The position numbers and the translations under genes are program-made. From NCBI GenBank assembly GCA_024449915.1, contig JAMZAV010000365.1, positions 186,001 to 250,000 of the forward strand: DNA of 64,000 nucleotides. Reading direction: 5' to 3'. Below the pieces are notes generated by a model that was not told where the DNA came from, did not search any database, and worked only from the letters and a program-made list of their open reading frames with translations. The stretch is from Sweltsa coloradensis. Taxonomy: Eukaryota; Arthropoda; Insecta; Plecoptera; Chloroperlidae. Below, in pieces: positions 1-64,000 of this stretch (the first letter of the stretch is position 1; each line of letters begins with the position of its first letter).

Positions 1-1437
1 TTGCACAGTTGTCATGTCACGTAGCAATGTACTTGTTGACCTACTTGTTTGTTCTCGTTGGTACGTAGGTACATTGAATGTAAAGGGTTACGTAATGATT
101 AGCTACAACTACGGTGGCATCGTAAGAAGCCATATATATTATCTTATTTGTTTCCGCTAAGCCAGCGCTCCATGTCGGCGAACGAGGCAAACGTTAGATT
201 TGAACTTCGTCTTTCATTGTTTACTAATGCGCTTATTTGTTACTAAACAACTACCATTAAGTCCTTGCGTAAGTCTCACTGCATTAGAAGCATGTGACGA
301 AACACGACTGAACGGGAGAGGCATTTATTTCAAAGGTAGATGCTTTGCACACCTAGTCACTTAAGGTGTCTCACATTGCCTTGTGATTGGCTGAATGTTG
401 TATATGCTCTCCGCTCTCTCTCTTCTCTTTCATGGAACAGATAATATACGTCTGGTTCGACTATGTATACTGACTGTAATATTCTATGTTGGGTCTAATA
501 CCTACTCTAACATAATATGTGTACATTTGATTTCCTCGTCAAACCCTCACAAGTTCTTTGAACCTGTTCAGATAATAAGACACCTTGTAACTTATTATAT
601 TTTCTTCTATAATATTGTAGTCTATTCATTTAACTTTTAATTTGTATCAGTCTATTTGTTATTTGCTTTGTGTCATGCATGCTACTGTAGATACACTTCT
701 TTGCTAATTATTTGCATGTTGAGTTTCGTTTTGCTATTTTGCTTCCAAAGATTGATAATGTGTTAACCCAGGCTTAGAACAATATAGGATATGTGCATGA
801 TATGAAGATTGAGACGAGGGAAATCCAGGAATTAAAAAACCCAACTATGTACTTGATGACTAGACTAAATTATTACTCCGTGTACCGTCTGTAGTAAAGG
901 TGTATTTTATTTTTGTTACGTGAATACATTTTAGTATTACCGTAGTATTTCCTGTTATTATCTAGTCTTATCAACTCAGGTCTTTTGAAAAATAAAAATA
1001 CATATTAAATTAATATAGGCCTAATAAATGAATGACTGTCTGTGTACTTTATTATGTAACATATGCGGCTAAATAATAATAAAAATAATAATAAAATTAA
1101 ATGATGATTGAGCCCTAGCTTTCAGCACAAAGGCAGCAGACTCGCTACATCTACCGACGTTAGTGTACCAGAAATACTCCATTAGGCCTACAATTTGTGT
1201 ACATCTCCATAAACTGTGTATGATGTTTGCTTAAATATTTATTTTAAATTTGTATAAAATAAATTAAATCAAATTAAATTTTGGTGCATATTAAATTAAT
1301 TAAAAATAGAAAGTGTACAAACCTTGGATTAAGAAGGCCTAGAGAACAAATTGGTGCTAATAACCTAAGGCCAGTACTAAACTTGTGTTGTTTGTGCAGT
1401 GGCCAACCCGCCCACATTAATAACCTAAGCCTGGTAC
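1..1437. other. Intron sequence of the LASP gene (no exon recognised)
   Basis: AT-rich non-coding sequence upstream of the first recognisable LASP exon. I see no exon with splice sites and a LASP-like reading frame; the LIM domain and nebulin-type repeats expected upstream must lie left of the window. Near its end (1370-1415) is a near-identical copy of the intron/exon border found again at 1969-2007. Confidence 0.5.
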
Positions 1438-2007
1438 CAGTGGCGTATCCAAGGTGGGGTAGTTGATGCAAACCCCCCCTTTTGCAAAAAAAAAACCATA
1501 TGAGTCACATAACAGTATCGCGGCTTTTGATTGCTCTTAATAACTTCTCCATTTGTTTCTTCTTTTGCTTCAATTAAATTGTTACCGGCTGAAATATATT
1601 ATGCATATATGAATTAAGACAGAATTAGAACCCAACTTTATTTTACAAATTTTATCTTATTGTGTTGATTTTATTTTTGTTTATCATGTATTAAGTAGTT
1701 ATTAATATCAAAAGCTTGAAAATAAAAAATATTTTATAGGTAATGAACTTCTGTAGTTATAGTAAAAGCGCATATAATAAAAAAATATTATATTAACAAA
1801 GGGCTCTTTACATATTGAAATTTGGTCATTGTGTATCTCCTAAACGTAGATTTTCAAAAATTTTACTTGAAAATAACAATTTTTTTGGTATTTAAAAAAA
1901 TGTACATTAAAGGGTAAACATTGGTCAATAACCCCCCGGTTTAGCCAACCGCATATCCCTAGCCTGGTACTAAACTTGTGTTGATTGTGTAGTGGCCAAC
2001 CCGCCCA
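1370..2007 (+). repeat. Duplicated 3' splice-site segment of LASP
   Basis: The stretch TACTAAACTTGTGTTG-TTGTG-(C/T)AG-TGGCCAACCCGCCCAC occurs at about 1370-1415 and again at 1969-2007, where it forms the acceptor and first codons of the LASP linker exon. The upstream copy keeps an AG and the same exon-like bases but soon meets a different sequence. The hAT-like element sits between the copies. Confidence 0.7.
1438..1962. mobile_element. hAT-like non-autonomous DNA element
   Basis: Begins with CAGTGGCGTATCCAAGG, a terminus also seen as a solo end at 22,024-22,037 (TACGCCACTG orientation). It is flanked on both sides by AGCCTGGTAC (1428-1437 and 1961-1970), which would contain an 8-bp target duplication as expected for hAT elements. 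No transposase reading frame is seen. The right terminus is a poor match to the left one, so the exact right end is uncertain. Confidence 0.6.
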
Positions 2008-2231
2008 CGCGCCGTGTCGGTTCAATCGCCGACCTTGACCCGGTGAACGACTTCTACGGCTCGCTGACGGCCGACTACAAGGCTCCCAACCACCACCCCG
2101 TCGCCCCCAACCACCCTATCAACCCCCACAACCAGACCTCCGCCATCCCCCACCACCACAACAACCACAACCACGCCGCGCCGCCAGCGAGCAACCATCA
2201 GCAACAGCAACACAAGCAGCCCATCACAGGG
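1993..2231 (+). CDS. LASP1: LASP linker exon
   Basis: Acceptor TTGATTGTGTAG, two bases completing a split codon, then 79 codons; donor GGG|GTACGT. The C-terminal half is low complexity, rich in His, Asn, Pro and Gln. The antisense frame is also open because of the CCN repeats and is taken as a shadow. Confidence 0.85.
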
Positions 2232-3055
2232 GTACGTTAGACTGCTCTTTCATTTACTTTCTACCTGCCATCTACATCCCGTGTCAAGCATCACAGGAAT
2301 CAGGAGTTTAACATGCCGGCTGCCGTATGTTAAAGTGTGGCAGACTGTGTCAAGAACGTAAAAAAAGTTTTATGTCCGACACCACAATTTTCAATGTCCG
2401 CAGTTGCTTCAACACATCAGAAATATAGGATACAAAGATTGTTTCTAAGTGTCGTACGTAAAGCGGTGTCGGTCATAAAAAACTTTATACGTCTGACACC
2501 ACGATTTATCACATATTATTGTATGGAAGCCTGAAAATTTAGATATTAATTTGTTCATGTAATATTACTCTAAATACTAAATAATAAATATCCAATTTCA
2601 AGGATTTGTCAGGATTTTCTAAGTATCTTCCAAGGACAAAATCAGTTTCTTGGTAGCAACCCTTCCCTTAATGTTTGACGCGCGATGGAGGAGGCGCTGG
2701 TGATTATTAAAATCATGTATTACTATTTCAAATGCTACCTCATTTTCAATGTGTCCAAAAATTATGAGGGTATGACTTATTTTAAAACATCTACGTTGTG
2801 TTGTGTGGGACAGTGTCTGTCCCGGATGTGTAATGTAATGTTCTGTTCTTGTGTACTCACACTCGCTCTCTCCTACAGCGGGTGTACCGTGCCATGTACG
2901 ACTACGATGCGCAAGATTCCGACGAAGTATCGTTCCACGACGGCGACATTATCATGAACTGTACGCCCATCGACGAGGGTTGGATGACGGGGATGATCCA
3001 GCGGACGGGCCAGTCCGGCATGCTACCCGCCAACTACGTAGAGCCTGCCAATTAG
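1993..3055 (+). CDS. LASP1: LASP-type LIM and SH3 domain protein (3' part: linker and SH3)
   Basis: The last two coding exons of a LASP family actin-binding adaptor, which acts at focal adhesions, Z-discs and the leading edge. Exon 1993-2231 encodes a linker beginning with a [20 protein letters not shown] segment, then an Asn/His/Pro/Gln-rich stretch. Exon 2879-3055 encodes a complete SH3 domain: ALYDY-type motif as AMYDYDAQD, the acidic DEVSFHDGD segment, the [11 protein letters not shown] strand and the terminal GMLPANYVE, followed by three residues and TAG. The two exons join in phase 0. LASP is known as LIM + nebulin repeats + linker + SH3 at the extreme C-terminus, and this matches. The LIM and nebulin parts lie outside the window. 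Nebulin-family relatives share this SH3 type, so LASP rather than LIM-nebulette is inferred from its short distance to the end. Confidence 0.92.
2879..3055 (+). CDS. LASP1: LASP SH3 exon with stop codon
   Basis: Acceptor CTCTCCTACAG at 2868-2878; a single 58-codon exon encodes the whole SH3 domain and ends in TAG at 3053-3055. The intron before it is 647 bp. Confidence 0.95.
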
Positions 3056-4690
3056 AACTCTTCACTCTTCCTCTTCTTCTTACACTCTCAACCTACCTTA
3101 CGCGCGACGGAAGCTGAGCAGCCGGACAATCTACGGGCTTCCAACCATCAAACTGATTTGTTTTGTAGCTACCTAAACTGCTTATTAAGCGAGTTGGTTT
3201 TTAATCGATGAGAAGTCTGTACCGTCTATTGTTTTGTGATGTAACATTTGACCCGGCTTATGCGGCCAGTGCACAGATTATTAGTTTTTATTTAACGACA
3301 ATGTTCAGCGCGAGTCAAGGTATACTAAACAAAATTATGTTTTATTTCTGATTATTACTAGGTCCTAAAAATTATGTTTGTTCTTTTCAACGTGACCGGG
3401 CGTTGTCTCCAAACTTTACTCGATGTAATCAAGGACATGTTTATTTTTACAACTGTCATCGAGTGGGAAAATATCCCTCGGTCTTCATGTTGCAATATTG
3501 TTATCAAAGGTTGAATGCTACCTTGGCCCTCATTCAAAACTAGCAAGTTATATTTCATTAGCAATTGCTGCTATATACAAAATCTTTGTTTTGGTTACAT
3601 TGCTCAATTTAGCTAGTGGTTAATGGAATAGTTTGAGGATAAATTTACTTTGCATTAGATTTGTTAAGCACGACTCGACTGATTCTCAGTACCTACCTTA
3701 CCTGAATGGAAAGATTACATTTTGTAGCATTAAGTTCCCCCTCGCTGATGTGTTCAGAGCGAGCACGGTCGAGTCAACAGTTATGGCAAAGTCTATCAAC
3801 TATAGACTTCTTGTATGTTCATAGTAAGAAATATATTATTGTACAGTAATTTTTTTAATGTATGAACTTTTAAGTGCCTGTTGAATATTGGCTAGTACTA
3901 AGCCCATTCTTTTAGGTCTGCCATATTTTGACAAGTTTATCTCAACGTGCGTTACAAAACTCTTTGTGCCTCTTATTTTGCCGTGTACGGTTGCTTCTAT
4001 AAATGTTAATTCGTATAGATATATTTTTCTATATAATCTATGATATGTTTAGGAGATACGTTAGGCTATTGTTACGCTGCCTTTGTGGGAACAACCTTAT
4101 TTCTTCCATTCCATTTGTTGCATTTATTACCATTGTCCATAAACTTTTGTACGACCCTTATAGGTAAGGAATCATGTTACGTAACTACAGTATATTACTT
4201 CTTATGTAATAAGAATTCCCAAATCACTGGTCAGAACTTATCTATCTACTATAAAGATATTAAAAACCCCTTTTCCCTTAGAATGGTGTAAATTACTAAA
4301 TACACTTCAGCTGCCAGTCCTAGCGACTCATGCTCCAATCTTTTTCTAATGTGCACTGTTAACTCTCTTTCATCTGGGACTGTTATCAATTTACAACTGA
4401 GCGTGTATTGCAGTTACACCGTTTACCTATTTACATCATCTTGATGAGTTATGGAGTCGACTTTCGAAGATACAAATTGTAAACTATTTATTTTTTATCA
4501 CTTTAAAACAAAATACAAATTGCTATTCATTCGAACTAAATGCTTTAAAATGTTTTGATTTTAATCACAAGAGTATAAGATTAAGATACTTAAACATATT
4601 TTCTCTTGTATATTATATATTATAATTTCTGTAACTAAGTGTAGTTTGATGACAAGTTAAATAAACTGTAATATTTCACAAATAACTGCA
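3056..4690 (+). other. LASP 3' UTR and tail-to-tail intergenic gap
   Basis: No coding potential is seen. AATAAA at 4660-4665 is the best polyadenylation signal for LASP; this would give a 3' UTR of about 1.6 kb. The neighbouring CCDC13 stop codon on the opposite strand is only about 120 bp further on, so the two transcripts may overlap at their 3' ends. Confidence 0.5.
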
Positions 4691-4786
4691 ATTTACTTTC
4701 TCACCAATAATGTTTGTTCTACACCACCAACCAGTTTGTACTAATCATGATTTTTGAACACAGAATGTGATTTAAGACGCTGCACA

Positions 4787-5020
4787 TCATCGGCTTCCGA
4801 AGAGTGACCGCCCGCTATACATACTGCCCTGTTTAGAGCCGTCCAGGAACAAGCGTTGCGCCTCCTCGAACGCACTCTTGTAAATCCTGAGGTCCTGATC
4901 CTTCTCCTGTTGAACGCAGTCGAGCCTCGCCTTGAGCGCAAGGAGTTCCTCTTGCATCAACTCCATCTTGTATCGGGCGCCGTCTCTGACCGTGTTCGTG
5001 TCCGAAGCGAGCGATGCACG
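4787..5020 (-). CDS. CCDC13: CCDC13 last exon
   Basis: The reading frame ending in TGA at 4789-4787 encodes MELMQEELLALKARLD and KDQDLRIYKSAFEEAQRLFL, the family's C-terminal signature. An in-frame stop near 5063 limits the upstream extent, and the acceptor cannot be fixed: a CAG near 5021 gives the wrong phase for direct joining to exon 6116-5840, so a small extra exon may lie between them. Confidence 0.7.
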   Translation of the reverse strand, partial: RASLASDTNTVRDGARYKMELMQEELLALKARLDCVQQEKDQDLRIYKSAFEEAQRLFLDGSKQGSMYSGRSLFGSR

Positions 5021-8000
5021 GGACCCCGCGTAGCTGCCACCTCGCCAGTCAGCCGCAACCGTTGATCAAACCGAGTCTAAACATCTAAAAGAACATTCCC
5101 AAAAAGAAACTCTAGTTAATATTAAGATCGATTGGATGTTAATCACGTGGAAGGGTAGGAAAAAAAATCATTGAGGGGTTTTTAGAAATGAAACAAACCT
5201 CTCTATACTGGCGGAGACTTAAAGTATTGGAAAAGGAGTTCAAACATGTAAGTGGTGGCAAGTCATCACAATCCAGACCATTTGGTACATTAGTATTCTA
5301 TTTAGTGTTGAAACTCATCTCCCTCATGCTTCTCGGTGATTAGAGAATGGTGGTGATTTTTAAGATCTAGTACTCTAATAAATGCAATATTAATTCATAA
5401 TTAGTGCAAAAACAAATCCGAGTTGACGCGTTTCTTGTCATTGACTTGGTATTTGGGCTGAGTGATTATTGAGGGTCATTTATGAATAATCTAGGCTTAC
5501 CGCTTGGCAATGAATAACTAATTTGATACCCATGACTACACTTAGACAGTGGACACATATGACTATGAGCAAATTGGAGGAATTGTCATATATCTGTGTC
5601 ATGTACGTGCCACATTCATACACCATGATTATTTACTTGGCACTTTATAAATTGAATTGAATATAATTAAAGAAAAAAAAATTCATGAACTGAACCATTA
5701 CGTAAGAATAGATTTTCTGTTAGTACTTTTATCTCTCTAATTTGTCAGCTTCTATCACACCAAGAAGGCAAGCTGCTGGATTCTATCCAACACTCATTCC
5801 AGCCTAATGTCATCAATGTACGGACCACACCCTACCTACCTTCTCCATCTCTAGCCGTCCTACCCTGGCCTCCAGCCGGGCGCTCTTGGCTCTCTCGCGT
5901 CTCAGGCCGTCGGCTGCCTCTGCCGCTCGGCTACGCTCTACGTCTAGCCGATGGTTCAACAGGGCTACCAACTCGAGCAGTCTGATTCGCTCGGCCTCGG
6001 CGGCCAGCAGGAGTGTCTGACTTTCTCCTTGTTCCGCCGATATGTCGGACGATGTCGAGTTCTGGCGACTGTTTAACCGGCTGCCGCTGTAGCGACGACT
6101 AGCGGTGCCACATTCACTGCGACAGATAGAAATCCTCCATTAGAACCCGATAATGTCTGCATTAAACAGCACTCTTTACAAATCTACACATTAGTACGCT
6201 ACACTTTTTCTTCTTTTTATCCGAACTAGAGTGTTACTCTTCCCGTTTCCATTGGCCTTGCGTGAAAGCTACAGACTAAATTCACTAAATTAACTTGGCA
6301 CCTTAAAATTAATTAGTCTTTTTTGATTGGTAGGAACATGAGACATGGTACGGTAAACATGTTGCACTGTGAACGGTTGCAATGTATCATATTATTATGT
6401 CTTTCTGGACTACAGAATTGCCAAATTTCAACTTTGTTACAACCATAAATTCTAAATGACGTTATTGTAATGTTTAGGCCTTACTCAGTGTACAATGGCA
6501 CATACTGCCTAACTACAATAGAAATTTATTACTCGTTCCACTATTCTACAGACGTCTTGTATTGTATCTGGATACTCATCGGTACATCCTCTGACGTAAC
6601 TATAGTATCTCCAAGTGTATTCTCTCGTCGCTTATTCTCTGGTCAGCTCGTTTGCGAGTATTTCTCCTCCCACTTCTCGCTGCTTTAAGCTCGGTTTTCG
6701 CTTTTCCTCTCTCCGCTGCTTTACTTTCTCTACGCTTCTCTGATTGCTCAGTTCCTAGTAAGGCTAACCACTTGTTTATATGGAAATCAATCCAGAAATT
6801 ATTGAAACCAAAAGTTAGAATATCGAATGATTTGTCTCGACTCTATTGAATGTTGACATTAACGTTTAGGACGGGGATTGTTTGGAGATCAGGAATGTGT
6901 TTGACATACGTCTTTTCATATTGGGCCTACGAGGTTGTCAACAAAAAAGTTCTTCGTAATTTTTCTCCAAATTTTGAATGCTGTTATATTATTTATTATT
7001 GAATGTTACTATTTGATTTTGGCATAGTTGCAGTCCTAGTATGTGATAAGTGATTACTGATTACTGATAGTGATTGGTGATAATTTTTATTTGATCCCAA
7101 GGAAAGCCTGAATATTTTATACTTGTTGTAGACCTATAATATATATACACTATACAGTATTTATGTAGGCCTACTTCATTGCTAGAACAGCTCCAAAGTC
7201 ACTGTTCACATACCCATCATATTTTGATTGAATTGAAGTCAATTTCAGAAAATAACAACCTCTGCATAATCCGGGATTTAAAGTTTGAAATTTACCGAAG
7301 TATGAAAAGAAGCTGTAAGTACAGTGAAAGTTATTACATCAATCTCCCAGGGACTGAAATATTAATTTGTTTTAAGGACCAGATAATGATAAAACCTTTT
7401 TTTTTAAATGGTGTGTTGATTTAGACTGGTGGACTTGTGGCAAATCTTATGTTTTGATGGAAAATTGAATGGATTGTGTTGAATACAAGAAAGCTTGATT
7501 GATGAGACACCCATCAAGGAGTAGCCATTTAAAGATAACCGCTCACCGACAATGTCTTTATGAGCTCCTTGTCGTGATCGTCCCTCTGCATATAATGCTC
7601 GATGGTTTTCTTCTTCCTCTCGACCTCCGTCTCCCAGACTCTACACCGCGCCCTCGTAGCATCGAGCTTGCGTTTCACTTCTTCCAGTTGCTGCGTCTTC
7701 TCGTGGAGATCTCGCGTCATCTGCTCCTGCGCGGCTTGGCGTTCTTTATTCATCTGACGCACGGCGGTCACTCCGCTGTTCATCACTAGCAAGTAGCAAC
7801 ACAATATAGTTTATAAATAAATAAATAAATTGGTATTTAGAGTCAACCCACTCAAGTCATATAATTGATTTTCAGTGGGGGACAGTAAACCAAAGAGACC
7901 AAGCCAACCATGTAGGCACCTCCGACACAATCGAACCAAAGATCAATATTTTTAATAGGAAATATAGCAATCAGTGGTATGGACAGTGCAAACACCCGCG

Positions 8001-11000
8001 GATCAACAAGGCCGATTCAGAACAACTTTAAATTTATTATGTTCCTCGTTGCTAGGACGGCTCCAAAGTCACCGTTTACAAGTTTACAAACTCCTAAGAC
8101 AAGAACTGATGGACTTAAGTCCAAATCAGTAGTTGAAAAACTTGTGACTTTAGTCCATTCAGTTGTCATTTAGTTTACCTAGTACAGTATTTATTTATAT
8201 GTACCAATCATATATTTTACCGGGACCAGGGTTCAAAATGAGAGATTATACTTTACTAACTTATCATTATCTGACCCTATTTCCAGCTATGAAGTTTGGT
8301 AGGGGGTTAGAGGACCCCACCACATCCTTTCTCCCCGAGTTCATCGAAGGCGGCTAGTCACCCGTGCATCGTGCTCCCACATCATTTTCTCTTTCTTCCT
8401 TAATGTTTTGGTTTTGTGTGTTATGTAATTTTTATTAAACTTTTTTTTTTGATAGACCAAAGCAATTTTCATGTCCAACATGTTAAACAAAAGCAACGCC
8501 CGCATCGTACCTGAAGGCCTCTCCTCCCCGCTCTGTTCCTTGAGTTTGTCTTGGAGGCTGGCGACTTTCTGTTGCAGAGACAGAATCTGCTGGGCTCGGC
8601 CTTTCCATCCGGACGTTGCGCTCGTTATACTGTGTATTGACACGGCCTCTCCTATCTCGCTTGCCAATGCCTGCACATAGAATAACTCGTATTATACGCT
8701 TTCACCTGTTCTTCCTTCTTTCTCAATCTCTTACCTCTTTTTCAAATCAATACATTTATTTTGCAAATAGGTAGATGCTACCAATACAGTTTCAATCAGT
8801 AATAAAGGTGAATGTTTCTTGTGAAAGTTCTTAATAATATTTAATTTTTAACGGATTGTTGTTAATTTTCCTTTGTCAACCTTCAGTTTGAAAAGATTTT
8901 TGAATAAAAGTCAAAATATCACAAATAAATATTGCTAAAGTGCAGTGTTATGTCCAATAAACAATTTAAAGAATATATACCCGTTTTACTAGTTTATTTT
9001 ATCTAATTAATAATACATTTTGAATTGTGTGCAAACTGAGGTATGCTTGCTTACAAAACCATATTTTGAGACTTGGTAAAGGTTTAAAACTTGGTATGAA
9101 GCTTGAAACTGTTAAAAAAAAAAGTTGCCAATACTGCAGCAAAATGAGAATGCACAGTACATAAGTAAACAATTGGTGTTTTGGTTTTGGTCATGAATTA
9201 ATTCTCTCAAATCTATTTTTAATTTGTCAGAAATTACTGTTATATGATAACATAAAACTTAAAAGTGGTAACTAATAGTTGAATATCTTTCACTGTGTAG
9301 GTACCTACCTTATTTGCCAACTTCAATTCTTGTTTGAGTTGTTGGTTTTGGTTGAGAGACTCGCATAATTTACTCATTGTTGCATTCAACTTCTCAGTCA
9401 ACGCTTTTGTTTCGCTTTCATTCGATTCAAGACTTTCTGTTGGTCACATGAAAACAAGATTGATACATATAGTAGCAACGCAAAATAACAACTTGTGATC
9501 ATTTCAAGCTTTTTTTTATGGAAATCAAATCCAGCCCAGCGGGGTTATAGTATCTGACAATCTGTTTAAGAAGGCATTTCCTGTAACACATTCACTAGCT
9601 CGGTATTGCCCATGTTATTTATGCAAAATGGCCTATGAAGTAAGCGACTCTAGAATGATTCAAGATACTTAGCTGTTCAAGGCTAAAAAAACTGGGAAAA
9701 TCTGGGGGAAAAATAGATATGGGAAATATTTTATGTTTCTGGAATTTTCTTCTTTCCAAAAATAATTTCTGAAGCTCAACAAATCAAATCTACAATCAGA
9801 AAAATTTCTGTTTTTATTTTCCCAGCAAGTCAAGTTTGCAGCCTGGAAAAAATATGGAAACACTAGAAAATGTCAGGGTATTCGGTGACCTAAAATGAGT
9901 ATACTCCGTGGTTAGGCTTATATTTTTAAGTGACATTTTTCACAAGGGTTAGATCTTTGCCATTATGCCTTGTGGAACTTGATTTTATACTCGCATACAT
10001 ACAGTAAGATGGCGTTGCTTAATTTTAGTAAAATACGTATTTCTAAAAGTTATTGTTCGTACCCTGGTCTGAGCCATCCCCAGATTCTTGCGGCGACGGT
10101 GACGTGGGCTCCCCTCCTCGCTCGTACGCCTTGAGCTTCTTCTCCGCCGTCCGCCATCTTGTCTTGGCCCCCTCGTACTCGGCGGTGAGCTCTCGGACGC
10201 GCTTGGACAGCTCTACGATCTTGCTCGCGGCCAGCTCCGACGCCCGGCCCAGCCCGAGGAGCGGAGACTGAGCGTTGCTGAGCAGCTGCTCGTTCTGGTT
10301 GATGCACAGACGGAGGTCGGCTTCCTTCTCTTCCAGTTCGCGCTGCAGCCGGCCGTTGTGCGCACTCAGCTCCTGAGGGAAGCAGTATCATCCACCGGGA
10401 TCGGGATTTACATAGATTTGGGTTCCGTTAATTTATTAAGCGAGCGTTTCCATTTGACTCTGCCGGAAAAATTAGTCACTGTTTTTTTTTTTTTTTTTTT
10501 TTGTTTTTTTGTTTTTTTTTTTTTTTGTTTGTTTGTATGTCTCGCCATAACGTTCGAACGGAGGCTCGGATCGAGTTGAAATTTTGACCATCCGCAAGCT
10601 TCGTTCTCGATTGAATGCCATTAGTTTTGTGGCAAAATCGTTCAAAAAGTTAAAAAGTTACATTAAAGTTAATCGAAAGTTTAACGGGGACAAAATCTGA
10701 GATAGCCAAATCATTTAGAATGTCCGTCCGGTCACGAATATGTTAATTTTATTTTGATCCGATAAGTAGTGTAGATGGAAATTACATTATAACAAAAGTA
10801 ACATTGCCATGGCAACGAAAAGACGCGCGAAGTTTCTAATGCACTGCCACCTAGAAGTAATCAAAATACTTTCGAGGAAGCAGTCTATTATTTGTCAACA
10901 AAGAGTTTAAATAGTTTTCCCAAGGAGTCAAGGTCCTCTAGATGGCGGTGGATTTATTCACAAAGTAAAGGTTACACACGGGTTTACCCAAATACCTTGG

Positions 11001-13426
11001 CAATAATAAATAATATTGGAAACATGGCCCTGTGGACAGCGAACGTCGCAAATTTTAAAATTGAAAAAAATGTGCAATGTGGGTCTAGCTATAGCACGTG
11101 CTCGCTTATCAACGCGTCCAACTGAGCGTTTCCTAGTGTTAAATAAAATATATGTATGTACTATGTAGGGCTATACATCACGTAAAAGAAATAGGTGCCT
11201 TAGTAACTAATAATGTACCGCAGTTTAGATTGGAGAAGGGTTGACAGGTTGGGAAAGAATAGAGAACATAAAGCCCAGTCTGAAGGGCTGGGGGTGACAA
11301 AACCTTTCATCAGCTGATGATGACTGCAGCTTATTTAAAGTTTATCTATCCAACTGAATTATGGAGACACCATAATAAATGTGGATACTTGTTAACGCAT
11401 TGTTTACATTATATAGGCCTATCATTTGCCTTGGTGAAGATGGCAGATTTGCTGGTGGCGGCAGTATTAAGTCTGAGATCAGCGTCATACTTGCCAAATT
11501 TTAAAGCAGTGTTTAACATTATTGGTATTGATATAAATATATGTACCTATATGAAAATAAAACATATTACAACAATGTAAAGTTTCTATTTTCATAATTG
11601 AAAATTTCAAGTGTTTGACATAATGAATTGAACTAACAGATCTCGGAGCAGCGGATGATCGGACACTAGAAGGTTTGGATGAGGTGAGGTCTTCTTACCT
11701 GAACCTGACTTCTGAGATATCGGTTACATTCCTCGGGAAATAAAACATCCTCCGGGAGTTGGTCGAGCGACTGCAAATCAGGGAAATAATGTTAGCGAGA
11801 ACACTTTGTTACCATGTGTAGCTTATTAATGGTATCAAACAATAAATTGTAAAATAGGTACCTAATTTAAATTCAATTTGTGTTGGTTGGTGACCGACGT
11901 ATTGGAATTGGTGGACCACATCTGGTCTTACCTAGTAGCTTACATGGAACAATTTTTTTCTTTTATATATTATACTATTCACCAGGATCATTAATTTGTA
12001 GTAATAGATTTTTTTACATACCTATTTTAGTATTTTATTTTACCTAGTACGTAATAATTCCTGCTCCCTACTGGTTCTCATTCTTAGGAATATTGCCATT
12101 TTTGTGTAGTTGGGTAGCCTACTTTTATAATTTCAACATTTTATTATTTTTATTCAATTAGTTTTATGTGTGCATGAGGTTATAGGCTAGTTCTAAAAAC
12201 AATAATTAATTGTTCATTGATGCACAATTGGTCCATTAATTTAATCCTGCTCAAATATTGCAAAGATTCCAGTTTACAATCAGAAGATAATTATTGGCTT
12301 AGGGCATTTATGATTTTCAATTTATCCATCAATAAAAATATAGCCTAGTGCCTATTGTTATCATATTGAGACTTTGTATCATTATCAAAACATATAGCCT
12401 ATTGCAATATAATTTCACCATTAAAACAAGTTGATATAGTGTTAGAATAGCAAGAAGACAAGCATGCTCTGGTCGTTAACTGGTTAATTGAACAATTCAG
12501 CGTCCCGTTAAAATAAGATCTATTACCACGAATCCGCGCGCATCATGTTTTACTAGCTTAAGAGCAAACTATTGATGTACCAGTTAATGGTAAAATTAGT
12601 AGTCTAAGCAAATAACAAAATGTATGAAGGTTTTATATAATTTGCTGGCACGTGAATTGCGATATTTAATTAGGTTAAGATTAAAATTTGACGTAGTCAT
12701 CAAAGACACGTCTTGCGCCATACGTATCCTGCATCTGTTTAATTTTACCAACACATTTTATCAGGATCGTAACAATGTTAGCAGTACTATGTCTTGTCAG
12801 TTATAGTGTCTGTATTTTCCTATAATTTCATTAATTAATTTATATTTTGATTAGCGAAAGTCACAACATTGATATTGCCGGTCATAGGAAGCTTTTGTTT
12901 GATATACTGTTTACGGTATGGTACATGGTATTTACTTTAATTATTCCCATGGGATTTACTTGATTCTACTACTTGCATTAGATTTTTATAAGTTCAAATA
13001 ATCGTTGAATCCGTACCTGAATCACCATTGAAAGTTTACAGGTATGGTAAAATTACATGTACCTACCTTTTTATAATTTGACTGATCTGATCGTATTGAT
13101 ATTTTAGGACCAATTATAATTTGAAACCATTTACTATCCAACCTGGTATTCAAGGTACTAAATAATACATGACCTACCTTGTTATAATTTGGCTAGATCT
13201 GTATTGATATTGTACTAAGATTATGTACCTGCGGACTTAGATTATGAGTGAAAGGCAACTTGTATACCATATTCTCATCCCTTGGCTCTCCTACTTTCAA
13301 GAGTCCCAAACTGTCCTTGTTCACAATAGTGGACATCTTGCCCTGTCCCCGTTTCTTTGCCTTCTTTACAGACCTTGCAAACTGTTTTCTGTTTAACTGG
13401 TAAGTCATTGTGCTGAGACATGCCAA
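4787..13426 (-). CDS. CCDC13: CCDC13 orthologue, coiled-coil centriolar satellite protein
   Basis: Family knowledge: CCDC13 is a long coiled-coil protein of centriolar satellites needed for cilium assembly. Exons seen, 5' to 3' on the minus strand: 13426-13229, 11770-11699, 10372-10063, 9436-9309, 8670-8511, 7785-7547, 6116-5840, and a last exon ending at 4787. Diagnostic segments are GLLKVGEP in exon 1, AASKIVELSKRVREL and EYEGAKTR in exon 3, SEIGEAVSIHS plus GWKGRAQQILSLQQKV in exon 5, HDKELIKTL in exon 6, and KDQDLRIYKSAFEEAQRLFLDG at the C-terminus, all in vertebrate CCDC13 order. Splice phases agree for the first six exons. Exon 6116-5840 needs phase 2 while the previous exon ends in phase 0, so one or more exons between 6117 and 7546 are missing from this model. 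About 540 residues are recovered against roughly 715 in human. Start could be the Met at 13426 or at 13408. Confidence 0.85.
5840..6116 (-). CDS. CCDC13: CCDC13 penultimate exon (as recovered)
   Basis: Acceptor CTGTCGCAG, donor AAG|GTAGGTAG. A Ser-rich start is followed by the coiled coil LLLAAEAERIRLLELVALLN and an Arg/Ala/Glu-rich helix. It requires an upstream exon ending in phase 2 that I did not find. Confidence 0.8.
6117..7546 (-). other. CCDC13 intron region with a missing exon
   Basis: Splice-phase bookkeeping demands coding sequence here totalling 2 modulo 3. A short minus-strand frame near 6600-6765 rich in Glu, Arg and Lys is the only candidate I see; it does not resemble the family well enough to call. 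A 25-bp fragment of the TGGAAATCAATCCAGAAATT repeat lies at about 6780-6805. Confidence 0.4.
7547..7785 (-). CDS. CCDC13: CCDC13 exon 6
   Basis: Acceptor CTTGCTAG, donor TCG|GTGAGC. About 79 codons of charged coiled coil ending RDDHDKELIKTLS, matching the GRHDDELIDAL block of the family. Confidence 0.85.
8511..8670 (-). CDS. CCDC13: CCDC13 exon 5
   Basis: Acceptor TATGTGCAG, donor CAG|GTACGATG, ends in phase 1. Contains GWKGRAQQILSLQQKV, which matches the WRGRAQQILVLQSKV block of vertebrate CCDC13 closely. Confidence 0.9.
9309..9436 (-). CDS. CCDC13: CCDC13 exon 4
   Basis: Acceptor CCAACAG, donor AAG|GTAGGTAC. Two bases complete the split codon, then 42 codons of coiled coil rich in Leu, Asn, Gln and Lys (TKALTEKLNATMSKL). 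Phases match both neighbours. Confidence 0.8.
10063..10372 (-). CDS. CCDC13: CCDC13 exon 3
   Basis: Acceptor CTTCCCTCAG, donor GG|GTACGAAC, ends in phase 1. It carries the best-conserved block (ASKIVELSKR, then EYEGAKTRWR). It is GC-rich compared with its surroundings, so several antisense frames look open. Confidence 0.85.
10434..11137. repeat. Dispersed 0.7-kb repeat, copy A
   Basis: Almost the same sequence recurs at 44,251-44,957 in the same orientation. Shared landmarks are AAGCGAGCGTTTCCATTTGA at the start, a long T-run, ACGTTCGAACGGAGGCTCGG, CATGGCAACGAAAAGACGCG, and CAACTGAGCGTTTCCTAGT at the end. GAGCGTTTCC appears at both ends in direct orientation. No TIR or reverse-transcriptase frame is seen, so the class is unknown. 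It lies in a CCDC13 intron. Confidence 0.85.
11231..11340. repeat. Foldback-family single arm (copy 1)
   Basis: One diverged arm of the repeat that forms palindromes at 28,197-28,530, 42,301-42,612 and 42,752-42,951: GATTGGAGAAGGGTTGACAG, GCCCAGTCTGAAGGGCTGGG, then GATGATGACTGCAGC. No second arm and no ribozyme sequence follow. Confidence 0.8.
11699..11770 (-). CDS. CCDC13: CCDC13 exon 2
   Basis: A 72-nt phase 0/0 exon: acceptor TGATTTGCAG, donor CAG|GTAAGAAG. It encodes SLDQLPEDVLFPEECNRYLR and four more residues, aligning with the LEDEIEHLRNELR region. Confidence 0.7.
13229..13426 (-). CDS. CCDC13: CCDC13 exon 1
   Basis: Very basic N-terminus (RKQFARSVKKAKKRGQGK) followed by LGLLKVGEPRDEN, resembling the LLHAGEPNSKN stretch of vertebrate CCDC13. 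Donor CAG|GTACAT, phase 0. Two Met codons lie close together (13426 and 13408); neither is clearly favoured. Confidence 0.7.
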
Positions 13427-14689
13427 CCAAACATGCTATTGTTTTTCAGAATTGTCGTTTGTCCTAGCTAAAAGTTGGTCACGAACAGTCACGATCGCGA
13501 TCGGCTCAAATAAGTAGAGTTCGACACTTGCACAACACATTTGGCCTGGAAAAATCTGGTTACTATGGAAATACAACGTATTTTGTTTACTAGTAATAAT
13601 ATTGATTTTCCGTATAGGCCTACACCCACAGTCTTAGATGAACAGTAAGAAAAATGATAAATTAAAGCTTCTATCTCTAACAATAATTGTTATTAACGGT
13701 TTTATTTTTTAAAACATTATGCAAATCCTGAAAATGTCAATACCTGCCAAAATGTCATTACAATCGTCGTTTTGTATTTCGCGGGCTAAATCCTCGCCGC
13801 GAATTTTTTTATTTTTTTGGGGGCGCATTCCGATCCGCTACGTAGCGCAGTAGCCGCGCTCCCCCTTCCCAAAATTTACCCCAAAACGCCCCGCCTTTGT
13901 TTTCCCCGAAATACGCTCGGGAGCTTCTCAGCGCGCCCAAAAGCTGGGGGTTTTTCACCCCGGCCGGGAGGTTCCGGGGAGTGGGGGTAAATCAAGATGG
14001 GGGCAACTGAAGTTTTAGAAAGGATGCTGAAAATACACGTAAACTGAAAGGATTTTGCGTTCCATTATTCCCAAAATTTTAAGGGTTTTTGGGAAATAAT
14101 TTGTTGTAAAAGAATGAATGAAATAACCAAATTAAGCATTTTTCTAATTAAGCAATCTAAAATTTCAGGTCCCCATGTTTTAAACGCTACCCCGTTTTGA
14201 ATGTTGGGGATAAAAATACCTCCACTGCGCCCCTAGGCGCTACGGCGTAGCGACTGGGGCGAAAACGGAATGCGGCCTAGGTTTCATTTTTTTTGTTAAG
14301 GGTTTGGGATGCGTTTACCTTTGTTCAGTCTGACAGCTAAACAGGTGATTTGAGAGATAACTGTCATAAATATTTTGCATTTTTCTAATTCTTATCTTGT
14401 GGATTAATCATAGAACGTGTCAAACGCATCCTCACTCTTATGCGTTTTCGTTTACAGATCATGTTCATGCAATTATGACGTTTATCTGTCGGTTAGAAGG
14501 CCCATCACAAAGAGAGTAAAGTCCTAAAACAAATTTTGAGGTTGTGTTGCTCGTGGTTAGGCTAGCCTACCTAGTCATACTGTGTTTTTAGTTGTTTTCT
14601 TCGCAAAGTCTGTAGGCCTACCTAGGCCTCCTTTCAGTGGAGTAATGACATGTGAAGTAAAGTTATGATACTTGTCTTACTTAGTAAAA
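13427..14689. promoter_or_regulatory. Shared upstream region between CCDC13 and STARD3 (divergent)
   Basis: The two genes are transcribed away from each other with 1.26 kb between start codons, so promoters for both should lie here. I see no TATA box or clear core element. Much of the centre is occupied by a GC-rich TIR element (13,817-14,281), so the working promoters are probably in the flanks. The designation is from gene geometry only. Confidence 0.45.
13817..14281. mobile_element. Non-autonomous TIR element in the divergent promoter region
   Basis: Ends are inverted: GGGGCGCATTCCGATCCGCT on the left, and CGGAATGCGGCCTAGG on the right, each followed inward by CGCTACG-TAGCG-type palindromes. 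It is GC-rich at the ends and AT-rich inside, with no reading frame. Confidence 0.6.
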
Positions 14690-14786
14690 ATGGGAGCAAC
14701 AGAACGAGATATTCGCTCTGCAGCTGAAACCCTGCTTGGAAGCTCGTCGAGTTACCAGGCTCCACCACAGTTGCCGTCAAATATTA
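14690..14786 (+). CDS. STARD3: STARD3 exon 1 (cytosolic N-terminus)
   Basis: ATG in AAAAATGGGAG; 32 codons beginning [17 protein letters not shown], donor ATTA|GTAAGT with one base of a split codon. The leftover A joins the GT opening exon 2 to give Ser. This phase match, plus position, is why I assign this distant exon to STARD3. Confidence 0.75.
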
Positions 14787-17700
14787 GTAAGTAGACATAC
14801 CCTAGTCCTAGGGCCTACCTATAATCTAGAACACATTTTTCTTTGGTCCCAAGTGCATTTTAATAGTGGGCCTCTAGGCTAGGTCTAGACCACGCCCGGC
14901 TAGTTCTAGCACCACTAGGTCTAGGCCTAGGCCTATTATCTGGGCCGGTTCTATAGACACGAGTGTCGTGTGTGCTACTGCAGGAAAAACTACTGCCACG
15001 AAAAAGTAGTGCCTCGAAATCCTGGAAAAACTATAGCCACGACACGATACCCTGCCTGCAAGGGCGGAATTTTTTGTTTTTCAAAAATTGTGTCTGCAGT
15101 TTTGGAAAACTAAACACACAGCGCACGGAAAATCGTGTATTGACTTTGGAAAAATTGCCCTTGTGCCCGAAAAAAAGATTTTTTGTCCCAAGTCTGGGTT
15201 ACTATGGACACGAGTTTTTTTCTTTCCTTCGGAAAACCTCAGATCTAAAATATAATCTGTAAATTTGTGCCCCAGGGCTGCGGAACTGAGGTAAAATCCG
15301 AATGTTGCGATTAGCATAAAAAGATCATAATGTGAAAATTTTCCGCACAAAAAGCGGTGCGGCCATCCCTCCTGTCCAATACGAAGTCGTAGGCCCCCAC
15401 GAGTTTTTAAAGAGATATCGTGTCTAAGTGTTTCCCCGTACTGCAGACACATACTCGTGTTTTTATGAGAACCCCCGGGGGGAAGTTTTGGGGAACCCTT
15501 TGTGTCGCTAGGGAAACGTTCGGTCACTGTGTCGGCCAAGGGTGGCGCTTTGCCCAATTGAAAAATCGTGTCATATCCCTTCCATCCTTTAAAAAAGAAA
15601 CGAACCCAGTATCGCCACAGAATCGTGTCTATAGTTTTTCCAGTGCCTGCAGACACGATTCTCGTGGCACGATACTCGTGTCTATAGGCCTAGACACTTC
15701 GTATTATCTGTGGACCTATTGACATTGACAATTTTATTGTGTCGAGGGAAAATCCATGTAAGGCCGAGGGCCTAGCATAGGACCTTTAGGAAGTTTATTT
15801 GGGAGGTTTTCTATAACATTTTAAGTTATTACGGACCTACGGTACTTGATATTGATACTGAGTCATTCTTCACTTTCACCGTTTATTGTGAACAAAAGCA
15901 ATAGAAAACGAGGGTAGGGCTAGGCCGTGCTAGTAGGCCTACCTAAATGTTCATTGGTTTGATGTTTTTGGGCGACACGATGAGAAAAGCCGCGAGAAAG
16001 CCGATTAAACTAAAAAGCTACAGTGTCAAACTCGGTTTAAAAAGAAAATCAATAGAAAAGCTAAGGAAAAAAATTCAAAAAGCGATGTTTAAAAAGTTAT
16101 CAGTTCCTCCAGTTTTGACCCCCATAGCAACATCTCCTGCTTACAAAATGAAATCCCAGCAAACTTGGAAAGGCAAAAACGAACTTGCGGAGAAATTTAC
16201 CTACAAAAGTTAAACAACACTTGTTCGTTCTTTGTGAGCTTAGCTTACTAATCTAGTCTCTTAGACAAGATGTTATTTTGAACAAGGCACCAGTTGGATT
16301 CAAAAAACAAAATACAAACAACAAATGAAAATTTCAATTTTTTTTAATTTAAAATTTGAAAAAAAAAATAAGTTTGTTTTTGTTTGTTTGTTCAACAAAT
16401 TTGTTATTTTGATCTACCTAATTGTATTTTTGATATTTTATTACCCTATGATTTTTACTTTGCTAGTTTTAAGCTTTTAACACTGATTTTGCTATACACA
16501 AATGTGACGGGATACGTGAGTTACCCTTAATTGATACGTGAGTTACCAATAAAAAAAAATTCTCACTGTCACAAAATCGTTTTTAAATTTCTTGACTTTT
16601 TTATCATTTTTTCCCTACATATTCATGAGTGTATCTGTATAAATGTTACTGTTTTAGTTTGTTGGCTGAAGGAGAAAAAATTGTTTCTATGTTACAAAAT
16701 ATTAAAGGAGAATATTTTGTTACGTGAGTTACCATTACAAAAAAAATTACAAATATCACAGTATGAATTTTTATGAAAAACCTCTTGAACTTAAATTAAG
16801 AATAGGTAGCAAGTAGTCTGTAGCACTTTTGACAGATTGCAAAAGTGTAAAGTTGGTAGTATTTAAATATAATATTTTCATTGTTACATTTTGTCAAAAT
16901 GATACGTGAGTTACCATGGAATCACCCCAATAACAAATTTAATACCGTAGGGCCCTACCAGGAAGTCTTGACAAACTGACAAAGTAACTTAGGTAGGGGT
17001 AATGTGGGTAATTGGAAACACTTTTAGTGTTTTTAAACTTTGACCTTATTTGTAGGCTAGGGTATTGATAGGAGAGAAAAAATGTAAGGAGCAAAATTGT
17101 GCTTTGGGATGTAAACTAAATCATGACACCAACAAGAATTTCATGGAAGAATATTGTATGGTATTTTTATTGCTTTTTTTTAAACTCAAATTTGTTTCCA
17201 ATTACCCCGGATATTGGGGTAAATGGAAACAGCCATGGTACAACTCGTAGACCCATAAGGAAACTAAAGTAGGGTAATTGGAAACAAAGCATTTTAAGCT
17301 ATGATTCTAACACAAAAAAAATTAATATATTATGATACAAACTGTAGATTCTGTGTACATTTAAAGAAAACCTTCCGTCGCAACGCAGAATTGTACAGAA
17401 AATCTCAAAAGCATCACAAGCATGAAAATAAGGCTGTTGTATAAAAAAAGTTGTATTTTGTATTTAAATATTAATACAATCATCACTTAAAATTAAATTT
17501 ACAAAAACTACATTGATCAACAGATTGGTAAATTACCTATAAAAACAAAACATGCATCGATTGGGCAAATGGAAACGTTAGCTGCGGTTTTTTGGATTTC
17601 CTGTGATTTTGGAAAAAAAAATTAAAATGCACATATTTTCAATGGCATCTTGGTGTGGGTCCAAGACAAAGTCCACAGTGCCTAGTTTATCTTTATTGGA

Positions 17701-20700
17701 CCAGCAAATATATTATTTATCAATACCGAATCGTGGCCATCTCTTCAAGGGTATCTTTCCTTCCAAAACATGATAATCTGAAGCCTAAGTAAGAAGGCTG
17801 TGTAGTCAGACACTGTTGCCAACTTACCTTTCTTTTAAACCAAACATTTAAATGTGTTTCCATTTACCCCTAAAATTTGTCCATAGCTTAACATGGATCT
17901 TTTGGCTTTGTTTCCAATTTCCCTGTATGTTTCCAATTACACCTAATTCATGTTTCCAATTACCCCCAAGTATGAGATAATAGGGGAATTGGAAACATTG
18001 CTTATCAGGAGAAACTATGATAATTATCTAAATTTCACCTGTACCATATTGTTGACTAATGTGTCTTTATTAATTTCCATCAATAAATTTCTTAAAAACA
18101 AAATAAGGACCATAACAGGGGAAATTTTGAGAAGTGTTTCAAATTCAAACAAGTTTTTTGTGTAGAGGTTGGTTGCAATGTGTATGACATCATTTCATTT
18201 CATTTTTATTTTCGTAATGTTGACCCGTTACAACATCAGCTGGTCTGGGTATATTACATGTCATTGCCCATCCAGGCATGTCTAAAACTAAAAAAGAAAA
18301 TTTACCTACAACCAGTTTCTGTACAACAATAATAAATACATAAAATGCAACAACACTGCAGACCCTTATGTAAAAAACAATTTAACCATGGATCACAATC
18401 ATTGGTTAAAATTAGTTCAAAGTTAGGTAATTAAAATTGTAACATTTAACAAGTTGTAGCATTAAGCATTATACAAACACCACCTTTTGTTTGTTTTGGT
18501 TACACTGTAAAATATGCCTCTACAGAATAAAATGCATTTTTGACTAGGTACTTGTGTATTTTCTCTATCTGCTTATCCTTATTTCCTATATCTCTAATAC
18601 CCTTTGGGAGCTTATTGAATATTGTTTGGCCTGTAATACAATAACCCTTTTTGGTACCTAGTTGTTCTACTGCGTGGTATGTTAAAATCCCCCCTATGTC
18701 TTGTGTTATACTGGTGAATGTCTTTATTTAACGTTTGGTCTCTGTCTGTCTGCTGTTTAATAATTAGTTTCAACAATTCATATATATAGATACATGGTAC
18801 CGTAAGAATCTCTAATTCAATGAATGTTGCCACACAGGACTCTCTGAAGGCTAGTCCTCCTATTATCCTTATCGCTTTTTTTTGTAGTATGAAAATGTCC
18901 CCTAGGTGAGTGGTGCTTCCAGATATTTGTATTCCATATCTGAGTAGTGACTCGAAATATGCGTGATATGCAATCTTAGCTGTTTGCTTGCCTGTGGCTG
19001 CCTTAATCACCCTCAATGCAAAAGATGCTGAACTTAATTTAGAACTTAGTTTGGTTATATGGCTTTCCCATTTAGATTTTCATCTGTGATTACCCCAGGA
19101 ACCCTGTATTCGTTACTCGCTCAATTTTTTTATCATTAAGTTGTAATTTTGGGAAATGTTCTATATGCTTCTGCCAAAAATGGAACTGAATAAAGCATGT
19201 TTTAGTCTCATTTAGTGCTAACTTGTTTGCTACCAGCCATTGGTAAATTAGTTTAATATAATTACTGCTTCCCTCTCGAGGCTTTCAGACATTTATTAAA
19301 TAGCAGCGCTGTTATGTCGTCTGCAAAAAGAATTAACGTTATTTCTTTAATATATTTTTGTAGATCATTTATATAAACAAGGAAGAGGGTAGGACTAAGG
19401 ACCGAACCTTGTGGTACTCCGGCCACCATCTCTAACCAGTTTGAAGAGAATTCTGTACAAAGCCCTCTCTTATTATATCTTATTTTTACTTTTTGTTTTC
19501 TTCCCCCAAATACGATTTAAACCACTTCCATGCCACCCTCTTATACCATAGAAATCTAGCTTGCTAAGAAGTACATTATGGTCAACACAGTCGAACGCTT
19601 TGGTCAGATCGCAAAAAATGCCCAAAGCATATTCTCCCTTATCCATTGCTTTCAGAGTAAGATTTTCCAATTCTGCTAGAGCCGTTATAGTCGATTTGTT
19701 TCTTTGATAACCATGTTGTGATTTTGATATTACATTATTACTTTCCAGGAACTGGACGACTCGAAATTGTACTAATGATTCCAGTACCTTTGCAAATATT
19801 GGCAACATTGAGATTGGCCTATAGTTGTTAATATTCGCTGGGTCCTCTTTTTTATAAAGAGGAGAGACCACGGATAGCCTTAGATTATTTGGAAAGATAC
19901 CAGTCTCTAGCGAGTCATTAAATATATGGGTTAATGGCCCTTTTATTAAGTGAACGCTTTTTTTTATTATTAGCGTTGAGATGTCATCCCACCCGCACGC
20001 TGTTGTGTTTTTTTTAGTTTTAGGACAGTTTCCACCAACTCCTTTTCCGTGACCGGTGTCAAAGTCAACGAGTTCCCTAACGGTTCACTATGTTTTTTTA
20101 TCATCTCCATTGGGTCTTCGTCCTCCCCGTTATTGGTTATTCTCTTGCTTTGTGGCTGGTCGTCTGGACTCACCGATTTGAAAGCATTTTGCAAAAAAAC
20201 GTATTAAATTCTGAGGCAACCTCTAGTGGGTTTTCAACATACCGTCCGTTTTATTTTGTTCCCCTAATATGCAGTTTAATGTTTTTCAATTGTTTTGTAT
20301 TCGTTGAGAACGTTTCTTTGCGTACTATTTGCCAAATGGCTCTACTTTTTATTTTTAGCTTTTGTAATAAAATTGTTATTATTTACGCGTTTTGCCTTCT
20401 TCAAGTCTTTTTTATATTTTATTTAAGGGCCTGATACTTAAGCTTTGTTTCCATATCATTATGGTATTTCATTTGATGATGGAGTTGTTTAAGTTTGTTT
20501 ACCAGTTGTTTTTGAGCTGCGGAGTAATCCAACTTTTCGTTTTAGTAGTCTGTTTTTGCCGTTTTGGAAAACACGCTTCGTAGTGACTTTTAAAGATGCT
20601 AAGAAAAGTATTGTATTTTTCATTTGTATCTACTGCATGTAGCACCCCCACCCAAGTTTCATTTGCAAGGTTATCCAGAAACATTTTTATATTTTTCATC

Positions 20701-23700
20701 ATTAAATGACCTCCCCTGAAATTTCATAGTGTCATTTAGAGGTTTAGGCAATGTTTCTTTTTAAATGTAATCACTTGTGCATTATGATCCGAAAGTGTGG
20801 TTGGAAAATTTTGTATCATGAAAGTCTTATCATTTACATTGGTTACTATGTTGTCAATAAGCGTTTGTGACGTGTCTGTGCAGCGTGTTGCTGTTTTGAT
20901 TACCCGCTTTAAAGTTATATGATTTTAGTATTAGTTCAAAATTACATTTTTCTTTGGAGTTTTTTAGCAAGTCGATGTTAAAATCTCCACATATGATACT
21001 TATATTTTTCCCCTTGTGCAGTTTATCTAAAAGTTGATTTAATTTATCAAAGAATATCTCAACCTCCCGTTAGGTGGTCTGTATATACAAGTTATTATCC
21101 CCTTTACTTTTGATTTCCCTTCCATCTCCATTCAATACTAGAGCATTCAAACTGTTTTTCCATGTTAAGTTTGTTTAAGTCTGCCGTATGGATACCTTTC
21201 CTAACGAGTTTCTACAAAATATACAGGTGCCACCATAATTTTCCTTAAGTCTAGTCGAGTACGTTGCCAGTTCAAAGTCAGGTAATCTTACATGTCGAAG
21301 TTTCATTTTCTTGTCTCCAGTGCTCTGTCAACAAATTACGTCTATAAGGGGGAAAATCGTCCAGTAAGGCACTGATTTCATTAATTTTATCTGGGTTCCC
21401 AATACTCCTAATATTCTGATGCATGATTGATAACCCAGAAATGTCGTCTGTAGGCCTGGTGATCCCCTTTGTGTTGATGTCTAACTTGCTCCTATTTTTG
21501 CTACTGGTGTTAAGTATTTTGCATAGGTCTCTGTTTTCCCTCATTACTGTTTTTGATCTGCTATTGATTTTAAAAACTAGTTTTACATTCTTTAGTCTCT
21601 TTATTTTTCTCCAATAAATTGGCAGAATCACCTCTGTTGACCTTTTTAGTTTTCCGTAGGCCTAGTATGTTTTAGGGCATATGCCACATCCCTATACAGT
21701 GTTCCAAGTTTTATTGCCCCTCTGGTGTTAGGGTGAAGCCCATGCATATCATCTAACAGAAGAAGCTGTAACTACTTGCACATTTTCCATAAAGGTCTGG
21801 ACCATGCTATCTAACAATTTTTTTTTAAATTTGAACTTCACATACGGAAGTTATAAAGGGCGTTTCCAATTACGCCCTGTTTCCAATTACCCACATTACC
21901 CCTAATAATGTAAATATCATAGTCCTACCTAGTTGGTTGATTTTTCTTATCTAGGCCTATCACACTGTTTTTTTATTTTTATTTTTTAGGGCATGGGGGG
22001 GGGTTAAAACCCCATAACCCCCCCTTGGGTACGCCACTGTGTGTGACTTGATTTTCTTTCAATCATTCAACCTACGGTATACCAAGGTTCACTGAACATC
22101 CATAAACAATGTTTGTGGTCTAGACATAGGTATAGCCAGGTCTACTTGACTGGTAAAGGCATAATTTTTGATTGATAACTCTTGTCCTCAGGTAGCATAA
22201 ACTCTCCGGATTATGTCGTCAGTGATGACATCTTTACCGGACTCCGGCAGAATGGACGAATGTCCGTCGTACGCCGCTTCTTCTGTCTCTTTGTAACGTT
22301 TGATCTCGTGTTCACATTTTTCATGTGGCTTATATGTATTATGGTAAGTTAGCCTACATAGGCCTACAATTATTTTATATTCTAATTTAAAAATTTCGTA
22401 GCGTACCAGCTGCTATTTAGGTAGACTATCAACTTAAATAATGAAATAACTCACACATTTAATAATCTGGTATTTTTTATTTACAGTTAGCTGGTGATGA
22501 CATCTTTAGTGCACTAACTGCTCAAGTCATACATTACGATGTGCATACTTCCCTCTTTGACATAGCGGTAAACATTTCTTAAGTTATTTTATTGTGATTA
22601 TTGTGAACAATTCCATAGGCTATCATTGTCAAAAATGCAAAATAACTTCCCAAAAGGCCTTAACATCACTGGTCAACACATTTACGTTTCATAACGACAT
22701 TGCTATAGGGCCTACTTGCTCCAACAAAAGAATGCAGATGCTTGGTAGTGGTGGGGGTACAATGAATGCGCGGTAAATGGAATGTCGCCTTTGTGTATGA
22801 AAGAGAAATATCTTTTACCAACACAAGCAAAAATTATCTGAGCTAGATCACAGAGTTCCTCCGTGTGCAAGATCCACGCTGAGCTAGCGTGAATAGAATT
22901 GGCAAAGTTGTTATGTTGGGAAAACAATTTCGAGCCACCTGCATTCTTTCGTTGGGATCACTATACGTACCAACTTACTCGGTACCGGTACCATACTAAT
23001 TCATTTGACTTCTTTCAGATGGCTGCCATTTGTAGGTTTACAGTCCTACTGCTATTTTATGGCTTACTTTATATAAATCATTGGTGTGTTATTGCTGTAA
23101 GTACCGATTTACTTTTTCTACATGAGTTTGCTTGAGTTGTTGATTGTGTGTGTGATTTAGGCACCAAATAATGTTTTTTTTTATTTTCAGATTTCCACTG
23201 CTGGAACATGTGCCTTCCTCATAGCAAAAGTATTTGTCTATAACGTAAGTGTACCATAATGTTTTGATGTTGATTACAATTTACATTACGCAGAAATACA
23301 TACACCCAAATGCTGTGCTCTGATAGTGTTAGGCCTACAAACAGATATTTGACACTAAGAAAATATAAACAAATTTATTTCGTGTTTAAAACCTAACACA
23401 AAACATTTCTTTAAAAACCACGTTGCTGTCTCAGTTGAGAATAAATCAGTGGTTAATTTCTAAAATAATAAGTGGGTGGACGCTTGACGATATCCTTCCT
23501 CGGGGGGGGGGGAGGCGAGATCGTGGGAAGGGTACCATATTTCCAAGTGAAGTTTGCTGGACAAGCAATTTCAGGCAAAAACAGCAGGGGGGTTTGGGGT
23601 GAGCCCCCCAACCACAGCGCCGCAGGCGAAAATTTTTAAATCGGGGTTTTTAGAGTGATTTCTGAGCGTTTCAGAAAATATACGGGACTGAATGCAATAC

Positions 23701-26700
23701 CGAAATACTATAGTTGTGTAGTGCAAAAACCAGAAAACCCTTTTCCAAAAAAAAGTGGGCGGACGAGTCCGCCCCGAAATTAACTACTGAGAATAACTAT
23801 TGAACAGTAGGTAGGCATATTTACTGTTTTTTTTTTAAGTGTTCACATATTGACAGTTTTGAGTAGGCCTACTTTCTAAGGTTCAGTATTTGGCCTTCCC
23901 AAACTAAACATAACATTTGATAAATGTTTCAGTGGACAGGGTCGCACGAGCCTGTGTTTGAAGTGTTACTGGTCCTAACCTCCTTCGTGGTGTCTTGGGG
24001 TGAGGCGTGGTTCCTGGACTTCCGGGTTATCCCGCAGGAATCACACGCCTACCACTTCATACAAGGTGAGTGAATGTATCCAACCAACCCTCGCACCGAC
24101 ATCACCCCACCAGCAAACGCAAACGTGGTTCACTTGGGCTATAATCAATTATTGGTGTGGGAGGTGAGCGTCTGGGGGGGGGGGGCAACTTACTTGACTT
24201 CAGGATTGGATGGTTTCATTTTTGATTATTTGGAACAATAAGATTAAGAAATATTACTCTTTATTCAGATGTTAACCATTTATTTACTCACTAAACAGTC
24301 CAAAATTGCCAAGAGGAGGCCTAAAAAAAGTCAACAGGTTTGGGTGGTTGGGGTGAGAGGAACAAAAAATCATATGCTACCAAATATAATAATAAAAAAC
24401 TTATAAATAATTATATAAATTTAAGTAGACAAATAGGCCTACTAACACATAAAAAAAAAATCAATAACACAGTACCGTACGGTAGTCACTAGTCAGTAGT
24501 TGCAGTAGGTAGGTAGTAGTGACTACAAACTAACAAATTTACATAGGCCTACTCTAATGCAATTTAACAAGTAGGTAGGCCTACCGAAATAGATTTTGGT
24601 TAAACAATAATAGGGTATTCATTCATCATACTCTTCAAATAATCTTGTATCATGGTTTGTCTGCTCCATGACACTATGCTGTTTGAATTGTATCTCTCTT
24701 GCTTGTATGATTTTGTACGTAATATAAAAACTTAAAAAGGGTTCCCAATCACTTGGGAATCAAGTTTTCTTAGGACCTAGTTTCTAGCAACTTTTCAAGC
24801 AAAGCAGTTCTTAAGTGGTGTTTCTTTAGCATGTTATTGTATTGGTTTTCACGGTGAATGCACACCTCTGCTATTGATCAAGTGGTTTAATTCTTCCATT
24901 GTTTCTCTGTCCAGGAGGCTCCGCCGTAGCCGACGAGCGAGCTCCGTTGCTCAGAAACTATCTCCACAGACTGCCGCGATATGACGACAACACGGAGTCT
25001 GTGGGAAACTTCTATTCTCCACTCGAATCTCCACAAGGTACGCTATCAAATCATTCAAGAACCTTTGCAACCTTACATAATAAACATTCAGCTTTCTTTA
25101 CCCTAGCTTGTAACCTCCTACAAATAATTTATTTCAATCTTTTTGCATCTCTTCCTAATACTATAATAAATAATATTCTCCTTTTAGTGTTACATTTTTT
25201 TCCCCAGACATTTAAAAAATCAAGTGTCCTAGGTGTTTCTCAATTTCATCAGGAAAACACTTCCGTTCAGGTGTAATTGATTTTATGGAAATCAATCCAG
25301 AAATTACAAAATCCATCTCAGCGGGGTTAACCGTCTCGGTAGCTTAGGGTTAAAGCATCCGACCGGCAATTGGAAGACCGGTGTTTATTACCCCACTGAT
25401 TTGTAAGTTTCTGGATTGATTTCTATAATTACACATGTAGAGCTATGAAAAAATAGCATTTATATTCTGAATATTTAGCATTTATTTTTTTAAATTTAGC
25501 ATTTTGTAGCATTAATTTTCTTCTTTTCACCAAAACCCCAAATGTGGGGAGTTACTTGGATTTTTAATGGGGAATGAATTCAAATTATGCTTTATAGGAA
25601 CATTTCAATTCAATGTAGTCGCTTTAAAGTTTAAACGTTAGAATACAATGCTAAACCAATTCTCAATTGCTATAAATAAACCTTATTTTCAGTAAATTTA
25701 GCATTTTGTAGCGTTTTTAAGAATTTATACTCACTGATTTAATTTGTGGTGTTTCTCTTTCTGTGTTCTCTTTTCAGTTTCTCCACTCCAGGTTGTTTAT
25801 TGATATATTTTTGCAATACCTACTTAATCTGTGCCACCCAACTATTGAAATCTGTGGAAATGGTAATGATGTCTAGAGTTGAACAGAAATGAATTATGTG
25901 CATGTTAGTTTCAACTCGCAAGACGTTGTGAATTAATCTCCATGTTGTTATCTTACTACGTCCTATAAGAGCTTGATGGTCGCTCGATGTTCGTCATAGT
26001 TGCTTGTTAATAGTGCCTTGGCTTCTCCTCGTATCTCCAAGAGGTTGAACTTGAAATCACGTTTTGTCTCCTCCAGCCATTGGGCGGTTCAGACAACACC
26101 TGTAGTGTTAACTATTTAGAATCTCTTAGTTAGGTCCAGTTTATTATTTATTATATTGTGGGACTTTGAGCACCAATCGCATCACTTTTAACATTTATTT
26201 ACCAGCAACGAGTGACTTAATTTTAATGTACCGGTATTCACATCTTCTAGGATCGGATGATGAAGGAGACTATAGTAGAAAAATTGACCGAACGAAACAA
26301 CCTCTCGACATCAGCCGTCCAGTCAATGTGAGTAGTGATCATTATAGCTATTCTCTGTTGCATCATCCGTTCTTTGGCTTGCGTTGTTAGTGTATGTTAG
26401 TTAGTATTTGTATCCAAAAGGGCTGGCGAGCGGGTTTACTTGATTGAGTTGATACGATTGAAAATTAAAGTCCTCCACTGAAAATCAGTTAAATGTCACT
26501 GAGCGCGAGTGAGCGGGTACTCTTAATACCAATTTGTCTGGTATTTTAAAGCCTGTAGAGAAGGGGGGGGGGGGCAATAAAAACTAGTAAAAATAATTGT
26601 AAATTACAGGATGGTTAAAAACAAAATGTTATTAATTTTGAACTTTGAAAAAAGTATTAGCCTACTTGCTGGTACGGTACTACAATTACCGGGTATAATG

Positions 26701-29700
26701 TACACACAGATAAAGGATATTTGATTTATGATATGTACAAATGATTTGGATTATTTATTGGAGTAATTAACTAATTATTTATACACAATACCTTGGCCTA
26801 CAGCTACTGGTAAGATAAGGAACTAAGGCCATTTCACTTTAGTTACAATTTTACAGGAACTGTAACTTATTTTCATTGGTTCCTTTTTTATTTACTTGAC
26901 TGTACCAATTTAAGGGATGAAAGAGCCAAATCATAGTTTACTTAGAGGGTAGGCTATTGTAAAATACTCAGTTTCCTGGAAATCTAAAATTTGCCTATTC
27001 TATATTTAATTCTTGCCCCCCACCAACATGGGAGGCAAAACAACACACAATGCAACAACCCAAAGATCATTCAAAATTGATCCAGAGGACGTGAAAGCCT
27101 ACAACAACTCACACTCATCCTTATATTAAATATGTATAAATATAATACATTTTATTCCTCCAAATCTCATCATCTCATTCTTTGCAAATCCTTGGTTTTA
27201 ACTTTTTAACTACAAATCCGGATATAACTAATCATTAACCCTCTCGAGAAGATCTAAAGAAAAATGGTTATTGTTCAAAGGAAGGAACATGGTTCCATTT
27301 GGAAAAGAACTTACTAACGTCCTAGTTCCTTTTATTTTAGAGGAACTTGGAACTGGAACTAGGTCCATTTTTAAAGGAACTTACCCAACACTAACAATTG
27401 GATGAGCAAAGCAAAGAATTCAATTTCACTGATCCCCCCCCCCCCCAAAAAAAAAAATTAGCTTTTTTTTTTTTTTTGTTTGTTTGTTTGTTTTTGTTTG
27501 TCTGTTTGTTCGCTCTCTACCGGGCAAACGGCAGATGCGATCTTGATGAAAATTGGAGGGGACCTTCGAAATCTCTTAACTTAGACCTGCCACGTTTTTG
27601 GGTACAATCGAAGAAATATTTCTCATGAATATCGTACTTTTACGATTTTCCCCGATTTTTAGTGCGATATTTTCGTGACATTTGGGACGATTCTGACCAA
27701 ACGGGTGGGGCTACAACGTTCATATTTTACATGGACATTAAGGTTATGGTGATGTAGTATCTTTTGAAAGAAAAAGTTGGAAAAGTTAGCCAGAATCCAT
27801 AGAAATAAAGGTTTTCATATAAGTTTTTTGAGGTTTATAATACTAGCAATTGACAAGTAACAATAGAAACTTGACAACAATCACCTACAATGCGTTCAAA
27901 AAAAACTTGCAAAAGTAAAGAAATCCCGCACAAACTAAAAACTTATTAAAAAAGCTCATCCATCAACGCAACTAAAAAAAGCGTTCGCGAAGCGGCCTAG
28001 TATGATAGTAAATAACAATGAAAGACTAATGAGTGATTTTTTTAATCTTTAGGTTCAGTAGGGCCTACCATGTAAGGATAAATTATTCTGAATTTGATAT
28101 CATTCAAGTTTTACCTCTGGGAAAGTCATAATTTTTTTAATTGACAATTAAAAAGTTATTAAATATTAATCAATTAAATTATTGTATGTTCAATTAGTTT
28201 GGAAAAGGCCAAATGGCTAGTTTAGTTTAGATTGGAGACGGGTTGACAGGTTGGGAAAGCATAGAGAACATAAAGCCCAGCCTGAAGGGCTGGGGGCGAC
28301 AAAACTTTTCACCTGCTGATGACAACTGTAGCTAATTTAAAGTTGTTACCTTAATCCAGTCCTTAATAGTCCCAGAAGGACGAAACGCGTCGTGGATTAA
28401 GGTAACAACTTTAAATTAGCTACAGTTGTCATCAGCAGGTGAAAAGTTTTGTCGCCCCCAGCCCTTCAGGCTGGGCTTTATGTTCTCTATGCTTTCCCAA
28501 CCTGTCAACCCTTCTCCAATTTAAACTAAATTATTGTATGTGGTATATATAATGCCCTGTTACAAATACATAGTTTCATTGTACATTATTCCTTATTGCA
28601 GCTGTATTACAGCCATATTAACCTTTTTCTATGCCCTTTAATAAGGTTCTGCCCTCTCTGATACTTTATTCCCTTTCAAACCCCCTTTATTATGGTCATA
28701 CAACATACCTAATATCCCTAACCCGACAGCCCCAGGCTAGACCAGACTACTTACCTGGCCTCTATTGTTATGTACACCAAACATCTATTATTTGCTTTTA
28801 GCTCAGAGGAAATAACCCTCTTATTCCATTCAGGTGGCACAAAGGCAAGCATTCAACAGCATAAAGGAATGAGAATGCATTCATTGGTATTGGTTTGTGT
28901 GTTATGTTAGAGTGTTATCAATTTCACAATCCTGCATTTTTATATCACCAGTTTTTGTTGCCCTTGACCCCCTGCAGATAGGATAGTTTTATAAATGATG
29001 CTTATCTTGAATAACATTGGGTTCTGAGAGTTGTGCTGTTATGACAAGTAACCACATATTATTTACATTTCAAAAACAATTTTTGAAATGTAAATTTATC
29101 TTGTACCCTAGCTTTAGCTTACTTTACCACCAGTATAGTAATAATTAGCCCTACCGTCATTTCTGAAACAAATTGCATAATATAAATACATATAATCAAT
29201 ACATAATATTATAAACCGTTCAACTTGAACTTGAACTTGAACTATTTGGCATGCAACATTCACTAAAATCCTGATTTCAGTTTCCAAATTTGAAATTTAA
29301 AAAAAGAAAGCAGTAGTCAATAAACTTCATAAATCCAAACCAATGTGAATTGAATTTGAGAAAAGGTGAAACAATGTCTTTCATGTAATTGGTCTCGAGT
29401 ATTTAGTTCCCTCCTTAACAATAGATACTTTGTGTATTGTAGTGTGTTGAGAAGTCACAACTATCTTGATTGACCTTGTTGTAACCGAACATGGGACCTC
29501 TGAGAGGTCAAGATTGAGTAACAGGTGAAGAAAGTCACCGATTTCATTATAATATCATTATAGAATACGTATCAAGTAGCTAATTCACTAGAATTTGACT
29601 TGCTCTGCCAGTATCTCATCTGTAATTCTAATTTCAGAATAATCAACTAATTTTAGGTGCAAATTTTCAAAATTAATTTATAACTCTCACACACTGTTTT

Positions 29701-29908
29701 AACAATATAAAATGGATGTTTTCATAGAAACCCATTAACAGACCTAACTGATATCTGTAATTTAATTTGGCTAATAAATAAATAAAATATAAATACATAA
29801 TTAGAAGCTTTACCACATTATCAACTCTCAGTTTTGCAGAACAAATACCACTACCATCACAGCTTGAGATTCAATTACTGCAAATATCAGTTTATTAAGT
29901 TATTTTCT

Positions 29909-29948
<40 letters not shown>

Positions 29949-32900
29949 TTTTTGTCTTAAGATCAAATTATTTCATTGAAAGCATCAGTAAAGGTTCAAA
30001 TAGGGTTATGCTGGACTTAAATGTTCACTCAGAAAACATGTGCCATCTTTGATGAAAGATCCAACATGTTTTCAGATCAGGTCCTCTCAAGGTTAAGTGA
30101 TGTCCACTCCCCCCCCTCCCCTCCTGTCCCTACCTCTACAGGTATCCATCCTCTTGCCTAGAATTACAATGAGCTACCATGCCCCCCTCCTTCCCCTCCC
30201 CTGCCTGCTCTGCACTGGCTCAGCAGGAGCCTGCCAGAGAGTGCTCTGTTAGCAAGTCCTCGTGCACAGATCAACACAAGTCAATGTACTCTCTCTCTCT
30301 CTGATACTATTACTGTGCATGGATTAGAACATGAAGTTCCTCAGGAATCTCTTCTATGGCAGTGACACGGAACCGATTGTTGTGACATTACTCACTGTAA
30401 GTTATTGTTACTATTTTACTAGTGATGCTACTGGTTTTCTCAGAGCTGACAATGTGTATGTGTTTGAAGAGGGTTAGCAGTTTAATTGTTTAAGTGGTTT
30501 GAACTAGATTCTGTGGTGTCCCTATCATTAAGAGTAATTGCTTATGACTTAGGCCTTAATGTCTTCTGTTGGTGGAATAACAGGCACCAGTATTGGTGTA
30601 CAAACATCAATATATTTTATCATGTAGGAGGCCTACACCCCACCCCCATGTCTCTAGTTTTAATCATTTAACTATTCAATAATTAAGCCAAGAGTAAATT
30701 ATTTATTCAGTAAATTATATCTATTCATCATTAATAACAATCTAATGATCAATCAATATCGAATATCTATTCATCATTAATAACAATCTAATGATCAATC
30801 AATATCGAACCCAATTTCCAGCTTTGAAGTCGGGTAGGGGGAGGGAGGTTCCCACCACATTCTTGGCTCCCCAGGCTTATCGAATCCGGCTAGCCATGCC
30901 TGACTGCTTCCCCCACATCGTATTTTTCTTCCTTTGCATCATCTTCTTCACTTTCTTCATCTTCACTGTCTTCTTCCTCAGGGACCTCCACCAGTTCTTG
31001 CTATATTTTTCTTTCTTCCCAACATCTTTCCTGATAAACCCTTTTCCAAGCTGCATTTCTCCTTTTCCTTCTCCTTATATATTATACTAGTTATTAAAAT
31101 TTAAAATTAATAATTCATTTGGCCTATACTATTTCATTTCTTTCATTATAGCCTATTATTTAGTGCTTCTTGTTGAAGTACACAATTATTACATATTTTA
31201 CAAGGTGAAAATTTCTGTCATTTTAGTGATAGGCAGTTGAAGATTAAAGTAGGGTAATACAGCAAATCAATCATCCATTTTGATGATTTTACATAGGCCT
31301 AGGCCTAGTAGGTACCTGTACCTTGCCTGTACCCTAAAAGCACGTCATCATCTGAACTGGGAAAGCACCAACCTAGTGTTTAATTTAATTTTTTGTTTAT
31401 CTTTGGATCAATAGTTTTCTATTTTTTGGCTCTGTGTTCAAAAAGTTCCCCTTAGACACCCGGTTAAGTTTATTTTCACGGTCATAGAAGGTTCCTCGCC
31501 TCTTATAGTTTAAACATGAACCAAGAATTCCTCTATAATTTGTAAAGCACCAAACATTGTTATCTATATTCAACTATGAGTTGGTCACATATTAGGTAAA
31601 AATCACTTCGTTTTAACCCAATGCTTTTGAGACGTTCAAAGATATGTTCCCAGCACTGCCTCCTAGATGCTACTTGCTGCTCCAAGGAGACACGAGTAGC
31701 ATCTAGGAGGCAGTGGTTCCCAGTTTGACAAAACACTGCCAAGTCTGTCATCAAGGTCCCCTAGATCTCGGCTAGGCTTTGCTTCCGCTGACAGGCCGAT
31801 GGAGTTCGCAAAACCTCCGCTAGGAGTAGATCTAGAGGACCTTGGTCTGTCGTCTGCAGAGACTCATCAGCTGGTCAGTCTCTATAGCTGGCAGTGGATT
31901 AGAAAATCAGTTATGTGACTGAGTGGGTGGACTCTAAATACAAATTAATTTTTGTATTAATTTTTGATTGAATATAAAGAACTTGGCTCTGTAATTATAT
32001 TAAGTTTACCATGAAGTTCTCGGCAACAAGTCAATCAAAGCGTGTCCCTCTCCTGCTTTGGTAGGTACAAGCCTAATGGCGTTCGTTGTACACCAAACAT
32101 GGGCGTTCACAGGGGGAGCAATTGCCCCCCTTGCAATGTGACGAGAACCAATTTTAAAATGGTAAAGTCAAGTCAAAGTGAAGTCAATAGATGACAATTA
32201 TTTGTACATCTTTCTATCAAATCTCTGTGAAATCCGCCTTCAGGATAAAATATTGCGACTTTTTTTCTCAAAATAACATATTGAAACCTTAATTGGTATT
32301 TTTTCAAACTCAAATAGCAAAATTATCTGAAGTCAAAAATGGTAACAATATATTTATTTATGTTTGGGACACTTCATCTTTCCTTTCAAAATAATACCTC
32401 AGATCTCTGTAAAAGACGTCTTGAGGATAAAATAACTCGACAAAATTTTCAACTACGGCGGCTGGGGCTTTGCCCCAGACCTCTTGGAGCCACACATCTT
32501 TGTTGCCCCCGTTACAAAAAATCCTGCAGACGCCCATGACACCGAGTTTGGTGGCGGGTCTCCACACAATTATTGTTTTGTATGGTTGCGTTTAAACTTA
32601 ATATTGAATCTTTACAATATTTATTGGTTCTTGTAGACTTTTTATTGATACCACCCGTATTGTATTCTTGTAGTATGGAATTTAGTTACCGTACCTAGAA
32701 ACTATTATCTACATGACATTTGCTTGTTTTTCTTAATTTAGTGCAATCCCCATTAGTGTTCAACATGCATAACTAATATGTTTCTATACTGAGCACTTTG
32801 CTTTATTACATTAGATAATAGTAGGCATTAGGATTTAGGATTCTCCAACAGAAAAATATATTTCCACTTGTGCCAATATAATAATAGTGGAGCATAGAGC

Positions 32901-35900
32901 ATCAAATTACGGTAATTTTCCCCTTCAACTTCTAGGACTCTCATTGTTTTGTGTGAAAAATATCACTTATGTCTGTATCGGTTTGTTTCCGACTACGTCA
33001 TTAACTGCTACTCCACCACGACAGACTACATGTAATAATGTATTGTTGTTTGTTGTTGCTGTAAGTATTGAGTAAATACATATGTTGAAACTAAAATTAT
33101 TTCCCCCAAAACATAAACAACAGCCGATGGCAAACGATGACTTCCATACATTTTGCCAAGCAACTTTGCATTCAGTTGTTCTATAGAATAGAATAATGAA
33201 TGACTAGTTGAGTGATTAGTAATTTGCTGCTTAATTGTTTATTAATGAAATTACCTGTTGAATTTGAGACAATGCTATTTATTTCGGTTGTGATCGAGAT
33301 TAGAATGCTTGCGCCTCATACACAATGAAGCGAGTCCCGTATGAAATGTTTGCCTCCTTGCTTGTTCACCAGGAGGATGAGATGAAGGCAAAAGGGGAAG
33401 GAAGTGCTACAACAATCCTGGAGTATCCTGAATTCCCCGGACTGGAAGCTGGAGCGAGAGACTCCGGAGGGCGATACGGTGCATAGCAAGGCTCTGCACA
33501 AGGGACGCAAAGTGTTTAAAGTATCGGTACGTATTACACAAGGACCGTCTGTTCTTTCATCACTTTCTCCCATTATTTCACATCATATAATTCGACAGTC
33601 ACCTTGGTAAAACAAATATGTTTGTCTGTATACTTCGTCATTACATTAAAATAATGTTGAAATTTACTAAAATGGGCCACTTCACGTTCATTTTTTAAGT
33701 TTTTAGATCGCAGATAATTGCTGTAAAACATCATTTACAGATGACGAAATAACTGTAGTATAGTGAAATTTGTTTCGACTTCGGCGAAAAGGCCTCTGGC
33801 TGCTGGGGCTTTTCCCCAGACCCCAGCTGCTTCCCACAAAATCCACAAATGGATTTGTCCTCCCCCTCCCCCCACTTTCAAAATGTTCCTACGCGCCTGT
33901 ACCTTGCATTCAGTAGCCTAACATAGGCGAGTATATTGAGCTAACGAGACAAAATCTAATGGCAGAACAACCACTACCACTACCACTACCACTACCACTA
34001 TCACTACCACTACTGCTATATGCCACATTCTACCACTACCACTACATGCCACATTCTACCACTACATGCTACATTCTACATGCCATATGCCTAATGCCAT
34101 GCCACATGCTCATGCCACATGCTACATGCAACATGCCACATGCTACATGCTACATGCAACATGCCACATGCTACATGCCACATTCTACATTCTACATGCA
34201 ACATGCCACATGCTAGGCTTCTCCTACCTAGTGATCACTTTGAACTGTTCCCCTCCGTACTGACCACGCCGCTTATATATGCGCCGTAGTATGGAACTAC
34301 ATGCTACATGCTACATGCTACATGCTACATGCTACCACCACCACTACATGCTATGTGCTACATGCTACATGTACAAATTATAGTGTAAATAAATTTAAAA
34401 TGTCACATTACATTTTACTTTGAGCCTTATCCAGACTCCCTCCCCTTCCCTCTCTCCCCACCTCAACACTGGCCTACTTGAAGTATCAAGCACTTCTCCT
34501 TATATGCAGTCGTACAAAATTTGTATTTTTAAAAGCTGAGATTGGTTGCTTTTGCAAAAAATGTGAATTCTTTGTTAAATAGCACCTTTGGCGTTTTTCA
34601 CGTGGTCATTTTTATCAGCTTTATAAAACACAATTCTGTTCTGACTCATGATAGTCTTCTTTCTCGTGTTCCACATCATCTCTCTCCTCGGGACACCTCT
34701 TGGCTTCCTACGCCCCACCTCTCCCCTCTTGAGGCCGTAACACGCTCATCTGTTGGTTTATCTCACCATGTTCTCTGTTTCTTTCTAGGGAACGGTCGAG
34801 TTTCCCCCAAAGTTCCTGTTGACTGAATTATTTTACAAAATAGAAGACTTTCCAAAATGGAATCCTGCTCTTAAAGAATCCCAACGAGTCCAAGTAAGTA
34901 CGAGCTTTTTTTTTTTTTTTTAATAAGTACTGCATTCATATTATAGGTAGCCTAGTACTAATTTTCAAATGTTTGAAGTAAATCCAACCTCACCTCACTA
35001 GAATAGGGTTATTTTTATCTTTTGTAGTAAAATCTTGCTTTTCTCTAAAGCATAAAGAAGATTTGGTTGCCCTAGAATATATATTACTAGGCCGCTTCGC
35101 GAACGCTTTTTATAGTCGTGTTGATGGATGAGCTTTAAGTTTTTAGTATGCGTGGGATCTCTTTACTTCTTCAAGTTACATAGCAAAATTATTTTGGTTA
35201 AATTAGTATAATTTTTATAAAGTACTACTAATTGCTATGGTAATATCAATTAATAGAATAGAAAATATCTGGAGGCCCGAAGATTTGCTTTTTGAACGCA
35301 TTGTAGGTGATTGTTAACAAGTTTCTATTGTTACTTGTTAATTATTATACACCTCAAAAAACTCATATTAAAACCTTTTTTTCTATGGAGTCTGGCTAAC
35401 TTTTTCAACTTTTTCTTTCAAAAGATACTGCATCACCATTTCCTTAACCCCTTAGCCTACAATTAATAAACCCCAGTTTTGCCATGAAATACTATTTAAA
35501 ATAAAATAAAAAAAGTTTTAAAAAGTTTTCCCCTTTTCATAAATTTTATTGGATCTTATCCCACATTGACATTTTAGCGCCCACCCCATTTTTTCACTCC
35601 CTACTCCCCCCCCCCCCCCCCCCTCCCCCCCCCCCCTATAGTATTTAACAATTTTTTAGAATTCTAAAAAACCAGGCCCAAGTTCAATATTTTATTTCCC
35701 AAAATGGTAATTTTGTCACATTTCATCTAACATTGGCATATAAGCTTCCATAACCGCCACCCACCCCATCCCCCTCCTAAATTCACGCTTATTGGAACTC
35801 CTCCCCACATATTTTCATTGTAAAAAAACTAAATAAATTAAAATGAAAAATCTTTTCCCCCCGCTGGTAATTTTGACGGATCCTATCTAACCTTGACATC

Positions 35901-38900
35901 AACAACCCCTTACAGAATACACCCCCTTGCAATATTCCTCCCCCCCCCTTTTTTAACCCAACTCCCCCCCCCCCCCCAAAAAAAGTCACCTTTAAGGTCA
36001 TTTTTTTAAAATCTGAATTGACATTTAGCTACCTATGACTCCCTATCAAAGTCATTCCTCTCGTCCTCTCCTCCCTCCTTACCTCTATTTCTTGGTCTTT
36101 TAGGTAATTTGATCGGCTCTCATACGATCTTGAAATCTCCCCCCCCCCCTAGCCACTATTCCCCAGGATCACTTACCCGGATCCCCAAAAGTTTTCTGAA
36201 AAAAAATTCCCCAACAATTTTAATATCCCCAAAAACTAACAATATATTCAAAATTTGATTCCACTCCCAAGTCATTGTTCACATGCTATCCACTTTTGAC
36301 ACATAGTTACACCCCCTGGCGCCCGTCTGTCTGTGAATGAAGTAGCCCAGTGGCGGATCTAGGACATAATCATGGAGGGGGGGCGATTCGCGTGTGCATG
36401 TACAGTCGTGGGAATGGGACTAAGCACGGATGCACGGGGGGTATGGGGGAATTAATAGTGCTGCAGGCCAAAATGTTGAAAATCAGGTTTTTAGAGTGCA
36501 TTGGTGCGTTTTAGAAAAAAGTGGTGGGCGGAATGCAATACCCAAACAATGTAGTTCGTGTGCGTCAATTTGTTTTGTCATGTCGAGCTTACAGTTTACA
36601 GCATTGGCTGACGAGTGGAAACTGTGGCCAGTCGGTTAAATAGTGCTGGCAAGCTAATAAAGCGGTATTTCTGGTTTTGTTAATATAATATGTGTAGGGG
36701 TTACACTGTTACACTTGTACTCACCTGAGCCACTGGCTTCAGTACCCCGTTTTATCATCCTATAGGCCTACACACTCACTTCTCGTCACGAAACATAGAG
36801 CAGAGCTGACCGCTGACTCGTCAACATACAACAAACCAGACAGTTCACTGAAACGTGCTGACAGAAACCAACCAAATCAGGCACTGCCAGCCCTTGTAGC
36901 TGCTGCTGTTCTCAACAGCACGGCACGGCTCAATTTTGCACTCGCCACCCAGACACCAAAGGCGGTAGCTTATGCCTATACGTAGGTGATACCTAAGAGT
37001 CTTGGGCGTAGGCGGCACCGATCGTGCACAATCACATCCCGATCCAACACACACAACTTCACTTCCTCCCCTACCGCCCTACGTGATGATCATACTTTCT
37101 AAGGTGGCCTTTTATACATACTATTGTAATATATGCCGTTCACTTCGCTGTTTGCACAATAAAATAATATACATTTTTTAATTTCTAAAGAATCATGGGG
37201 GGGGGGGGCAATCGCCCCACCGCCGCCCTCCCCCCCTGTATCCGCCACTGTTGTAGTCCCACCTGTTTGGTCAGAATCTGCCCAAATATCACGAAAATAT
37301 TGCATTAAATATTAAAAACATCGTAAAAGTACGATATTTATGAGAAATATTTCTTTGATTATATGTACCCAAAAACGTGGCAGGTCTAAGTTCAGAGATT
37401 TCGAAGGTCCCCTCCAATTTTCATAAAAATCGCATATGCCGTTTGCCCGGTAGAACGCAAACAAACGGGAAAAAAAAAGAAAAAACACCCGAGCTAATTT
37501 TTTTTTTGGGGGGGTCAGTGAAATTGAAGTCTTTGTTTCGCTCATCCAATGAAAGTTTTATAATATTTGTTTGTTAGTTGGTGTTTTATTATTATTTATA
37601 TGTTTATGTATTGTTGTTAAAACTTCATACTTCACACTTCATATTACTACAACTTAATTTATAAACAATTTTAGTTATTGTTAAAAGGTAAAATGAAATA
37701 TATAAATGTAATTGATCATGTAAACAATGTTGTAATTGCTATTCTATCTTTAAAAAAATAATGTTTTTCTACATACTACCCTGTGCTATAATTTTGTACT
37801 ATTTAGTAATTGAAATCAATTATAAAATAGGGCATTGACATTGCTGTGAGTAAGATTCTTGATGTCATAACTCGTTGTGCAATCTCTCTATCTCTCGTAA
37901 CAATCCAGCCTTTTTCTACTCATTACAACAAATCTACAAATAAAATTCCCTGGATGCAATCTAAATCTAGTAATGTTTATTGTTCCAGATAATTGACGAG
38001 AAGACGGATATTTACTACCAGGTAGCGAGCGAGGGTGCTGGGGGAATCGTTTCTAGCCGAGACTTTGTCAATCTACGGCACTGGGGCGAGCTGGACGGAT
38101 GCTTCGTCTCTGCCGCTGTCTCGATACAACATCCGGACATCCCGCCATTCAGCAAATACATCAGGTACATCATCCCTTCTGTGTTGAGTTGAAAGTCCGC
38201 CATTTCAACGAGCCTCTTTGTAGTGATGTGGATTTACCGTAAAATTAAAACTCTGTTAAATTACAGTAAATACTTTAAATTTTGGTAATTTTATGACAGT
38301 GTAAATTTAAAAAGGGGTAATACTATACCAGTGGAGGTTAATAAATTTGTTAATTGATGTACTGTTGTTGCTGAAGGTCTGTCCTTGTTGTTGATCATCA
38401 TTTTGTAGAATCTAGTCTTTGAAGAACTATTTTCAGATAAATCTAGGTTAGCTGTTTGCTAGAAGTGAGGATAAATGCGACAGTGGGAGTTTAAATTTGT
38501 GGCAGGATTTACAAATCAACTGGTAAGCAAGTTCCCAACTCCAAAGTTCACCATCGTGAATAGTGAGTGGGTGGGACGGCCCTTATGACATGGGTTGTGA
38601 TTTGTGAAGCAGGTCATGATGTCCTTTGGCATGTAGTGCCACTGGTGTCTTTGGGTTCACTTCTAAATTTAAACATTGATGTGTATACAAATATTAAGCA
38701 ATTACCTATATGCTACTAGCACCTACGTCACAAATCGAGGGGAATGAGGGGTATTCTCCGCTTAGAGCCCAACTGATGGACAAGCAACCATCGTTTCGCA
38801 AGTGGACGCCTGCTGAACGTCGCACAACTTATCACGCTCTAACTTTTACCCTATTCATTATTGGGAAAAATCTTAAGAGGAATAATATTTAGCAAATATA

Positions 38901-39892
38901 TCATTCCTTCTAATAGGGATCATTTTGAATTTTTAGACAGACGTTAGCGTGTTATATCGATATGCGTATTGAAATAACATTTAAAACTGTTACTTGTTTT
39001 TTATGAAATTAAATACAACAACTTCAATTGACAAAAACCTAGTGATCGGATTTTGACAAGACCTCTTTCAAAAAATTCATCGGACTGTTAAGACAAGAAA
39101 TAAATAAACTTTCTAGATAGAAAGTGCACAGAACGAAAATTTATAGCATAGGGTAATATGCATGGTATGTGTTTTCATCTAAAATACGCGCTTTTGACGT
39201 GCGGATGAACCGTGAAAAACTGCACGCTATGCTGTAAAATTTTGTTCAGTGCATTTTCTATCGAGAAAGTTAACTTATTTCTTTTCTTATTAGTTGGATG
39301 CATATTTAGAGAGAATTCTTGTTGAAATCCGATCAGTAGTTTTTTATCAATTGTTGAGAAGACAAAGTTGATAAATTTGTCATTTATAATGCGTAACTTG
39401 TTATAACAAGCTAACGGTTCTGTTAAAAAAATCAAGATAATCGCCATTAGATGAAATGATATGTTTGCTAAATATTATTACTCTCTAAGTTTTGTCCAAA
39501 TAATGAATAGGATAAAAGTTAGAGCGTGATCTTTGTTGAGCCGTTCACCAGGCGTCAACTTGCGAAATGAGGCTGCTTGTCCATCAGTTCGATTCGCGGC
39601 CACTTGCCGGCGAGCTGTGACGTCACGTGAGGCTTCCCTATTATAATGGTGTTTTGTGTAAGAACTCTTGCTTGGACTTGTTCCCAGGGGGGAGAACGGT
39701 CCCAACTGTTGGGCGATGCGACCGATACCGGGCGAAGAGAGACGCTGCGTCTTCCAGTGGCTCCTAAACACAGACCTGAAGGGGTGGATTCCTCAGTACG
39801 TGCTCGACTCTGCGTTTAGCAGCGTCATGATCGAGTACATGGGACATCTGAGAAAGTATTCGGCAAAACTCCAGCAAGAGGGCAAGTTTTAG
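14690..39892 (+). CDS. STARD3: STARD3 (MLN64), late-endosomal sterol-transfer and tethering protein
   Basis: STARD3 sits in late-endosome membranes, binds VAP proteins of the ER and transfers cholesterol with its START domain. Twelve exons: 14690-14786, 22192-22343, 22487-22567, 23019-23096, 23191-23244, 23933-24065, 24915-25037, 26251-26327, 33373-33526, 34789-34893, 37989-38164, 39688-39892. About 477 residues; human has 445. Residues 62-83, 112-130, 131-153 and 162-183 are the four helices of the MENTAL domain ([34 protein letters not shown]). FYSPLES at 231-237 matches the human phospho-FFAT core FYSPPES and is followed by an acidic SDDEGD. START runs from about 266 to the end ([29 protein letters not shown]). 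Where human STARD3 has Asp332, paired with Arg351, the alignment here gives Gln while the Arg of VNLR is kept. All phases agree except exon 9, which has one base too many (see findings). Confidence 0.94.
14951..15687. mobile_element. TIR element with internal echoes of its ends
   Basis: CTATAGACACGAGTGTCGTG at the left is mirrored by GATACTCGTGTCTATAG at the right, and the next inner blocks (CTGCAGG...AAAAACTA) are also inverted. Shorter CACGAT / CTCGTG pieces recur inside. Minus-strand frame 15,081-15,656 is long but has no recognisable domain. It lies in STARD3 intron 1. Confidence 0.7.
15947..16213 (+). other. Unassigned 88-codon basic reading frame
   Basis: A lysine-rich frame ([20 protein letters not shown]) with a stop just upstream of its ATG. 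No splice acceptor gives the phase needed to follow STARD3 exon 1, so it is not an obvious STARD3 exon. It may be a fragment of the motif-bearing element that follows, or chance. Confidence 0.3.
16511..16915 (+). repeat. Four direct copies of TACGTGAGTTACC
   Basis: GATACGTGAGTTACC at 16,511 and 16,533, TACGTGAGTTACC at 16,720, and GATACGTGAGTTACC at 16,901, all in the same orientation. The arrangement resembles subterminal binding sites of a DNA transposon. No matching inverted end is seen. Confidence 0.7.
16996..21902. mobile_element. TA-flanked TIR transposon, motif-rich, with nested LINE
   Basis: Left end GGGGTAATGTGGGTAATTGG, right end CCAATTACCCACATTACCCC; the perfect inversion runs at least 25 bp. 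TA dinucleotides at 16,994-16,995 and 21,903-21,904 fit a TA target duplication, as in Tc1/mariner-type elements. Around twelve copies of a GGGTAATTGGAAAC-like motif lie in both orientations in the two arms (examples at 17,009, 17,200, 17,275, 17,857, 17,952, 17,984 and 21,864). Without the LINE the element is about 1.25 kb and has no transposase frame. Confidence 0.8.
18190..21835 (-). mobile_element. CR1/Jockey-type LINE retrotransposon, degraded
   Basis: Minus strand, 5' to 3': a piece resembling the end of an esterase-type ORF1 ([19 protein letters not shown], about 21,700-21,770); the start of the endonuclease ([20 protein letters not shown], near 21,390); a linker; reverse transcriptase with [16 protein letters not shown] and [15 protein letters not shown] (19,473-19,871), then [13 protein letters not shown] (about 19,383-19,421) and the catalytic FADD (19,316-19,327); and the C-terminal [15 protein letters not shown] / [11 protein letters not shown] region (18,612-19,016). 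Frames are broken in many places, so it is inactive. The 3' end is an ATTTC-rich tail near 18,190. It splits the TIR transposon, so it inserted later. Confidence 0.85.
21985..22040. mobile_element. Solo end of a CAGTGGCGTA-type element
   Basis: A G-run, a C-run and TTGGGTACGCCACTG give the right terminus of the family whose left terminus opens the element at 1438. The other end is not recognisable. Confidence 0.5.
22192..22343 (+). CDS. STARD3: STARD3 exon 2 (first membrane helix)
   Basis: Acceptor TTGTCCTCAG, donor ATG|GTAAGTT. Encodes [19 protein letters not shown] and the rest of helix 1. An ATG at 22213 lies in a different frame and is not the start. Confidence 0.92.
22487..22567 (+). 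CDS. STARD3: STARD3 exon 3
   Basis: 27 codons, phase 0/0: loop after helix 1 ([18 protein letters not shown]), matching the EIIQYNFKTSFFDIF stretch of human STARD3. Confidence 0.9.
23019..23096 (+). CDS. STARD3: STARD3 exon 4 (helix 2)
   Basis: Acceptor CTTCTTTCAG, donor GCT|GTAAGT; 26 codons, phase 0/0. Hydrophobic [18 protein letters not shown] spans helix 2 and the start of helix 3. Confidence 0.92.
23191..23244 (+). CDS. STARD3: STARD3 exon 5 (helix 3)
   Basis: 18 codons, phase 0/0: [18 protein letters not shown], aligned with VTTLVSSAFLIVKVIL in human. Too short to stand out as a reading frame; found by its splice sites and the family alignment. Confidence 0.9.
23446..23789. mobile_element. 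Short hAT-like TIR element in STARD3 intron 5
   Basis: CAGTGGTTAATTTC and GAAATTAACTACTG are inverted ends. Flanks AGAATAAA (23,438-23,445) and AGAATAAC (23,790-23,797) fit an 8-bp target duplication with one change. An internal stretch (GCGCCGCAGGCGAAAATTT, TTTTTAGAGTG, GAATGCAATACC) recurs in the element at 36,348-37,250. Confidence 0.75.
23933..24065 (+). CDS. STARD3: STARD3 exon 6 (helix 4)
   Basis: Acceptor AATGTTTCAG, donor CAAG|GTGAGT. Encodes the fourth helix ending [16 protein letters not shown], nearly identical to the human LETWFLDFKVLPQE segment. Confidence 0.93.
24915..25037 (+). CDS. STARD3: STARD3 exon 7 (FFAT-like motif)
   Basis: Split Gly codon, then [12 protein letters not shown] and [10 protein letters not shown]. 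The FYSPLES heptad is the position of the phosphorylation-dependent FFAT motif that binds VAP in human STARD3; the Ser of YSP is conserved. Confidence 0.92.
25283..25429. mobile_element. MITE with tRNA-like core in STARD3 intron 7
   Basis: TATGGAAATCAATCCAGAAA is mirrored by TTCTGGATTGATTTCTATA. The centre (GTAGCTTAGGGTTAAAGC, then GAAGACCGGTGTT) looks like a degenerate tRNA-derived segment. Fragments of the arm occur near 6780, 9518 and 50,410. Confidence 0.6.
26251..26327 (+). CDS. STARD3: STARD3 exon 8 (acidic linker)
   Basis: Acceptor CATCTTCTAG, donor AAT|GTGAGT. Encodes [20 protein letters not shown], matching the GSDNESDEE stretch after the human motif, then a basic linker. Confidence 0.85.
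27394..28002 (+). repeat. Dispersed repeat G, copy 1 (complete)
   Basis: Starts at TTGGATGAGCAAAGCAAAGA, has C-, A- and T-runs, then CTACCGGGCAAACGGCAGAT, ACGTTTTTGGGTAC, GACCAAACGGGTGGGGCTAC, and ends AAGCGTTCGCGAAGCGGCCT. Inverted partial copies lie at 35,087-35,447 and 37,251-37,557. Confidence 0.8.
28197..28530. repeat. Foldback palindrome, copy 2, with dead hammerhead at the tip
   Basis: Two near-perfect inverted arms of about 150 bp. The arm includes GATTGGAGACGGGTTGACAG, the hairpin AGCCCAGCCTGAAGGGCTGGG and CACCTGCTGATGACAACTG. The centre keeps GTCCCAGAAGGACGAAACGC then GTC (28,369-28,391) but has CTTAATA in place of CTGATGA, so a hammerhead core is lost. Confidence 0.85.
30331..30396 (+). 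CDS. Possible alternative first exon of STARD3
   Basis: An ATG preceded by an in-frame TAG opens 22 codons ([20 protein letters not shown] plus two) and ends at a consensus donor ACT|GTAAGT in phase 0. The next downstream exon (33373) also starts in phase 0. Spliced together they would give a protein with START but no membrane domain. This rests on one ATG, one donor and a phase match only; no homology is seen. Confidence 0.3.
31654..31843. repeat. Nested hairpins in STARD3 intron 8
   Basis: CACTGCCTCCTAGATGCTAC (31,654) and its exact inverse (ending 31,715) form a 21-bp perfect stem with a 20-nt loop. A second stem pairs AAGGTCCCCTAGATCT (31,753-31,768) with AGATCTAGAGGACCTT (31,828-31,843), one mismatch. 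Confidence 0.7.
32098..32538. mobile_element. Short TIR element in STARD3 intron 8
   Basis: CATGGGCGTTCACAGG at the left faces CCTGCAGACGCCCATG at the right. Flanks ACACCAAA and ACACCGAG could be a worn 8-bp target duplication. A related end, with GGGGCTTTTCCCCAGACC and TTCCTACGCGCCTG, is at about 33,785-33,900. Confidence 0.6.
33373..33526 (+). CDS. STARD3: STARD3 exon 9 (START begins; one-base frame problem)
   Basis: After acceptor CTTGTTCACCAG the frame reads EDEMKAKG, and after the G-run at 33394-33397 the START-like frame [18 protein letters not shown] is one base out of step. The exon is 154 nt while both neighbours are in phase 0. Losing one G restores KGKEVLQQ, parallel to the human RQGKEATA. 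A weak alternative acceptor at 33394 would also keep the frame. Donor TCG|GTACGT. Confidence 0.8.
33959..34370. repeat. CCACTA and ACATGC simple-repeat tract
   Basis: A run of CCACTA hexamers passes into irregular ACATGC(T/C/A) arrays of about 300 bp, broken at 34,216-34,298 by unique sequence. Frames across it are open only because of the repeat. Confidence 0.9.
34789..34893 (+). CDS. STARD3: STARD3 exon 10
   Basis: 35 codons, phase 0/0, acceptor GTTTCTTTCTAG, donor CAA|GTAAGT: START segment [20 protein letters not shown], matching ELVYQEVILQPERMVLWNK in human. Confidence 0.93.
35087..35447 (-). repeat. Repeat G, copy 2 (inverted right half)
   Basis: TAGGCCGCTTCGCGAACGCT through AAGATACTGCATCACCATTT is the inverse of the right half of copy 1. 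Confidence 0.75.
35540..36330 (+). repeat. Very diverged tandem repeat, about 155-160 bp period
   Basis: A block like TTGGATCTTATCCCACATTG followed by a C-rich stretch recurs at about 35,548, 35,712, 35,868, 36,105 and 36,262. Units are strongly diverged, so this is a visual call. Confidence 0.4.
36348..37250. mobile_element. TIR element, 0.9 kb, hAT-like
   Basis: CAGTGGCGGATCTAGG at the left, CCTGTATCCGCCACTG at the right, with G-rich/C-rich subterminal stretches (GGGGGGGCGATT / CAATCGCCCC). No transposase frame. It abuts the inverted left half of repeat G at 37,251, so it probably landed inside that copy. Confidence 0.75.
37251..37557 (-). repeat. Repeat G, copy 2 (inverted left half)
   Basis: GTAGTCCCACCTGTTTGGTC through TTCGCTCATCCAATGAAAG is the inverse of the left half of copy 1. 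With 35,087-35,447 it makes one complete inverted copy split by 1.8 kb. Confidence 0.75.
37989..38164 (+). CDS. STARD3: STARD3 exon 11
   Basis: Acceptor TTGTTCCAG, donor ATCAG|GTACAT. Encodes [18 protein letters not shown], the most conserved START block, and the strand ending PPFSKYIR. Confidence 0.95.
38709..39650. mobile_element. Large inverted-repeat element in STARD3 intron 11
   Basis: Arms of about 190 bp at 38,709-38,905 and 39,445-39,650 face each other: AACTGATGGACAAGCA, TTTCGCAAGTGGACGCCTG, CACGCTCTAACTTTTACCC on the left recur inverted on the right with some changes. The outer tips carry ACGTCAC. The 540-bp centre has no recognised gene. Confidence 0.75.
39688..39892 (+). CDS. STARD3: STARD3 exon 12 with stop codon
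   Basis: Acceptor CTTGTTCCCAG; completes Arg, then [29 protein letters not shown] and the C-terminal START helix ending EGKF and TAG. The last codons lie inside the first unit of a 40-bp tandem repeat. Confidence 0.95.
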
Positions 39893-40090
39893 AACGAATC
39901 AGGTCGTGTCATCGATACAGGGGCAATTTCTAGAACGAATCAGGTCGTGTCATCGATACAGGGCAAGTTCTAGAACAAACCAGGTCATGTCATCGATACA
40001 GGGCAAGTTCTATAACGATCCAGGTCGTGTCATCGATACAGCGGCAAGTTCTAGCACGAACTCGGTTGTTCATCGCTATACACTGGGCTT
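39881..40090 (+). repeat. 40-bp minisatellite spanning the STARD3 stop codon
   Basis: About five units of GGCAAGTTCTAGAACGAATC + AGGTCGTGTCATCGATACAG. Unit 1 encodes the last residues and TAG of STARD3; the rest lie in the 3' UTR. The last unit is diverged. Confidence 0.9.
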
Positions 40091-42300
40091 ATTTCTCGAC
40101 ACGGTTAGTCGTGAGAGCTGCCATGACACCGGGGGGGAAATGAACGGTCTAATCTGATCAGATGTGGTACAAAACTACTTTCAGTTTTAATCCTTATTTA
40201 TAAGGTTGTAAACATTTTAACTGACAAGTGATGTAGGCCTTTACATAAAAATCTGATTCTGTAATATATTTTTATTTTTATAAGTGAGTTTACTGGTGTC
40301 CCGGTGGTATATTTGACTTTGATATTTATGATTGTTTGTTAGTGCTGTACCAAATGCCATATTAATATTATAGTAAGAGTATTTTGTGGTCTCCTTGATT
40401 GGAGAAGACTTGTTGTAGATAAGCAATATAACTGCACTGGCAATCATTCGATGTTTCTTATTGCTCAATGTCAATGTGTTAGCACTGGATTTAAAAGAAC
40501 ACGCGGAGTAGTCACACCTTCATGTTATGCAAGACAAGGTATGTGTTGTTTTGCTACTAATCAATCGTGCATTATCCTATTAATAGAGGTGATTTTTAAC
40601 AATATTCCAATGAAGTTGCCATGTTTATCTATTTAACCGCCACTACGTATTTATGTTTGGGCTCGTGACTACTTACCTACAGAGTTTATTATAATATTAT
40701 ATTACAAATAATATATCACATCTCTGTCAAGAGAAAATATGCTTTATTATTACCATTATGATTGGTGTAGTTAGAAACTCAATATTTTTTGTTTAAAAAT
40801 ATTTTATTTATAAGTACCTACATTACTGTAGAATGGGCTTAAATGCCAAAAGTTTCATAGAGCTCCACAAAATGCCTCACAATAAAAATATTCTATTTTA
40901 ATTTTTAAACAACAGACTATGAAACTAACATTAAGTTAATAAGTTTTTAAAGTAGAAGTGCAATTACCATATCGATACTATAATATTGATTGGTAGTAAA
41001 TAAAATAAATAAATTCGTATTTAGAGTCGACCCACTCAGTCAGATATTGTTCTTAGTATGTTGGGTGGATTTTATTTTATGTCTGCTCGAACTTAATGTG
41101 GTAGCAAAGATAATGTTCATGTAGAACTCCTATCCAAGTCTTAACGTTGATTGGATTTATTTTGCGAAAATCAATACCCACAATCTTTTATCTAATATGA
41201 CTTGACACGACACTTGACACGAGGCTTTCTCCAAGAAATCTCTAGGACCAGGACGTAACAAGTTAAGTCTGTTCGGTACAACGCTACCCATCGAAAGATT
41301 CATTAATTACAACTGTCTGTCACAATGTGTTGCAGTTTCCATTCAGCTATCCTTGTATTTGGCAGCCAATTATCTCGGCAATTCTGTTTCCATATTTTGT
41401 TGTTACAAAGTCTTCTAGCCCGTCGATTGGCTAAATCTTCAAAACTCGGATTGTAATTGGTCAACGAGGTTTTACAATATTTAAAACACTTTAGTAGTGG
41501 AAATAACTCTATTTTATTTATTATATTAACCCATCGGCTTACGATTAAAAATCGCTGCGCCTGGCCCCTCAAATCCATTTATTTTTTACGAAATGGGGTT
41601 GCGGAGCGCACCTCAGCAAAAAATTCACTGCTCCAACAAAAATAACCCGATTTACTTGAAATAAAAACTAAAATGTAGCCTAAATAAATGTCTAGGTGTA
41701 TGAACTTTCCTCCGAATTTTTCTTGGTGTCAAAATATCACACCCCTCATCTTCGTCATATCCTTCAAAATATTGCAATAAGCTGTAGCCGCCATAGCGCG
41801 CGCGCCGCCTTACCACCTACGAATGCAAACATAATCTTTCCTTCAAGCATAGACAGGCTAAAACTTGACCGAGTGACGAGCCAAACACATCGTTGGATGC
41901 AGCGAAGTGCGTAGAGTACATTGAGCGTGATCTCTTGGTGATTGGACGAACCATTCTCATACAACGACCGATAATGTAGCGCACTGTTCCCTTGCTGTTC
42001 CAGCCCATCGTTCCGATGGCCAGGAAAGTCGGCGCGCATTTTGAACAGCCCGTCGATTCGACCGGCGAGAAAGCCGGTGGGTTAATACTTAATAACAACG
42101 TTTCGGAAATTACGGAAACTATTTCCGTCCTCAGGTTTCTTATGAAAAACAATTAATCAACTCCACGTGGAGTAATTTACTTTCCCAAATTTCTTGTGAA
42201 TAACAATTTATTAATCGCACAAAGAGTCGCTTAACATGGCCGAGAATCCTAGATCTTGGTGAGCACCGAACAGACTTTACATTAAGTATATGTTACAAAA
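40091..42300. other. Intergenic sequence after STARD3
   Basis: Contains the STARD3 3' UTR (possible AATAAA signals near 40,880 and 41,000) and a fragment with TATTTAGAGTCGACCCACTC (41,020-41,040) that recurs near 7840 and, inverted, near 31,930. Minus-strand frames at 41,303-41,578 and 41,813-42,152 have protein-like composition but match nothing I recognise; they may be transposon debris. Confidence 0.45.
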
Positions 42301-42612
42301 GTTTGGAAAAAGCCAACTGGCTAGTTTAGTTTAGATTGGAGAAAGGTTGACAGGTTGGGAAAGCATAGAGAACATAAAACAAAACTTTTCACCTGCTGAT
42401 GATGACTGCAGCTAATTTAAAGTTGTTTGTTAATTGTTACCTTAGTCCACGACGCGTTTCGTCCTTCTGGGAAGGACGTAAGGTAACAAACAACTTTAAA
42501 TTAGTTGCAGTTGTCATCAGCAGGTGAAAAGTTTTGTTGCCCCCAGCCCTTCAGGCTGGGCTTTATGTTCTCTTTGCTTTCCCAACCTGTCAACCCTTCT
42601 CCAATCTAAACT
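42301..42612. repeat. Foldback palindrome, copy 3, with dead hammerhead at the tip
   Basis: Same arms as copy 2; one arm lacks the AAGCCCAGCC hairpin. On the minus strand the tip has CCCAGAAGGACGAAACGCGT then C, but CTGATGA is deleted. Confidence 0.85.
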
Positions 42613-42751
42613 TTACATTAAGTATTGTTAAGAGTCATATTTGCCTATAGCTAGAGCCTCTCCTGCCAGTAGGCCTAGTCCCCTCTTGCTCCTGACGATT
42701 GATTAAACAAAACAGTTCTCTTAACATATTATCTTCTTAGTTCTAGTGTGA

Positions 42752-42951
42752 AAAATGCCTATTGGGCTAGTTAGATTGGAGAAGGGTTGACAGGTTGGGA
42801 AAGCAAAGAGAACATAAATCCCAGCCTGAAGGGCTGGGGGCGACAAAACTTTTCACCTGCTGATGACAACTGCAGCTGCATCAGCAGGTAAAAAGTTTTG
42901 TCGATTTATGTTCTCTTTGCTTTCCCAACCTGTCAACCCTTCTCCAATCTC
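42752..42951. repeat. Foldback palindrome, copy 4 (short)
   Basis: Inverted arms meet at GACAACTGCAGCTGCATCAG; the ribozyme-like tip is absent. Only about 140 bp from copy 3. Confidence 0.85.
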
Positions 42952-43264
42952 AAATATCTATCTTATATTTATCTTCTTAACTAAGCTGCACTAGAACCCT
43001 TTAATATTTTTTGAACATTTGAAGGCAATTTGATCTTCATCATGTTAAAAACTTTAGTACCGATCTTTATAAACGTCTGCTTATTAGCCTTGAATATGCA
43101 GTCCCCAAAACAAGATCAAATGTTACTTTACTTGCTTGCAGAAAATGAGATTGAAAATTATTTTTTACAATAGTGAGCCCTTTCATCCAAATTCCAAGGG
43201 ACCATACAAAAGTTTGAATAAAAAAAATAGAAACATGAGTCTGGTTTGGTTATGACGTACATCA

Positions 43265-43411
43265 CCACGTCTGGGCCCAGGTCAGAATTGGCCCAGAGCA
43301 TGGCTCTGCTACATTCTCTGCACTCCTGAGTGCCTGATACAAGCTGCTCAAGCTACGTAGTCTCCCGTCTGGGCCCGGGGTAGAATTGGCCCAGAGCATG
43401 GCTCTGCTAAT
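43265..43411 (+). repeat. Two-copy tandem duplication, about 107-bp spacing
   Basis: GTCTGGGCCCAGGTCAGAAT + TGGCCCAGAGCATGGCTCTG at 43,268 recurs at 43,370 with few changes. Confidence 0.8.
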
Positions 43412-44250
43412 CGTAAAAGGCGATTCAAGAGAAAAAGTCCACCTCGCAAACATCAGCTAGTAAGAAGGGTAGTATATTACTCCACGAATCTAGAGGCGAG
43501 CTCTAGCAATCGTCGTCGGGGACTTTGTCCCCTTCCCTTGACGACCCCTCGACGACGATGACAAAAACAATGATGCTTTCCTCCCCTTACCCGTGGCTCC
43601 CCCCCCTCCTAGGTTAGAGTGGTGCATTATGACCTAACGGTTGACGCGTCCTTAATCCAAATAAACCAACAAAAAAAGTATCACCAGTAACTCGATATAT
43701 GAACTGGAAGTGCTTGCTAGCCTGGCTCTTCTGGCTTCTTCTTCTTCTTTCTTGGTTCAAATATCTTGCTCCATTCTTACAGTGCCGAAGTCCCACTTTG
43801 TCAAATAAACTAAGAAGTGCCTATATTTGTACCCTGTACTATCTACTGGCTAATAATCTTGACTATCTTATTGATGTGCCAAAAGAAAAGCAAAACATGA
43901 ACCATCCATACCCCAAATTTTTTTTAAACAATATTTTTAAGAGCTTTCATTTTATGTTTCTGTGACATTGTTGTAAGTTTTGGACAACTCTTATGTTATT
44001 TTTTGATTTGGATGGTCGCGAAACACTCCCGTAGGTGGAATTGTTAATATTTACTCAAACATTCAACATGGTTTCCAATAGTACTACACCAGTATTTGAT
44101 TAATTAATATTACGTCAGTATATGGATAACAACGTTGACTGCATTCTGAAGTCGTAAACTTTTGGAGAAAAGTCAATAAAGCCAAAAACGGCAAACCGTT
44201 CGGCCCTCAAAACAACTCTCAAAACTTCAATTTATTTATTTTTGACAATA

Positions 44251-44957
44251 ATTAAGCGAGCGAAGCGAGCGTTTCCATTTGACTCTGCCGGAAAAATTTG
44301 TCACTCGTTTTGTTTTTTGTTTTTTGTTTTTTTTTTGTTTGTATGTCTCGCCATAACGTTCGAACGGAGGCTCGGATCGAGTTGAAATTTTGACCATCCG
44401 CAAGCTTTGTTCTCGATTGAATGCCATTAGTTTTGTGGCAAAATCGTTAAAAAAGTTAAAAAGTTACATTAAAGTTAATCGAAAGTTTTTTTTTCAAACT
44501 AACCGGCGATAAAATCTGAGATAGCCAAATCATTTAGAATGTCCGTCCGGTCACGAATATGTTAATTTTAGTTTGATCCGATAAGTAGTGTAGATGGAAA
44601 TTACATTATAACAAAAGTAACGTTGCCATGGCAACGAAAAGACGCGCGAAGTTTCTAATGCACTGCCACCTAGAAGTAATCAAAATACTTTCGAGGAAGC
44701 AGTCTATTATTTGTCACCAAAGAGTTTAAATATTTTTCCCAATGAGTCAAGGTCCTCTAGATGGCGGTGGATTTTATCCACAAAGTAAAGATTTACATAC
44801 GGGTTTACCCAAATACCTTGGCAATAATAAATAATATCGGAAACATGGCCCTGTGGACAGCGAACGTCGCAAATTTTAAAATTTAAAAAATGTGCATTGT
44901 GGGTCTAGCTATAGCACGTGCTCGCTTATCAACGCGTCCAACTGAGCGTTTCCTAGT
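44251..44957. repeat. Dispersed 0.7-kb repeat, copy B
   Basis: Same orientation and nearly the same sequence as 10,434-11,137, including the AAGACGCGCGAAGTTTCTAA and CTAGATGGCGGTGGATT blocks. Its left end has the longer AAGCGAGCGAAGCGAGCG. Confidence 0.85.
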
Positions 44958-47880
44958 ATTAATAAATACAGACAAAATGACAATATATCATTATTCATTA
45001 ATCATTATGCATTAGTAATATAAACACTAGTTATATTCATCAACTTAAGATACTCCACACATGACTTGCACTCCACAACTCCATACTCTTCTACATAGGT
45101 ACCTATTATATAGCAGGATCAAGTTTGTCTTTAAAGTGTAGGTCCTATGTGTAATGTATTTTTAAACTGTAAGTTATTGTCTGACATGACTTCAAATGGA
45201 AACCACATGGTTAATTTCCTATGATCAATAAGTCTAAAATGCAATCAATAGGTAGTATGTTTTTACTGGTGCTGTTTTGCCTTTTATGCTGTTACCATTT
45301 AATTTATTAATCGATGTGGGGCTTATCGCATACATATTTTAATCCAATTGTGCTAATAGAGATGATACCTTAATAAAATATAAATCTACCTTTGTAATCA
45401 ATGTTCTAAACAGTGTAAGTACAAGAAACTATTATTGTATGCGATTGTTGCTGGATGCTTGTGTGAGTCTTTAATCCTTGCCATTTACAATGTCTGCAAA
45501 ATCATATTCCAATAATAGTAATTTTAAATAATATGTACCGTACGTATCGCAAATGAAATATGTGCGATCAATAATAACTACATTTTATATGTGTAAATTA
45601 ACTTCTTTAATATTTTTGACATTTACCTGTGATTCTCGTTGTTTCCTGAAAAATAAACTCAATTGTTATTTGTATAGTACTAGCTCATCTATTACTTTTA
45701 TGATACTCTCATTGTCCATTACTTTCAGTGTGCTAATAATAACACAGTTGGATTGAAGAAGACGGGGAGGACCAAGGAAGAGATGGAAGGTTACCGTAGC
45801 AGGAGACTTGCAGACCAGACGAGAGAGGGGGAAGATGTGGAATACGTAGATACGATTGTGGGAAGATTTGTCTTGTTTGTTTTTATTAGCTCCTAGTAGA
45901 TAAAGTACAAGATAAGGACCTAAGCTGACCTTCCCAGAAGCGGTAAACTGCGATGGATAAATGATGATGAATTACCTCTTTGCTACGAGCCCTCCTAGCC
46001 CAGCTCTGTCCAGCAACCCATTGTGACTCTTCATGTGAGTGCGACTAAAACTAGGTATTTGTGTATTTAGAAACCCACATACAAGCTATACATGTACACA
46101 TAGACCCTTATTGTAAGTGCTTAGAATTAACTTCCATCCTCTACTTCTTCCATCCTCACTCAAATGCTAGAGCATTCAAAGTGGTTTTAAATTTGAGTTT
46201 TTTGCCGACAGTCTGTGATAAAAACTGACCGAGGTACAGATGAATTGAATTGATTTTTACGTTCAATAACGGTCAGATTTCTTCGCAGACACTCTGACTA
46301 AAAAGTAAAAACACTTATTTTGATCACAATAGACTTGGGAATGGTCGACGACTGGTAGAAAACACAAAGTTTGATTGATGTCAATTATTGCTACCCTTCT
46401 TGGATCACACCCCTCTTGCGGTTTGGGGGAAAATGTGGAATGAGAAAAGGTGTCCGAGTGCCCCCGCCTCACGAGAAAGCTTGCTGACCCTAATTGTGGT
46501 AAGAAGAATCTAACCTAACAATGAACAGGGCTATGTTGTGATTAATTGTTGTAAGTTAAGTTAAGTTACTGACATGTAAAATACCCCGAACACGCTGTGC
46601 AAGGGGTCAGCTTTACAAAAATAAATACAATACAATACAATACAAAATTGATTGATTGACTCAGTAGCACAGTGCTCCTGATGATCGAAATAGGGTTGCC
46701 AACTTTTCCGTATTTCCCAGTCAGTTCCCGCCTCCCATATCAACTCTACATGGGAATCACTTTCCACGTATTTCCACAGTTAAGTGAATACAACTTTAGT
46801 TATTAGTTTGGAAATACCATATTTCCCCTACGCCGCCCTCAAAGTTGACAACGAAGACATAAATCCCTTCCGTGACCCCGAAAATACAGCAGTTAACTAA
46901 ATAAGGGAGACAAATAGATAAATAAATGTTACACCCTGTAAATATCACACCGTGAAGTGCAATCATTTGAACCACATAGCATTAATTGTGGTAATATGCT
47001 CATCAAAAAGCTGGTTTGTGATTCTGAAGTGTGTAAGAAGGGGGGGGGGGGGGTCTTTTCACAGCAGAAACAAAACATTTGTGAAAAGTGTAGCCCCCAA
47101 AACTGTTCCAAGATTTTGTGGATATTTTAAGTTCACCGTTAAAATAAAATAATAATATTTTTTATTTGGCCACTCTCTCAATCGAAAAGTGTTTCCAATA
47201 TGCGCGCAGTATTTTGCTTTGCCCCTAGTTCAGTTTCAGTTCTTTATTGTACATATTAGGTATTTATGTGTGATAACACTAATACATGGCACATGTTCAG
47301 TAAATTATTAATTCCCAGCAAGCATTTTCAGTAAAACATTAGCTTACAAAGTAAAAGTTACTAGGTTGTGAAAAAATATGTCTCCTGCCCCCCGTATTTT
47401 CTCTTTTAAAAGTTGCTCTTTTGTGGGTTCCACAATAATTGGAAGTTTGAATGGCCTAGACAATAGTATATTCAACACTCTATATGTTTGTGTGTCCAAG
47501 CAAAGAATTAATTGCAATACCCTAATAAGTTATAACATTTATGTATTTTATTTTAATAACCGATTACAACTAGGTATACTATTGGGAATACTATCCGTAG
47601 TTCTTACTTCTTTAATAAAAATGTAGGCCTATCCAAGTGAAAGAGCTCAAAACTTGAATAAAGAAAATACAATATGAAGGTCAAGGGCAAACAGTTTATC
47701 TCTTGATTTTCCCACATGATTAATGTCATAAATAATTGATTTGAAAAGTTTAAAGTAAATAAAGTATCATATTGGATGAAGGGAAGGGAACTGTCTTTAT
47801 CTTGTTTGAAAATTGCGGGTGTTACACTTACACAGCCTTCTTGTACAAATGCCGCCAAATTATGTAAAATATAGTTGGCC
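44958..47880. other. Intergenic sequence before CCP110
   Basis: Apart from the LINE tail and simple repeats (TACAA run at 46,625-46,645, G-run at 47,040-47,052) I see no gene. Reading frames here are short and lack domain signatures. Confidence 0.5.
45755..45900 (+). mobile_element. LINE 3'-end fragment
   Basis: One frame reads RRGGPRKRWKVTVAGDLQTR, typical of the end of many LINE polyproteins. No reverse-transcriptase core is present. A separate (ATACA)n-tailed fragment ends near 46,645. Confidence 0.5.
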
Positions 47881-49705
47881 ACGTATCAAGTCGTTTCCTT
47901 TGTTTTGATTTTGGCCGATGGCGGGCAATACTCTGCTTATGACACTGATTGGCGTTCATGGCTAATTCGTAGGCCTGTTTTACGTGTTCAGTTTATCGAT
48001 TTAATGTGAATATTGAGATTGATGAGTTCAAGGTAAGCTAGTCTACTCTTAACGTCACAGCCAAACGCTATCATGTTCTCTCCGGGGTTCAAACTAATTG
48101 GTATACTGTCATGATACAGTTACTCATTCAACTGTCAAATTTAGGTTAGAGCTGCTTTTATGATTCGGACTGCATTTTAGCCATGAAAGCTTGTAGTAAG
48201 GTCACTAGGTCTAGCTAGGCCCACGTTTGTATTAAAATAGGTAAGTGGGCATCCTATGCCTGTAGGCCTAGGCTAGCTGTATGCATTTTTGTAAAACATT
48301 TTAGCCCTAGGGCCTAAGAGCTAGGCCTAGGGCTAGGGCCTAGGTTCCAAGATCTGGGAGTGTTGTAGGGCCTAGGCAAATGAAGTAGGCTAGGCTTATG
48401 AATGATTATACCCTAGTCGGTCATAGTCATAGACCTAGGCCTAGCCCTCGAGACTATGCTAAGTTATAGGCCTACCTAGGCACCCTTAAGCCTAAGGCCC
48501 ACTCTAGGCCTACAATAGGCCCTAGCTCGGCAATGGCTTCGCGTCACATATTCAGTTACATTAGGTTCTAGGCCTACTAGCATGATGCCAACCTTTGAAA
48601 AACAAAAGTAGCTACGCAGACGGTTGGTATTGACTAAGAAACCAACACGCTTTGTGCGACTTCCCTAACCTCCTACAAAGGAAGCTGGAATACCTAGTAA
48701 TTTACAAAATTAGTTGTGGGTGAGCTCTTAAATAAATTCCCTAGAGCTAGTACAGCATGATGGTGAAAAACCAACGTGTTGGGTAGTTTGTTGATTTAGG
48801 TACAGTTGGTACCTAGGCCTACTTTAAACACAGGTCAATCGTCGGTCTGTTTCGGGGAATGGTCTTGACTCTTGAGGCTTAAAACCTCTCCCCTGGTATT
48901 CTTTACTCTTAAGTCTACAACTAAAAATCAAATGTGTGCCAGAGTTGGGTGATGGACAGCGTCCTTGCGCTGCATGGTGGTTGGCAACAGGTAGGCCTAC
49001 CATTGATTTCGGTAAAATACCGCCAGAGCTCGGGAATGGCAACAAACCTCTAGGTTTTTACATTGGATGTAATAAGTAGCAGCACCCATAGCAGAAAAAG
49101 TCTCACAAGAGACATCCAAGGAGAGTTATTTTTATCGTCACGGAGGTCTTAGTCGTAGATCCACAACACCAACTCGGCGACGCGCGGCGATGAGAGTTTG
49201 ACGAGCCCGCACAAGCCGTGACGACGTGGAAGAAAGAAACGAGGTCCAAGAGCTGCAATGGGGCGCGGGAATAAGTCGCTTCTTCTCGGAATAATGTGGG
49301 CAAGTGCAGAAACTTGGGGATTTGGTAGGACTTCTAGAGATATGCGTAAAATCGGGCAGCTTGTGCAGCAATGCATTGATCCACAGTTTGCAGACCGAGG
49401 TCAGTGTGGATCTCCGACATTCGTGTCCAGAGAGGGAGGGAAAGGGACACACGAAGAATCTTGTTTTGCACCACCAGGCACCACTTGTAGGCATGGCAAT
49501 GATAAATTGCGCTCCTATAGGGAATTATTAACTAATTATAATAGGGGCCTAGCCGATATAGCCTAGAGGGGAACTTGATAAGGCCTCACTACCTTAACAG
49601 GCAAAAGCAGGGGCCTGCAACTCTAATAGGCCTGCTCTAATTTTCTTTTGAGCACTGTGTAGCCCTATTTGTTTTTTTGTATTTCAGAACGGCACCTAAC
49701 TGGAA
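47881..49705 (+). promoter_or_regulatory. Presumed promoter and 5' UTR region of CCP110
   Basis: The CCP110 start codon lies just after an acceptor (49,687), so an upstream non-coding exon is expected. A consensus donor AAG|GTAAGC at about 48,033 could end it. The intervening sequence is thick with AGGCCTA/CTAGG motifs (48,190-48,560). A GC-richer stretch at 49,130-49,500 has open frames on both strands but no recognisable product. Confidence 0.35.
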
Positions 49706-49840
49706 ATGGCAGTGCCAGGGAATGCATCATTTGCTGATTTGAAGGAGCCCAAGTATTTCCCACAAGTGCAAGTGCCTATTGTATCCAAGCCATATGTATC
49801 GTGCATCAAAATACATGGAGTTCCCATTCTTCCACCATTG
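49706..49840 (+). CDS. CCP110: CCP110 first coding exon
   Basis: Acceptor TTGTATTTCAG 18 bases before the ATG; 45 codons beginning MAVPGNASFADLKEPKYF; donor TTG|GTATGA in phase 0. The next exon, 6.2 kb away, also starts in phase 0 and continues the human-like order of motifs. Confidence 0.88.
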
Positions 49841-52800
49841 GTATGATTTAATAAATTCTAATACATTGAGCTAGAAGCCTTACTAGGCTAATCTAATGGT
49901 TGCAAGGTGTGAATTGTCTCTAGCAACACTGTAACACCAATGACATGATCTAGAAACACAATTTATAATTTTTTTCCAATCCTGTCTAGACCACCTGTTT
50001 TCAAAGCACCTATTTTTATCGTCACTAACTAGGCTGTAAAATATTGCATGTGGTAGGCCTATTTAAAGGGATCGTTCACCTCTTATGTAAAGGTTTACAC
50101 AGACATCTATTTACCTAAGTAGACTCCATTTACAACAAATGATTGACCAAAAATAATCGTAGTAACGCTAAATTAATTGTTAAATGTGCAAAGAAATTTC
50201 GTTTATCTTCCCCACTTATCAGTCGTGGCAACAGTGCACTAGTAGCGGCCGGCAGAGTGTCGAGTGTCGAGGCGAGCTGCGTCATCTTATTGGGCTATCA
50301 CTTAGCACGCGACACAAGCTTTGAAGGAGGGTGGGGTATAAGACATTGATACTCGGTTTAAATTAGGTCGAAACAAAACACATGTGCATCTCTCAACCCA
50401 GCTGAGATGGATTTGGTAATTTCTGGATTGATTTACATAACATGTTCATCTGTTATTCACACAAAGCAAAATACAAATACGCCTATACAATCTTGTAATC
50501 TCGTGTATGGAGCACAGCAGTAATGTCACTGTTTACAATAGAATAAGCAGGAGAAGGTGAATAACGTACCAATAGGGTGCACTTTCAGTCTTATCTTTAG
50601 TCTTGACGATGACTATTTTTGTGTACTCAGAACGATCATATTTCCTTTAAAACTTTTCATTTCATTTATTGTCTTGTCTTGTCTCTACGCTCGGTACGGC
50701 CATTCCATTCCATTAGCACAAGTATTGAGTGATTATTACGAAATTATGAAATTCTGTTGTTTCAACAATCGACTTGTTAGATATACGCAAGTGCCCCCCC
50801 CCCCCCCTCCCCGGGCTACCAGTCAAAAGATAAATATTTAAAATGCTATGCACTATGCCAGTACTCTTTAAATGTTGTCCAATATGCTGTTGACGGTGAT
50901 TTTTTATCTGTTTGTTTGGAATGGTTCTAATATATTATGTGCCAGCCTGCATCTACTCGAAAAAACGATTGTTTATCTGTTTATGGTGCATTTTAATAGA
51001 TAGATAGTACAAGCGTAACACGCGAGACTTATTCGGGACTCGGGAGGTCCCCGGTTCGAATGTTCGATGCTTACCACTGGCAACCCCGACATTTACGTTT
51101 TTACGAAAACTGACGCTATCCCATAGCTACTTTATTAGCAGTATGTTTTTCAAAACAAGTGTTGTTGACCAGTGTTATGTATTGTGAGTGATTGTGAACG
51201 CGGGTCTTCCGCTTTGGTTTTAGTAGAACAGACTATTTCGACGGATAGACCGGGACCTGCCTCGCGCGTTACACATGGCTAGTGGATGTGCCGTGTTGCA
51301 ACACATCGCCAGCTCAAGAACAGTGACGTCACTGTTCTTGAGCGCGGCGATGAATTAAAAGACCCCAATTGACGTAGGTCGGGAAATATACACAAACTAC
51401 TTAGTGTTTATGTTTCTATTTGATATTAAGACTAACTTGTTAAAGAGGTGAATGGACACTTTAATTTGTGTATTTTTCTTGAAAATAAATATTTTTCTGG
51501 ACGAATCTGAATCTGTTGAAATAATTTTCTGCATAAGTCTCTGGTCGTAGACTGGATATTAAAATTACATTTGTCCGTTTTTTTTTTTTTTTAACGTTTA
51601 CTACGTAAAGAAGAGGTTTTATGTGGGACAAATAGGTAGGCCTACAGTAGGTACAGTAGGTAGGTTGAATTTGTAAAAATTGTTTATGATGGAAGAAATA
51701 GGCCTAGCCTAGATTTTGTACACCTTGGATCTTGGATTTACTAACTGGGGAAAACGTTCTCTCCCTTTTCAACCATTTTGTCTGTACATCTGTAAATGCC
51801 TGATCTCCTGGGTGTACAGCTTGACGAAAACCTTGATTGGTCAAACCACATCATTGCCTTATGCAATAAACTCTCAAGTTGCGGTTTTGCAACTAAAATT
51901 ATGTCTAAAATTGCTAGCGTAAAGACCATAATAACTCAATATTATGAAATGTTTTGCTCAAAAGTGAGTAATGGCATAACTTTCTGGGGAAACTTACTTG
52001 GCAGTCTCCCTTTCATATTACAGAAAAGAAACTATCGGGAACATGTTTTCATTTTAATTGCTTAGAATCCTGTAAAATCATTTTTAAAAATTTAAAAATC
52101 TTAACGGCCCTATCCCTTGTGTTTTTTAATATCTTAAAACTTTTGACATTTATAAAAAAACATCAATGAATGGAAACAAAACATGGACACACACTGCATA
52201 ACCGCGTCAAAAGAACTTCCCCCGAATTTGTAGCAAACTTTGGGTTCAGTGCCAAAGAGTCCAGTTTACCAGGGAACCTTGCTTTACAATGTCTACCATC
52301 CATGTGAGATTAAAACCACTAGTGATCTTTTTTAACTTAATTTAAAAATTTAAAGTAAGCCAAAAGAAGAAAATGCTCCTCTTCCTATAAAGGAAATATG
52401 GCAGGAAAAAAAAGAAAAGGCTGATGTCCTGTGCGACATTTTTCCCACCATAAGCACCCCTCTAAGATAGAACCCAAAAAAAGTTGCCAAAATTAAGTAC
52501 AAGCACATGCAAACAACGTTTTACAATCGGCCTTTCACCCCCAGGAGCGATTATCAACCCTCAAACTAGACAACAAAAAAGCTCCGGGCCCCCTGACAAG
52601 ATTAGTTGAATTCCTTAAACACCTGGGACCTAGGCAGGGAAACGCCCTGACCTAAATAAACATTTCCCGGGCCCAGTAAAGTCCCATCAAGCGGAAAATT
52701 CCCTTTCATCACCCCAATTTGAACCCTAAAAAGAGGTCTGCCCCCCTGCCAGCTACGTAAAATTGCCCTCACAAGCCCCCTTTTGCAAAGCGGGTGAGAA

Positions 52801-55800
52801 AATATCAATGCCCTTGGAAATTCCTCGAAAGCAACTACATCATCGCCAAAGACCAGGCAGGTTTCGACAACACCGGGGCCCCAAAGGGACCAAGTCGCCT
52901 ACTTTGCGCCAACAGTCAAAGGGGGTTTTTCAGAAAAAGGTGAAGCACACTGGCTTCTCCACGCCCTTTTCTGGATTTTCGACTCCCGCCGGGTCATGGG
53001 CGTCAAGGATGTAAAGATGAAGTACCAAACAACTTTGTCAGTGGCTCCACGATTCATTAACAAGAGGCTATCAAGGTGGCCCACAAAGGTCCCTTTTAAA
53101 AAAAACAGTAAGCGCAAAGCCGGAGTTGCTAAAGGGTACAATCACAGCGCCGACCGTCTTCAAAAATTGCAATCAAGGACCATCAAACATTGAACGGAAT
53201 ACCTGGCCTTGCGTAAAAGTTTTTGCAGAGATTTGCATTTCTTCAAGGAAAATGTCCGGTTTTGGACGGAGAAAAAAAAGGGCCTCGCCATGAGTAGTGC
53301 AGGTGGATCAAAGGCCGGTTTTAAAGATAAAACTGCAGCAAAAACCATCTGCACACTTCAATGAGTCACAATCCCTTCAATTCAACATCACTTTGATGGG
53401 AACAGATTAAACGACAGAGAGAGAAGTACCTGGCGTGACTCTCGACAAAAAAATGACCAGCAAGATCCACTTTGAAAAAGGGTGCAGGAAAAGGCCAAAA
53501 AAGATACGACCCTTCAAAGGGTAGCTGGTGGTCCGGGGGGAAAAAAAACCCCCCGGGCCCCAAAAAACGAAAAAACCACCCCTTTTTGGCCCAAACCGGC
53601 CCCCCGCCCCCAAAAAAGCCCGGCCCCGTCAAGGCCCAAAAAACCCCCCCTTTTTAAAAAGGGGGGGGGAAAAAAAAACCCCCAAATTTACGAAAAGGGG
53701 GGGCCCCCCCCAAAAAACCTCAAAGTTTAAAAAGGGAAACCCCCCCCAAAAAAAAACCCCCGAAGAAAAAACCCCCCCAAAACCCCCAAAGGGTCCCCCC
53801 CAATCAAAAAGTCGGGGACCAAATTTTCTGAAAAAATACCAACTAAGAAAAAATTCCCAACCCCTGAAGACCCCTTCCCCTTAGAATTTCCCCCACTTCC
53901 GGGGCCCTCCTTTTCCCCCGGGGGCCCAAAAATTACGGCATCGGGGAAAGAGCCAAAAAAAGAAAAAGAAAACTTGCGGAGGGCCCAAGGCCCTTTTCCC
54001 AAAAAGGGGGCCCCCTTCCCAAACCCCCAATGGGAAACGAACAGGTTCCACCATCATTTTTTAAGAAACCACCCAAAACTGGGGCAATCCCTGGGGCGGC
54101 CCTCCAGGGGGGCCCCCAAAAAAAAAAGGGGGCCCCCCCTCCCCCTCAGAAAAAAAAAATTTTGCCAAGGACCCCAAAACCACCAACCCAAAACGAAACC
54201 CCCCAACCAAAGTAAAATTTTTAAAAACCCCCGGGGGTCCCAAACCCCAAAAAAAAATTTTAAAGGGGGCCAAAAAGGGGGGAAACCCCAGCCCCAAATT
54301 TTGGGGGGAAAAGGAACCCCTTTTTTCAAAATGCCCCCAAAAACCCAAAAACCCCAAGGCCCCTTTTTAACAAAAGAAAACTAGATCGCCCCCCAAAAAA
54401 GACTTCAAAAAACCAAAAAAGGAAAAACGCAAAAACTGGTGGGAAAAAAAAGGGGCCCGACAAAACTTCCAGGAAAAAAAAAACCCCCCCTTGTTTCCGT
54501 AAAGTTTTAAAAACCCCCGAAAAATTTTGGGGGGGGGGGGGGGGGGGTGGGGGGGGGGGGGGGGGGGGGGGGGGGTTTTTTTGGGGGGGGGAGGGTTTGG
54601 GGGGGGGGGGTTTTGGGTGTTTTTTTTTTTGGGGGGGGGGGGGTTTTTTTTTTTTTGGGGGGGGTTTTTGGGGGGGGGGGAGGGGGGGGGGGTGGGGGGG
54701 GGGGGGGGGGTTTTGTGGGGGGGGGGGGGGTTTTTTGGGGTTTGGGGGGGGGGGGTTTTTTGTGTGTTTTTTTTTTTGGGGGGGCTTCGGTTTTTTTTTA
54801 AAAAATTAAAAGTGAACCCTCGCAAAAATTTTTGTTTTTTTTAAATTTTTTTTTAAATTTAATTCTTTCAAGAAATTTTTTTGACCGCTTTTCCTATATT
54901 AATTTTTTTGTAAAATAATTTTTGGGAGTTTTGGAAAACTTTTTCCCCCAAATTTCAAATTAGAAATTTAAAAAAATTGAAAATGGAAAAAAAAGTTTAC
55001 ACATTTTTAAAAGAAAAGAAAAAAAACCCTTTATTTTTTATTTTTAAAAAAACCCCCAGGGCCAACCCTACCATTAAATTAAATCATTACAATCGGATAA
55101 GCAGTAGGCATAGGTATTATAAGCAAGATTTTTTTTCAAAGCCTCTAGAAAATTTCATCGCAATTGGAGTATTGGTTTAGCCGGAATCGTGTTAACAAAC
55201 ACACAAAAATACAAACAGAAAAAAGAAGAAAAAAATCATTCCATATTTTTTTCTCCGGTGTAGTAGAATGGAATCTTCGCTTGCTACGCTCATCCAATTA
55301 TGCTATTGCAAACAGTGATCACCATAATCACCTCATTCTTAAATTCTAATGGGTAGGTCCTATACTTCCTCATCTTAAATAATTATGTTAGGCCCTACAT
55401 GTTTCGTATATCTAGGGCGACGGTCGTTCGCCCGCAGCCAAGCGCACGCGACTGCTAGTAGGCGATGATAACTCGACCCTGTTTACTCCTACCCGAGTTG
55501 GGGGGTTTTCAGCTATCTGCACACGCCGTCCCGAAATTATGTTATCACTGATATTAATTGACTCTTTTACTATTAGCATGTTAGTCTAATACCTTATGTA
55601 TTATTCTCACAGCTAGGCATACAAACATTTTAAGCCTGTACGGCATCCTTTTATACAATACCTTAAAAGTGAAGCACTCTGCGTAAATTTTAGTTTTTAT
55701 TATTAAGATTTTACTATTTATTTTATTTATTGCTTGTCGTGTTATCTGACTTGCCTACTTGTCTCAGTACCTACTTAACTTTTTATGTACCTACAATTCA

Positions 55801-58800
55801 ACTGTGTTTTGTTAGTTAGGTACCGGTACATAACTCTTCGCACATCTCCTCAGAGATTAGATTAATTTGTAAAAAAAATTGTCTAAAATGAAGAATAAAC
55901 AAGTATCTTATCTTATCTTATCATTTGCAAAATGTAGATACTATGACAATAAACCATTTATTATTTTTATTTTTATATACCTAGGCCTATAGCCCTACCA
56001 CTTCTAGGGCTCATTAGAGTTGTGCCTACTTTCAGTTGGACGAGGAGCGTCGCAAGGAGATGCGAGATTACAAGAAGAAGGCAATCGATCTTGAACGTCG
56101 TCTCGCCTTGCGACGCCAGCAGCAAGCATTGCCGGAACACCGGAACAAGTCAACTGATAGCGGGGTAGCAGGCGTCAGCCAGAAGTCCGCGTATCTCTGT
56201 GAGAGTCGACAATCAAATGGAAATCTCCTCTCCGAGTCGAGTGTCCACTCGGACCTTGACGTGTCGTACCTTGCATCTTACAACCAGTCGGAGATATTAG
56301 ACTATTTGACGGCGGTCAGCAGCCCTGAGACTTCCATGTGCAGCATTTATAAGACGCCTTGTAACAAACTCTACGAGTCTTCTGTCGGATCTCAAACGAG
56401 TTTCGTCGAGAATTCGATCGAACAAAAGCTCGCTTTCCATTCTCGAAACAAAGACTGCCGCAGCAAAAACAAAACAAAACTATCCGAGAGTAGAGAATTT
56501 CCTCATTTTCCTGGATTTGACGGGGATGGTTCTGAGAATCAACAATGTTGGACATCTCCAGTCGATGACGAGCCTAGACATACCCCTAGGCTTGTCGACA
56601 AGGCTTCCAGCACGTTAGATCTTGCACACCCAGATCATGAGAAGAGTCCGGCATCTGTGACTCTCACAGCGAGCACCGACCTCAATCCCTACCTCGATCG
56701 CTCAGGAATCGGCAGCATTGAGTCACTGACCCAAGGGAACAGACAACAAGACATTGGAGATTTGGAGATAGTATGCCCTTTTCTGAAGGCATTGGAACTC
56801 GACGGTGATTACAGGGGGGAGATGTTAACTTCGAGTAATCAGAGTGTCTTGTATTCAGAAGGAATCGTAGATTGTGGTGATATCGACGCTTCTATATCGA
56901 GAAGTCACGAGACCGCCCAGTCGATTCTAGCTCGGGCTGGAAGTGATGTCTCATACAACAAAAATGAAAAAGAACTTGAGCTTCCATTACAACAGTCTGG
57001 AAGAGTGAGTAATCCTGCGCCGTTAGCTCTAATCTGCCCTGCACAAAATGTAGGAGAGCGAAACGATATCGCCACTAGCCCAGTTCCAACGCGCACACCT
57101 ACCTTGTCACCTTCCTCTGTACCGAGCGATAAGATTGAGCGAAGCAAAGAAGAACCTTCCCACCGCTCGTTGCCCGTCTCGTACAATCTGGTTCCGCCAA
57201 ACGTTTCACTTAGACCTACCGTCACCATCACCAACTGGCTTCTGTCTTCCTTGCACGCGTCGGAACACACAGTACAGAATACCCCGGAAGGTTCGCGGTA
57301 CTCCATCGAGGGATTCTTGAACAGTTCCGACACAATAGTCTCAAACAGTGAAAACGCTGGAACATTGGCTAAAAACTACAATGACACAGATTCTGGTTTG
57401 GATCTGGAACCGAGCAAGCTAGTGGTTGAAACCGCGCCAACCACATTGAGTGTATCTTTGACAAGTATTCTTGATGCTCAGCAATGCCCTTATCTGGAAT
57501 CAAACCCAGTTGTTAACAACAGGGATGATGAGCACTGTTCAATCACAACAGAGCTGCCAACAACAGATGTAGAAAAACAGGAAGAAGAATGTGTTTCTGT
57601 TGACAAAGCAGACCTGAAAAGTGCTTTGGAAACTCATACGACTAAGAGTGAACAAAACTTAGATGATAATACAGGTGCGCTCATTCCGCCATTAATTAGA
57701 CAAAATTCCTTTACCGTACAGGCGGGTCCATCCAGTCTCCTTCGGAGCTACGTAGAAGAGAATGGGATGGAACTAAACACAGGTACATTTGAAAACCCAA
57801 AGCAAACCGATCCTGTTGCAAAATGTCCTAAAGTGAAGTCATCCTTGGGAGCCTCTGGTCGCAAGGGATGGGACTTGAACACAGCTAAAGCAATGTGGGA
57901 GTCCGTCACAAATTTGGATACATTTGTTAAACCAAAACCGATTACATCTAGAGTGAAGAAACCGATAAGTTCAAAATATCGGACTCGCAGTGTGCCTTCG
58001 ATATATTCTGCTAGCTCTTTACCAAATAGCACTAAAAACAGTCCCGAGAAAAGCTATGCGGCTTACGGCTCGGTTGATGGTTTGAATTACAAATTCCAGA
58101 GCCCAGTAAAGAGACCACGACGAAGCCTTAATTTTTCTAATCCACAATCAACTCCGACAAGTGCAACAAAGTTTGGAGGTCGTTCACGCTTGAGTGAAGT
58201 TAAGCCCTTACCTTCGCCTAGCAAAAAACAATCAGACGTGAAATCTTGTGGAAGCAATCCACATAGGGCCAGTACAGTAGAATGGGTAAGAACTTCCAGC
58301 CTTGCCAAAGTGAAATGTAAAGATAGCTCTAATAATAGCCTTGTAAAAGTGCCTAAAGTGCCTAAACAAAATCACAATTTGCCTTCAGAATCCCACAAAA
58401 TGTTGCTTCCATCAGACCTAGAGTGTCCCAAAGAAAACGCTAACCTCTCGGAGCTAATACTGCATTTAAGAAGCGAACACAGCAAACAAATGGCTCTACT
58501 TTTAGAGAAGCAACGTGCAGAGCAGGAGAAGATACAGGAGATGTTTAGAATCCAACAACAGAAGTTGATAGAGGAGATGCAACGCTCGTGCCCTGAAGCT
58601 TTCAACGATGCAGCCACTCTGCTCCCCACGGAGCTGACGCAACACGTACAATTAACTCGACGGGAGACATCTCACGAAGAAAATCAAGTCGTCCAGCAGA
58701 AAAGTCCGTCTATCATAGCCGCTGATTTGAGCCAAGCTCTAAGGAGGGCTGACACCACAAGTCAAGAAACGTCCAAGTTCCTTCAAGAGAACGTCGACAA

Positions 58801-61800
58801 CCGCAACGAATCGTCGAGGAAAGTGAGACGGCAAAACAACTCTGTGGGCAAAGACAACTTGGCTTCGTTTCTCTCAGTTGAGAGTTTGTGTGAAGATGAA
58901 AGCAACAAAGAAAACGTGGAAGTATACAACCACCATAGACAATCAAATTTCGAAGATCTTACTATTCAATCGATATCTCTCAATCAAAGTCTGCCTCATT
59001 TAGTTATTTCTGATGCTGATCTGGAGATTCCACTGTGTGGGAATGATATAGGCCTAGAAATCTCCAATATTGAAGAACTAACAAGGTCAATAGATTCATC
59101 TTCTCACAGCTTAAAAGTTGTAAGTTCTTTATCAGAAGATATTTTGAATCCGAATAGGGAAAGAATTTTGTCTACAAGAATGTATAAAAGTGTTACGAAC
59201 ATGCCAGTCGTATACTGCAATGATACTACTTCGGAACGCAATCTGCAGAATTCAACGAATTCAAACAGAAGTGTGGAAAACTACAAAGTGCACCGCAGCT
59301 ACGAGACTCTGGTCGTCCATTCCCCTCAGCCTCATGAAAACACAAACCTTTCGATTCGTTTGCCCAGCAGAAATGAAGGTGATTTCTTAAACGCAAGTCA
59401 ATGCTCACTGGGCAGAGTTCGGCACAGTCCTCGCACCACATTGAGAAACGGCGAGCTCAGCGACAGATCTTCGCTCTACAGCAACACGAGCATTCAGCGG
59501 ACGTACGAAACTCTGCACCTGCCGCACCAGAATGACTTCCGGCCAATCCGAAAACCAACAACTAAGGAAAAGGTAATTTTTCTGTCTTACAAACTGGTTT
59601 TCCGTATTTTCACGCAACTCTGAACCCCTGTAGGCCTACTTGTATACTATTCCTGTAATCTTGTACTGTAGGGCCTACATATTGCGTGTGGGATAGGATC
59701 CAACAGCTTATCAGAATTGATGATGTCTGCAAATTTGTATTGTATAGCCCTATGTATAGAAAATAAACATAAAAGTACCACAAAACACATAAATAGCCTA
59801 CGAGACGTTTCGACAGACACAATGTGACTCGAGAGAAGAAATCTTTCTTCTTCTCCTGAGTGATCGAGACATTGTGTCGAAACATCTCGTGTTTTTCTGT
59901 GATTTGTTCATACTTTATGTTGCTATTTATTTACAAATTTGGCAACCATCATGACTTCTCAATAAGTAAGCTGTTGGATCCAATCCCACTCCCAAGTCCC
60001 AATACTCCAGCCGATTAGCATTCTATCAACAACCTAGTACTGAACTGTAGCCTACATACCGTAGCCGTAGAGGTATGTAATACAGTATGTATAACTCTGC
60101 AGGGTGCTAAATGAAAAAAAAAACAATGTTTAGGCTACCTGGTCACATTAAACCAAGTTACCTGTAGCAAAGTCTGTAGTAAAGTGAAAGTCTGTGACTG
60201 TAGTACCGGTAGGTTCATGATTGATAACAGTCAATTCAGTGTCTTGACCAACAAATTTAGGTAGTACCAGACCGGTAGGCCTATTAAGTCATTGATGCAC
60301 TGATATCCTTTAGGTTTAGGCTAAGAAATCCTCAACAGTATCATAGAAATATAATCAATCAGCCCTAATTTGTTTTATTTCAGTTGGCAGCATCGAAGAT
60401 CGTTGCAGCTGCCAAGGGCTACCTAGATCGGAGGCTGATGAAGACAGAACTTGCCCAGAACATGATCACAACAATTACAGAAACGCTCAAAACTGCCATA
60501 GACTTGCGTGATGAAATCCAAAACTTTAAAAACGACAACATGCCGGTTCCTCAGGCAGACCTGGACCTACATGAGAGACTCATTAATCAGGTACGAAGGG
60601 AGAATCAAACGATCTAGACTTGGCATGACACCGTAGCTTGCATTCTTTCTTTCTTTGCTTTATTTCTTCAATGTGCTGACAAATGTGTAGGCTACATATT
60701 GTTGCTGCCAAACTGACCCCCGCAAAATGTGGTTGAACTTCAAACAGCTACTGTACTTAACTCTTGCATTATTTGTCGAAACTTGTGAATGTCAATCATT
60801 TCCAAATCTTTATAGTTTATACCATTTTCAAAATCACCTACACAACCATACACACCATTGCAAAGTATTATGGAAGGAAGGGGGTTTACACACTAACCTA
60901 AATGACATGCTCGGGTGTGTGACGGCACACACTCGGGCATTTATGGTATGTAAGTATTAAGTAGCATATAAACCCGTACCGTAATTATTATTATTATTAT
61001 TATTATTATTTAGTAACAATTTCTTAGGTACAATAATTCTTATACTAGATACAGACTTACGCTAGAGTGTGGACACAGGTAGATCTACATCTATATGCAA
61101 ATATTACTAAGGCATTATTAAGCAGGTTAGAAAGAGCTAAAAGCTCATGACACTAGTAAGCCCTGACACATAGTGCTAAACCTGCTTTTTAAACTAATTA
61201 AAAATATAATACTAACTTAAATGAGGATGATAATAGACAATAGTGCAGAGTATAGTAGAGTAGAAGAAATAGAAACGTGGGTGAGTATTTTTATAAACCA
61301 GGCAACAAAACATAATAATTAGGAAAGACGACGGGACGGTATCGGGTACGCCCGACATATCGGGTACGGTACGTGTTTCCATACCTTTACGTAAAACCCG
61401 GTTCCTAATGTAGGTGTACATTGACAGAGAGCTAAATGCAAACATGCGCTTTCTCAATCTTATGCTTGGCTAAGCTTCTTGATTGAATTAAATGTCCTTG
61501 TCATCCGCCGACTTGCGTTGTGAATGATTAAATATACCCCCCCCCCCACCTTCTGAAATTGCGAATTCAAGATATATGGTAAATAAACCAAACACACTTA
61601 TGTGTTCATTCTGCTAGAAGCCAGAACTAAACTATAACATGTGATAAACTCATATATTTTACCAAACCCGTTCCAACCCCCTCCGGCGCGGGCACACCAC
61701 GTCCGGCGCCTACGCATCGTTGTAGCGTGACCATTCACCCATCTTCTCAGTTTACTCCATACCGGATTGTTAATAATTCCCCTCTTCCGTCCTCCGTGAT

Positions 61801-62828
61801 TTTGCAATATACCTATCCATTTTCCTCTTTTATAGAACGCTTACGTCGTCGAATTTACCGCATATCTATGCGCGTTCCACAGTCATTAGACTACCCCACA
61901 CGATTGTTGTTAAACTTCCGTCTGGGTTACTGTCGGACGGGTATCTGTCGTAAAAAAGTACCGCTGGTCTTCCTCCCTCAATAATAATATACCAAATTCA
62001 TATGACCAAGGAATAGCAGCAGTGTTTGTCAATTAGTTATTCAATCCCTTAATGTGACGTGCATACTTAGCCAGAGGGGCGCACTTGATGGACTTATCCA
62101 CAGAATTCCACTTCGCAGCAACACGATACCAATACCCAGCCTGATATGAATTAGTCCTAGCAAAGGGTGGGACTAAGTTCACACCACGACTGTCTACTCT
62201 TCTGTAGCTGAGCTGCACGTGCACAATATTGGTTCACCCATGATGCTGATGATTTTGGAAATCATCTATTATATGATTGAGAAAGTCGTGGCCTTAGAAA
62301 CTACTCACTGTAGTTTCTATAGCCATGACTTTTTAATGTATAAATTATAAAATATAAATGTAGGCCTACAATGTTTTAGTTTACTGATATCCTAAAGACC
62401 ACCTGTGGCTTCATTTGTCTTTCAGTTCAATTTCATTTGTTTTGTTGTGTAGGAGTGTTCATTGCTAGACGTAAGACAAAAATACTACTTTGTGAGTACA
62501 AGTAGGTAGTATTTAATATTTATGATGTCAAAGTTGAGTCTAAATGGCTTATTTAGAATTTGCAAGAGGGTCTGGAACCGAATCCATATTTTACTACCCA
62601 ATGTCGTCCGTACTCTAAATACAAATATTTTATTTTATTTGGTCTCTTGCAGCTTGAATCGGAGCACGACTCGTTCTACTCCCTCTTCTCGTACAGCAGT
62701 GCTGCCCATCGGATGGCGGTGCTTGCAGCAGATCGCGAGAGGGTGAAGAGTGTCTCTTCACGACCGTCGTCGAGCCAACGTCCCCTGACTTCCGCGACGC
62801 AGCGAAGCCTCAAGCGCAAGCAGGAGCC
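49706..62828 (+). CDS. CCP110: CP110 centriolar coiled-coil protein (3' end beyond window)
   Basis: CP110 caps the distal ends of centrioles, limits their length and blocks premature ciliogenesis. Coding exons: 49706-49840, 56036-59572, 60384-60590, 62653-62828 (continues), giving about 1350 residues so far; human CP110 is about 1000. Exon 1 has YVSCIKIHGVPILPPL, matching the ISLIRFHGVAILSPLL motif near the human N-terminus, and exon 2 continues with EERRKEMRDYKKKAIDLE. Residues near 847-897 form a Glu/Gln-rich coiled coil (EHSKQMALLLEKQRAEQEKI) like that of human CP110. The C-terminal region has IVAAAKGYLDRRLMKTE and SSAAHRMAVLAADRERVK, close to ITAVAKGFLTRRLMQTD and MDAAERMSILHHDREVRK. The middle is Ser/Thr-rich and disordered. 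A KEN triplet at 58,907-58,915 (about residue 1003) could be a degron, by inference. All junctions agree in phase. Confidence 0.92.
50063..51464. mobile_element. TTAA-flanked TIR element in CCP110 intron
   Basis: TTAA (50,063-50,066) then AGGGATCGTTCACCTCTT on the left; AAGAGGTGAATGGACACT then TTAA (51,461-51,464) on the right. TTAA duplications suggest the piggyBac or Kolobok type. Inside are a fragment of the TTTCTGGATTGATTT repeat (50,420-50,433), a C-run (50,795-50,808), a tRNA-like B box GGTTCGAATG (51,053) and a 32-bp perfect palindrome (51,312-51,343). No transposase frame. Confidence 0.7.
51312..51343. repeat. 32-bp perfect palindrome centred on TGACGTCA
   Basis: GCTCAAGAACAGTGAC is followed directly by its exact inverse, giving a central TGACGTCA (the CRE consensus). 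The symmetry carries on outward imperfectly through CATCGCC / GGCGATG. Confidence 0.85.
51790..53540 (+). mobile_element. LINE reverse-transcriptase fragments, heavily broken
   Basis: 51,796-52,065 reads LLGVQLDENLDWSNHI, LCNKLSSCGFATKIM and GITFWGN, the C-terminal end of a CR1/Jockey-type reverse transcriptase. A second, differently framed fragment near 53,430-53,540 reads PGVTLDKKMTSKIHFEKG and RKAKKDTTLQRVAGG, a similar region of another copy. Between them the frame is lost repeatedly, partly from base-call noise. Confidence 0.6.
53520..54870. other. Homopolymer-inflated block, probable assembly error
   Basis: Runs of C and A in the left part pass into a stretch at 54,530-54,790 made almost only of G and T, then into T- and A-rich sequence. 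Open frames here (Gly/Phe or Pro/Lys polymers) are artefacts and no gene should be called. Confidence 0.8.
55870..55925. repeat. TCTTA microsatellite tail
   Basis: AAGTATCTTATCTTATCTTATC after AAAATGAAGAATAAAC looks like the 3' tail of a non-LTR element. Confidence 0.55.
56036..59572 (+). CDS. CCP110: CCP110 giant central exon
   Basis: 1179 codons without interruption, acceptor CTACTTTCAG, donor AAAAG|GTAATT. The first codon is TTG (Leu), an internal residue and not a start. Unusually long for an internal exon. Antisense frames here are shadows. Confidence 0.95.
59695..59983. repeat. Foldback repeat in CCP110 intron
   Basis: GGATCCAACAGCTTA near 59,697 is mirrored by TAAGCTGTTGGATCC near 59,975, and the inner arm ACGAGACGTTTCGACAG by TGTCGAAACATCTCGT. 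The arms total about 130 bp each, meeting at GAAGAAATCTTTCTTC. The elements share no sequence with the GATTGGAGAAGGG family. Confidence 0.8.
60384..60590 (+). CDS. CCP110: CCP110 third coding exon
   Basis: 69 codons, phase 0/0, acceptor TTTTATTTCAG, donor CAG|GTACGA. Carries KGYLDRRLMKTE and DLDLHERLINQ, corresponding to DASLQERVLAQ in human CP110. Confidence 0.95.
60985..61012. repeat. (ATT)n microsatellite
   Basis: About nine ATT units in the CCP110 intron. Confidence 0.9.
61640..62230 (-). mobile_element. LINE 3' fragment in CCP110 intron
   Basis: The minus-strand frame at 62,033-62,224 reads LVPPFARTNSYQAGYWYRVA then KWNSVDKSIKCA, the pattern (P-RT-S-x-x-x-R-x-x-x-x-WN) that ends many CR1/Jockey reverse transcriptases. 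Sequence down to about 61,640 may be its 3' UTR. Confidence 0.55.
62653..62828 (+). CDS. CCP110: CCP110 fourth coding exon
   Basis: Acceptor GGTCTCTTGCAG, donor GAGCC|GTAAGT, ends in phase 2. Encodes SAAHRMAVLAADRERVKSV and LTSATQRSLKRK, matching the ALSAATQKSLDRK block of human CP110. The remaining C-terminus lies to the right of the window. Confidence 0.93.
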
Positions 62829-63027
62829 GTAAGTCAAACATTTAACCGTGCACTAGCTGTAGGCCTATACTAGGAGATTATTACACACCGTTCGAGAATG
62901 AAGATTCAGACATAAATAATCAGTAAACATAGTTCAGTGACTGATTGAGTCGACTCTAAAACACAAGTGAGTAAACCAAGTAAGCAAGCACCTACTATGG
63001 CAGAGGCATGTAACACTTTATATGTAC

Positions 63028-63215
63028 AATAGTTTAGATTGGAGAAGGGTTGACAGGTTGGGAAAGTATAGAGAACATAAAGCCCAGCCTGAAGGGCTGG
63101 GGGCAACAAAACTTTTCACCTGCTGATGACAACTGCAGCTAATTTAAAGTTGTTTGTTACCTTAATCCACGACGCGTTTCGTCCTTCTGGGACTCATCAG
63201 GCGGATGGTGGCCAC
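63028..63215 (-). repeat. Foldback-family single arm (copy 5)
   Basis: GATTGGAGAAGGGTTGACAG through AATTTAAAGTTGTTTGTTAC, the same arm as in the palindromic copies, followed without a second arm by an intact hammerhead-like sequence. Confidence 0.85.
63165..63206 (-). ncRNA. Minimal hammerhead self-cleaving ribozyme
   Basis: Read on the minus strand: stem I 5' strand AUCCGC (63,206-63,201), core CUGAUGA (63,200-63,194), stem II GUCC-CAGAA-GGAC (63,193-63,181), GAAA (63,180-63,177), minimal stem III within ACGCGU (63,177-63,172), then C17 at 63,171 and stem I 3' strand GUGGAU (63,170-63,165). Stem I forms six pairs including one G-U. Every invariant core base is present; predicted cleavage is between 63,171 and 63,170. 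Stem III is too short to close on itself, but ACGCGU is self-complementary, so two RNAs could pair. This is the form described for hammerheads of Penelope-like elements and animal retrozymes (family knowledge). Confidence 0.85.
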
Positions 63216-63360
63216 TAAAAATCAGCTAACTACATACAAACAAAACTCACAACACATAACCAAACCTAGGTAGGGCCACGCAGAAGTAAATTCTGCATGC
63301 ATGTTGTCATCATCAGCAAGGTTACTTCACACACCATTCATACTGAGGCACACAGTCAGC

Positions 63361-63690
63361 ACAAACAGTAAGGGGGCTTCCCTCCCAACTCTGGTGCTCG
63401 GGAGACAAAAAATCCATGACTTACCCTGGATTTGAACCAGGACCCTTGGCAACAAGAGAAAAGCTGCCCCTCCTGCTGTTGCTGGGCAAGGGTGCCTCTT
63501 CATTCATTCAAAGAGAATAGGTTATAGATAGGAAGGGTGGAAAGTCACAACACAGCACAACCAGTGAGGGGGCTTCCCTCCTAGACTCTGGTGCTTGGGC
63601 GACAAAACAACCATGTCTTAACCTGGATTTGAACCAAGACCCGTGGCAACGAGAGAGGCTGCCCCACTAATTGTGACTGGGATTTAGAAA
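63361..63690 (-). repeat. Duplicated SINE-like unit
   Basis: GGGGGCTTCCCTCC, CTCTGGTGCT(C/T)GGG, CCTGGATTTGAACCA and GGCAAC(A/G)AGAGA occur at 63,371-63,470 and again at 63,568-63,665. On the minus strand TGGTTCAAATCCAGG fits a pol III B box, so a tRNA-derived SINE is likely. No A box is clear. Confidence 0.55.
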
Positions 63691-64000
63691 CGAAAGGAAA
63701 CAATACTACAAGTTGCAAGCACCTATATATGATTGTCTCCCACTGAAAATCAGTTTTTATAGAGTTGAGTTAGAGCTGTCATTGATCCTTTATAAGTATT
63801 TTAATTTTTAACAATGTTGCCAACTGTTAAATTAAAAGCAATTGTTGATGTTACAAATGATTTTATTTATTTGTTTTAATTCAAATGAATGTGTAGTAGG
63901 CCTATATAGCCTAATAAAATAAAACAACTTTTAAAATAATAATTTTTGCCTTTGAGATTATTAAGCATAATTTATGTTGTTTTAAGAAGGCTTTCAATGC

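Follow-up and report, generated by a model that had tools for sequence, protein, structure and literature searches.

At the right-hand end of the 64-kb stretch of Sweltsa coloradensis DNA analysed here (hereafter called the window), a hammerhead ribozyme motif lies on the minus strand, beside an arm of a dispersed repeat and opposite to a predicted plus-strand gene (Table 1). When the entire window was compared with 4227 Rfam families, positions 63206-63165 of the minus strand matched RF00163, the Rfam type I hammerhead, over the full model (1-45) with 41.2 bits (E 4.7e-7). This score exceeds the gathering score of 34 bits, and the match is the sole gathering-level Rfam match in the 64 kb. The motif is assigned to the type I hammerheads on the basis of the curated cut-off and of the core, in which all of the bases are present as read from the sequence. 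Stem I (AUCCGC/GUGGAU) consists of six pairs, one of them G-U. The core CUGAUGA is followed by a four-pair stem II (GUCC/GGAC) with the loop CAGAA, and then by GAA. After GAA come ACGCGU and the cleavage-site C at 63171, and the cut is predicted between 63171 and 63170. The ACGCGU segment is self-complementary and lacks a loop, and a monomer stem III could contain at most one A-U pair, closed by CGCG. The sequence-only reading had described an intact minimal hammerhead with this stem I, stem II, loop and ACGCGU anatomy, and had asked for a covariance search with the Rfam hammerhead models. That search, run on the 64-kb window, and our own reading of the sequence agree with the description. Within the window, the intact core occurs in one copy only, hereafter called the marked copy.

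Which gene surrounds the ribozyme? The splice signals of the exon at 62653-62828 predict an intron after 62828, and the ribozyme lies within this intron, 336 nt past its start. The plus-strand ORF at 56018-59623 has a weak match to the Pfam family CaM_bind (19.9 bits against a cut-off of 27), which might hint at CCP110 and fits it without proving it; in a protein search with this ORF, 7997 candidates were scored and none reached an E-value of up to 0.001. We assume that the exon and the ORF belong to one gene. The ribozyme is antisense to this predicted gene, and the host pre-mRNA would therefore carry its complement, not the ribozyme. The earlier placement of the ribozyme within an intron of CCP110 can thus be kept in part: the acceptor and the GTAAGT donor fit an intron, while the CCP110 label is weak at this score and the ribozyme is on the opposite strand. 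Positions 54500-54860 are a long low-complexity G/T tract, possibly a weak spot of the assembly. Direct copies of another repeat of about 660 bp, 94% identical, lie at 10499-11147 and 44308-44966.

A second repeat is found close to the ribozyme. The interval 63346-63681 contains two diverged head-to-tail copies, which are 81% identical, lie about 197 bp apart and carry GGTTCAAATCC on the minus strand; by their sequence they look like a tRNA-derived SINE. The ARAGORN scan found no tRNA in the window. The B-box-like GGTTCAAATCC sites are at 63428-63438 and 63625-63635, and each is followed by a run of plus-strand A, that is, of minus-strand T, at 63407-63412 and 63604-63607, respectively. Transcription of the ribozyme by pol III from these sites was considered and rejected, because the minus-strand T runs intervene between the sites and the ribozyme.

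Table 1. Positions, strands and supporting evidence of the features in the window
Feature	Position	Strand	Evidence or remark
Intact minimal type I hammerhead	63165..63206	-	RF00163, 41.2 bits vs 34; predicted cut 63171/63170
ACGCGU replacing stem III	63172..63177	-	monomer, 1 A-U pair + palindromic CGCG; predicted dimer, 6 pairs; sequence and cofold
Single arm 3′ of the cut site, candidate Penelope-like pLTR	63032..63170	-	ends in CCAATCTAAAC; self-BLAST, nhmmer, alignment
Predicted exon, opposite strand to ribozyme	62653..62828	+	AG acceptor before 62653, GTAAGT donor at 62829
Inverted arm pair, 337 bp (28-kb pair)	28190..28526	+	damaged hammerhead in centre, 28354-28397
15-bp target-site duplication, 28-kb pair	left 28175..28189, right 28527-28541	.	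15/15 identical
35-nt tail, left arm only, 28-kb pair	28190..28224	-	29/35 identical to 42290-42328 tail
Inverted arm pair, 320 bp (42.3-kb pair)	42290..42609	-	centre holds hammerhead 3′ half, minus strand
16-bp target-site duplication, 42.3-kb pair	left 42274..42289, right 42610-42625	.	16/16 identical
39-nt tail, left arm only, 42.3-kb pair	42290..42328	-	sequence
Short inverted arm pair, 229 bp (42.7-kb pair)	42740..42968	.	without hammerhead; 30-nt left extension, 11-bp duplication
11-bp duplication, 42.7-kb pair	42729-42739/42969-42979	.	perfect
Solo arm	11222..11345	-	without hammerhead; no target-site duplication found

Self-BLAST of the window revealed that the arm adjoining the ribozyme recurs at 28.2-28.5 kb, 42.3-43.0 kb and 11.2 kb. 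In an nhmmer profile search of the 64 kb, eight arms were found at an E-value of 2.2e-22 or better and the next candidate at 0.16; the profile was built from the same eight arms, and this gap shows only the absence of further clear copies. The eight arms, all from this one 64-kb window, make up five insertions: three head-to-head inverted pairs and two single arms. The name “unclassified foldback repeat”, given by the sequence-only reading, accordingly suits the three inverted sister copies and fails for the marked copy, which is a single arm. A 14-nt inverted match does lie near the marked arm (63120-63133/63303-63316), and by a rough estimate it is of the size expected by chance. The hammerhead remnant in the centre of the 28-kb pair scores 16.2 bits and has a broken core, and in the 42.3-kb pair a search at E up to 10 returned nothing for RF00163. 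Two arms lack the CCCAGCC...GGCTGGG hairpin, near 42378 and near 42903, with differing endpoints. Judging from the sequence, they look as if a reverse transcriptase had twice skipped this stable hairpin. Matches to microRNA families at 42200-43080 stay below the cut-offs, and probably reflect the palindromes.

The flanks of the insertions are informative. All three inverted pairs are bounded by perfect duplications, which measure 15, 16 and 11 bp in order of position, and among 2000 random flank pairs drawn from the same window, the fractions scoring as high were 0.002 for the 28-kb pair, 0.0005 for the 42.3-kb pair and 0.0095 for the 42.7-kb pair. The first two bases of the duplication copy at 42610-42625 may instead be the end of the arm. 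No duplication was found at the 11-kb solo arm or at the 63-kb copy, where the best scores were matched by 0.63 of the random pairs; in a wide search around the 63-kb copy, extending to 64000, the best candidate was an 11-mer, which a fraction of 0.103 of 1000 controls equalled. In the 28-kb and 42.3-kb pairs, the left arms bear tails and the right ends have none. The 42.7-kb pair is less clean: its 30-nt left extension (42740-42769) is identical to the other two tails at 17/30 and 16/30 positions (about 55%), and 17 unrelated bases (42952-42968) occupy its right side. A small hairpin of the GCC...GGC type folds in all three left extensions. In the alignment, the two single arms carry no tail.

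To which family does this repeat belong? Inverted pseudo-LTRs (pLTRs), an optional tail of 30-40 bp and minimal hammerheads are published features of Penelope-like elements, and we assign the repeat to these elements for this reason. In the window, inverted pLTRs are present in three of the five insertions, the marked copy being single. The one-sided tail of 30-40 bp is clear in two of the three inverted pairs, and every pair has its target-site duplication. The minimal type I hammerhead resides in the pLTR, and its remnants persist in two sister copies. We are therefore fairly confident that an arm which is likely a Penelope-like pseudo-LTR carries at its 5′ edge, at positions 63165-63206 of the minus strand, an intact minimal type I hammerhead, and that this ribozyme, if transcribed, would likely cleave mainly as a dimer.

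The coding capacity of the repeat was also considered. Neither a reverse transcriptase nor a GIY-YIG domain linked to the repeat was found among the upstream peptides and seven ORFs of the window. None of the five peptides read upstream of the ribozyme had a Pfam match at E up to 1, and in the protein search the 54-residue upstream reading had too few words in common with any protein to yield a candidate. By eye from the alignment, stops occur in every frame from the arm through the tail, as expected for non-autonomous copies. Among the 7 of the 72 listed ORFs that were compared with Pfam, the sole RVT_1 match is distant, at 19473-20084. This minus-strand reverse transcriptase fragment is LINE-like by its look, and not Penelope.

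Pattern searches were carried out in viral contigs and prokaryote genomes. The exact hammerhead pattern ending in GAAACGCGTC had no match in either collection, and two exact repeat-specific patterns had none. With a looser hammerhead pattern there were 28 matches, in 20 viral stretches and one bacterial contig; none of them has GAAACGCGTC, and thus no relatives of the 63-kb motif are among them. The 20 viral stretches (L001-L020) hold 27 of these matches, with several per contig in some (L016 and L020), and by a crude count stem III has at least 5 bp in 17 of the 27, unlike the 63-kb motif.

Two other identities have to be weighed against the Penelope-like one. An animal non-LTR retrozyme would be a tandem unit, whose monomers are released by the hammerheads and circularise as RNA. 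The type I hammerhead itself would agree with this identity, as would the very short helix III with a palindromic tetraloop, which resembles one axolotl class (PMC7229834), and the inverted pairs of 229-337 bp fall inside the 170-400-nt range of retrozyme RNAs (PMC7229834). Retrozymes are, however, described as tandem repeats (PMC7229834), and the window shows no tandem head-to-tail copies of the arm; its sister copies stand head-to-head in inverted orientation and have one-sided tails. A search of the window for an array of 150-450-bp units, each with a hammerhead, was negative, and we consider a retrozyme improbable. Accordingly, the earlier proposal of a non-autonomous Penelope-like or retrozyme relative survives in its first half, which the inverted sisters, one-sided tails and duplications favour, and loses its second half for want of tandem copies in the window. 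The inverted arms and the flanking duplications could also suggest a foldback or MITE-type DNA transposon, with a hammerhead in its loop that arose by chance or was captured. Against this, the duplication length varies (11, 15 and 16 bp), the tails are one-sided, the intact hammerhead belongs to a copy without a second arm, and the loss of the CCCAGCC hairpin from two arms with differing endpoints would fit an enzyme skipping on an RNA template. The DNA transposon was rejected on the variable duplications and one-sided tails, and we regard it as very improbable.

How could the Penelope-like hammerhead work with ACGCGU in place of stem III? In the monomer, the MFE fold pairs part of the hammerhead core. 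The cofold MFE structure of two molecules is a double hammerhead in which stem III has six pairs, at -27.5 kcal/mol as compared to 2 x -10.7 kcal/mol. When the six stem-III letters were permuted, 13 of the 180 orders produced the double hammerhead in cofolding, and all 13 fall among the 24 self-complementary orders. The energy gain of the dimer is ordinary, as an equal or larger gain was obtained with 353 of 500 shuffles, and this control speaks against a special stability of the dimer. Self-cleavage of the minus strand at 63171/63170 is possible, and it would likely need the dimer. Penelope pLTR hammerheads usually lack helix III (PMC6155905), and those of the minimal type I may self-cleave as dimers (PMC7761336). 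In the Anolis Poseidon element PAc, the hammerhead cleaved only upon the addition of the element protein, with no RNA-seq reads ending at the cut site (PMC11167929), which counts against dimerisation alone sufficing. Cleavage at the 63-kb locus would require a minus-strand transcript, a second molecule to pair with and perhaps a protein.

The sister copies also bear on the order of cleavage and reverse transcription. Five arms reach the ribozyme (both of the 28-kb pair, both of the 42.3-kb pair and the marked copy). If cleavage preceded reverse transcription, arm ends would be expected at the cut site, and none of the five arms ends there. The 28-kb right arm, the 42.3-kb left arm and the marked copy run unbroken across it. 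The other two arms constitute weaker evidence, in that they carry AAGGAC 5′ of the cut but not the 11- or 15-nt piece spanning it. The absence of arm ends at the cut site indicates that the templates were likely uncleaved there.

Are the two arms of a pair the product of one cDNA or two? In self-priming, a single cDNA would fold back in stem II and continue on itself, as has been proposed for Penelope palindromes (PMC3846280). Consistent with this, the 28-kb and 42.3-kb pairs, which both reach the ribozyme, turn at the same GTCCTT...AAGGAC of stem II, and in the 42.3-kb pair just 5 nt (CTGGG) separate the two motifs. Moreover, the 28-kb arms differ from each other at only 2/131 columns and share a private mark at column 41, found in no other arm, and the 42.7-kb arms, differing at 3/82 columns, share their own mark at column 95; the alignment behind these column counts is poor at the 5′ ends. 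On the other hand, a folded-back cDNA would put a tail on both sides or on neither, unless it stopped short. Folding back also predicts identical arms, and the arms of the 42.3-kb pair differ at 5/98 columns, plus indels. At three of these columns (46, 47 and 108), they are discordant for subfamily marks, each state being common to arms of other insertions. Such a discordance, present in one of the three pairs, is not expected if a single cDNA folds back, and judging from the sequence it is in line with a separate RNA template for each of two cDNAs. The 42.3-kb pair could also have been copied from an older palindrome with already diverged arms. The 28-kb and 42.7-kb pairs could have arisen through self-priming of one cDNA, from two RNAs of one source or by the copying of an older palindrome. 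Overall, self-priming of a single cDNA is a serious possibility as the origin of the palindromes, although we would put it at clearly less than an even chance.

In tandem transcripts of the element, ACGCGU would bring two hammerheads together as the double hammerhead, which would be cut between the units, as proposed for related elements. In the reading that we prefer to self-priming, both ends of a staggered DNA break would prime reverse transcription, producing palindromic sister copies. Each cDNA would begin at one of two start sites, which would explain why only one side has a tail, and both cDNAs would meet within stem II of the ribozyme. We tentatively propose, as a possibility that we would not call probable, that Penelope-like inverted insertions arise from two reverse transcriptions, started at both ends of one break on two different uncleaved templates and colliding in stem II, and that what the ribozyme marks is the junction of the cDNAs, not the end of a template. 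The sister copies make both the cleavage order and the fold-back question testable from sequence, and although the present sample is small, the test scales to a whole genome.

The 63-kb copy is probably a passenger, a single pseudo-LTR antisense to its host gene. The human RECK and CTCL genes contain intronic hammerheads (PMC6155905), and one could imagine that an intact motif located 336 nt past a predicted splice donor serves the host within the predicted CCP110 intron. The antisense orientation speaks against such a role, and no promoter was identified for the ribozyme strand. Furthermore, the marked arm differs from the nearest sister arm at only 3/122 columns and is thus a fairly young copy, in which an intact 42-nt motif needs no selection. 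We consider a host role extremely improbable.

The primary papers on the hammerheads of Penelope pLTRs are reportedly those of Cervera and de la Pena (2014) and Lunse et al. (2017). The 63-kb motif resembles these hammerheads as they are described in PMC7761336, with its minimal core, the lack of a real stem III, the palindromic bases suited to a dimer, and a dispersed repeat like a pLTR; unlike in that description, neither a tandem copy nor a coding region is visible in the window. A curation guide likewise names inverted pLTRs and 3′ extensions for Penelope-like elements (PMC8969392), and a paper on Drosophila virilis elements (PMC12910113) added nothing that alters the Penelope-like reading. 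Animal non-LTR retrozymes (PMC7229834) share the type I hammerhead and the size range, but they are tandem and give circular RNA, whereas the copies in the window are head-to-head or single.

The arrangement of the insertions resembles what has been reported for Penelope of Adineta vaga, in which the pLTRs are inverted, one of them has an optional 31-bp tail, palindromes occur at the inverted junction, and duplications of 8-10 bp flank some copies and are lacking in others (PMC3846280). The repeat in the window likewise has inverted pLTRs, a junction palindrome, a tail on one side only and duplications in some of its copies. The two differ in that the duplications in the window are longer (11-16 bp) and no open reading frame is present in its arms; the word hammerhead occurs 0 times in the Adineta vaga paper (PMC3846280). 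In Anolis PAc, a tail of 30-40 bp is the stretch between two start sites of reverse transcription, the PAc enzyme cuts and extends both DNA strands in vitro, and unprocessed RNA was suggested to be its main in vitro template (PMC11167929). PAc encodes a reverse transcriptase and an endonuclease, with a hammerhead that overlaps the reading-frame start and depends on protein for cleavage, and in these respects the repeat in the window is unlike it. The two are alike in the hammerhead at the pLTR, in the tail that two start sites would produce, and in the uncleaved template, which was suggested in vitro for PAc and is likely here from the arm ends. Set beside these systems, the intact hammerhead and its repeat are a good new example of an already known kind.
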